A DNA stretch of 64,000 nucleotides from assembly GCA_916610825.1 (NCBI GenBank), contig OU744447.1, positions 17,638,063-17,702,062 on the forward strand. Reading direction: 5' to 3'. Shown one piece after another: positions 1 through 64,000 of the stretch; the stretch's first letter is position 1; the number at the start of each line of letters is the position of its first letter. This DNA is from Haliclystus octoradiatus (Eukaryota > Cnidaria > Staurozoa > Stauromedusae > Haliclystidae). The notes under the pieces were generated by a model, which worked only from the letters and a program-made list of their open reading frames with translations, was not told the origin of the DNA and made no database searches. The position numbers and the translations under genes are program-made.

Positions 1-147
1 ACTGTAATATGTAATCGCCCTCTTTCTATGTCAACCTTTGTAGAGTCAACATCTATTAAATATAATCTTATACAAAACTCTACAGTATCCCGCATGCTCT
101 TGAAATGACCAATCTATCGTATCATAATAGTGAACTACCAATATTAC

Positions 148-3100
148 CTGTGTTATCCATTGAATTTGATAATAAAAATGATCCATCAGGGCTGAGTTCA
201 AATCCAGTCACACTGTCAGTATGCCCATTCATCTTGTGAAGTACTTCATTTTTACGTAAATCCCAAATCTGCAAGAAGAATCAAACTCAAATGTTAAATA
301 ACATCCAGGCATTTCTCCAGACATTAAAGTGTATATCCCGGATATTGGGAGATTGCTTCTTTAGATAGAGAAAAAAATTTTATCAGTACATGTTCTTCTT
401 CTATTTTACTTTGCACAAGCATTTCCCTTCAAAAATGCAATCAAAGTTACGATTTTGTGTCTCACTCTTCCTCGAACAGGAACCTGTTTATTTTCAACAA
501 GAGAGTTTACATCGGAAAAAACATTAAACTTTTTACTTATTTGTCTCTAAATAAAAAAACGCTAAACCAAATGACAATCTGCTTTCGGAATGAAATTTTC
601 AACGTTCAGCTGAAGATTTAGAGCTATATTTGATCATTATTCAAGATACAGGTAAAGAGATGTAAGCCTCTAAAGTCAAAAGTTTTTAGTTTTGGATTTT
701 TCTCACTCAAGTGCTCACACGATTAAAAAGAGCGAGACACAAAATTAACCCAAAATCGTCACTTTGACTGCATTTTTAAAGGAGAAATGACCGCGCAAAG
801 TAAAAACACAAGAAGATCATATACGAATAGAACATTTTTCTCTATCAAAATAAGCAATCTCCCAATATCCGGGATATACACTTTATATATTGCTGTTTTC
901 ATGTCAACTTAAAACCAGTCTCAATACGTTTCAAAGAGCCTCTACCCAATGTTCTGATCCATGAAACTGAGAGTGGCGGCACACAGGCTAGAGGAACTTC
1001 TCATTGAAATTCGTTCTTCCCTCCCAAAACGTTAATGCTCAATCAGATGCAACGGATTGAGATACCGAGTCAAGTGATGGGATGTGTGTTGTTGTAAGAT
1101 TGTGCAGAGACAGTGACGTATGAATCAGATCCGGAGGTGTATGCTAACCACAGCTTGACAGAGTTACTAGTTTTCAACAACTTTTTCCCATGGGTTCTGC
1201 TAGCGTGTGTGCTGAAGGTCTGATGTAATCCATAGTGCAGGGTAAGAGAGTTTGCCTATCCTGGACTTACCATTTAAAATATTTCAATTCAATTTAAAAT
1301 TGTGGATTAGTTTAGAGCTATCATAATTATTTGTTGATAACCTTGAATGTTACTGAGGTTATTGAACTTCAAACACAACCAATCAAAGATTCATCAGTAC
1401 AAAATCAGTTAAACAACCATCTTGAAGACAAGACTGTATACAATTGCAATGTGTATTGCTATGTTGGGGACATTTATAACTGCACCTTTGAAATGTCATC
1501 TCAAAACATACCTTTATAACATTATCAATGCCACCTGAGATTACTTGATCGCTTGTATCGTTGAAACAGACAGAGGTCACCTAACAAGAAACAAAAATAC
1601 ATAATATTATTACATGATTTGTGAATAGCCACTACATACCTTTGATCTAAAAAATAATGATAGCGCCAAACTCTTAGAAGGTTTGACATGTACCTTACTG
1701 GCTGATATCTTAAATTAAAAGAGCCTATCAGCAGAAGCAATCGCTACCGGTATACCTGATAGTCGTTAACAAATGTTTGCACAGATGATCGTTTTCTTCT
1801 ATCCCAAAGCTAAAACAAAACCAAAAGAAGTATACAATTAATTTCTGCCACTTCAAAATTTAACATTTTGTTTATTTAAAGCTTGAGTAAATTACGCACA
1901 GGCTAAGAAAAGCGTGTACGCTAAATAAACATGCTGTCACAAAGTGCAAGATTGGGTTCTTATTTCAAACTATGAATTTGGATTTCAACTCGACACAAAG
2001 CAATCGAAGAGCATACAGTAATTGTATTTAAAAGAGCAATCGAAAATGAATCGCTCTATAAATTTTTGTACTTTAGCATGTCATCTATGTAATGTATTTA
2101 CTATATTCCTTTTTAACTTGTAAAATGCATTTCAGTGTTGTTTTATTGAAATATATGGCCATGTTACATTTATATGCTTTGAAATTTATGCCATCATGAT
2201 ATAAAGTATGCAAATCAAATTTCTCCAAACATCTGTCATATTGAAATATATATAATTATACAATAGTATTACCTTGACTGAGCAATCATCAGATCCACTA
2301 ACAATCAACTCTGGACCTCTACGCGCAGGACAACATGAATTGACAAACGATGTATGTCCTTTGAACTTTTTGACACGTAATCCTGTTTCGTAATCCCAAC
2401 ATGCAATTGTTTTGTCTGTGGCACAGGAAATGAGGTAACTAAAGAAAACAATAAAACTTGAGATGAAAAATAAGTTTGCATAATAACAAAACACATTGCA
2501 TTATTTGTGCTGAATGTTCAGATTCTTCTTTCAAATTAACATAATATAAATTTCTTACACAATTGTGGAATGTTTTGTCAGAATATGATTGGTTAAGGGT
2601 AAATTCGAAAACTGCTATACAGATAGGATAAGTGTTTGGGTTATAAGATCAAATGCCATGGCAACATTGGGTTGGGCTGTGTTTAAAATCGTTTTCATAT
2701 TAGAATTCAATTGGAATATATCTTTTAAGCTATAAGCTATCTCAAACTCCTTCAATGGAAACTGATTATTAGTGAGGCTTAGAAAAGTTGTGATTTTATT
2801 AATAGCAATATCAGTATATCACACTCACAGCAATAGATTTTGGGGGTAATATTAATATGAAATTGGCCCACAGTTTCCTATGAGTTTGAGTTACTTCTGG
2901 AGAAAACTTGAAGGTGAAAAATGAAAATCACTCTCTGCGGAGGCTTGTGATTTTCTGATGCCTTCTTGCTCTCTCCTTATGTGCCCTCTTGTGCATCAAA
3001 TATCAATAACTCATAGTAGACTGTGCGTCAACTGCTTTGTATTATAATTAGCACAACTTTCACAAGCATTTACATGACTTTCTTGTTCATGAAGTGTTTT

Positions 3101-6100
3101 TGAAAACCCCTGATCAAATTGGAAATTCTCATTCATGATATTAAGTTCAATTTGCATAAGATCGATTGTGTTTTCGAACCTAGTTCTGCTATGGTGGTTT
3201 GGCGTTAGACTTTGAACCGATCAGATTGATTGAATCATTTTCATTATAATACAAAGTTGATTATTTTATCAAAGCATGTGATACTTGTGCTGGTATGCGT
3301 CACACAGTCGCACGTAATATTGACACATTGACACTATCTGACAAAAATCATAACTTAGATTTCAGGAGTCATAGTTTACAAAATTAATTTCATTATCCAA
3401 AAGTACCATAATTTTGTTGCTTGTAATAAGCTTGTACAGTCAATATCGCATAATACGTTATCGTTGGGACCCCGAAGAAAATAACACATTACGCGATTAA
3501 CGTAATACGCGATTTTGAAAGAACAATAGAATAAAAACAATAGAGAGTAAACAAAAGAAAAGGTCGCAAAAATTTCACAATAGGGTGGTAGACTTTTCAT
3601 CAGAGCATGTTTTTATAAAGAAATATAAATTAAACATCGCTGTTGTTTAACTTATTCCTGAAAAACTAGCTCAAATTAAATAACAATAACATCCTTCTGA
3701 ATCAATTACGATATAAGTGAATAAATGATAAACACCCTTTTTATTCATGTCTCAAGTTTATCTTCCGAAGTTAAAATCACCTCGCTGATCAGCCTGATCA
3801 CCATTAAATTCCTGATTAATAAAATGTAATTCAAAATCAGACATCACGCATACAAATTACGATTCTTGCGATGTAAACATTTGAATATTTTATGAATAAT
3901 TATAGCCAAACAACATCACAACAATCACTCAGACTATTCATATAAATTTGATAGGCTAGTGTTTACATAAAGAGATGTAAACAAAGTTGTGTTCATTTCC
4001 GAAAGTAAAACGATTTCCGTAGATTCTAACGCTTTCACAGATTTAATTGTCGACAACTCAGCCAAACAAAGAATCAGATTACATTAATAACACACTAAGT
4101 GATAACGTATTATTCAATAATAATTAGCTGACTTTGACTGCATTTTGACCAGGACAAAAATAATTTAACGTATTACGCAATAAAATGTATAGTACGATAA
4201 CGTATTATGCGATATTGACGGTAAAGATAAATTGAATCATAATCTTCTAATACTGTGCTTCTGATGAATGTGATCATAATTCTAACACGGTGTGAAGATT
4301 GGATTATTATTATTTTTATTTTATTATTAAGATTGAATGATCATGACATTACCTGTAGCAGTTACATAAAGACAACAAGATACTCACTCTCCATCACTAG
4401 TAAATCTGACTTCTTGAATTGCACCCTGATGACCTTTTAATATAGCAAAATTATCACATTCTCCATATACATTCCAAAGATCTGAAACAGCAAATGAGCA
4501 AACAGAATGAGTTAAATATACCAAGATGTAATCAAAAATCACAATTATAAAACTGCCAAATTGTGATAACCTTTAAATGATTTTAAATTTAATAAAGAAC
4601 AGTTTAAATGCCATCAATCTTATATATCAAAATATGCATTTACAAAATTCAAATGGAAAATGATACTCTTGTATTATGTGTGAACAGGGTCCTACAAAAG
4701 ATCCAGTCTTCTAGAATCCTAAAACATGTCAACGTTTTCTTTTGAATTTGTTCTAGCTTTTCAGAATTTGGGATTTCAGGATTCCCCCTTTTGTTGGACC
4801 CTGTGTGTGAAGATATTATTTAGCTGCTTGATGTTTCTTTATTGTGATAAGCTGGGTAAAATAAGACTAGTTAGAATTATTTAATTAGCCCTACTCACAA
4901 ATCAATCTATCGTATCCAGCAGATGCTAATGTCCTTCCATCAGGATGAAATTCTCCAGCATAGATTTCTCCCTTTGTGAACAATAAAAAAGTTAACTAGC
5001 TATCAGTTCAACAAAAACTAACAGCATGAAAATATTAGACACTACTGTATACATATAATTCAAATCAGCATGTAATAATATTACCTCGTGGCCAGCTAAT
5101 AGCATAATTGGTGCTTCTAATGCTGAGCATCGTGGTGGACCCTTTTGATAAATAAAATCGAGACAAAAGTCAGAAAGGAAATTTACTATGATTTGTCAAA
5201 GAATTGTTGGAAACTCTTTGTAATAAAAAAACTAAAAAAACTAATATGAACTGTGGTTCTTTGCACATTTTTGTTGGAAAATATGAGCATAGCAATGATC
5301 CAAAGTTTAAAAAAAAAAATGTCAACACCTTTTCATTTTACATCTATTTTTAGTTTCATAGAAAATCACACACTTTTATAATCTGCCAAAATCACAGTGG
5401 AAGCCATACATTCAAATGCATCACTTTGAAACACAAATTCTCAGTATAGGTTCTCATCCAATAGACTTTTAAATGCCATAGTTATATTTCTTAGATTGTT
5501 AACCTCATAGACATAAAATATTATTCAAAAATACCTAACTTATATTTATTTAATTTTTTTTTGAAATTTTGGAGAGTTTTCCCCATTGACTTTGTGTATT
5601 AATTTAGAGGGGCATTGAGCGGCCATTTCCCAATATTTTTCGAACTCAAATTTTGAACTTATGAATTTCTTACCCACTAGAACAATAAAATCGAGAATGC
5701 AACTCAACTTCAAACATTCATTTTTTTTAATCAGTCTAATGTTAAGGATAAATTTCGGTTAGAGAATACTAAATTGCAAAGACAATTGAAGAGTTTTGCA
5801 TCCTTTTGGTTCCATGATCGGTTATCAACTGTTTTAAGCGAACATCCAAATGCAGCGTTGATGCTTGTCTACATTTCATTGTTCTCTATGGATAGATAAC
5901 ATTGTTTTTTGAGAGGCGGTTTTCACATGGCTAAACAAAACATGAAAAACTCCTGAAATGATTGCTTTCCCAAAGTCTGCCGCAAGAATTTGTCACTAAT
6001 GTTTACATGATTTACAAACAACAATACAAAACAATGCAAGCAAGTGTGAATGGCAAAACAAATTTGTTAACCAAATTGTTTATATTGACAAATTTGCATC

Positions 6101-8814
6101 AAATTTGTCAAGTTGGTATAGTGACCTACTTTCTTCCTGCTTCGTATAAGTTTTGTTAAAATCAAGAGAGTACAAGTTTATTGAGTTTGGAAGTTTCCTT
6201 GACTTTCACCCAGCTGGAGCTGAGTAATTGTCTACATATTTGCTTCGAGGATAATTAAAGGTCTCCAAAGGTTTACTACTAAAACTACAAATTGAACTAT
6301 TCTAAGAATGTAGGGCCAGACTGAAAAGTTTGTTATTTGCGCATGAGATATCCCTTTGTAGGAAGTCAGCTAAATTTAATTCATCTCAAGGACTCAATTT
6401 GCAACTCAATATGGCATAAGGGGTGTCTAGTGAAAATTTCTATCTTGGTGACTTAAGAGACTTTCAATGATAGCCTAGCATAAACAAACTGACTAACTGT
6501 GGTTTTATGTAATTCAAATATAATTAAGCCCATGTTATCATCTCCAGGACTCCATCTCCTATACTATAGGCGATGCGACTAGATCTACCTCAATAGGGCA
6601 GACTGTATTCCATCGGCTCCTTGCCGGAGGTCTCCGGCGGCGCAAGCCGCTTACGGTATACTTTGTCACAAACAGCAACTTGGCACAGATTTTATCTCTC
6701 AGCGCTTTAGTGGAGGATTTTCATATCGTATTTTGATAAAAATTATGTATTTTCTATTGTTATCATATAACTTTGACGGGAAATTTGGATTACAAAACAA
6801 TGGCAGAGACATTTCCTGAATGCAGACACCTCAACACATTTATTAGGCTATTAAGATCCAGCCTGCAGAAAAGGGCAGTTTTCGCCGAGATCTCGGGTGC
6901 GCAACAGCAAATACTTTGTTGACGTTTGACTGTAAAATATCTAAATATCGTTGAATCTCGGGTGCGCTATTGCCATAATCTGCATAATAGTTCAGACTGA
7001 AAAGTTTTTTGTGCGCGCCTGAGATTTTGGCAGACTTTTTTACGCAGGATTTCAATTAAATTTAATTCAATCTCAAGAGCGCAAATTGCAATATTTTCCA
7101 CATGGAATAATGGGATGATACCGTTGATACGGTCTATGAACTTAAATAATCAAGTAAAGGCTGTCCTTCAAGCCATGGCCATAGTGGAATATTTGTACTT
7201 AGAACGCCAGATATTTACGCCTAATTCACGCCACACAAATACAAATTTTACGCCACGCCAAAATACGCCAACAATTAGTTGAAAACTATAGGAAAATACT
7301 AGGATTTGAGAATATGTACGCCAAATTTTTGGAAAATCAGCTACATTTTATGCCGGATATATCTGGCGTAATATAGGGGAGAGACCGGGGTCACTTCGGA
7401 CGCGAGTGACTTCGGACAGAACGGTTTTAGTTTAAATAAAAAAATACAATCTTTCAGTATGTTAAATACAAAGGTAAAATATACCTATTGCCAAAATTTT
7501 AGATAATTTCATCAAGTAATAAAAAAGTTATTATGGTTTGAAACTTTGTCCCGCTTTTGTGTATTATTTGTTCTCGAAGAAAAAGTTCGACGAAGAAAAT
7601 CCACGCAACCAACATGTTGATATTTGGTACCATTTTGAAGCCAGTGACATTGTGTGCCTCATACTGAAGTTTCATGCACGTACGCTTTGAAAATTTAACT
7701 GCAGAAATGATATTCTTCAATGTTTATAAACAGAGGGAATACGGTCAGAGCGTCATAACATAGCAAAGCGATGAAGAAGTAAAATATCAAGCAGTGAAAC
7801 AATGGTAAATCCGAAATTAAGTGGGTGTCACGTTTCTCATACCATTCAAGTTTGACACGCTCCAGCTGTGATGTTGTGTAAACATTTCAGAGCACACATG
7901 ATCCGTCGGCTTAGAATATATGGAAATAATATGGTCTAGTTGAATAGAATATCAAACTGTGGATGAAAAATCAAGTATGAAGTGCATTTAATTACAGATA
8001 TGTCTCAATTTATATATGTCGAAGCGTTTGGTTTACTCTTGTTGATTTACGAGCATGTTTTGTTTTCGTTTGGGACCGCTGAGTTATCACTTTAATCTAC
8101 GGCTTTCGATGACTATTTCGACGCGCTAAAGAAATTATAAATATCAGCATGGTTCGTAATTTATGAATAATTTCATTGATTTCTCTGATTAGATGAATGA
8201 TGAAGCTTTCGATTGATGTCAATAAACATTTGTTTCGTGCATTGTTGAGAGTTTAAATTCACTGTCCAGAGTCACCCCGCTCAACTAGGGGTAAAAGAAT
8301 GATCAAATACTTGGCACTCCAATATATTTAACTTTCCAACAATTTACCCTTTTAAACATGGCACATTAGCTATTAAATGATATACGATTTATTTGTTTCG
8401 AGCGAAAAATAAAATAATTAGAAGAAACCAAAAAGCGTCCGATGTGTACCCAGTCTCCCCTAAATGAAATCCACTATGGAGCCATTCATGGTATGTCTTA
8501 ATGATCAGACACATTTATGAGCAAACTAGCACTATAGGCCGCAGATAAATTCTTCTTTAGCCAACTTCAAGTTGGATCTGAATTCTGGTCTGACGACTCT
8601 GAGCTCTCAGCAGAATTCAGAATTGAACTGAAGTCGGGAAATCAAAATAACCAATACGTAGCGATAGTCATCTTAACAAATACGAACAACACACACTTAC
8701 AGTAGGTACAACACTTTTATTTCGATTTTCTATGACAGCAATTTCATTTCTTGTCTTCTTAAATGGCACAACTTCAGCGCCGAAATCATATCTCCTCTTC
8801 TGAGCGTCCGCCAT
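148..8814 (-). CDS. SNRNP40: U5 snRNP 40 kDa WD-repeat protein, 3' end outside window
   Basis: WD40-repeat subunit of the U5 snRNP (human SNRNP40, yeast-independent metazoan name WDR57), which acts in the nucleus in the tri-snRNP and the active spliceosome. Coding exons, in transcription order: 8701-8814, 5085-5141, 4899-4971, 4388-4481, 2273-2438, 1756-1809, 1512-1580, 148-268. All have GT-AG borders and matching phases and give about 249 residues. Diagnostic stretches are GPPRCSALEAPIMLLAGHE, KGHTSFVNSCCPARRGPEL, FNDTSDQVISGGIDN and TDSVTGFELSPDGSFLLSN, which align nearly colinearly with the human protein. The start at 8814 (MADAQKRRYDFG) matches the human N-terminus in position. The frame is open upstream to an ATG near 8883, which is less likely. 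The model stops inside the fifth WD repeat at the left edge, so roughly 100 residues are missing. Introns hold three MITEs (327-883, 3437-4221, 7376-8460). Confidence 0.95.
327..883. mobile_element. MITE with TA target site, in SNRNP40 intron
   Basis: The terminal inverted repeats are about 32 bp long. The left end reads AAGTGTATATCCCGGATATT from 327, and its reverse complement ends at 883. Both ends abut a TA dinucleotide, which suggests a Tc1/mariner-type target duplication. Subterminal inverted stretches (around 420-470 and 700-790, containing ACGATTTTGTGTCTC and its complement) lengthen the fold. There is no coding capacity. The termini are seen directly; the superfamily is inferred from the TA target. 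Confidence 0.75.
3437..4221. mobile_element. Tigger/pogo-like MITE, in SNRNP40 intron
   Basis: The inverted termini start CAGTCAATATCGCATAATAC at 3437, and the right end is the inverse (GTATTATGCGATATTGACGG, ending 4221). TA lies at both borders. The CAG start, the TA target and repeated 'tacgcgatta/ataacgtatta' motifs near the ends resemble the pogo/Tigger group. About 785 bp, with no transposase reading frame, so it is non-autonomous. Confidence 0.75.
6086..6110. repeat. Perfect short palindrome in SNRNP40 intron 1
   Basis: TGACAAATTTG and its exact reverse complement are separated by three bases. The surrounding 6030-6110 also repeats 'caaatttgt/acaaatttg' several times. It may be the edge of an old mobile element; no function is implied. 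Confidence 0.5.
7376..8460. mobile_element. TA-flanked transposon remnant, in SNRNP40 intron 1
   Basis: The left end GGGGAGAGACCGGGGTCACT and the right end (reverse complement GGGGAGACTGGGTACACATC) form imperfect terminal inverted repeats with TA on each outer side. The interior of about 1.08 kb has only short reading frames, so it is non-autonomous or decayed. It is probably a Tc1/mariner-type derivative. Confidence 0.6.
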
Positions 8815-9750
8815 TTTTAGAGATTGAACCGCAACCGTGATATTGGATGTAAGCGTGCTCATCACTAATAGGAGGCTGTTCATAATATGGCAGCAATGAC
8901 GTCATTGTCCTTGAAGTTTTGTGACAGAAGTATTAGCAAGTAGCAAGCCGCTATAAAGTTAGCACCTTCCTGTATTCATAATAGCTGCATGCTAAGACTC
9001 CTGCTAACATATACTATATCAATTATGATACTTGGATATACTGAAAATATCTGCAATGCTATTGGGAATCGTAGTTACCAACGTAATTTATCAGGGAACG
9101 AACAAACAAACAGGTATATGGAATAACAGATAAAGAACCGAACGAATGTGTTGTCAATCCAGTAGCTACATTTATGCAACCTAATTAGAGAATGAACGCT
9201 CATAAATGCCTGTATACAACATGACGTTGACATCAATTCCAATTTTCTAGAAATGGTATCAAGTGCAAACACGATTACGGTAATGTGTCCTTTGATAGTT
9301 AGTTGTTGTAGCATCATGTTGTGGTTATTTTATAGTCAATGCTGTCAAAGGCAAGCAATTTAAAACAAGTCAAAAATACTTTATGAAGATACAAAAATAG
9401 TTTTATTCAACTAAATGATGACACGATGCACGTAACAGCATATTAACAGGTTTCAACCGAAGATAAAAATAAGTTCTACTTAAAGACTGATCTCTCGGTA
9501 TATTATAACTAAATGTAAAATACTAGCCTATATTTACAAGAGATGATAAAAATAAAGATTGTACAAATTAGAATTTTTAAATCCCTCTAAATAAACAACT
9601 GAATATATATATATAATAAGCAATATCCCATTTGACAACGTAACTGTTAATCCTAAAATTGACTTTGCCAGCAGCCAGATGCTTGCTAATACCGCAGTAT
9701 ATGTAAAAGAAATTCCAGCTCCATATAGAAGCAATATTAAAATATGTGGC
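8815..9750. other. Intergenic, SNRNP40 to four-TM gene
   Basis: 937 bp between the SNRNP40 start codon and the stop codon of the next gene upstream on the same strand. It should hold the SNRNP40 promoter and the 3' UTR of the four-TM gene. AATAAA on the minus strand is visible around 9400-9407 as a candidate polyadenylation signal. I see no gene or repeat here. Confidence 0.5.
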
Positions 9751-12700
9751 TTACAGGAAATATGACGGGGCAGCAGAAGAATCTGCTTTCTTTGGCCCAG
9801 AGGACTGTGCAGTGCTTGATGTAGGAGGGTTTGATTTGTTTTGTGGCTAGAAAGATAAACACATCATTATCATATACACAGAATGATCCAAAGAGAGAAT
9901 ATTTTATGCACATTGTGTGAGTAGTCATTAATTGAGTTTCAATATTGCACGAATACAATGTCTGTTGATATTAATCTGCAGTGTCGCAGCTGAGATGTAA
10001 TAAATAATATTTACAATCATTGCTCTCATAGAAATAGAAGAGTGGCACAGGTTCCTTTAGTAGGGCAACATCGTCTCAATTACTTTACATAAAATATATT
10101 GAATTTTCAGTTATAATGCAATTAATGTATATTGAGTGACAATGGCAAGGCCCTAAAATGTAGTACATTATTTGGAATTCTAATTGGCACCACAGGAGGA
10201 TAGAAGATATCAGACCTATATAAATTGAGGAATATAATAGAAAATTTACCTTGTACGCTGGAGGGGGTTCATTTGTACTTGACGACACCCCACTGCTTTT
10301 CATTTCGTATCCTTTGCTATAATTCACTGGATTTTGTTGTTGTTGCTGTACAGGGTAACCATATCTCTATAAAAAGATAAAAAGATGAAAGAACATTCAA
10401 CTGATGAACTTAGTTCAATGTAAATTCATGTACAATTTATCACATTCTATGTTTGACATGGGTATGATTATATGCAAATGGTGAAATGTTTGAAAATCAT
10501 AGGTCCTGCTTTGTGATTTTTGAGTTGGGGTAAAGAAAAAGTGTGTTATGTGATATTGTAACTATTGATATTGAAGGTTGTATACAAATGCCACTCATAA
10601 TAAACAAAACTTGAGTTATAATATTTGGAAAAAACATCAAATTAATTTAATTGTCTTTGTCTCAACAAACCAATCCTCACAGTTGACGTTTCTTCAATTC
10701 TTGCTTTAAATGACCCAACTATTTCTAATAGCCAAATTTATACAACAGCCATCAAAATGATATTGCTATTTTACAAGATATTTTCATGCATATTCAAATG
10801 ATTTACCTGGCCGCCAGTTGTCTGTACACGTGGTGTTGTTCCCCCACACATTCCATATAATGCTTTACAGCAATAAACAATGGCTGCAACTCCAATAAAC
10901 AAATAAAGACCAAAAATTATTGCAAGACAAAGACTAAAGATGTAGCCATCAGGTGCCATTTTCTTTTGTTCAGCAAGGCAGATAGGATCTTTAAGACGCA
11001 GATCATAATCTTGACGGTTGAAGTATGCAGATCTTGGTACTTCTTGTATGCGTAGACAAACCTTCGCATCTCTCATGCGCTCATAATAGTCTGCAGCTAA
11101 ACCAAACAGAACAAGCGAAACAAGCATTTTGAACCAAATGAATATGTTACAGAAGAAATTCAGCAAACACTGAAAAGAAAGAACATTAATTTATTAATTT
11201 AAGTTTGATTGCGTAGCTTTTGAGAGCATGGTCTGAAAAAGTTTATGCCTTCAGAGATCCAAAGATTTTTCAAGTGAGACCTTCGGATTTTTTCCCAGAC
11301 ATATTTTGTATCAATTATCAGAACAAGGCGGTCCGTTATTGATTTCATTGTCAACACTCCATCCTGTTTAAACTTAAACTAGTAAAGAAATTAATTCAGA
11401 ACTTGATGTAAACGTAAACAAGCACTGATTATCGATTTGTGAATAGACAAATAATCTTTGGAAATCCGAAGGTTATAGTTTTATCTTGACATTTAGTAAA
11501 AATCTTATAAGAAAACAGTTCATTCTTGGCTGCCTTCGGATTTCAGCTCAGTCTTCTGCGATCTAGGATTGCAGGATCGCAACTTTTATCGAACCCTGGT
11601 TAAGAGTGGTTCACACAGTGGGCTAAACAGTAAACTTCGGGAAAACGAGGTTCACATGAACTTGAATGAAAACAATGCATTTACTTTTGCACTCAAAATA
11701 ATCATGTAGACATGTAGTACAGTCATTATATGAAAAAACCCACCACTAATTGCAACAGAAACTTTTTTGGTAGGATCTAGCGTCAAATTTTATGCTCAAC
11801 ATCATATCAAAACTCTAGAAACATCCAAGGTGGCGAAATAGGCTTTTTCGACAAAAGTAGTATCAGCAAACATGATTCCGAGGCTACGTATTTTAAAGAC
11901 ATGAATGATTCAAAAAAGCAGTTGCACTAAAACGGAACATATGACGTTGAATATTTATCACAAAGATAGCCTATGTATACAATTTATGCATCATAATTAC
12001 TGCACTGACCAGAGATCTATTATTGAAATTGAATGATGAAAACATTCCAACAAATCCAGCCAAACAAATCTGTAACAGAAAAAACATATACTTCAGATTA
12101 TACTAGTACACAAATCTTAGTTTCAAGACGGTATCCGGTCATATCATCCAGTTGGGACATTGTCCATGTTCTTTGTTTACAATAATGTCCAGTCGCAAAA
12201 AATGATCGTTCTTCATTTCTAGCTGGATTAATTAATTAATTTACTTATCAAGTTGATTACTTGTGGAGGTGATTGCATCAAATCAGATACTAATTAAGAA
12301 TTATAACTTGACCAAAACATGCGCTGGAAGAAGATTGCGTGAAAATTCGAAAACAAGTCAATGAAACTACAATGCTTAAATATTAACATTTAGTTATTAT
12401 TGAGATTTTACAAGACATAGTATTAAACAAACGGTTTATACATCATTTACCTATTGTACGTTTACTAAACTTTAATTGGCCTTCATTGAAATGAACGCGT
12501 AAAAATTTCGAAAATTGACGAAAAAAAACACTAATGCTGTTGCCCTTGAGAGTTATCCATGTTTTAAAATTAATATTTGTATCAATATAAACTGTTGTTT
12601 TTGATTTATTAAATAACGAAGTGAATTAGACTATTAGCTGATAATAAACCTGGACCTTTTCGAAACTGGACGTTATGGTATTCGGTAGGGCGTTCTCGGA

Positions 12701-14162
12701 AATGGACAATAGGACCACTGGACGATACGACTGGTAACCTTCAAGACGTGTGGTTTAAAAAATATAAACTTGAATATAGTAAGTGTGATTATTAGTCATA
12801 ACTCAGTATTTCATACCTGATTGTACAATTATATCATAGTCAATCTAATTCACATAGCAGGAATCAATGGAACAGCTGAACAAGTGAAAATATGTTTTGT
12901 GCAATTTCATTATGGGTTTTGAAGGCAACAAGAAAATTGAAAATGATGCTCTTCTGTTTTGTGCCTAATAAGCCAAATTACACTGTCTGATGAAAAGAGT
13001 GGGTATTAACAGTAAACCATAATGTTATTTGGAAATATAATAACACAATAGACTGAGCAATTGCCCACGCCGAAGTTGAAGTAGGACTATCGACTATGCG
13101 CGTTTTATATGAGAAGAATTTCAAAATACAAACATTATGATTTCATTCAGATCATTTACTCGTCTATAAGAAATAACTGGACATTTTTCATGAATTTCAT
13201 CAGATTTATTTGTCATTATTGTGATGTTTATTGTATATCATTCATTTTAAGGGGAAAGAGTTTAGTCTAAATCTCTCAGGCATTTAGTGTTTTTGTTCAT
13301 CTTTTGTTTGAATTATGGATAAACGGCAAAAATGAGATCCAGAGATTTGATTTTAAAAGCAAATTAGATTTTTGTGAATGATACATCAAACCAATAGCAT
13401 GCATGTAAATGATATATTTTAACAGTACAGTAATCCTTCCTTGTTGATTTCAAGATAAGCTAAGCTATCCAACTTAGAATCTTCTCTTAAAAATAGGAAA
13501 ATTTTTAAAGTCATGAACGTTCTACAGTTCTAAACATCTAACAAAGTAAATAAAATTGAAGCAGTAATCTGTTGTAATTTGTCATAATTTGTAATAAGTA
13601 ACTGATGTCAAACTAAAACTAACAGGGGTTAAATCTTTACAAATGTTGCTTACTCGGCCAAGTGATACCATGATATCATATAATAGCCTATAAATTACAA
13701 ACGGCGGCTTACGATATTATTTTGATCAAGGCGCAATCGTACTGAAATTATGCAGGGTGGAAATAAGGAACAAGGAAAACTGTCTAGTGAAAGAGCGCAT
13801 CGCTTGGGTACATGGGTGACTATATCGATGAAAGAAGTTGACCACTTTCATTACGTTCAACGTTCTCATGACTAACTTTCCGCCAGAAAAATAGGACAAG
13901 TATACCTGTGTAACCTTCTCTTGAAAGAAAAGCGTGGAGTAAACAGAATGAATAATAAACAACGAACTATGCAACTACTTACAAATACTCCAGCAAACAA
14001 TCCAAGGCCATATTGATCTGCAAAATGAGCTGTTGAGGTTAAAATAGAAATTGAAGCAACGCCAATCGCAAACGTCGTAATGCCAAGCAATAACTGGATA
14101 GCAGCTAAAATCCTTGTGCCAACCACAGCCACTGTAATGGCAGGAGCACTTGCTCGAACCAT
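9751..14162 (-). CDS. Four-transmembrane protein with PPAY motif (CD20/MS4A- or FAM189-like)
   Basis: Exons in order: 13983-14162, 12010-12069, 10807-11169, 10250-10366, 9751-9846. All junctions are phase 0 and the product has 271 residues. There are four hydrophobic segments, at about residues 9-40, 53-73, 81-110 and 158-187. A loop of about 45 residues with two cysteines lies between segments 3 and 4. The cytoplasmic tail follows with CCKALYGMCGG, a Q-run and NEPPPAYK. PPAY fits the PPxY consensus that binds WW domains of Nedd4/ITCH-type ubiquitin ligases. Topology and tail resemble the CD20/MS4A or FAM189 (ENTREP) tetraspan families, but I cannot assign an orthologue. The frame stays open upstream to an ATG at 14342, which would add 60 residues. 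I prefer 14162 because the extension does not look coding. The large introns hold mostly unique AT-rich DNA plus a SINE piece. Confidence 0.82.
9960..10087 (+). mobile_element. 3' half of tRNA-derived SINE
   Basis: This matches the distal part of the SINE at 47494-47860: 'ctgcagtgtcgcagctgag', then 'gaaatagaagagtggcac', then 'tagggcaacatcgtctcaa' and 'attactttac'. The tRNA-like head is missing, so it is 5'-truncated. It lies in the last intron of the four-TM gene. Confidence 0.7.
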
Positions 14163-15980
14163 ACTGCCTTTATTAAGCCTTATCAATGTATAACAGCCGA
14201 CAAGTTCCCAGCAAAGAGACAAGAATTTGAAGCAAACGTACAGATAAACAGTATGTAACGTCGATTGTGTTTGAAATTCTGAAGTGGGGCAGAAAACGGA
14301 CGACAAATGCCGCAAATATGACAAGAATCTCGTTGAGCACATCTTTGTTTTGATTGGCTATCCTTTCAGTGCGCCAGACAAATAAAGAGATATGATTGGA
14401 TGCGGTCAAGATAAGACAATTGAATTAGAACAATCACACATGAACCATGACTCATGAACCGTGACACCAGCAACAACAAAATAAACAGAAGGCACCACTG
14501 AGTACTTGAAGTGGTGATTAATTATTTCAATTAAAAATACATATATGCTATCAATAGTTGAAAAATTCAGAGTTCAGAGGATAGGAAAGCAATATACCAT
14601 CATGTCCGCTTTTATGTGTGACCTTACAAATTACAGTATACGCGAAAGCATTCATGAAAATAGAACTAGAGAAAGTACAAAAGAAACAACAAATAATACA
14701 AATGAGTGTTGAAAGTGGGGTGATAATATATTTCAATTAAACAACGCACATATTAATTAATTGTTATTTCAATGCGATTCTACATCATCCAAGTCCCTTC
14801 CCTAAAAGCAAAACAGAATTGATATATTCAGCAATTGGTATTGTAACAGTTAGAACAATCATCACAGTCAATATTTCATTCAGAATGAACCTGTTACCCT
14901 GTAGGCTAAGCTTTTTTCACGTGACTGATAAGTGTCAGCAACACAGAGCAGTGATTGATTAGAATGGCTAACAGCAACAAATAACTTTAAAAATCGTAAT
15001 TCTACATTTTATGAAACTTAAGATTTCAGAGGATCGGATCATATAGGGTCTACTGAACATGTCGGCAATAAATGTGGAACATTCCATTGTTCTAATGTAT
15101 TTCTGTTTAATAGAGGTTGCTCATCAGATCATTGGCTTTTGGCATGGTCCCAATCAAAAAGTCAAATATCTATGGATCTATTTCTCAACCTTCCAACAAA
15201 TGCCTTCTCAAACTATTGAGCATAAATTGTAGGCTGTGAATTTATGGTTCTATGCAACAAAGTTTTGAAACTCGCAACGAGGTTTAGAACAATTTCGGGT
15301 ATATGCAAAAAATCATTGATAATTTGTAATTACAACGAAGCGAGGTAGGCCTACACAGCAAATACTATCATACTTGTTTAGATGATTATAAAACGCTCTA
15401 CTTGTACAGAATAAGTCTAAAGTGAAAATGAATTGATGTCGGCACAGATTCGGGTAGCCAAAAAGGTGAGAATCGTTTTTCAATTTAAATCTAAGTTGAG
15501 ATATGTATTTTGGGTCTTTACTTTATCAGGGTTTGGCAAAAAGTTCCCAGATATTTCAGCATATTTTCTCTTGGCCAATACACATAAAAATATTAATTTC
15601 CAATATCAATATGAATTGCTCCAGTCTTCCACAATCTAGGATTGCATGATCCACAATCTGGTTGATGGTAACTCATACTGTTTAAGATGCTCAGAAGAGG
15701 ATACAATCTTACAATCATTCCACTTCATCTTCCTCTTTTATAGAAGCCCCTGCATAGGGAAAAGTGGGAATCCTGGAATCCAGCGCAAATTTAGAAAAAA
15801 TTGTTAATTTTCTGATTTATAAGCCAAATATCAGCAAAAATTCAGGAGAAAAATTTTTGAAAATGATTAAAGATTCCGAAAGGCTAATCCTTTTGTAAGA
15901 CTCTGTCCCCACCGCATTCCAAAATTATGTTTTGAATTTTGAAAAAGTGAAATACTGTAAATAATGTTCTTTGTAAATTA

Positions 15981-16438
15981 GTGCACATGACACCAAAACA
16001 ATGACACACGTTTGGATGGCTGATGTTAAATGAGGAAGAATGGCGACAAAGATTTTTTAATTTGCAAACATGTAAGCAGAGATATTTAAAATGTAGAAAG
16101 TACGCTATTTTTGAGAAAAATTCATTTTTTCAAAACTTAGATTGCAGTTGGAGTGGACAGTCGTGGGCATACTACTGTACAAGCAAAAGGTGAATTGTAG
16201 TCAAAATTGTGCTTGCAATCAATACAATTGATTAAAATATGTGACATGAGATATAAGGGCTCTTATCGTGGCGACTGTTGTCCCGAGTTGTGAAAGACTG
16301 AATTATTGAAAATAGAGTTTCTACATCAAATATATTTCTGCTTATATGGGTCCAAAATAAAAAATATTTACACCATTCTTCCTCATTTAACATCAGCTAT
16401 CTGAAACCCGTATTGAAATGTTTTGGTGTCATGTGCAC
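15981..16438. mobile_element. Harbinger-like MITE, TTA target site
   Basis: Long inverted ends: GTGCACATGACACCAAAACA at 15981, and the inverse ending GGTGTCATGTGCAC at 16438. The arms continue through 'gatgttaaatgaggaagaatgg' and its complement, about 65 bp each. Both sides carry TTA (15978-15980 and 16439-16441), the 3-bp target duplication typical of PIF/Harbinger elements. No coding capacity. Confidence 0.8.
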
Positions 16439-16740
16439 TTAAAATGTCTCAGTTATTACGTATTTTGAATCATATTATATATTTATTAGTTTATGGTTCA
16501 TATTGAACAAACGATTATTACCTATTCATAATATGTGCGAAGGTAGATGTGTGGCATGTTCACTTTAAATCAATGAAAGATCTAGCATACAGTTTAGGAG
16601 GGTTGAATGAAAGTTGATAAGCAATTTATCAAATTTGGAATATGACATTGTATAAAAGTAAATTTTATTTGTTCACCCTCCATAACTGAAACAAACATAA
16701 CACGCTGAGCATCGAATCAGAAGGTTGCAATAATTTTAAT

Positions 16741-16776
16741 TTTCATTCAAAGCTTTATTAAGCTTTGAATGAAAAT
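16741..16776. repeat. Perfect 17-bp inverted repeat downstream of YTHDF
   Basis: ATTTTCATTCAAAGCTT and its exact complement are separated by a few bases. They lie about 290 bp after the YTHDF stop. On the minus strand AATAAAGC overlaps the loop, so the hairpin may sit at or near the polyadenylation signal of that transcript. It could also be just a chance AT-rich palindrome. Confidence 0.5.
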
Positions 16777-17061
16777 TATAAATTATAAAACTACAGTACT
16801 ATTTTTAAACATTTTCAGAGAGTTCAGTGAGATCAAACTTCATGCAAGCTCTCAAGATGCTAAGTGAAAGTGACACTCAAATAGATGCTATAGATGGCAG
16901 CTCGTGATTTTTGACAGACTTCTTGATATAGATCTAAATATGCAACTTTCATATTTATCATAATTCATATTGCACAATTCTCAGTATTTCTCAATAATAG
17001 ATTAATAGTAGCCTACTGTTTAATATGAATTTCTGATACTATAATTTAATATGTATATACT

Positions 17062-20002
17062 CTATCTCACCCTTGCTTTTGCATCCTCCAATTGGCGTTT
17101 CTCATAATGAGAAAAGTCATCAAAAATTGAAGTTTGCGCCTTGTAAGTATGAATAATTTTCAATACTTGTTTGGCCTTATCCAGAGGAACCTCCTGAGTG
17201 TCTCTAGAATTAGTAACAGGTTTATTTTCATTGTTCTCCAAACGAATATGCCTGAGACTCATATTGGGAACGTCCTTGACATAAACCCATTTTACTTCAA
17301 ATCGCCCTTTCCATTTATCCTGTACCCATATTCCAGTCTCAATACTGCAATCAACTTCTGATTTCATTAATGCTATACCACAAAAATGTCCACTTCCATT
17401 TACACTGAACAACAGATAAATGGGATATTGTCCATTAGTACATTGCTCTTTGTAAGCTTCATTCAATCTCCTATTACCATGTTCAGTACTTGTCCAAATA
17501 GAATATTTAATTGAACGAAATATATCATCTTCACTGTAGCTTTTTATAATAAACACTCTTGCATCCTTAGAGTTCAATGTAAATTCCTTGGGATTGTAAT
17601 TATTATCAGCACATAACTTCTTCAATAAAGGAGAGCTATCTTTTGTTAATAAACTATCCGTGTATTTTCCATTGTCAGAATTCTGGTTTTGTCTACCCAA
17701 ACGTCCATTATTTTGTTGTTGCCTACCTGAATTTTTATTTCCTACACCATTTTGGTGAGACACCGGTTTAGATTGGTTGTGACTAGTAGTTTTCTGTTGT
17801 GGTCTAGGTGCTGATGCTGGCTTAGGTTTAGCAGGCTGTTTTGCAACAGCAGCCCAAGAAATAGGCTTTGCTGGAGCATTTGAAACAGCATTAGTGGTTG
17901 AGTGGGTAGTTGATTGTCCAGTTGGTGCTGACGTAAATTTAGGCTCAGATTCATCACCATTTTTAGTGGGTTCAATTTCAGCAGAGATATTAAGTCCAGA
18001 TATTTGTTGCTCAATAGATGTTTCAGTTTCAGTATTAGGTTGTACAGTATTAGGGTCAGAAATATTATTTGCTAAAGGTGGGTTAGCTGCCCCATTTTCT
18101 ATATCATGATGTTGAGTAATAGGTCCTTTGTATACATCAGGTAGAAGTTGATTATTCTGAGCAGCTTCTTGTTGTTGTCCCCATGTTAAATTCAAGTCCG
18201 CGTTACCAGTAGGAAAGAAAAACGAATTAGGACTATTAAAATAAGACCATGATCCAACATTATTTCCATTCATATAAGCACCAGAATACGTAGTGTTGTA
18301 AGCAGGATTATTCTGATTAAACAAATGATCTGGTGGTTGTACATATTGATTCTCTGTTGGTGGGGGGCCACCAGCATTGATAGTTCCAAAACCAAAGTTA
18401 TTTGGTTCATATGGCTGGTTACTATTACCAGTTGACCACGTCGGTTGATTAAAATTAGGAAATGACATAGGGAATCCAGTGTTTGTTGTTTGATAGTAAG
18501 GTCCAGATACGTATGACTCGGGTATACCTGTTACACGCATGCCAATTGGTTGTTGTCCTCCAGGTGCGTTCTACACAGATATAGAATAGATCACATGTAG
18601 TTGCAACAAATTTTCATCACATGATTTGAGGTTATAACTCAATTTAAAATAAGAATTTCTCTGTCAGCGTCAATGAATAACACATAATTACGCTATTTTT
18701 CCTTGGTCTGAAATTTGACTTAGGCTGTATGTATGTATTTAAGGTTGGAAAATGTTTTCTTACTGGTCAGATATAGGGCTCAATGCAACAGATAAATAGC
18801 AGAGCTTAAAATAAAGATCTGCCATAATTTGAAGTAGCAAATATGATTGTCTGATTGTCTGACTATTTTATTATGTATGTATTTATATATTTAAAAAATT
18901 GAATGCTGGAATCGATATCCCAAAAACGTGGCAATCATACAACATACACAATTGATGCCACATTGACTATATTCATCATCGTAATTAGTAAGGATTATAT
19001 TAACATTGAAATATAATGCTTATTTCTAACATATGCCTCTCAGACTGCCTCACATTCTATCCAAAATCTCGTTTTTCACAAACATAGTATTTGCATAGCT
19101 TTACCTGGATTACTTGCTTGTTAGCGCCATATATTCCATAGTTTTGTTTGTCCATTTTGTGATTGTCTGTGGAGACAAAAAGATATTTCAAAATGAACGA
19201 TAATCTCATGGGATTATCCCTTACAGTATCACAATAACTGCTAGGGCATACTGTAGGCTTTTCTGGATAGGAAAGATATATTTATCAAGTCTTTGTTGTA
19301 GCCAACAGAGAGCACTGTTTACGAACTAAAAAAGTAGCAATATTCTGTGTGTTTAGATAAAACAGCTGGCAAGATAAGTTCCAGGATAGATAGTTTACAT
19401 GATTCAAAAGAAGTACTGCAGAAGTGGATGATAATGTATGACATAAGTGCAATAATGTCACAATCTTGCTATAATTTTCAGGGCCCGGCGTTAAAACATT
19501 TAGGTCGAAGTATTTAACTATATTTCGATGAGTACCAGTGAAAAGCTTTATAGATCTGACAAAGCAAACGACAGTAAAAAAACAACCTATCAACATATGA
19601 AAACTGCATCAAATGACAATATTATGTTGACTGCTTATCAAGAGAATTGGACCAGCAAAACTGAAAACAGATTAAATAGATTTAAACAGTAGGCCTACGA
19701 AGCAAAATGTAAACTCTATAAAATTTGTGTTGGATTCGACTTACTAGCACTGCCGTTTGTTGACTGGTCTTTCAGTCGCTGTAGGCAAAAAAAGTAAAGT
19801 ATAACAGATGTAAACTTAACTACCAAAACAGAGCATATTTCAGACAAAATATCAAGATAAAATATATTGGCAAAGTAGAAAATCTCTTCTCGATAATTGA
19901 AAAATGGCCGCCACTAGAACACCACGTCATAGTAATGTACAACAAAACCGGAAGATATTGTAATGATTAACAACGTACTTGATCAAAAGCAGTGTTTGAC
20001 AT
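17062..20002 (-). CDS. YTHDF: YTH-domain m6A reader, YTHDF type
   Basis: Cytoplasmic reader of N6-methyladenosine in mRNA, which in animals promotes decay or translation of marked transcripts. Coding exons: 19979-20002, 19745-19778, 19105-19166, 17062-18570, giving 542 residues. The spliced start [19 protein letters not shown] matches the conserved start of vertebrate YTHDF1-3. The middle (about residues 60-370) is low-complexity, rich in Asn, Gln, Pro and Tyr, with [16 protein letters not shown]. The YTH domain spans about residues 375-520 with [39 protein letters not shown] and [11 protein letters not shown]. The three cage tryptophans are present at about 399, 455 and 460. The C-terminal AKARVR ends at TAG, but CAAGG/GTGAGA just before it looks like a splice donor, so a short further exon is possible. 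It is the single YTHDF in view, against three in vertebrates. Confidence 0.95.
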
Positions 20003-20639
20003 CTCAAACTAAACTAATGTGTATAAGGGTTACCAGCAATAACAGTGGCAACGTCCGTGGAAATTCAAACTGTTTAGAATGGGTTTCGTGTTTTTCTCCT
20101 TCACGATAAATCGGAAAGATTCTGAGATAAAGCTCACACATAGAGAACACGCGCGAAACCTTACATAAATTAGCCATTGTTATGACTTGAACAATGTATA
20201 ATGTATGCAGCGGAAATCCTTATTTGGAGTTATGTTTGTGACTTTCAAAGACCAAATGATATGGTCGGTCAGAGAGGTCGAAAGTCGTAATTTCATTTAG
20301 TTTTAAATTCTAAATTGAAACAGCGCTCGACTAAATAACAAAGTGGCTATAGGAAAATAATTTTCAACGTAATATTGTGTAGGAAGCAGGATAAATATTA
20401 TTAATGTTACAATTTATTGATTTGAAACAAGAATGAGACAAAGCCTTTTTCGGTTTGACTGGGACAAAATTTGACTATTATTTTTGAATGTTGTACTGTA
20501 GATGATAATTATAAATATAATAATATTATAAATGAGTATTTAATTAAATAATGATACAAATCGGTGAAATTAAAGAGATGCTGCTTCTACTCATAGTCTT
20601 AAAATGTTACATAGAAGGCTAGCTTTATAGGCTGTTATT

Positions 20640-21660
20640 AAATCATTGACCGTCCGATCTCTAAGCCCCAATGCCAATGAGTCCATGAACTGTTGGTTGA
20701 TCTGGAACTGCTGTTAGAAATTGATCTGTGAATGATATTTAAAATTCTGAGGGCTCGTGAAAGTTTTCCATCCATGCAAGTTATTTAGGAGGACATTGAA
20801 CAGTTCTGCACCATGATATAGAAGGATGCTTCTTGTAATCGTTTTGACGTGTGCTGGTGTTGGATTTGAGGTGTATCCATGCGGGATGCATTTCCAAACA
20901 TAAATTACACAAAAACGACCTCTCCGTCTTTGGAGGCTGAGATTTTAGCTTTTATAGTCTTTCCCAGTTTTCAGGCCGGTCCATAACACAAATTCCGATC
21001 AAGCGTCTTGTATACCTCTTTTGGATATTTCCTAGGTCATTGCTGGGTGATGCATTTGAAAGTGACTATGTGGTACGAACTAGGGCTATAAGTTTATATA
21101 GGCATCATCATTGGCTCCAGGCTCCTGTGCATCACTCAAAATATCCAGCCAATAATGCGACTTCGTTTTTGTACAATATCTGCGATCTGTTAATCGAATG
21201 TAGCAGAATCACACATATTGATACTCAAAGTCGCACAAGGAAGTATTACATTCCCATCTGGTGTATTATTGGCCAATTGATTAGTGGTGCCTTGGTCTTT
21301 CTGAAAATGTGTCGCTTCAAGTTCAAAATAATCTTGAATAATATACCTGACCAGATGTCCATCCATATATCGAGTCTAATTCATTTTGAATTATTAATGT
21401 AGCCTTTTTTCGAAGATCATGCTTAGCTTCCAGAATCGATCTGTCACCCGCAAAAGAAGACACATGAATGTGCTGCACTTGCTTATCTATACTGATTGAT
21501 ATCATCAGAAACAGTAAAGGTCCTATATAGCATGGTACCTTGTGGAACACCACTTGTACTTGTACTGAAGATGGATATTGGCCATCTACAACAACTCGCT
21601 GGTATGGGAGAGATACGGAGTGATGATTGACGCATATTATTAGTTTATAATGGAACATAA
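20640..21660 (-). pseudogene. Decayed non-LTR (LINE) reverse transcriptase
   Basis: Conceptual translation on the minus strand, with stops and frame shifts, shows in order: RVVVDGQYPSSVQVQ, then IGPLLFLMISISI (the '[20 protein letters not shown]' region of CR1/Jockey-type RTs), SSFAGDRSI (decayed FADD active site), LSLQRRRGRFCVIYVWKC (conserved C-terminal RRRERY-IIYVWKI block), AELFNVLLNNLHGWKT, and VPDQPTVHGLIG near the end. The catalytic core is broken, so it is inactive. About 1 kb of the 3' portion survives, as expected for a 5'-truncated LINE insertion. The order of the motifs is seen; the clade is inferred. Confidence 0.75.
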
Positions 21661-21928
21661 TGATAAATTCTGTAAAATTGTTGATATAATAGTTGGGCAC
21701 AAATTCTTCGTATCTGCAAATACTATATGCATTTATGTTTGACTTGCATAGCGAGTGAAATTGTCTAGTACACGTCTCAAAATATCCCTTGGGTTTGGAT
21801 TTTGTTCCAGATTTTGCCCAGAGCCATGCGGGAGGGGTGTAAACGGCAATTTAAGAGTGACGCGGACACCAGTTTTCTTATGTCCGTGCACATTTTTACA
21901 CTACTGAAGTATAATATAACATAATAAA

Positions 21929-22076
21929 TATAATATAATATAATATAATATAATATAATATAATATAATATAATATAATATAATATAATATAATATAATA
22001 TAATATAATATAATATAATATAATATAATATAATATAATATAATATAATATAATATAATATAATATAATATAATAT
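21929..22076. repeat. (TAATA)n microsatellite
   Basis: About 30 uninterrupted pentanucleotide copies, ending in 'taatatataa'. The long reading frame of alternating I/L/Y residues across it is an artefact of the repeat. Confidence 0.97.
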
Positions 22077-23000
22077 ATAATGAGATAGACACAGTCATGA
22101 ATGTGGAAGTGCTCATTGTTCGGTAAAACTGAGAATTCTATTTTTCGATAAGCTTATTCAAGATTGTCTCTTGTGTTAAATGTCCTCATCTGCCGATAGT
22201 AATTTCCATAGGACTGGGCTGAATTACGCTAATTTTTATTAGAAACAACGTTTTGGCTACATCTCATTCTCTGTAATAAATAGATCTTAATTTTTGTAAA
22301 CCATAAGTTAAGAATGGCTGACAAATGTACCGTAGTTGAAACGCTGTTCTAAACGGTTAGATACTAAATAAAATAAAAATTTACTATTGCGACTGACTTT
22401 TGTTTAACCAAGAAGCTTTTCTTCAGAATTATATATGTTGATATGAAAATCCGGCTCAAGTTAATATTCGCATTGGCTATGTCGTGTCACCTGTATAAAA
22501 GGGTCATCCACGATTATAGACGATCGTGGTCGCCCTGCCAAGGTTGAGTATACGTTACTTTGCGTTTTGAAATCCAATAAACAATAAACACAGATAATTA
22601 ATAAAGTAGAAAACAAAGTTAGATTTCAAACTGAAAATCAATTATTTTTATATCCAAAACAAGTATAATACAGCATTAATTTTCCATTCCCATATTTTAC
22701 ATTAACAAAATAAAAAAAAACTCAATTAAATTTAAATTATTTCTTTTAGCTTGAAAATGAATTACATTGATAATTCGAAACGTTGCAATAATCCTCCTAG
22801 TATTCTTTCGTCGTTATCATTTTCTTCGAAAAACAACTCGTCAATATAATTCATTAAATTGAAAATCTCACGTATGAGTAAATCAGCTCTATCACGAAAA
22901 AGCAACATTTTACATTGAAAGATGCGTGTATATATATTACTATAGTTCTCTATCTATCGACATATATATTTATAGAAGAGTTCTCGCTTCCTCGTCGTGA

Positions 23001-38319
<15,319 letters not shown>

Positions 38320-39845
38320 AAGTTTCAAAACTCTATTTAATTCTGAGGAACCCAATGTTCTAAGTTATAGCTCGTCAAATACAGAAATGACACTATGATT
38401 TTTCTCACGCCGGTGACTTTTTATTGAATGCCTCCAACAACAGTTTTAATATTTCGTTTTGCAACGCAAGGTGGTCCCTGAATTATTGTTAATGTTATTC
38501 ACACATAAAAGATAAATAACCACAGCATATGAAGTCACAATAGTTTGAACTACATATGGTTTTGCTGTCTTAACAAATCATTTACCAGTGATCAAATGCA
38601 AACCATATATAATCGAAAATCACAAAAAAATCACAAAATAATGTGAAGTCAATAAATGGCGGCCAGCGGTGAAATAATCTATCAACACAAATCAACATTG
38701 CGTTGAGCTTTAAAACCAATTGGGAATGGGGAGAGCATTTCTGCGAATTTAGATATTGTAATAAATTGTATAAATGTGATTCCTTTCATACAATACTAAA
38801 ACACTAGATTTCGAGTTGCATGCAAATGCATACAAATATTGAGCTATGAAACATCAGAAAAGCCGTAAAATAATTAAGAAATATTCTATTCTATTTTGTT
38901 TTGTGTTGAAATTAGAAGCAGGAAGTTTACAAGTGAAAAGTGACACGCATAAGATTCTATCTACAACATTAGGTACTATTTAGTTTATCCCACAGCACGT
39001 ACTAAGAAGTAGTAGCCATATCGCAAAAATAAATCCAAAAAACATTACTAGCCCGGGTGTCATAAAGTTGCAAGGTAACATTTTTTCGGGGGTTTGTCTA
39101 AAATTTAATTCTGTTTCACCTGACAACACCGGCACAGCCCGGAACAATTTCAATGATTATTCATCATAGAATGGGAAACTATTTGCTATTTCTTTACATC
39201 TTATTACGTTAATTACAGTAATGTATTTTCTTATATATTTTAATGTATTTGTTGTCACTGACGAAGTGGAAGTTGGTATTTCAATTGATTCTATATTTTA
39301 TTTCTTTTCATTTGATAACATTCTATTCGAAATCATTTTCCAATAATAATTTCTGATTGTATAGTTTTCAACTAAAGATTAGATGATAATTATATAACAT
39401 AGCACATCTTATTTTTTCACCTTCATATAAATATGTGATTTTGCAGATGTCTACGTTTGAATTTCATTCTGAGAATTACTACGATGACAATAAACAAATT
39501 ATCTTTCGAGGATGAAGATAGATCTAGTTATGATGTTCAAAATCACACACAATCTGATTGATCTATCTCTAACCTCCATCAATTGTAAATACAATGTATA
39601 ATTAATATTCTATATACTTGGGCATCCATTTAAACTATATCCTCTGCAAAACTTCAGATTGAATAGTTCAAAACATATGTTCTGCAACAGGGTGAATACT
39701 GGGTGGGGAACTCTTTACCTGAGTCTGTCGTCATTTGAAAAACAGTTCAGGGATTTAAAAAGTCACTCGATAAATTAAATTTATCGTTAAATTGTAAACT
39801 TTTTATCCGTACGACGTCAATTTTTGAAAACACCTTATAAAGAAC

Positions 39846-39923
39846 TAGCCTGCGTGAAGACAGACATTTTCTTCGTATAGTAGACTTTTCATTCGAAAGA
39901 AAAGTCTGTCTTCACACAGGCTA
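39846..39923. mobile_element. 78-bp hairpin MITE with perfect 9-bp target duplication
   Basis: TAGCCTGCGTGAAGACAGAC at the left and its near-perfect complement GTCTGTCTTCACACAGGCTA at the right surround only about 38 bp, itself partly palindromic. ATAAAGAAC is duplicated exactly at 39837-39845 and 39924-39932. It shares the TAGCCTGCG terminus with the larger elements at 36885 and 57836, so it looks like a minimal member of the same family. Confidence 0.88.
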
Positions 39924-40469
39924 ATAAAGAACGCATTACTAACTTGAAAAAGGAAACACTTGAAAGTAGAATATTGATTGCTGACCAATTATTTTATTAT
40001 AATGTTAATCCTAGTTTTGTAGACATTGACATTGGCGATGAGATCCTCAAAACAATACATTTGAAGTAAGTTTCGTTTACATCCCTAGGAGCCCCCTAAA
40101 ATTGCGGAATGTGCTATTCCAAAGTCCAGTACAACTACTTGGCTGCAATTGGAGGGACGTACTGTTTTTGCCTCACGCAATCAAATTGCTCGATTATCAT
40201 ATACCGTTTCAGACCCGGGGGGGGGTAATTTCCCTACTTTTGGTATACGGGGACGTTCAATAAAAAATTTTTAGGGTATGCTTAGTCATGAAAATTTTTT
40301 GAGGTATCCTTTTGACGCTTTTGCAATTTTTTTATGTTGCAAAACAAATTTTGCCTATGAATTTCTTTTTTCATTTGTTTCGGTTGAATCTGTCATTCGT
40401 AAAAATATATTTGGGGTATCCTTTTCAACATGTGGAAAATGTTTATGGTCACTCTGCCAAAGTTCCATT

Positions 40470-40715
40470 TGAAGCGCAATGGAAGTTACCCCCGAGGGTT
40501 TCAGAGGAACAACCGAACCAGCTTAGTGGTGAACGCCCTTCTGAGTTGACAGATGATACTAATTCGATTGATAATGAATAGACGCCTAGCTCAGACGATG
40601 TATCTGATAATGAACCTAGACGTTCTTCTAGAGTATCTAGGCCACCTGCGGATATGAATGGGCTAAATAGCAATAAAGTAGCATTGGGCCATTGGCCGTA
40701 TATTAATCGCAATTA
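40470..40715 (+). pseudogene. Possible retroelement polyprotein tail, broken
   Basis: Plus-strand translation across one in-frame stop gives an acidic, Ser/Pro-rich stretch followed by SDNEPRRSSRVSRPPADMNG. RRSxRxxRPP sequences are common near the end of integrase/polyprotein frames of LTR retrotransposons. No protease, RT or integrase core is visible nearby, so this is weak. A G-run and 'ggtatacggggac' lie upstream at 40216-40255. Confidence 0.35.
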
Positions 40716-40785
40716 GGACGGAGTGAAGGGTGACGGACAAAGAATCAATTTGCAGAGGGTATAACCTTCGCCGCCTTTTTCAACG

Positions 40786-40950
40786 ACGCAGCGCTTGATA
40801 TTGCAATTGCTCTGGACATTTAATCCGCCATCAGAATATGGTATACTCATTTGATGTTCTAGATAAAGTCAAGGCTGAGTTGAGCTGAGTTGACCTTCGG
40901 GGGATTTTTTACCACAGTCGATCAGATCTAGGAAGTGTGGCTGGCCATGA
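40786..40950 (-). mobile_element. SINE remnant, head half
   Basis: Carries 'tggtatactcatttgatgtt', 'agataaagtcaaggctgag', 'gttgaccttcgggggat' and 'accacagtcgatcagatc', matching the SINE at 53620-53985 in the same orientation. It breaks off before box A. Confidence 0.7.
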
Positions 40951-41519
40951 GATGAGGAGCAGATGTCGATTCCATAAGACAATCAGATAGCTTTTTATAA
41001 AGGAAGAATGAACATCGATCTTAGCCATGTGACACTCATTCACGCCACCGATAAGCAATATTTGTTGATCCGCTTCGAGCCTCAACCGTACTAGGAACGT
41101 CATAGCAATAATGAGGGATAAACACAGCATTATAGCGAGGTTTATAATTCCTGCAGATGATCGCCGTCGCCCCCTAACTTCTCAGAAAGGTAATGAGGAA
41201 GCCATAGAGCAGTGCTTTGCAAGAATATGAATTTATTACAATAATTATGATAAATTGTAGATACAATTACTCGACACGCAAGTAATAATTTAAAAGGGAT
41301 AATTAATTATCGTTATTTACAATAATATATATATATATATATACGCCTACATTGAAAACAAATGCATAATTATTATACTAATTATTAACATAAATACATT
41401 AAATCTCTTCTGATTCTCACTAAAATGAATTCCTGAATAATTAGTTTTGCTTGAGAAATTTAATTAAATCCTAAATCGTAACCACTTCCCAGTCACTATA
41501 CTGTCTCAGTATCGTAAGC

Positions 41520-42779
41520 TTAATAGGAGGCATGATTGACACATAATCTACATCCAGAATTAATATGTTCTAGAACTTTCCTTTTCATGTCATTCACCTG
41601 CATTCTCAAAGATGACGCAACAGTATTTAATTCAATGTTTTTATCTTTCAAATGTTGAACACGAACTTCAAGTTGAGCTTCTCGTTCTAGTTTCTTCTTA
41701 CGGCATTTCGATGCAGCAACACGATTTTTCAATTTTTTACGCTCCCGTTTGACGATTTCTTGAACCTCTAAATCAATCGGTGGCACAGGGAGTACAGAAT
41801 ATCCCCCGTTTCCGGTATCCATATCCATCACATCCGATGAGGCATCAAACTTTGCATTAGCCAATTGCCGTTGCTTCAACATAAGACTAGCTTGGTTATC
41901 TGACATAGGGACCATTGTTGGTTTGAACGTATCTGCAGAGTGACGGTGCTTACCACCACTTATAATATCATCATCAAATAAACTTGTATGCGAAAATGAC
42001 AATTGATGGTTATCATGTTCCAAGTGTTGTTGTTGTTGCACACTAGTATAACCATGTAGATCATCAAACATTCCATTACTATTCATAATTGATGTTAGCA
42101 TATGATCATTATCTGTTGATTCTGGTACTTGTTGTAACCCTTCATCTTGCATTAGTGTGTTACCAGGTGCTGATCTAGGCCGTAATGTGTCCATGCTGCA
42201 AGATGACCGTCCCGCATTCGTTTCAATTCGTTGACGCCCTTGGCCAGCTAACAGTGACTCGAGGGCTTGATTTGTCTCCGTGATAAATTGTAATTCATGA
42301 GCAAATAAATTCGATGCATTTGGGTGCTGATGAAGATTGATATTAGATGAGTTACTCGTGCGGTTATCAAATTGTCCCGTTGTTGAATGGCGTTGTAAGC
42401 GATGGGGTATCTCGTGACCCCCATTGACCCCACTATTAGCGTAAGTATTAGCTCCGTTGATGACATGATTTTGTTCTGACATGATCAGCTTTTCTAATTC
42501 AGGTGATCCTAGTTTTAGCAGATTGAGATCAGGTGAGCCAAGCATAGGGGAATGACCCCCACCTTCTAATATGCTGTCAAAGCATTCTGGCAAAGGCTCA
42601 GATTCTAGGTTTAACTTCAAAGCAGCAGGATTGATGGCATTGGTTCTATGGATAGGCTGAAAAGACATCGTTTGCTGATGGTGTTGGTTTTGATGGGGTG
42701 ACATTCTCCCCATATGAGGAGTATTGAAAGGGCGATTATCACAGAACATATATTCCGTTGGCATGCCATGAGTTGCCAT
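41520..42779 (-). CDS. JUN: Jun, AP-1 bZIP transcription factor
   Basis: Nuclear transcription factor that dimerises with Fos or ATF proteins and binds TRE/CRE sites. Single uninterrupted reading frame of 419 residues, intronless like vertebrate JUN. Near the N-terminus LGSPDLNLLKLGSPELEKL (about residues 81-99) reproduces the JNK target region, with both Ser-Pro sites in the positions of human Ser63 and Ser73. A Gln/His/Asn-rich middle follows. The bZIP has a basic region at about 344-368 with KLKNRVAASKCRKKKLERE (the invariant N-x7-R pattern and the redox-type Cys), then leucine heptads to about 405 and HINSGCRLCVNHASY at the end. The start at 42779 is the first ATG; the upstream frame is open for at least 36 bp, but without an ATG. 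Other bZIP families are ruled out by the two SP sites plus the C-terminal NSGC motif. Confidence 0.96.
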   Translation of the reverse strand: MATHGMPTEYMFCDNRPFNTPHMGRMSPHQNQHHQQTMSFQPIHRTNAINPAALKLNLESEPLPECFDSILEGGGHSPMLGSPDLNLLKLGSPELEKLIMSEQNHVINGANTYANSGVNGGHEIPHRLQRHSTTGQFDNRTSNSSNINLHQHPNASNLFAHELQFITETNQALESLLAGQGRQRIETNAGRSSCSMDTLRPRSAPGNTLMQDEGLQQVPESTDNDHMLTSIMNSNGMFDDLHGYTSVQQQQHLEHDNHQLSFSHTSLFDDDIISGGKHRHSADTFKPTMVPMSDNQASLMLKQRQLANAKFDASSDVMDMDTGNGGYSVLPVPPIDLEVQEIVKRERKKLKNRVAASKCRKKKLEREAQLEVRVQHLKDKNIELNTVASSLRMQVNDMKRKVLEHINSGCRLCVNHASY

Positions 42780-44488
42780 TGACAATACAAAGATACTCTT
42801 CTGCTTAAAATATAAGTGTTATCTCCTCACAGCATAAAGCCAACCATTGCCAATCCTTATATCTCCATCTTTTGTCCTTCGGTGTTCTTGAGAATGTCTA
42901 ATACCTTGTTATTAAAGTACGATTTGCAAGAAGGAACAATCACGCACGCCTGTTTCATTTATGAGATCATACGAACACGTTGACGGGCTGGCTTTCCCGC
43001 CGTGTGACGTGCGCACACAATCAACGATTACCAACACGAGGGTTGATCACGCATATAAAAGCAACCCAAACGATAGAAAACAAAATTAATATAGATTAAT
43101 TTATAGCAAAATGTAAGAAATAATCTCAGCTCTGCTTCAAGTTTGGAGACGTTCTTGTGATCGTTTGATCTTTGAATGTCGCTGGGAAATGATCGTTTGA
43201 TCTAAAGGTCGTTAAAACAATCTAAAGTGCATGGGTGCGTCCACTGGAACCATTTGAGATGTGCTCTACTGACAGTGGCAGGTACCTGCGATCATTGAAA
43301 GCCGGTTTAATAGAATGTGGTCTTCTTCAAATGTAAATCGAAGAAGGGATCAGAAACGTTTCTGATTAAAACAACGATGTTATATGGAGATCATCAGTCA
43401 ACATCGTCTTAATAATGAAGGATGGAATGGATTGAAATTGGAGCAAAATCAGGAATGAAGAGCATTACAAAGAGATGATCAAGTTGTGTAGTGAAATGTT
43501 GAATATGCCTGAGGTCAAGTATTGAAGCCTCGTATAGGTTAAAAAAGCAAAGAACGTCCGTCACAGAGATCGCAGAGCATAATTATACTCTTATACAATT
43601 CTATACATGTGCGTCTCTGCACAAGTACAACTGAGCACGGTCACATTATTTTTATATCTATGGATGAAATTCAAGTTTGCTTTGAATTAAATATGATTCT
43701 CAGCGTTTTCGTGGTATCTCTGACATCAAATTAGATAAAAATTATAAAAAGACATTATAGGCCAATGACCCATTGAAATTCCCATGCATATTTACGATGA
43801 TAATATAAAAAATCGTATACTATCAAGAATTTCTTAATTCCATTCCAATCCAAAGCGATTCATCATCAAATGAAAACCGTGGAATTTGTCGCATTCCTCT
43901 TCATTTTTCTGTTCGCCAAGTAGCTATATACAACTACATGAATTATGAAGTAATTTAAGTCTACGTTTAAATGAATTACATTAAAAACCAATTGAAAATA
44001 AGCCAAGTCCAATAGTGTATATCGTATCTCCTCAAGCAACGCGACACGCACCTTTAATGTCTTAAATATACGGTTGGTGAGAATTAAGGCACATAACAAG
44101 TTTTCTAGTAGCAAATCAAATGAAGCTTGATTGTGAATTTGATATAATAATTATTCACCAATGTTTTCTGGATATAAGACATGTAAAAGATTGCCCTGGA
44201 GTCTTTCAATCTTCATCAGCACCCCAAATCTTTCACGTTAGATATTAGATTGTTATTATACAAATGCGAATCACAATATCTCCAACAATTTCATATTAGA
44301 CTTTTGAGATTTAAATAAAATTGAAAATATGAATGAATAATTTACAGGAAAGTGATCAGTAAGTCTAGATCACCATTTATAGAGGTCAACAAATTTAACA
44401 GCCTCTTTGAAATGAGGAGTGTGAGGATAGAAATGTTCATCGTAATATTGATCAAGTACTCACAACTCCATCATTTTTCATTAGTCTT
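42780..44488. other. Intergenic, JUN upstream region
   Basis: 1.7 kb between the JUN start and the TBCB stop. The part nearest JUN (42950-43070) is less AT-rich and contains motif-like sequences. 'atgatcgtttgatct' occurs twice (about 43157 and 43189). The rest, including 43866-44114, has only short frames that look random. Confidence 0.5.
42993..43012. promoter_or_regulatory. Candidate E2F- and CRE-like sites upstream of JUN
   Basis: TTTCCCGCC (E2F-like, 42993-43001) and TGACGTGC (CRE half-site, 43005-43012) lie about 220 bp upstream of the JUN ATG. Vertebrate JUN promoters are autoregulated through TRE/CRE-type sites, so the second motif is plausible. This is motif matching only. Confidence 0.3.
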
Positions 44489-47400
44489 TCACATTTCATC
44501 AATATCAAGCTCAGGGAAATCACCGACTGTCACTTGCGCTGGTTTTACAAAACCACCATATTTTGACGAACAAGTGAAGTATCGACGGCCTTTAACACTG
44601 AAAGTAAATAATTAAAAACAATTTAAAACGTATAAAACGAATCTGTAGGCTATCTTTTTATATTACCTGGCTTTCACTCACTTTCTAGCATAATATCAGG
44701 GTTGGGTATTTTTATAAATATTGACATTTTAAAAGTTTTATAGACTGTTTTACAGATCTGTGAGTATTTGTGAGAATTGCACCTCAGGTCAATAATGGAC
44801 ATTCACCACGATATCTATGAGGAAAAGAGTCACTCCTTCAAAAAAGAAGCATGACATTGTGATATTAAAAGTATAGTGAAGATAACACTGATTACCACTA
44901 TTGTCAGCTAGAAACGAAATAGATACAAAGACAATGATAATGATGATCAATTGTCATCTTTTCTTACCTGCCATCATTCTTTCCCGTTGGTTCATCATAT
45001 TCGATACCAATCCATGTACCAGGCTGAAAATCTGTTTCACCTACACAATAGTTACACATATACTTCAACAATCTTTTTCATTAATAAAACAATGGACATT
45101 TAGTCGAGAAAAAACATTTAACGAAGTATAATCAATACAACAACCAAATTTGGCTCTCCAATCACAGCGCATTTTTGAAAACTGAAACCTTAGTGAATTG
45201 GGCACAATGCAGTAGCTATTTAATTGTAAGCATGTGTCTTTCAGTAGTTTTTCAATGCTATGAGAAGAATCTAGATTAAAGTTTCTGGCGAATTTCAGTA
45301 CCATTTGAGTACCCGGTACCATTCAAGTGTGTTTTCAGTAGGTTTTTTGGTAGCGGTTTAGTATATCCGAGACTAAACGTGATTTGAGCACAGCCTATTG
45401 AAAATGATTGTCATAGGGTGTGGCTCTTTGTTTCGGTAACAGAACCACGGGCAAGATAATAATCAGTGCTATGCTTAGATAGCATTGGTTGTTTTTAGAA
45501 ACACAAACAATTGCTCAACGAGGGAGTAGTTGGGTATATGAACTGATAAGATAAACTTGAGGAATTATTATTGGAGATTAAATAATATAAATCAGATCTG
45601 TTTCCTTACCAACATATCGAACCGTCCCTCTCTTTTCTGGCTGACCCTTGACAACAACTTCACACCGACTGCCGCTTTCAATTTTACTACCAAGCTGTTT
45701 TTCCTGTTCATATTTAACTTCATCACTTTCTCTCTCCTTCTGAGCTTCATCTGAATACTTTCCAAGTTTATTCTTTAACATAAAACTCCTGACAGAATCT
45801 AGACAGTTGATTAAAAACAAAGATTAGGATCAATTGAAATACGTTGAAAACGAATTAACCCGGTGTGCATAATTAATAATTATAAAAATGCCATGTATCT
45901 AACAAGCTACAGTCATCTTTTTGTTTGTTTCCTAAATAGTAGCTATTATTGGAATGTTCGTTCCGCTAACAATACTACATGTTTAACTTTCAACGTCCCT
46001 CATGGGAAAGGGACTCTACTCTCTTAGGCATGGCGAGGTAAAACCACCTATGTTGACTCGCCAATCCGTTGCATACATTTTTAAGTGTGACTTGTGCAGT
46101 ACAAGTTATGTTGGCTTTACTTGCCCGCACCTTCATCAACGGATCGATAAAGATAAATATAAAGACATTGGACGCCATTTGAAAAACCATGTTTTAGATG
46201 CAGAGCACGCCTCCGAATACTTCCCGTTCTGGAACAATGCCGAACTAGAATGGACTGCCTATTATAGGAGATGTTGTTTATTGGTGAAATCAATCCAACC
46301 GTCCCTAAACAGGCAATCCAATTCTATCAAAGTAAAACTACTTTAAGTATTTATTTTAATAGTAAACCTTTATAATTGTAAATTTCACCCTGTAAATAAA
46401 TAGAACTCAATTTTTGTCCTCACCAAATTTGAAATCTACTATTTTAAATAGTCTTAACTTTACAAGCTGTTGAAGACTTTCTTCAAAATTCAAAACCAAT
46501 ATTTGCTTTTTATAAAATAGAGTGAGTGTCATCAAGTGTCATTAAAATTTTTATATTGAAATTGTGCCATTAGTACCTCAGTGAAAATACATCACTGAGA
46601 TCATGAATTGCTCACGACAACCTTATTAACAGTTCATGAAACAAATGATCGCTAGATTGCCTGTTTTTATGAGCTTTTCCATGAACAGTTCATGAAAACT
46701 GGGCCATTTAACGTTAACGAATGCTACAACATCAATAAAACAAAAATCAACAAAAGTAACAACATGTTGTTTTGTTTGAATACGGATTTCACAGAATTGT
46801 CTTGAGCCAGGTAAAACATTCAATGGCATTTGTGTTATGAAATTATCTGTGTGAACAGTGCTTCAAAAGAAGATGGCTGGACATGATTGAGTACATACTA
46901 TCATTATACTTATATTCCTATTAATATACAAGTTCCTCACTTGTTTTTTTGTTGTATTCTTCTTCATCTAGTTCAAATTTTTCAACTTTTGAGAGGTCAT
47001 CAAACATGCCTGTCTTCTTTGATGGGTCCAAATCAATTACCTACAGTTGTAGACACAGAACCATTTAGCTATCATTTCACTAAGAATGCAATTATCTATT
47101 TTCTTGAGAATGTATTGGTTAAAATAGGTCCAATGCTATAGTTTTGATGTTGTAATTGATCAAGACAAGCAAAAAGAGTTTACTTAAAGGAGCAAAAATG
47201 ACCGGCAGGCGTTACGCACTTAGGATCACGTGCGTGTTTATTGTTCATAACACAATGTACATTGTTGACATGAATTTATAACAGATTAGCCCTGCGTATA
47301 ACAATAGTTTCAAAGCGAGACGGTTGAATTACGCTAAGCATAAATTCAACTTGTGCTCGCAGCGGTTGCCGGTCAATCTTGTCCCTTTAATTACGGATAA

Positions 47401-50400
47401 AGAGATCAACTTTTTCATGGTATGCAATTTCAGTTGAATTAATTTACTTCCAAGAGATATTTAATCATCATCTTATGATATTTGATCATCATGGTGGGAT
47501 TAGCTCAGATGGCAGAGCAACCAAACTTCAGATTGGATCATATCTGATCGACTGTGGTTCAAATCCCCCTAAGGTCAACTCAGCCTTGACTTTATCTGAA
47601 ACATCAAATGAGTACCATCTGAGGATGGTGGATGGAATGGTCCAGACGAAATTGCATTGTGATTTGCTGCGGCGCATCGTTGCGCAATGACAATCAAGAT
47701 CTATCTGCCATCAAATCTGTTGAAATTGATCTGCAGTGTCGCGGCTGAGATCAATAAAGAGCGTTTAAAATCATTGCTCTTAGCGAAAAAAGCCACTCAT
47801 CTAGAAATAGAGGAGTGGTACGGGTGCCTTCGGTAGGGCGACACCGTCTACATTACTTACTTATCTTATTTGAGTTCAAAGAACACTATTCTGTAACTCA
47901 TGTATCTCCTAGAGGGAGGATTAGCTCAGATGGCGGAGCAACTGAACTTCAGAAAATCCACTGAAGGTCAACTCAGCCTCAACTTTATCTAAAACATCAA
48001 ATAATACCATCTAAGGATGGCGGATGGAACGGTCCAGGGAGAATTGCAGTGTTAGTAGCTGCGATGCATTGTTACGCATTGACAATCCAGGCCTATCTGC
48101 GATGAAATCTGTTGAAATTGATCTGTAGTGTCACAGCTGTGATTAGTAAAGAGCATTTAACATCATCGGTCTCAGTGAAAAGAGCCACTCCTCTAGAACT
48201 AGCAGAACAAACAAATGACAAATAACAAATGTCAAACTATCAAATACGGTACTCATCACTGATTAGCCTTGCACCATAGAAAACTTATGGGCAAACAAAA
48301 CAGATACCAATATAAAAAGTTAATTTCCTCTTGCCTCTTGATGTTTCTGTATGGCTGGTATTGATCAATTAACTTACGTGTATTCGGGTGACATAACAAA
48401 AACCTTGATGCGATCCAAATTTAGCATCATCATCATTTGCTGTGAATTTTAATTTATCATCTTCATCATAAAATTCCAATTTCATTGACCCAGATGCTGT
48501 GCCTGTGATCAATTCTAATTTCCCCTAAAAAAAATGAAGTAAATCAAGATATTAAGTACCTGGATTTGGTCACATACATATGTAAAGTATATTAGCTAGA
48601 AACCCATTCTGCGTATCATGCACTACATGGAGAATTAGATAAATTCCCTGTACATTCTTCCGATGTTGGCATTAAACCTTCGAAACCACTCAAGACATTA
48701 ACTGTGTAGCTTTCAGCACTAAAATCCTTAGAGGAAGGAATCCTTGTACTTGGAGCGCCAATTTCACGCTAGCCTACATCAATTCAACATTAAAATACAC
48801 CAAAAACTAGTTGAAAACTATAGAAAAATCCCAGGATCTATCTGTAGCATACACCAAGCTATTGAATAGCCAGATACGATTTACGTTGAACATACAGTGA
48901 AACCCCGTTAATATCACGACCGCGGTGCAAGCAAGAATCGTGATATTAAGCGGATCGTGATATTAAGCGGATCGTGATATTAAGCAGATTGACCACAGGG
49001 AGTACAAATAGTTCATGAAACAATAGAGGACAAAAGAAACAAGAAACAATAGAAATGGCGAACGCAGAATTAATAATCCGAAGTTCTGAGGCGGGTAACA
49101 AAATAGACATTTTTGTAAACAAACAATTTAGAAAACATTCAAATAAAATCAAGAATAGAAATAACAATAAGTACTGTACAGAATAAATGTAATATAAATT
49201 AGTAATTTAAAATGGTTAGTTTGCCCAGAGTCAGTCTTCTTCGACATTAGTTTACAGAATTCATGTGATGGTTTCAACGCGCTTCATGTTTCATCACGTC
49301 TGTTCGATCAATTAATTGTCATAGCAACAGAGTCTGAAATAGAACTAATGGCGCGTAACTTGAGATTTTCTTTGTTATGGTAATTAGGGGAATTCCCGCC
49401 ATTCAAACATTTAAACATGCAAAAGACGTCGCTTTGAAATATTTGTCGCGTGTTTGTTTCGTATTTTATATTTTGTCTAGTCAATCTATGGCTAAAAAGA
49501 GTGAAACCTAAAAGAAAATTTTCCGCCAATCAGGAAACAAACCATGTATCTATCATGTACTGAAAGAAAAGAAAAATCGCACACGGATACAGTACTTGTG
49601 TTCAATTTCTAAAGAACAACAAACCGTGTGATAATTACTTTCTAATAGCACTTCTTTGTTTGAATAACTTGCAGTATGTGATCAAATTCAAAGAAATCCA
49701 TTGATACAGGTGTCTTCGGTAGGGCGACACTGTCTACATTACTTACTTTTACACTATGGGTGACAATGACACAATGCAGAGAATGGACTGGCACAAAGGA
49801 ATGAATTCCGTACAAATTCTCAGAATAAATTCAAAAGTTGGTAGGGCTAAGACTGTTAAAATAAGGGCCTTAACCTAAAACAAAACAAATATTTCACTAA
49901 TTCTTCACTACAATGAGTCAGGATATTGCTAGCGGCAGGGGGCTCATTGCTGTACATTTTATTCGCTTAGGGGATATATCATCCTAGCTACAATACAGTC
50001 AGGGAGGGAGTCAGAGAGGGAGTGTAGTAGTACTAAACATTCAAAAGAACTGAGGCAAATCATCAAAGGCTACGAAATTAATTGTTATCAATTCATGATT
50101 TTATGACATAATTTAAGGGTTAACCGTTATTAGCCTTAAATAGGCACAAAGAAATTACCAGTTTATTCGGACATGTGATGTTCCACTGTCCTTAGACCTT
50201 AGGAATAGATATAATTTATAAATAGTAACCAAGAACTATGTTAGTTATGTTACTATAGAAGCAAAACTCAGTAAAAGCATCAATGATCAGAGCTCTCAGC
50301 TGACAGCTCTAAGCATATCTCTTTTGGAGGGAAAATACAGCATGGCAGCCTTGAAGGCTCTGTGAAAATACTGAAATCCTAGGGCCTTTATTCTAAGTGG

Positions 50401-50699
50401 CTGGTGTTTTCAAGCAAAGGCCACTTGACAGAAGACTGATGTGGAATCGGAACCGCAGAAATCAGATAGGTCTATTGATCATATTATGCTATTATGCTTA
50501 TGTTTATGCATATCCAAATGCAAACAGTGTGGCATGAAACATCCTTAAAAGTTGAAAAGGGAAAATAGCAAAATATGTGTACCCTAATACAATTAGTACT
50601 CACTTTCAGTTCTAATATGGAAAGATCACTTGCAAATCTTTTCTCTGAAGGAAAACCAGATAATGTTGAAGTAATTTGAAAATTATTAACGACCGCCAT
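44489..50699 (-). CDS. TBCB: Tubulin-specific chaperone B (tubulin folding cofactor B)
   Basis: Cytosolic CAP-Gly protein that works with TBCE to handle alpha-tubulin during heterodimer folding and dissociation. Exons: 50604-50699, 48378-48524, 46941-47040, 45610-45798, 44968-45040, 44489-44597; phases agree; 237 residues (human 244). An N-terminal ubiquitin-like domain covers about residues 5-85, with [21 protein letters not shown] charged linker follows with the conserved [23 protein letters not shown]-Gly domain runs from about 157 to 228 with [36 protein letters not shown] (the GKNDG tubulin-tail-binding motif) and [17 protein letters not shown]. The C-terminus ends in acidic DIDEM, comparable with the human -DEI tail that contacts the CAP-Gly groove. 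Intron 3 contains a Penelope-like fragment; introns 1 and 2 contain SINEs and a TTAA element. Confidence 0.96.
45960..46346 (+). pseudogene. Penelope-like element GIY-YIG endonuclease fragment
   Basis: An open frame opposite to TBCB, in its third intron, encodes a C-terminal domain typical of Penelope-like retroelements. [18 protein letters not shown] is a cysteine-containing GIY-YIG core (here YVG). It is followed by [18 protein letters not shown] and the closing [16 protein letters not shown]. The first motif residues differ from the usual GxxYIG, and no RT domain is found upstream (the sequence before 45960 is TBCB coding exon and intron), so this is a 5'-truncated remnant. Confidence 0.82.
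46605..46705. repeat. TTCATGAAC repeat family copy
   Basis: 'cagttcatgaaacaa', 'ccatgaacagttcatgaa' and 'actgggcca' match the elements at 35815 and 56100. In TBCB intron 3. Confidence 0.55.
47188..47386. mobile_element. Short MITE with TTAA target site
   Basis: The left end TTAA-AGGAGCAAAAATGACCGG and the right end CCGGTCAATCTTGTCCCT-TTAA form inverted ends of about 20 bp with TTAA on both sides (47184-47187, 47387-47390). TTAA is the piggyBac target, so a piggyBac-type MITE is likely. In TBCB intron 2. Confidence 0.7.
47494..47860 (+). mobile_element. tRNA-derived SINE, near full length
   Basis: The head is tRNA-like: box A TAGCTCAGATGG at 47501-47512 and box B GGTTCAAATCC at 47556-47566, the RNA polymerase III internal promoter pair. 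About 290 bp of unrelated body follow, ending 'ggtagggcgacaccgtcta' and 'cattacttac'. The same body recurs at 47914, 53620 (minus), 9960, 26650, 30060, 40786 and 49694. This is the best reference copy in the window. Confidence 0.85.
47914..48210 (+). mobile_element. tRNA-derived SINE with box B deleted
   Basis: Second copy in the same orientation 50 bp after the first. Box A is intact (ggattagctcagatgg), but the sequence jumps from 'gaacttcag' to 'aaaatccactgaaggtcaac', removing box B. The 3' end is cut at 'cactcctctagaac'. Without box B it should not be transcribed by Pol III. Confidence 0.8.
48894..48990. repeat. Tigger-like terminus with three 17-bp tandem copies
   Basis: CAGTGAAACCCCGTTAATAT starts after TA, like pogo/Tigger ends. 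'atcgtgatattaagcgg' is then repeated about three times (48937-48987). The right end of the element is not clear. Confidence 0.5.
49694..49748 (+). mobile_element. SINE 3' end fragment
   Basis: 'aggtgtcttcggtagggcg', 'acactgtctacattactt' matches the last 50 bp of the SINE at 47494-47860. In TBCB intron 1. Confidence 0.7.
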
Positions 50700-51783
50700 T
50701 TTGATAAGGGATAATAAAATGAGATGGAACTATGGATGGAACTGAGATTTGTTCCTTGGTTGAGAAGAGGTATGTTCAGGGGGCAAGGGGACTTTAACCT
50801 CTCAGAGCGTTGTCTGGTCGGATAGAACAGGTATGAAAAGGTTATAATATTTAAATGAAACAATCATTAAGTAATTTGTTGCAATCTATTGCCCCTGTGT
50901 TCACACATGTTGGTTACCTTGAGAAGCTTGTAATCTTAGATGATAAGATATTACATTGTAAGATCGAATTCAGACAGGCGTCTTAGATGTGATTGATATA
51001 AATAAATTTGAATTTGAATAACAATACCTATAGAAACTCATCTCTGATAATCTACTTGATGATAATACTGTATCTATCATTACTAATCATTAAAAGCCGA
51101 TTTAAAATTTATTTTCTTGTGTATACTATCATAAGGTGATTTAATTATGATCATTTTACATGTTTATTATAAACAGGCAGTGACTCCGATACAAAACAGA
51201 GCAGGAACGTCTGTCAGGTTTTGGTTCAGAGCGCCAAAACCTAAGCATTACAAATTATGTGAATTCTCTATTGATTTGTTCGAGTATTGACAGTATCTGA
51301 ATGTTTAGTCTTCTGCAATTTTTGAATACTGTATTTCCATTTTATCTGGCATACTTAGTTGAGGTTAGGCCTCTAAGTAAAAATATCTGTTTTCTTCTGA
51401 ATTTGCTTTAGCCTTCTGGAGTCTAGGATTGCATTTGCATGAGTCATACCATGCTCAGACACAATGCTAATGGATCTCATATGGTAGGCTAATATTAAAA
51501 CGTTGATAGCTTTGAATCATTGTGAAATTATCAAAAATATATATTTACCTTTGTGGAGGTTTATTTTATTATTGATTCATTCATTTGTTATGGACCCTGA
51601 TAAAATTATTAACCGGAAACTGCTTAGGTTAGAAATTTGACAGCTAAATAGAGAAAGGTGTAAGAAATTTAAAGAAACATATAACTATAACATATTTTAT
51701 GTGTTGATATTTTCGTAATTTTATGCAAATTATATGTTGTAAAGCTGATTCATAACTATTAAATTTATTTATCCGATATGTTG
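50700..51783. other. Intergenic, TBCB to ZNF277
   Basis: 1.08 kb with the TBCB promoter and the ZNF277 3' UTR. Minus-strand AATAAA occurs at 51764-51769 (only 15 bp past the ZNF277 stop) and at 51560-51570. Nothing else recognised. Confidence 0.5.
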
Positions 51784-54700
51784 TTATTCTTCGTTGTCGA
51801 AACAAAGTAAGGCATCATTGTCATATGTTGAGAAGAAGTAGCTGAAAAAATAAAATAATTATTATTTTCTAAATCATTAAACATTTGAAAAAGAGTTTGA
51901 AAGCTTCAGCATATTAAACTCCCAACAGATGCTGTCAGAAAAGCAAATCTTGCAAAGTTGTACAGTCAAACATGTTATAACGGTCACCTCTATAAAGCGG
52001 CCACCCTATAGTGGTCACTCTTGCAGTGTCTAAAATAATATTTTCCATTGAATCAAACCTGTATATAAAGGCCACCTGTTTATATTGGTCAATTTTTCTA
52101 CCTCTCTTAGCTGGCTGTTATATACAGGTTTCACTGTATTTGTAATTTTTAAAATTTTAAAATTTGATCAATTCTGTTCAACAATCCTTAAACATTTTTC
52201 AAATATATCTTGTTGTCTGCTGCACATTCAAACAAGGCTGTCAATGCTACCTATTGGGTCAAGGAGGAATCAGAGTGGAATAGGGGGCTATCACTGATTG
52301 TTATTATACCTTGCTATGCTCCATGACGCTAAGAGTCAGGGCACACTGGTTAGAGGAAACTATTACAAAAAGCGAATTGCGAAAGACTAATCAGATATAA
52401 CCTTGAAGAAGTCACGTCATCATACAGAGTGAAGAAGATTGCCTAGAGGGTGATGAAGCAGGCAAATTTTAAGGACAGATCAATTATTTGAAAATGATTT
52501 TCGCAACAATATTTACTCTAGACATTTATTGTCCTTTCCTGTGTGGGGGGGTCAAAGTATGTGCAGTAGAACTTACTCTGGTTTATCCCACATCATTCTC
52601 TCTTGTGGCAATTTGAAATGAGATTCTTTAGTCATATGGCATCGTAATTCATCCGTAGTGTCCAGCTTTTCAGAACAATGCGGACATACTTTTTGATAAA
52701 CCTTGAAAAGAGCTACACATTTTAGAATAAAATAAAGCCATACTAGACAGACAGTGTTAGGTAACTTAGTGGCTGTTAACAGGAAGCATCCCAATACACC
52801 ATTAACCTCATTAGGTCCAAGACAGAATAGAAAAGCATTTAATGCTTGTATCCTTGTATAAGTTCATGAACAACATTTATCCGTTATGCAAGATATTATA
52901 ATTATAACTAATTAGCTCTTGATACGTTAGGCCTATAGTATCTAATATCTATGAATTCACAGAAAATATGAAATCCTAACCTGTAACAGAACGACTAGAG
53001 GAATTTTACCTAAAATGAACATACATACAGGCACAGCCGTAGCTTCCCGTTCCAAAAGTAATAATTAATTATGCATGATTATTTCAACTAAACTAAATAT
53101 GCTTTTCAAATTGATTGTGATAGAATTTAAGGAGAAGAACATTACGAAAATAAAATATTAATTAAAAACTTTATCTATGTCATCAAAAGTGGGAAATCAA
53201 TGAAATCGAAGTGGAAACAAGCAGTTGCTTAAACGTCTGCATCTATAGGTTTAACATACCTTGTGCCGCATATAATTTACAATTTTTACTTGTTCATAAA
53301 ATCCAAAGTCTATTAAAAAATAACAGAAATAATTGAAAATCGAGGATATGCCTACTCAAGGGTATTGTCCATTGCTATTCCAGTTTTATTTACCTGGGGA
53401 ATTTCTCAGTTTGTTAAGATCAAAATTGTGTAGATCCTGACAAAAATAAAATGGAGAAAAATTCATCAAGGCTAGATAGATATGAGATACAAGTCATTCA
53501 AAAGCGAGAAAACAACAATTGGAAAGTCTCATATGAAGCAACAAGGACTGAATAAATTGAATACCCTAGTGTACATAAATGTTAGATAGACTACAGACCA
53601 AGTCATAAAAGTAAAGTAATGTAGACGGTGTTGCCCTACCGAAGGCACCCGTACCAATCCTCTATTTCTAGATGAGTGGCTTTTTTCGCTGAGAGCAATG
53701 ATTTTAAACGCTCTTTGTTGATCTCAGCCGCGACACTGCAGATCAATTTCAGCAGATTTCATGGCAGATAGGTCTTGATTGTCAATGCACAACGATGCTC
53801 TGCAGCTACTCACAATGCAATTCCCTCTGGATCATTCCATCCACCATCCTCAGATGGTACTCATTTGATGTTTCAGATAAAGTCAAGGTTGAGTTGACCT
53901 TAGGGGGGTTTGAACCACAGTCGATCAGATATGATCGGTCTGAAGTTTGGTTGCTCTGCCATCTGAGCTAATCCTCCTAAAGTAACATGACTAGGTCGTA
54001 ACATGATCGTAACATGATCTTGCATCCTCATGTTCTACTAGACTCAGCGAAGTATGATAAAGAAACCAAAATAAAAGAACTGTAAGTAGGTAGCTACATA
54101 TGAGTAAGAGATGCACGAAAAAACAAAGACAACAAAAAGTAAGCAACTTTGGGCATTCCGAAGTGAAAAACGTTTATGAGTTCATAACCGTTCATGAACT
54201 GTTCTGAAACCCAGAAGGAATAACATGCACGCAGACAGGCTTTCCCTCCGTATAGTCCATCTGTGTATTGACACAAGTATCGCATACCAAGTGTTTGTAC
54301 TGAATTCATATTAAATAAATATTTACGTAGTGTGGTTTACTGTCATTACACAACTTTCATTATTTTAAAATGCTTCTCAATTTTCTTTTTCTATTTACAT
54401 ATTCTATTAGTCAATCAGAATATACTACCAAAAAGCAGTAGTGGAAAGAACAATCAGTACACTAAACTTGTCACTAACGCACAGATGAACTATACAAAGA
54501 AAACGTCTGTCTGCACACAGGCTAAGAAAGAACTGTTCATGAAATGTTTATTAAGTATGAATTGTTCATGACCTGTTATTGACTCAAAAAAAGTTAATCA
54601 ATTATTCATGAATCCGTGAATGTTTCACAGGGCTTCAAACTATGTCCACTTTGATGTGAATTCAAGATTAAATTCTACCATTTGGAGTTCCGCAGCACTT

Positions 54701-57700
54701 TTATGATGGGGAATAAATATCTTCCTGATTTCCTGAACATGATTTTCCAATCATCGTGAAGGAGCTGAATGGATAGGCATGATTAATTCATCGCAAACTC
54801 ATTTGCATTTAAAACCGGTTTCATTTCTTTGCTCAAATACATCTTGCCTGATATGTCCGCAATGGACTGGGCCTATTATGAGTTGCTCGTACCAATTGTC
54901 TCTATCTTGGAGATGTCTTACTTTCATGTGTGTCACTGTGTCTTACTTTCATGTGTGTCACTGTGTCTTTGGCATCAGAATGAAATTCATCACAAAATAA
55001 ACAAACTGTCTCTATCTTGGAGATGTCTTACTTTCATGTGTGTCACTGTGTCTTACTTTCATGTGTGTCACTGTGTCTTTGGCATCAGAATGAAATTCAT
55101 CACAAAATAAACAAACTGTCTCTATCTTGGAGATGTCTTACTTTCATGTGTGTCACTGTGTCTTACTTTCATGTGTGTCACTGTGTCTTTGGCATCAGAA
55201 TGAAATTCATCACAAAATAAACAAACTGCTTGACTTCCGATTGATTCATCCCAATCCTCCCAATCTCTGGAACAAAAGCACACCGATCAAAAAACAAACT
55301 CTCTGATGAGCATGTTCTAAACTAATTAAATAATTTGATTGATGTTTGAAATAAACTTAATACTACGGTGCTAAGTCATAGAAAACACATTTGTCTGAGG
55401 TGTATTGTGCATTTATAGTTAACACCGTATGAACTAAGAAAAATTATTTGACAAAGCTATCAGAACAAACTAGACATTAAAGCTAACACTAAACGTCAAA
55501 CGTAATTAGTAACCCTACAAACATTTCAACATTTAATTATTAACCAATTGATCCCAAAGTAGCTCATAACAAATTCACCTTTCTGTTGATTTTCTATTTT
55601 GGGGCAATATTGATCTTTCATCTGTATCCTCTTCTGCCTGTAATTGTTCCCACGTTTTACCAGGCTCCTATAGTACAAGGATATACAGTATAGTATTTAT
55701 AATGATGTAGCCATTTCATATAACTCCATGTATTGATGGAATGCCAAGACCTGACTTTCATAAATGACATACTGGGCAATTGCAACATGTTATTTGGAAC
55801 TAGCTTTGATGGTGTTGCCCTAAACATTCCTTACAAAAGAACCAAGCAATATCAACCCTTTAAATTAAATCAGAGTAACAACATCAACTGCAAGACTATA
55901 TTTGGTTGCCATTTTCAAGCCATTCTTCAATGTTTGCAACCTTGGATTGAAGAAGACTTCCTTGTGGACCTTTATTCACATACTTTGAAAGGGTATCTTT
56001 AGACATGTTTGGAATTTATATGGTGAATCTTTGCAAATTTTGGAGCAGCTTAGAACTTTAAATAACTTGCTGATATTGATATTGAAATGATTGCACTTGC
56101 AAATCAATAAGTTCATGAATAGTTCATGAAGAGTCTTCATGGACAGTTCATGAACATTCTTCATGAACGTAAATTGCTAAAACTTTTCATGAACACTTCA
56201 TGAATAGTTCATGAACATTTCATGATCATTTCATGAACTTTTGGGCAATTTCACGTTTATGAACTCATGAACTTTATCACAGGGGAAATAATTAAAACTT
56301 CTAATATTCCGTAAAACAGTTTTGATAACATTAGAGATAGTTGAAGTTCAGCGACTTAGATATTGATCCACTCTGCCATCTGAACTATTCCCAGTATCCA
56401 AATATTTGATATTTGTTAAAGGGGCAACCTCAAATGTATAAATTACAGGGTATGGCTGTGTGCAAGGTAAATAAATATTTGATCAATTTTAATATTGGCT
56501 GGTAAAAAAGTTCAAATTCAATCCTATCGAAATCCATCCAGCCAACATAAACCGAATTAATCTGAAATATTGAATACTTACTAGATAGTTAATGACATAA
56601 AATCGGTCATATTCTTTATTTTGTGAATTGATTCTTTTGTGTTGTTTCTTTCGCATATGTTCACGTAATGTGTTCCAATCTTTAAAGACTTTCTCGCAGT
56701 ACAGACATATCAGCCTATAGCACAATAAAACAATAAAAAATCAAGTCAAGCATTGCCTCATCATAACTTTGAAATAAGTTAAATGTAATGTAATTGCATA
56801 ATTAATGCAGCTATTCAGATCAGCAACAGTCAAATCTGTTATAACAGTCACATATCTTTAGTGGTCACTCTTGATATGTCTTAAATAGTATTTTCTATTG
56901 AATCAGCCCTGTATATAAAGGCCACATGAAGATAGTGATCAATTTCTCTACTTCTCATAACTGGCTGTTACATACAGATCCCACTGTACCAGAATGATGT
57001 CAAAACATACAAAACTTGTAGCTCACTTACCGTTCTAATTTATCTTTGAGAATGTCAAGAAATTCTTCTACAAAAACTGAAACATTGAAATTATGGTTAA
57101 ATAAAGGGTGCAATTAATATACTGAAGATGATCTGTGGTCAGTCATTGACTGGTTGTGACATACCAATATTTTCAACATTGCCAACATTGAAGAAATGAT
57201 CCTGTTTCATGTGATCAAATAGCACAGACCTATAAAATACATTAAATAGAAATTGTTAAAATCCTACTGTTGAAATGTCAAGATAAACAAAACACAAACA
57301 CTTTTCAATGATTCAAGCTGCTTTGTAAAACTCTAAAAATTTTCAAATGTTGTTTTAGTGATTAGATTGGCTAATTCCTGTGTTGGGATCACACAACCCA
57401 AAACAACATGAACATCGTGTTGGAGATAAAAACTTCCAAATAATTGTAAATAAACAATACGATCATGTTAAAATCGTTGATGATGTATATTTCAAAATAA
57501 ATATCAGATATAAATATATATAGTAATAATATTAGAAATATCACAACTTAATACTGTATTGGCAATTGGAAGGTCAAGAAAGACACATTCGTTGGTTATA
57601 ACTCCAAGTTTCATGTTATTAAACGATCATCAGACAACAAATACTAACTAAAATTACAAACATACACATTAACACATAGCTAGACCAACAGAAATATGAT

Positions 57701-60700
57701 TGCAGTTTCTATTAATTAAAAAAATTAGTAAAATTTTCTTCTACAATAAAAATTCACATAAAATGAAACAGCTGATTTACTATGAGACATTCAAAAGGCT
57801 GAAAATAACTTGGTACATATGCTTTCGATATACTACTAGTCTGCAGGCAGACCCAAATGTTTTTGATGATTAGTATAGGGTATGCGTAATATTGATAGTA
57901 AGTTTGCACTGGGATGAGTTGTGGGAGTGGCTGAAACGTGAGAAAACCATTGTTTGTCCATTGTTCACTAGCCAACGGCTAGCGAGTTCTGCTAAACTAG
58001 AACCAGATCATGGTTGGCTGTGAACAATGGACAAATCATGGTTTTCTCACGTTTCAGCCACTCTCCCAACTCATCCCAGCGCAAGCTTTCTGTCAATATT
58101 ACACAGACTCCCCTACTAATCATCAAAAAAGATTTGGGTATGCGCGCAGGCTAGCGATATACTAGCACCCTCTGTTATGCTATGTAGCCTACCTGTTACC
58201 AGCAAATTCCTTTTTACAGAACAAACATGGTTTATCAAATGATGTGTTGTTCCTTTCTTTTTGCTGTTCAGCCAACATCAATTCCTAAGCAGAATTACAA
58301 CAAATCCTCATATACTGTAATTAAAACACCAATATCCAAAAATCTGCTTTCTACAAAAGGTGTTTGGCATATGGCAACCAGTTAGGCCTATGGTAAGTGG
58401 TAGCCTACATCAATCAAACTTTATAATCAAAATGAATGGGTAGGCCTAGTAGCACTGTAGCCTTGAGTTTCAAATATTAAAATATTAATGCTACAGTACT
58501 TTGTTAATAACCTCGCTATTATAAATACAATCTAAGTCAAATAATTTCTGTAGTCAGTACTGTATCTATCTTCATTACAACAAACATAAGTAAACACATT
58601 GACCTTGCAGTCATTGAGTTCTCTGGTTACTATGTCTACTGAACAAAATAATGCAGTTCCAACAAATGGTGAATGACTTCTGTATATAATAGAGCCCTCG
58701 GTCTGACAAGACTCAATGTCAGGATCAAACTTATCCAGGAATTGTTTATTATTCTGATGCTGGCCATGGCCTAGATAATTATAAAATTACTTTGCTAACA
58801 CTGATGATTGCATTAGTCAAGACGCTGAAATGCAATTTTGAGATAATATGGCGATTTGCAGGATCTGTGTTTACAGGACTTTCCTCAACAGAACCTTAAC
58901 AGGTCATCAACAAGCCTACGTATTAAGATGAGTAAGTTCCCAATAGGCCTCTTACTAATTTTGTTCTCTGAAGTGAATCTCTAAGGCGCTTCTCTTCTGG
59001 CAAATTATTTGACAATAAGTAGTACTGTTCTTTTTCTCCTAAACAATGTTAACAAAGTCAATATATAAATGATGATGAATACGTCGAACTGAAGACAAGA
59101 TGAGCAATAAAACAAAAAATATAACATTGCATACCAATGTCGTTAGGAGCGCTATTAGTATTTATAACAGCACAAAAATCTTTCAAGTCTCTTCCTTTCC
59201 AACGTTCACGCCAGTAATCAACATATCTGAAACAAAGGTGTGCCATTTAAATGAGAAACCAAAATAAATCATGTTGCTTTCTGGCAGTCTTACACAAATG
59301 ACTGCATGATTACTATAAAAATCCATAACAAAACAAATTATGGGTGAAATGAAATCATTCTTGAAACAAGTTCATAAAAAACGCAAAGTTTTATTTGTTT
59401 GCAATAGTAGCTTAGGCATATCCATCACATGAATTTTTGTTTAAAGTAATGTGCGCCCAATGCAAGCTTTGATTTAAAAAGGTGCCTAATTATTTAGTTA
59501 TCTAAAAATTTCGCTAAATTCGATTTTCATTAATAATAATAATACGCAAACCGTGTCGGTGATCAAATCACCATTGTTTCATTATTGTTAAACTCCTTTT
59601 CCGCAGAGCACTTTCCAAACTTCTTATACGCTTCTGGGTTATCTATAGGCCTTTGGCTATCCGACGTTTTGTTTTTACAGTTTAAATTGCTATAAATTGC
59701 TCATAAATTGCGATTAAAATTTCCAAAATCGTGAAATTTCGACGGAAGTTATGTGAAAATAAACTGCTATCCTTGGTGTATCCCGTCATGCCTAGCAACA
59801 TCACAAATTTTAGAGCACGCTTTATTTTAATGGCTGCCAATATTTCGTAAAAGTGTTTCATCAGATTTTGCAAAAGTGCCTAGAAGGAGATGAGGTCCAA
59901 CAATACTCCATTTTACATCACAAACAGAAGACACAATTCTCGGTAAGTCTTTTACAACTTGAATGTTTAAATGCTTCATGTAAAGTCGGTCGAAATCACT
60001 TTTACCGTGGTTTTTACCCTGTTGCATTGCATGAGGGCTTACAGGACTCTAATGGCAATTGTTTATACTTTTAGTTTTCATAATCCCCAATAGCCTACTT
60101 TGTTATCAAGTCATCGTTGGCCGAAGAGATTTCTGTGTCACCGTTTTATGTCAGCAGTTCTGTTCTGTTATCCACACTGCACACACAGAGATTTGACCCA
60201 TAACAAATACACAAATTCAGAGAATTAGTGTGGTACTTTTCAATCGTCAAGCAGTTGTAAGTTGTATAAATACAAAATTAGAGTTGTAATTTAGCTGCCT
60301 TCTATCGTTTTATCAAAATGTACATTTATAATGTGCCATCCATTGACAACGTCCACTGTGACCACACATTGTTTACTTTAATCATTATTATAAGACGTAG
60401 GTGAATGGTGACCATTATAGACATGTGTCCTCTCTGTGAGAAGCTGGCTTAAGTTAATAAAATATTAGAGTTTGGGTCTTTCATTTATGTAATTTACTGT
60501 ATCAAATTTCAGAATCACCTGTTGTTATTACCACTCAATGACTCATGCTGAGATTCATTCAACCGATATAGCAATAATATTTACATACCAATGCCTTTCA
60601 CTGTGAAAACAAGTTCATTAACTGCTTACCTAACATACAATCCAAATTTATTTAATTTGAACTATGTAGTCAACATAAAATTTACTTATAGATAACCTAT

Positions 60701-61551
60701 ATTTATTTGATTTGAAATATGTAATACAATTGAGTATCAATTTTCTCCTTTTCACTATGCTTTACATGTACGTAAGGATTAATTATCAAAACTGAAATTA
60801 ATTATCAGTGTTGTTCTGCATTTTTAATTCCTTCTCATGACTATTTTGTTTCATTGACATTCTCTTTGACAAGATTTACTGCAGGCTACTAACGGGAGCG
60901 AAGCGACCTCTTTGAGGAAGCCAAAGGCTGACTGGCCCCGGGTGCAGGCCGCAAGCCGAAGGCTTGTTTGTTATAGTTGGCCTATTCGTAACATTAATTT
61001 CAGTTTGATATTGTTTTCAAAAGTTTGAGTATTTGTTCTTTCTTTGGAGTATACAAGACGATTGGTAACAGACTTTAAATTTCAGGGGATTTTGAGCTAA
61101 GAAAATAATATTGCTTTTGTCAAATTCGATCATAGATATGTTCTCTATCATTTAGTTCAAAATATTCAAAATTTTAGTAGGCAGACTAATTAGTCTATTT
61201 TGAATTTTTTTAAATTTTATTCTAATATTAATTCACAGCATTGTAATTGCGCACAATATAAGAATTCCAGTTTGGTAAACAACTTTTGTAATTTTATCCA
61301 ATTCTAATGGGAAATCAAAGAAGTTCAAAACAGAAATGGTTTTAAATGTTAACCTACTTTTCAAAAAGAGGTATGGTTGGAGCATCACCAATGACAAGTT
61401 TGTGACTTCTGAGAACATGTGCCAAAAATATATTGCGCTCACATTGTGTAGCCATGGGAAAAACATCCCCACAAAGGAAGCATTGATTTCCGCATAATTC
61501 TTTTTCTTCTTCTTCGGAACTCTGATCTTTGAATGAAAGAGGCTCAAGCAT
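51784..61551 (-). CDS. ZNF277: Zinc finger protein 277
   Basis: Five-finger C2H2 protein; the human orthologue binds ribosomal protein uS5 (RPS2) and has been linked to Polycomb silencing. Thirteen exons: 61358-61551, 59135-59226, 58956-59038, 58193-58284, 57165-57229, 57031-57076, 56582-56714, 55579-55667, 55167-55266, 53394-53436, 53260-53309, 52577-52701, 51784-51841; 389 residues (human 450). Fingers: CFLCGDVF...H (exon 1); CLFCKKEFAGNRSVLFDHMK (exons 4/5); CLYCEKVFKDWNTLREHM, followed by the invariant NKEYDRFYVINYL (exon 7); CLFCDEFHSDAKDTVTHMK, finished by DLH in the next exon (9/10); CPHCSEKLDTTDELRCHM (exon 12). The C-terminus DYFFSTYDNDALLCFDNEE matches the human motif. The ATG at 61551 follows an in-frame TGA. 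The 3' half of exon 9 and its donor are tandemly triplicated. The 'VNLV/IVNY' helix (FYEQVKIVNYMRHK) confirms orthology. Confidence 0.95.
51963..52136. mobile_element. Short Tigger-like MITE (CAGTCAAACATGTTATA family)
   Basis: Starts CAGTCAAACATGTTATAA and ends with the inverse '...tatacaggtttcactg', TA on both sides. Shares 'gtggtcactctt', 'ttccattgaatcaaacctg' and 'tataaaggccacc' with 56827-56986 and, inverted, with 34690-34825. Confidence 0.78.
53620..53985 (-). mobile_element. tRNA-derived SINE, near full length
   Basis: Reads on the minus strand from 'aggattagctcagatggcag' (box A) through 'gtggttcaaacccccc' (box B) to 'gtagggcaacaccgtctac'. AAAGTAA occurs near both ends (53611-53617 and about 53979-53985) and may be the target duplication. 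It lies in a ZNF277 intron and is close to the 47494 copy in sequence. Confidence 0.83.
54535..54640. repeat. TTCATGAAC repeat family copy
   Basis: 'gttcatgaaatgttt', 'attgttcatgacctgtt' and 'attattcatgaatccgtgaa' match the family at 35815 and 56100. 'gtctgtctgcacacaggct' just before it resembles one end of the TAGCCTGCG foldback elements. Confidence 0.5.
54897..55226 (-). repeat. Three 110-bp tandem copies of part of ZNF277 exon 9 with its splice donor
   Basis: Three copies, identical by eye, start at 54897, 55007 and 55117. On the coding strand each unit has 59 bp of exon 9 (VCLFCDEFHSDAKDTVTHMK), then AAA/GTAAGA, then a second AAA/GTAAGA 25 bp on, then CTCCAAGATAGAGACAG. The 25-bp donor-containing piece (CACAGTGACACACATGAAA plus GTAAGA) is itself duplicated within the unit. 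Only the donor at 55166/55167 of the third copy keeps the frame into exon 10. Confidence 0.95.
56100..56285. repeat. TTCATGAAC-rich repeat element, largest copy
   Basis: At least ten occurrences of TTCATGAAC or one-base variants at irregular spacing, plus 'gggcaatttcacg' and 'gaacgtaaattgc' as an inverted pair. In a ZNF277 intron. Confidence 0.65.
56360..56402 (-). mobile_element. SINE head fragment (box A only)
   Basis: The minus strand reads 'gggaatagttcagatggcag' then 'agtggatcaatatc', matching the tRNA-like start of the SINE family with two changes in box A. Confidence 0.5.
56827..56986. mobile_element. Short Tigger-like MITE, third family copy
   Basis: CAGTCAAATCTGTTATAACA at the left and '...tacatacagatcccactg' at the right, with TA on the right side only. 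Interior as in 51963-52136. Confidence 0.72.
57836..58154. mobile_element. Foldback MITE, intact, with 10-bp target duplication
   Basis: 319 bp that is almost entirely two inverted arms of about 150 bp. The left begins CTAGTCTGCAGGCAGACCCA and the right ends '...tatgcgcgcaggctag'. Arms share 'gtggctgaaacgtgag' / 'ctcacgtttcagccac' and 'aacaatggacaaa'. CGATATACTA is duplicated exactly at 57826-57835 and 58155-58164. A target duplication of this length plus long inverted arms suggests a Mutator-like foldback MITE. In a ZNF277 intron. Confidence 0.88.
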
Positions 61552-62052
61552 TTTAATTCACCAAGTATGTTGTAATAAGTGATGAACTTTTATAATAGTT
61601 CTAAAAACAAAAATATCAATCTTCAGTCCCAACATATTCTATACTGACTAGGCCTATGGGGCACTTCTGTAATCTCGGAAATACCATTCAGGGAGCCTTT
61701 TCGTTTCAATTTAAATAATCACCCTACTTTTTCTGAAAATTCGACGTACATTTTAAAGATCTGAATAAGATCTATCGACCCATCTAATAAAATATGATAT
61801 ATTTATTAAATTGAATCGCCAGTAAGTGATTTTAGACCTGTAACGGAAATACGCAGAGAAGGTCAAATTTCCAATCACAACGTCATAATCACAAAACTCT
61901 GCGAATTTAGAGGGCACAATAAAAATCAAATATAACAGTAGAAAGTATGAAAAGATAGTCTTTCCAATCATGTACTTATTTAATAAAAAACATCTTTGAG
62001 AAAAAAGATACAAAATCTGTCTCTGCTGTCGCGCGCTATTGACCATCTATTG

Positions 62053-62264
62053 TTATTTACCACAGAACAATAGATGCGTTGACACCATGTTTGCATAAAT
62101 CCATTCAACATTTTCGTATAAAAGGGACCGATGTTGATGATGATCACTTGCTCCGCCCATTAACATTTACGCGGGATTCGATTACATTCGAAAAAACAGC
62201 ATGGAATCAGCAATATGCACAACAAACAGCAAAATATAACAGAAATATGCAAAATAAAACTTGA
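62053..62264 (+). CDS. Candidate terminal exon of an unidentified gene
   Basis: After an acceptor-like ttatttaccacag the frame runs open for about 70 codons to TGA at 62262-62264, giving a peptide with HKSIQHFRIKGTDVDDDHL, RPLTFTRDSITFEKTAWNQ and a basic Asn/Lys-rich end. Codon choice looks coding rather than random, but it has no ATG of its own in this frame near the start and I do not recognise the family. It would be transcribed divergently from ZNF277. It may be a real last exon or chance. Confidence 0.3.
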
Positions 62265-63122
62265 TTTCTGATGTTTCTATGGCAACTACGAAGAAAATAA
62301 CAACGTTGCTGTAACGGAAATACGGACGGCTGACATGAAAAATAAAACTTTTTAATTTTGTTTTAGTTTGAATTATTGACAAAAAGTTTTCATCTATATC
62401 AATAATAGTTCTTCTTTCATTTGGATCAATAGTTTTTGATTTTTATTCTTATCATTTCATATGAATTATTTATGTTTCAACTTTTGTTGATTTCATTGCG
62501 TGACAAAGCATTTTTCAGCGTGTGCTAGTTTTTCTTCCAGATATTTTTTATTAATTATGAGAACAAAATGAAAACTTCACATTGTAAAAATTGAACCAAT
62601 ATTGTACACATAGATATCAAATTTATTTGGAAAATATTAACTTGAAAATTTTCAAAAAAGTTTCATCTTTTATGGATTTGCCCTATGGTCACAACCTAAT
62701 TACACTATGTACCTAACTAAAGATGTGTGAACAAGAATCAGATCAGATCGGATTAGCGTTTCAAGAAATTTAGGTCTTTGGATCGGATTTCAGTGGTATT
62801 TATCGATTTGGATTATTTCGGATTTTCAAATTTGACTGATCATTTGTAGTCCTATTCCGGCCTGCAAAGCATGGCAGCTGCGCCCCCGGGATGAACATTT
62901 TTCTCGTGATTGCCGCCCCTGAAGCTGCAGTTTTCATCAAAAATCGCTAGCTAAAATCAACTGCTTGGTCATTTTCTTCATAATTTTTCCTGAAATGATG
63001 AATTTTTGAGCCCCTAAAGTCAGATTTGATCAGTTGCTGCCCCTGTCCCTAACTTTGTTTCGGCGCTGCCACCCCCGAGATCTCGTCGAGATTGCCATTA
63101 TTTGCAGACTGGTTCCTACTTA

Positions 63123-63599
63123 GGCCCTGTTTACAAGGAGGGCGAGTTACTCGGGTAGGCGAGTTACTTGGGTTGGCGAGTTACCCGGGTCTATTGTTTA
63201 TGCGCGTTCTGTTTACAAGCAAAGTGAGAAAGTTGTCTCGCCCACCCGAGTAACTCGCCTACCCGAGTTACTCGCCTTGGCAGACCGGGTAACTCGCCTA
63301 CCCGAGACAACTTTCTGTCACTTTTTGACTTGTAAACGGAAATAGGCGAGTAACTCGGGTAGGCGGGTTAAAATTAAAAATGGTAGCTTTAATTTTCTAT
63401 TGTTTCGAACGTTTCCGCTGTAGACATCTTTTGTTCTCTAATCCTTCCATTTCAGTGCGCATGCTTAGATTGACTTCAAATTATTTAACTCGGGTAGGCG
63501 GGTTACTCAGGTGACCCTTGTAAACACACAACACATTTTAACTCGGTAAGGCGAGTAACTCGCCTACCCGGGTAACTCACCCTCCTTGTAAACAGGGTC
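63123..63599. mobile_element. Harbinger-like MITE, TTA target site
   Basis: GGCCCTGTTTACAAGGAGGG at the left and CCCTCCTTGTAAACAGGGTC at the right, TTA on each side (63120-63122, 63600-63602). Multiple copies of 'gcgagttactcgggtaggc' in both orientations near the ends would fold into nested hairpins. Much more GC-rich than its surroundings. No coding capacity. Confidence 0.82.
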
Positions 63600-64000
63600 T
63601 TAGTAATGTGTTCTTGCTTGAACATCCCAATACAACTTGAAATAAAGTTTCTAAATCAAAATATGGCCAAGTTAATGTGCTGATCTCTACTCTATTTCAA
63701 TTATACGATTGGTTCAACTCAGTAGTTACAATTTACACGTAAGGCGGAGAGCCACTAGTTGAGTTGAAAGTCCTAAATATTAAACCATTACACTCTCTGA
63801 TTTACACTCTCTGACTCTCACGATTCACCTCACGTCGTCTCACTCATCTCATCTCATTGTGAAAGTTGTGGCCTTTTTAGGCCATAGGCCAAGGCCGCTA
63901 AGGCTAAGTACTTACTCAGCTTCAGGACTTTCAATTGAGCAATTTTTCCTTCAATCCAGATTCTAAGATTCTGCTTGCAGAATGAAAGAAGACCATGAAA

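Follow-up and report, generated by a model that had tools for sequence, protein, structure and literature searches.

Nested tandem array of an exon end and its splice donor in the ZNF277 gene of Haliclystus octoradiatus, with further exon-end arrays in the same genome

The end of exon 9 of the ZNF277 gene of Haliclystus octoradiatus, together with its GTAAGA splice donor, is repeated in a nested tandem array. This array is probably a young minisatellite that spans the donor-side exon-intron border, of a type that recurs in the genome and is tolerated, since a normal mRNA can still come from the first copy. The explanation is based on the anatomy of the array, the gene model, the reading-frame outcomes and the other arrays, all of them read directly in the window (the whole stretch of 64,000 nucleotides that was analysed) and in the genome. 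The coordinates of the features are detailed in Table 1.

Table 1. Coordinates of the ZNF277 gene, its array and the other exon-end arrays. Positions are those of the window or, for L numbers, of the locus so named.
Feature	Position	Strand	Basis or remarks
ZNF277 coding region (single copy), 13 exons encoding 389 aa	51784-61551	-	gene model
ZNF277 exon 9, 100 nt, AAA directly before donor 1, last 62 nt within array copy 1	55167-55266	-	gene model
ZNF277 exon 10, supplies the rest of the finger (DLHNFDL...)	53394-53436	-	gene model
Nested array of three 110-bp tandem copies plus 2 bp, 25-bp duplication in each copy, six GTAAGA	54897-55228	-	TRF and direct comparison
Donor 1, GTAAGA	55161-55166	-	used alone, 389-aa protein kept; the only one of the six to do so
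Donor 2	55136-55141	-	+25 nt, protein ends at 311 aa
Donor 3	55051-55056	-	+110 nt, stop at 312 aa
Donor 4	55026-55031	-	+135 nt, stop at 312 aa
Donor 5	54941-54946	-	+220 nt, stop at 312 aa
Donor 6	54916-54921	-	+245 nt, stop at 312 aa
Junction acceptor GACAG, two places	55116-55120, 55006-55010	-	low score
PHTF-like exon, 132 nt, its end seeds the 35-bp array	27338-27469	-	open-frame joining
Array of eight 35-bp copies plus 3 bp, with eight GTAAGT donors	27077-27359	-	TRF and direct reading
GTAAGT donors of the 35-bp array	27337, 27302, 27267, 27232, 27197, 27162, 27127, 27092	-	
L021, 21 bp, 4 copies	481-564	+	WDR59; phmmer gave 1.5e-16 with a chain named SEC13 homolog and 2.5e-16 with WDR59
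L020, 34 bp, 4 copies	498-620	+	Sec24C (2.2e-13) and Sec24D
L027, 47-bp unit, roughly 30 copies as counted from the match list	from 556	+	ion channel PF00520, 2.5e-14
L023, 57 bp, 3 copies	from 556	reverse complement	open frame and acceptor only
L024, 66 bp, 3 copies	from 480	+	open frame and acceptor only

TRF, run on the window, returned the array with a period of 110 bp, 3.0 copies and 100% matches, and a 25-bp period within every copy. The 110-bp copies (minus strand 55228-55119, 55118-55009 and 55008-54899) showed 0 differences on direct comparison, and the six GTAAGA words, each starting on the minus strand at the higher coordinate of Table 1, were spaced 25, 85, 25, 85 and 25 bp apart. 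The exonic part of the unit was 62 nt long, formed by CAG and the 59 nt that follow, and the word GACAGTTTG was present at the copy junctions (55120 and 55010, minus strand). The preliminary description had reported a nested tandem duplication with six identical donors, on which TRF and direct comparison agree, and three identical large copies, as found here. The interval given there (54897-55266) contains the array (54897-55228) and also the unrepeated 5' part of exon 9 (55229-55266); its exon portion of 59 bp corresponds to the nucleotides after CAG and falls short of the whole exonic part of the unit.

A DNA search of the genome (261.86 Mb, 33 contigs) with a 370-bp query (54897-55266) gave a single match, at its own locus. 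An exact-array scan of 160 kb of background (16 x 10 kb) yielded two arrays with a unit of at least 20 bp, namely 31 and 37 bp. Chance or a mis-read repeat were ruled out by TRF, the direct comparison and the background scan. The copies, read in one haplotype, are placed head to tail with a unit longer than 10 bp, as in a minisatellite. Folding against 100 shuffles ruled out an RNA hairpin formed by the array, the stretch being less stable than the shuffles (z 2.24; 100/100 shuffles at least as stable).

The exons of the ZNF277 model are joined by GT-AG introns of 84 to 2131 nt into a frame without stop. The protein matched the Pfam family zf-C2H2_2 (PF12756) over two stretches, with an E value of 5.7e-39. 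Residues 278-329, encoded from exon 9 on, were similar to a zinc finger of PRMT3 (E 4.4e-6), and the stretch that includes them also matched ZNF622, more weakly (0.0012). The name and orthology of ZNF277 are presumed from agreement with the human protein sequence, and the name is also that of the preliminary description. The 11 matches of a protein search of the genome were all located at the gene's own locus, and a second ZNF277 copy was ruled out by the DNA and protein searches. Exons 9 and 10 encode, by eye, the fourth of five fingers; exon 9 had already been described as the first part of a C2H2 finger of ZNF277, in accordance with the 13-exon model, where exon 10 completes it. Intron 9 contains at 53690-53985 (minus strand) a tRNA-like head followed by a repeat-like tail, by eye possibly a SINE. 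Human ZNF277, according to excerpts of a review (PMC10216425), has five C2H2 fingers, of which the last two at the C-terminus are particularly important for binding uS5.

All six donors of the array scored 7.6, and the 12 donors of the gene itself span 2.8-10.1. Each of donors 2 to 6, used alone, gave a product of 311 or 312 aa that ends just before the last finger, because read-through past exon 9 meets a stop; by eye, these products continue HMKVRH, with the fourth finger still complete and the fifth lost. To judge from these frames, donor 1 is presumably the main donor in vivo. The earlier statement that later donors shift the frame was correct for four of the five, whereas donor 4, which adds a multiple of three, meets a stop nonetheless. 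Inclusion of a copy or use of a later donor was likewise said to shift the frame, but some two-step splice paths restore it: the full C-terminus was kept in 9 of the 70 paths enumerated, namely the normal path and eight others that lengthen the mRNA by 45 to 168 nt; of these eight, four need a 26-nt intron and four no intron under 60 nt. With regard to the acceptor proposed at the copy junctions, its AG exists in two places and is of poor quality, with a score of -11.7, when the 12 real ZNF277 acceptors range from -6.1 to 13.1, and with 74% of 448 decoy AGs scoring as well or better, on splice-site matrices built from 12 sites only. A second AG inside the exon copies (55077 and 54967) scored 4.4, within the range of the real acceptors, and adds 45 or 90 nt in frame.

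A second donor array is present in the window, at the end of a PHTF-like exon. Its unit is composed of the last codons of the exon and GTAAGT, and one of the eight copies carries a single difference. The exon shares a single open frame with exons 27646-27550 and 25989-25903 when they are joined, and read-through from it meets a stop after four codons. The protein, which is putatively PHTF1/2-like, gave 0 Pfam matches and no significant PDB match. Triples of AAAGTAAG gave eight genome matches, three of them in the PHTF array, four in repeat-family-like sequence and one other on C11. Triples of GTAAGT gave 431 genome matches, with the places on C1 listed, and the one flank read among them (L022) was intronic, the word there not being a donor.

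Other repeats of the window are a perfect ATCT array of about 229 copies (28316-29232), TTA x 87 (23988-24248) and TATAA x 34 (21910-22077). The minus strand also carries, by eye, putative genes for a Jun-like bZIP protein (41520-42818), a YTH-domain protein (17062-18570) and a tubulin-cofactor-B-like protein (about 48400-50700).

The genome was searched with a pattern of three AGGTRAG words, which gave 121 matches with gaps of 13-43 and 141 with gaps of 44-74, and arrays were taken from the matches listed. Among these, at least nine tandem arrays contained AGGTRAG in the unit; flanks were read for eight, of which five were exon ends (L020, L021, L023, L024 and L027). An array was assigned to the class when an open exon with an upstream acceptor was followed by at least three copies of a unit formed by the exon end and the donor. 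With ZNF277 and the PHTF-like exon, there are at least seven such loci, with 3 to about 30 copies and units of 21-110 bp. The ion channel of L027 is presumably of the potassium type, from a motif, and L023 and L024 gave no database match (for L024, in PDB). The unit length modulo three was 2 in ZNF277, the PHTF-like exon and L027, 1 in L020 and 0 in L021, L023 and L024. Two of the seven arrays are in frame and open, those of WDR59 (GKCHVGL) and L024 (VRFIVSQLFLHSDQPNYSYQPE), and read-through meets a stop in the other five. The later copies of the Sec24 array have diverged from the exonic one, as expected if the first copy alone is constrained.

Two arrays did not look like exon ends on flank reading: L019, which is repeat-like, and L025 (64 bp, about 70 copies, AGGTAAG in each unit, G000:C1:23411377-23416054), for which no exon was seen upstream. 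L026 (22 bp, AGGTRAG) has an open frame upstream, with no family match in the searches made. The matches listed also included an 11-bp AGGTRAG array at C7:26802721. Positions 1-10000 of the mitochondrial contig C33 (18,316 bp; locus L002) contained two tRNAs in 10 kb, with TGA read as Trp. Its frames, under putative names, are COX1 on one strand and COX2, ATP6, COX3 and an ND5-like frame on the other, together with a DNA-polymerase-B-like frame recognized by eye. These features fit a medusozoan mitochondrion.

The ZNF277 array was apparently seeded by short microhomology and would have grown as a minisatellite. At the four junctions read, the border direct repeats were AAGACA and CA in ZNF277, GTC in the PHTF array and one G in WDR59 (6, 2, 3 and 1 nt). 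The 25-bp duplication would have occurred between two AAGACA words, one in the exon and one just after the donor GT, and the 110-bp duplication and expansion later, between two CA dinucleotides. This order, as proposed in the preliminary description, is the most parsimonious, since the small duplication is present in each of the three large copies, unless the copies were homogenised. On the basis of 0 differences among the three copies, the 95% upper bound on the age is 4.5, 1.8 or 0.9 Myr if the rate per site and year is assumed to be 2e-9, 5e-9 or 1e-8, respectively, a bound that homogenisation would break. The array is probably recent; identical copies could also mean ongoing homogenisation, which would leave its youth unproved.

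The duplicated stretches begin in the exon and finish in the intron, so the first copy keeps the exon end and the donor, and a normal ZNF277 mRNA is therefore possible. Selection would tolerate donor-side arrays since the exon can still end at the first copy, and such tolerance, in a genome rich in minisatellites, would lead to their recurrence. The extra donors would be competent-looking spares lying in the intron, and their occasional use would give, by reading frame, a truncated protein in ZNF277 and four others and an in-frame extension of the exon in WDR59 and L024. The same logic of tolerance would permit acceptor-side arrays. The array is most likely neutral.

As a control, the scrambled motif GARTGGA (letters reversed) was searched at a spacing of 13-43. 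Its 47 matches, listed in full, contained five unique arrays with units of 20-50 bp and a 46-bp family found at several sites of C8, the remaining matches being short-unit or non-tandem. With the same gaps, AGGTRAG gave at least four regular arrays, one irregular and one of 11 bp among the matches listed. Compared with this one scrambled motif, the donor motif thus showed no surplus of arrays, and donor-specific enrichment is unsupported by the control, a comparison of array counts. About 46,000 AGGTRAG words are expected by chance in the genome, and the real donors of such a genome are, at a guess, of the same order. Notably, most of the AGGTRAG arrays with flanks read, five of eight over both gap ranges, lie on real exon ends. 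This is the outcome expected if donors are struck as often as other sites and the arrays there are not removed by selection, and donors do look to be hit at the background rate. Against this reading, two donor arrays in one 64-kb window, chosen after the fact, look like more than background.

It is unlikely that the array is functional, with a regulated use of spare donors that would give unproductive transcripts and tune ZNF277 output. The six donors are equally strong, the five later ones all give stops at 311-312 aa, just before the last finger, and the human protein relies on its two most C-terminal fingers for uS5 binding (PMC10216425, in excerpts). However, identical copies and unit lengths that differ between genes are the expectation for neutral repeats, and the donor motif shows no excess of arrays with respect to the control.

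Donor regions might also be mutational hotspots for tandem duplication, for example by transcription-linked R-loops or U1-bound nascent RNA, which we consider quite unlikely. The two cases within one window are in favour of a hotspot, as is the comparison of the five exon ends among eight AGGTRAG arrays with the acceptor side, where TTTGCAG gave a complete list of 20 matches: a repeat family accounted for five of the places, and no clear exon start was seen at the five non-family arrays (L028 was ambiguous). Nevertheless, the difference between donor and acceptor exon-border arrays was not significant (Fisher p 0.075, or 0.27 if L028 is counted), and the scrambled motif had about as many arrays. 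The matches of a further acceptor search, with TTTTCAG, were dominated by an 11-bp minisatellite (TTTTCAGTCTA, with an acceptor-like word many times, at least at G000:C1:2756728-2758254). At L031 (reverse of C11:2718901-2719450), one of the five non-family TTTGCAG arrays, 36-bp repeats were observed that by eye are coding-like on the plus strand and rich in lysine and alanine.

An incipient duplication of the zinc finger is very improbable. Here donor 2 and an internal copy used as an exon would add 84 nt in frame and give two complete fingers, the retained GTAAGACAC coding for V-R-H and so bringing the second histidine to the right spacing; the eight longer paths that keep the full C-terminus, including the four without an intron under 60 nt, and the AG scoring 4.4, with its in-frame additions, agree with it. 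This path requires, however, either a 26-nt intron or the poor junction acceptor, the shortest ZNF277 intron being 84 nt, and the path adding 45 nt requires a 65- or 175-nt intron and a 20-nt exon. A copy number inflated by the assembler, to which the perfect identity of the copies could point, is barely credible in view of the 68-fold HiFi coverage and consensus quality of 56.6 (PMC9975415, in excerpts), the 332-bp length of the array, far below that of HiFi reads, its two nested levels and the differing copies of other arrays.

A tolerated minisatellite at the donor border is thus retained as the probable explanation. The broader proposal, that Haliclystus repeatedly turns exon ends into donor arrays and that this is a live route of gene-structure change, is doubtful. 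If it were true, spare donors would buffer the exon border against mutation, in-frame units (21 bp in WDR59, 66 bp in L024) would lengthen exons by whole repeats through a later donor, drift of the first donor would shift the intron start stepwise, and intron sliding and exon growth would have been caught in the act in many genes of one genome. Intron movement and exon growth are debated because intermediates are rarely seen, and exon ends multiplied with their donors are candidate intermediates of both. The assembly, jrHalOcto1.1, has RNA-seq (run ERR9434978) and a second-haplotype assembly on record (PMC9975415, in excerpts), and donor choice is therefore directly testable at seven arrays, in and out of frame, in an animal with RNA-seq, long reads (HiFi, ERR6897437-8) and a second haplotype (GCA_916610655.1). 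The interest of the arrays lies in their recurrence and ready testability rather than in a new mechanism; they are also a trap for gene prediction.

Introns are known to arise by tandem duplication of segments that bear splice signals, according to excerpts of PMC3443670, PMC3629103 and PMC4974935. The cases of ATP2A1/ATP2A2, the potato RdRp and fission yeast, as excerpted, likewise involve tandem duplication of a short coding segment with splice signals, in units of 24 nt in fission yeast (PMC3629103); the potato duplication crosses an intron-exon border too, but on the acceptor side (PMC4974935). In Haliclystus, by contrast, it is the donor side of an old intron that is affected and the donor that is multiplied, and a new intron is not part of the picture. 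In human genes within segmental duplications, internal tandem repeats across the exon-intron border can change splicing, and in human paralogues tandem repeats at exon-intron boundaries form new introns (PMC2812944, in excerpts). The human case, in those excerpts, concerns variable repeats in recent paralogues with RNA support, whereas the Haliclystus arrays were read from DNA, in the single-copy ZNF277 and other genes. In Drosophila, near intron pairs, tandem splice sites and intron sliding involve neighbouring alternative positions of one intron border, and tandem duplication is one of their causes (PMC2891723, in excerpts); Haliclystus differs from what is described there in having as many as some 30 donors, in register and identical or nearly so, with no moved intron seen.

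The kind of event is therefore known, and donor-side arrays with many copies, present in several unrelated genes of a single cnidarian, represent a variant for which no description was found among the literature matches listed (open-licence papers, by which absence is not proved). With minisatellites, the Haliclystus arrays share the head-to-tail units (21 to 110 bp), the near-identical copies and their abundance in this genome; unlike ordinary minisatellites, they span the end of a coding exon and its donor, which constrains the first copy.
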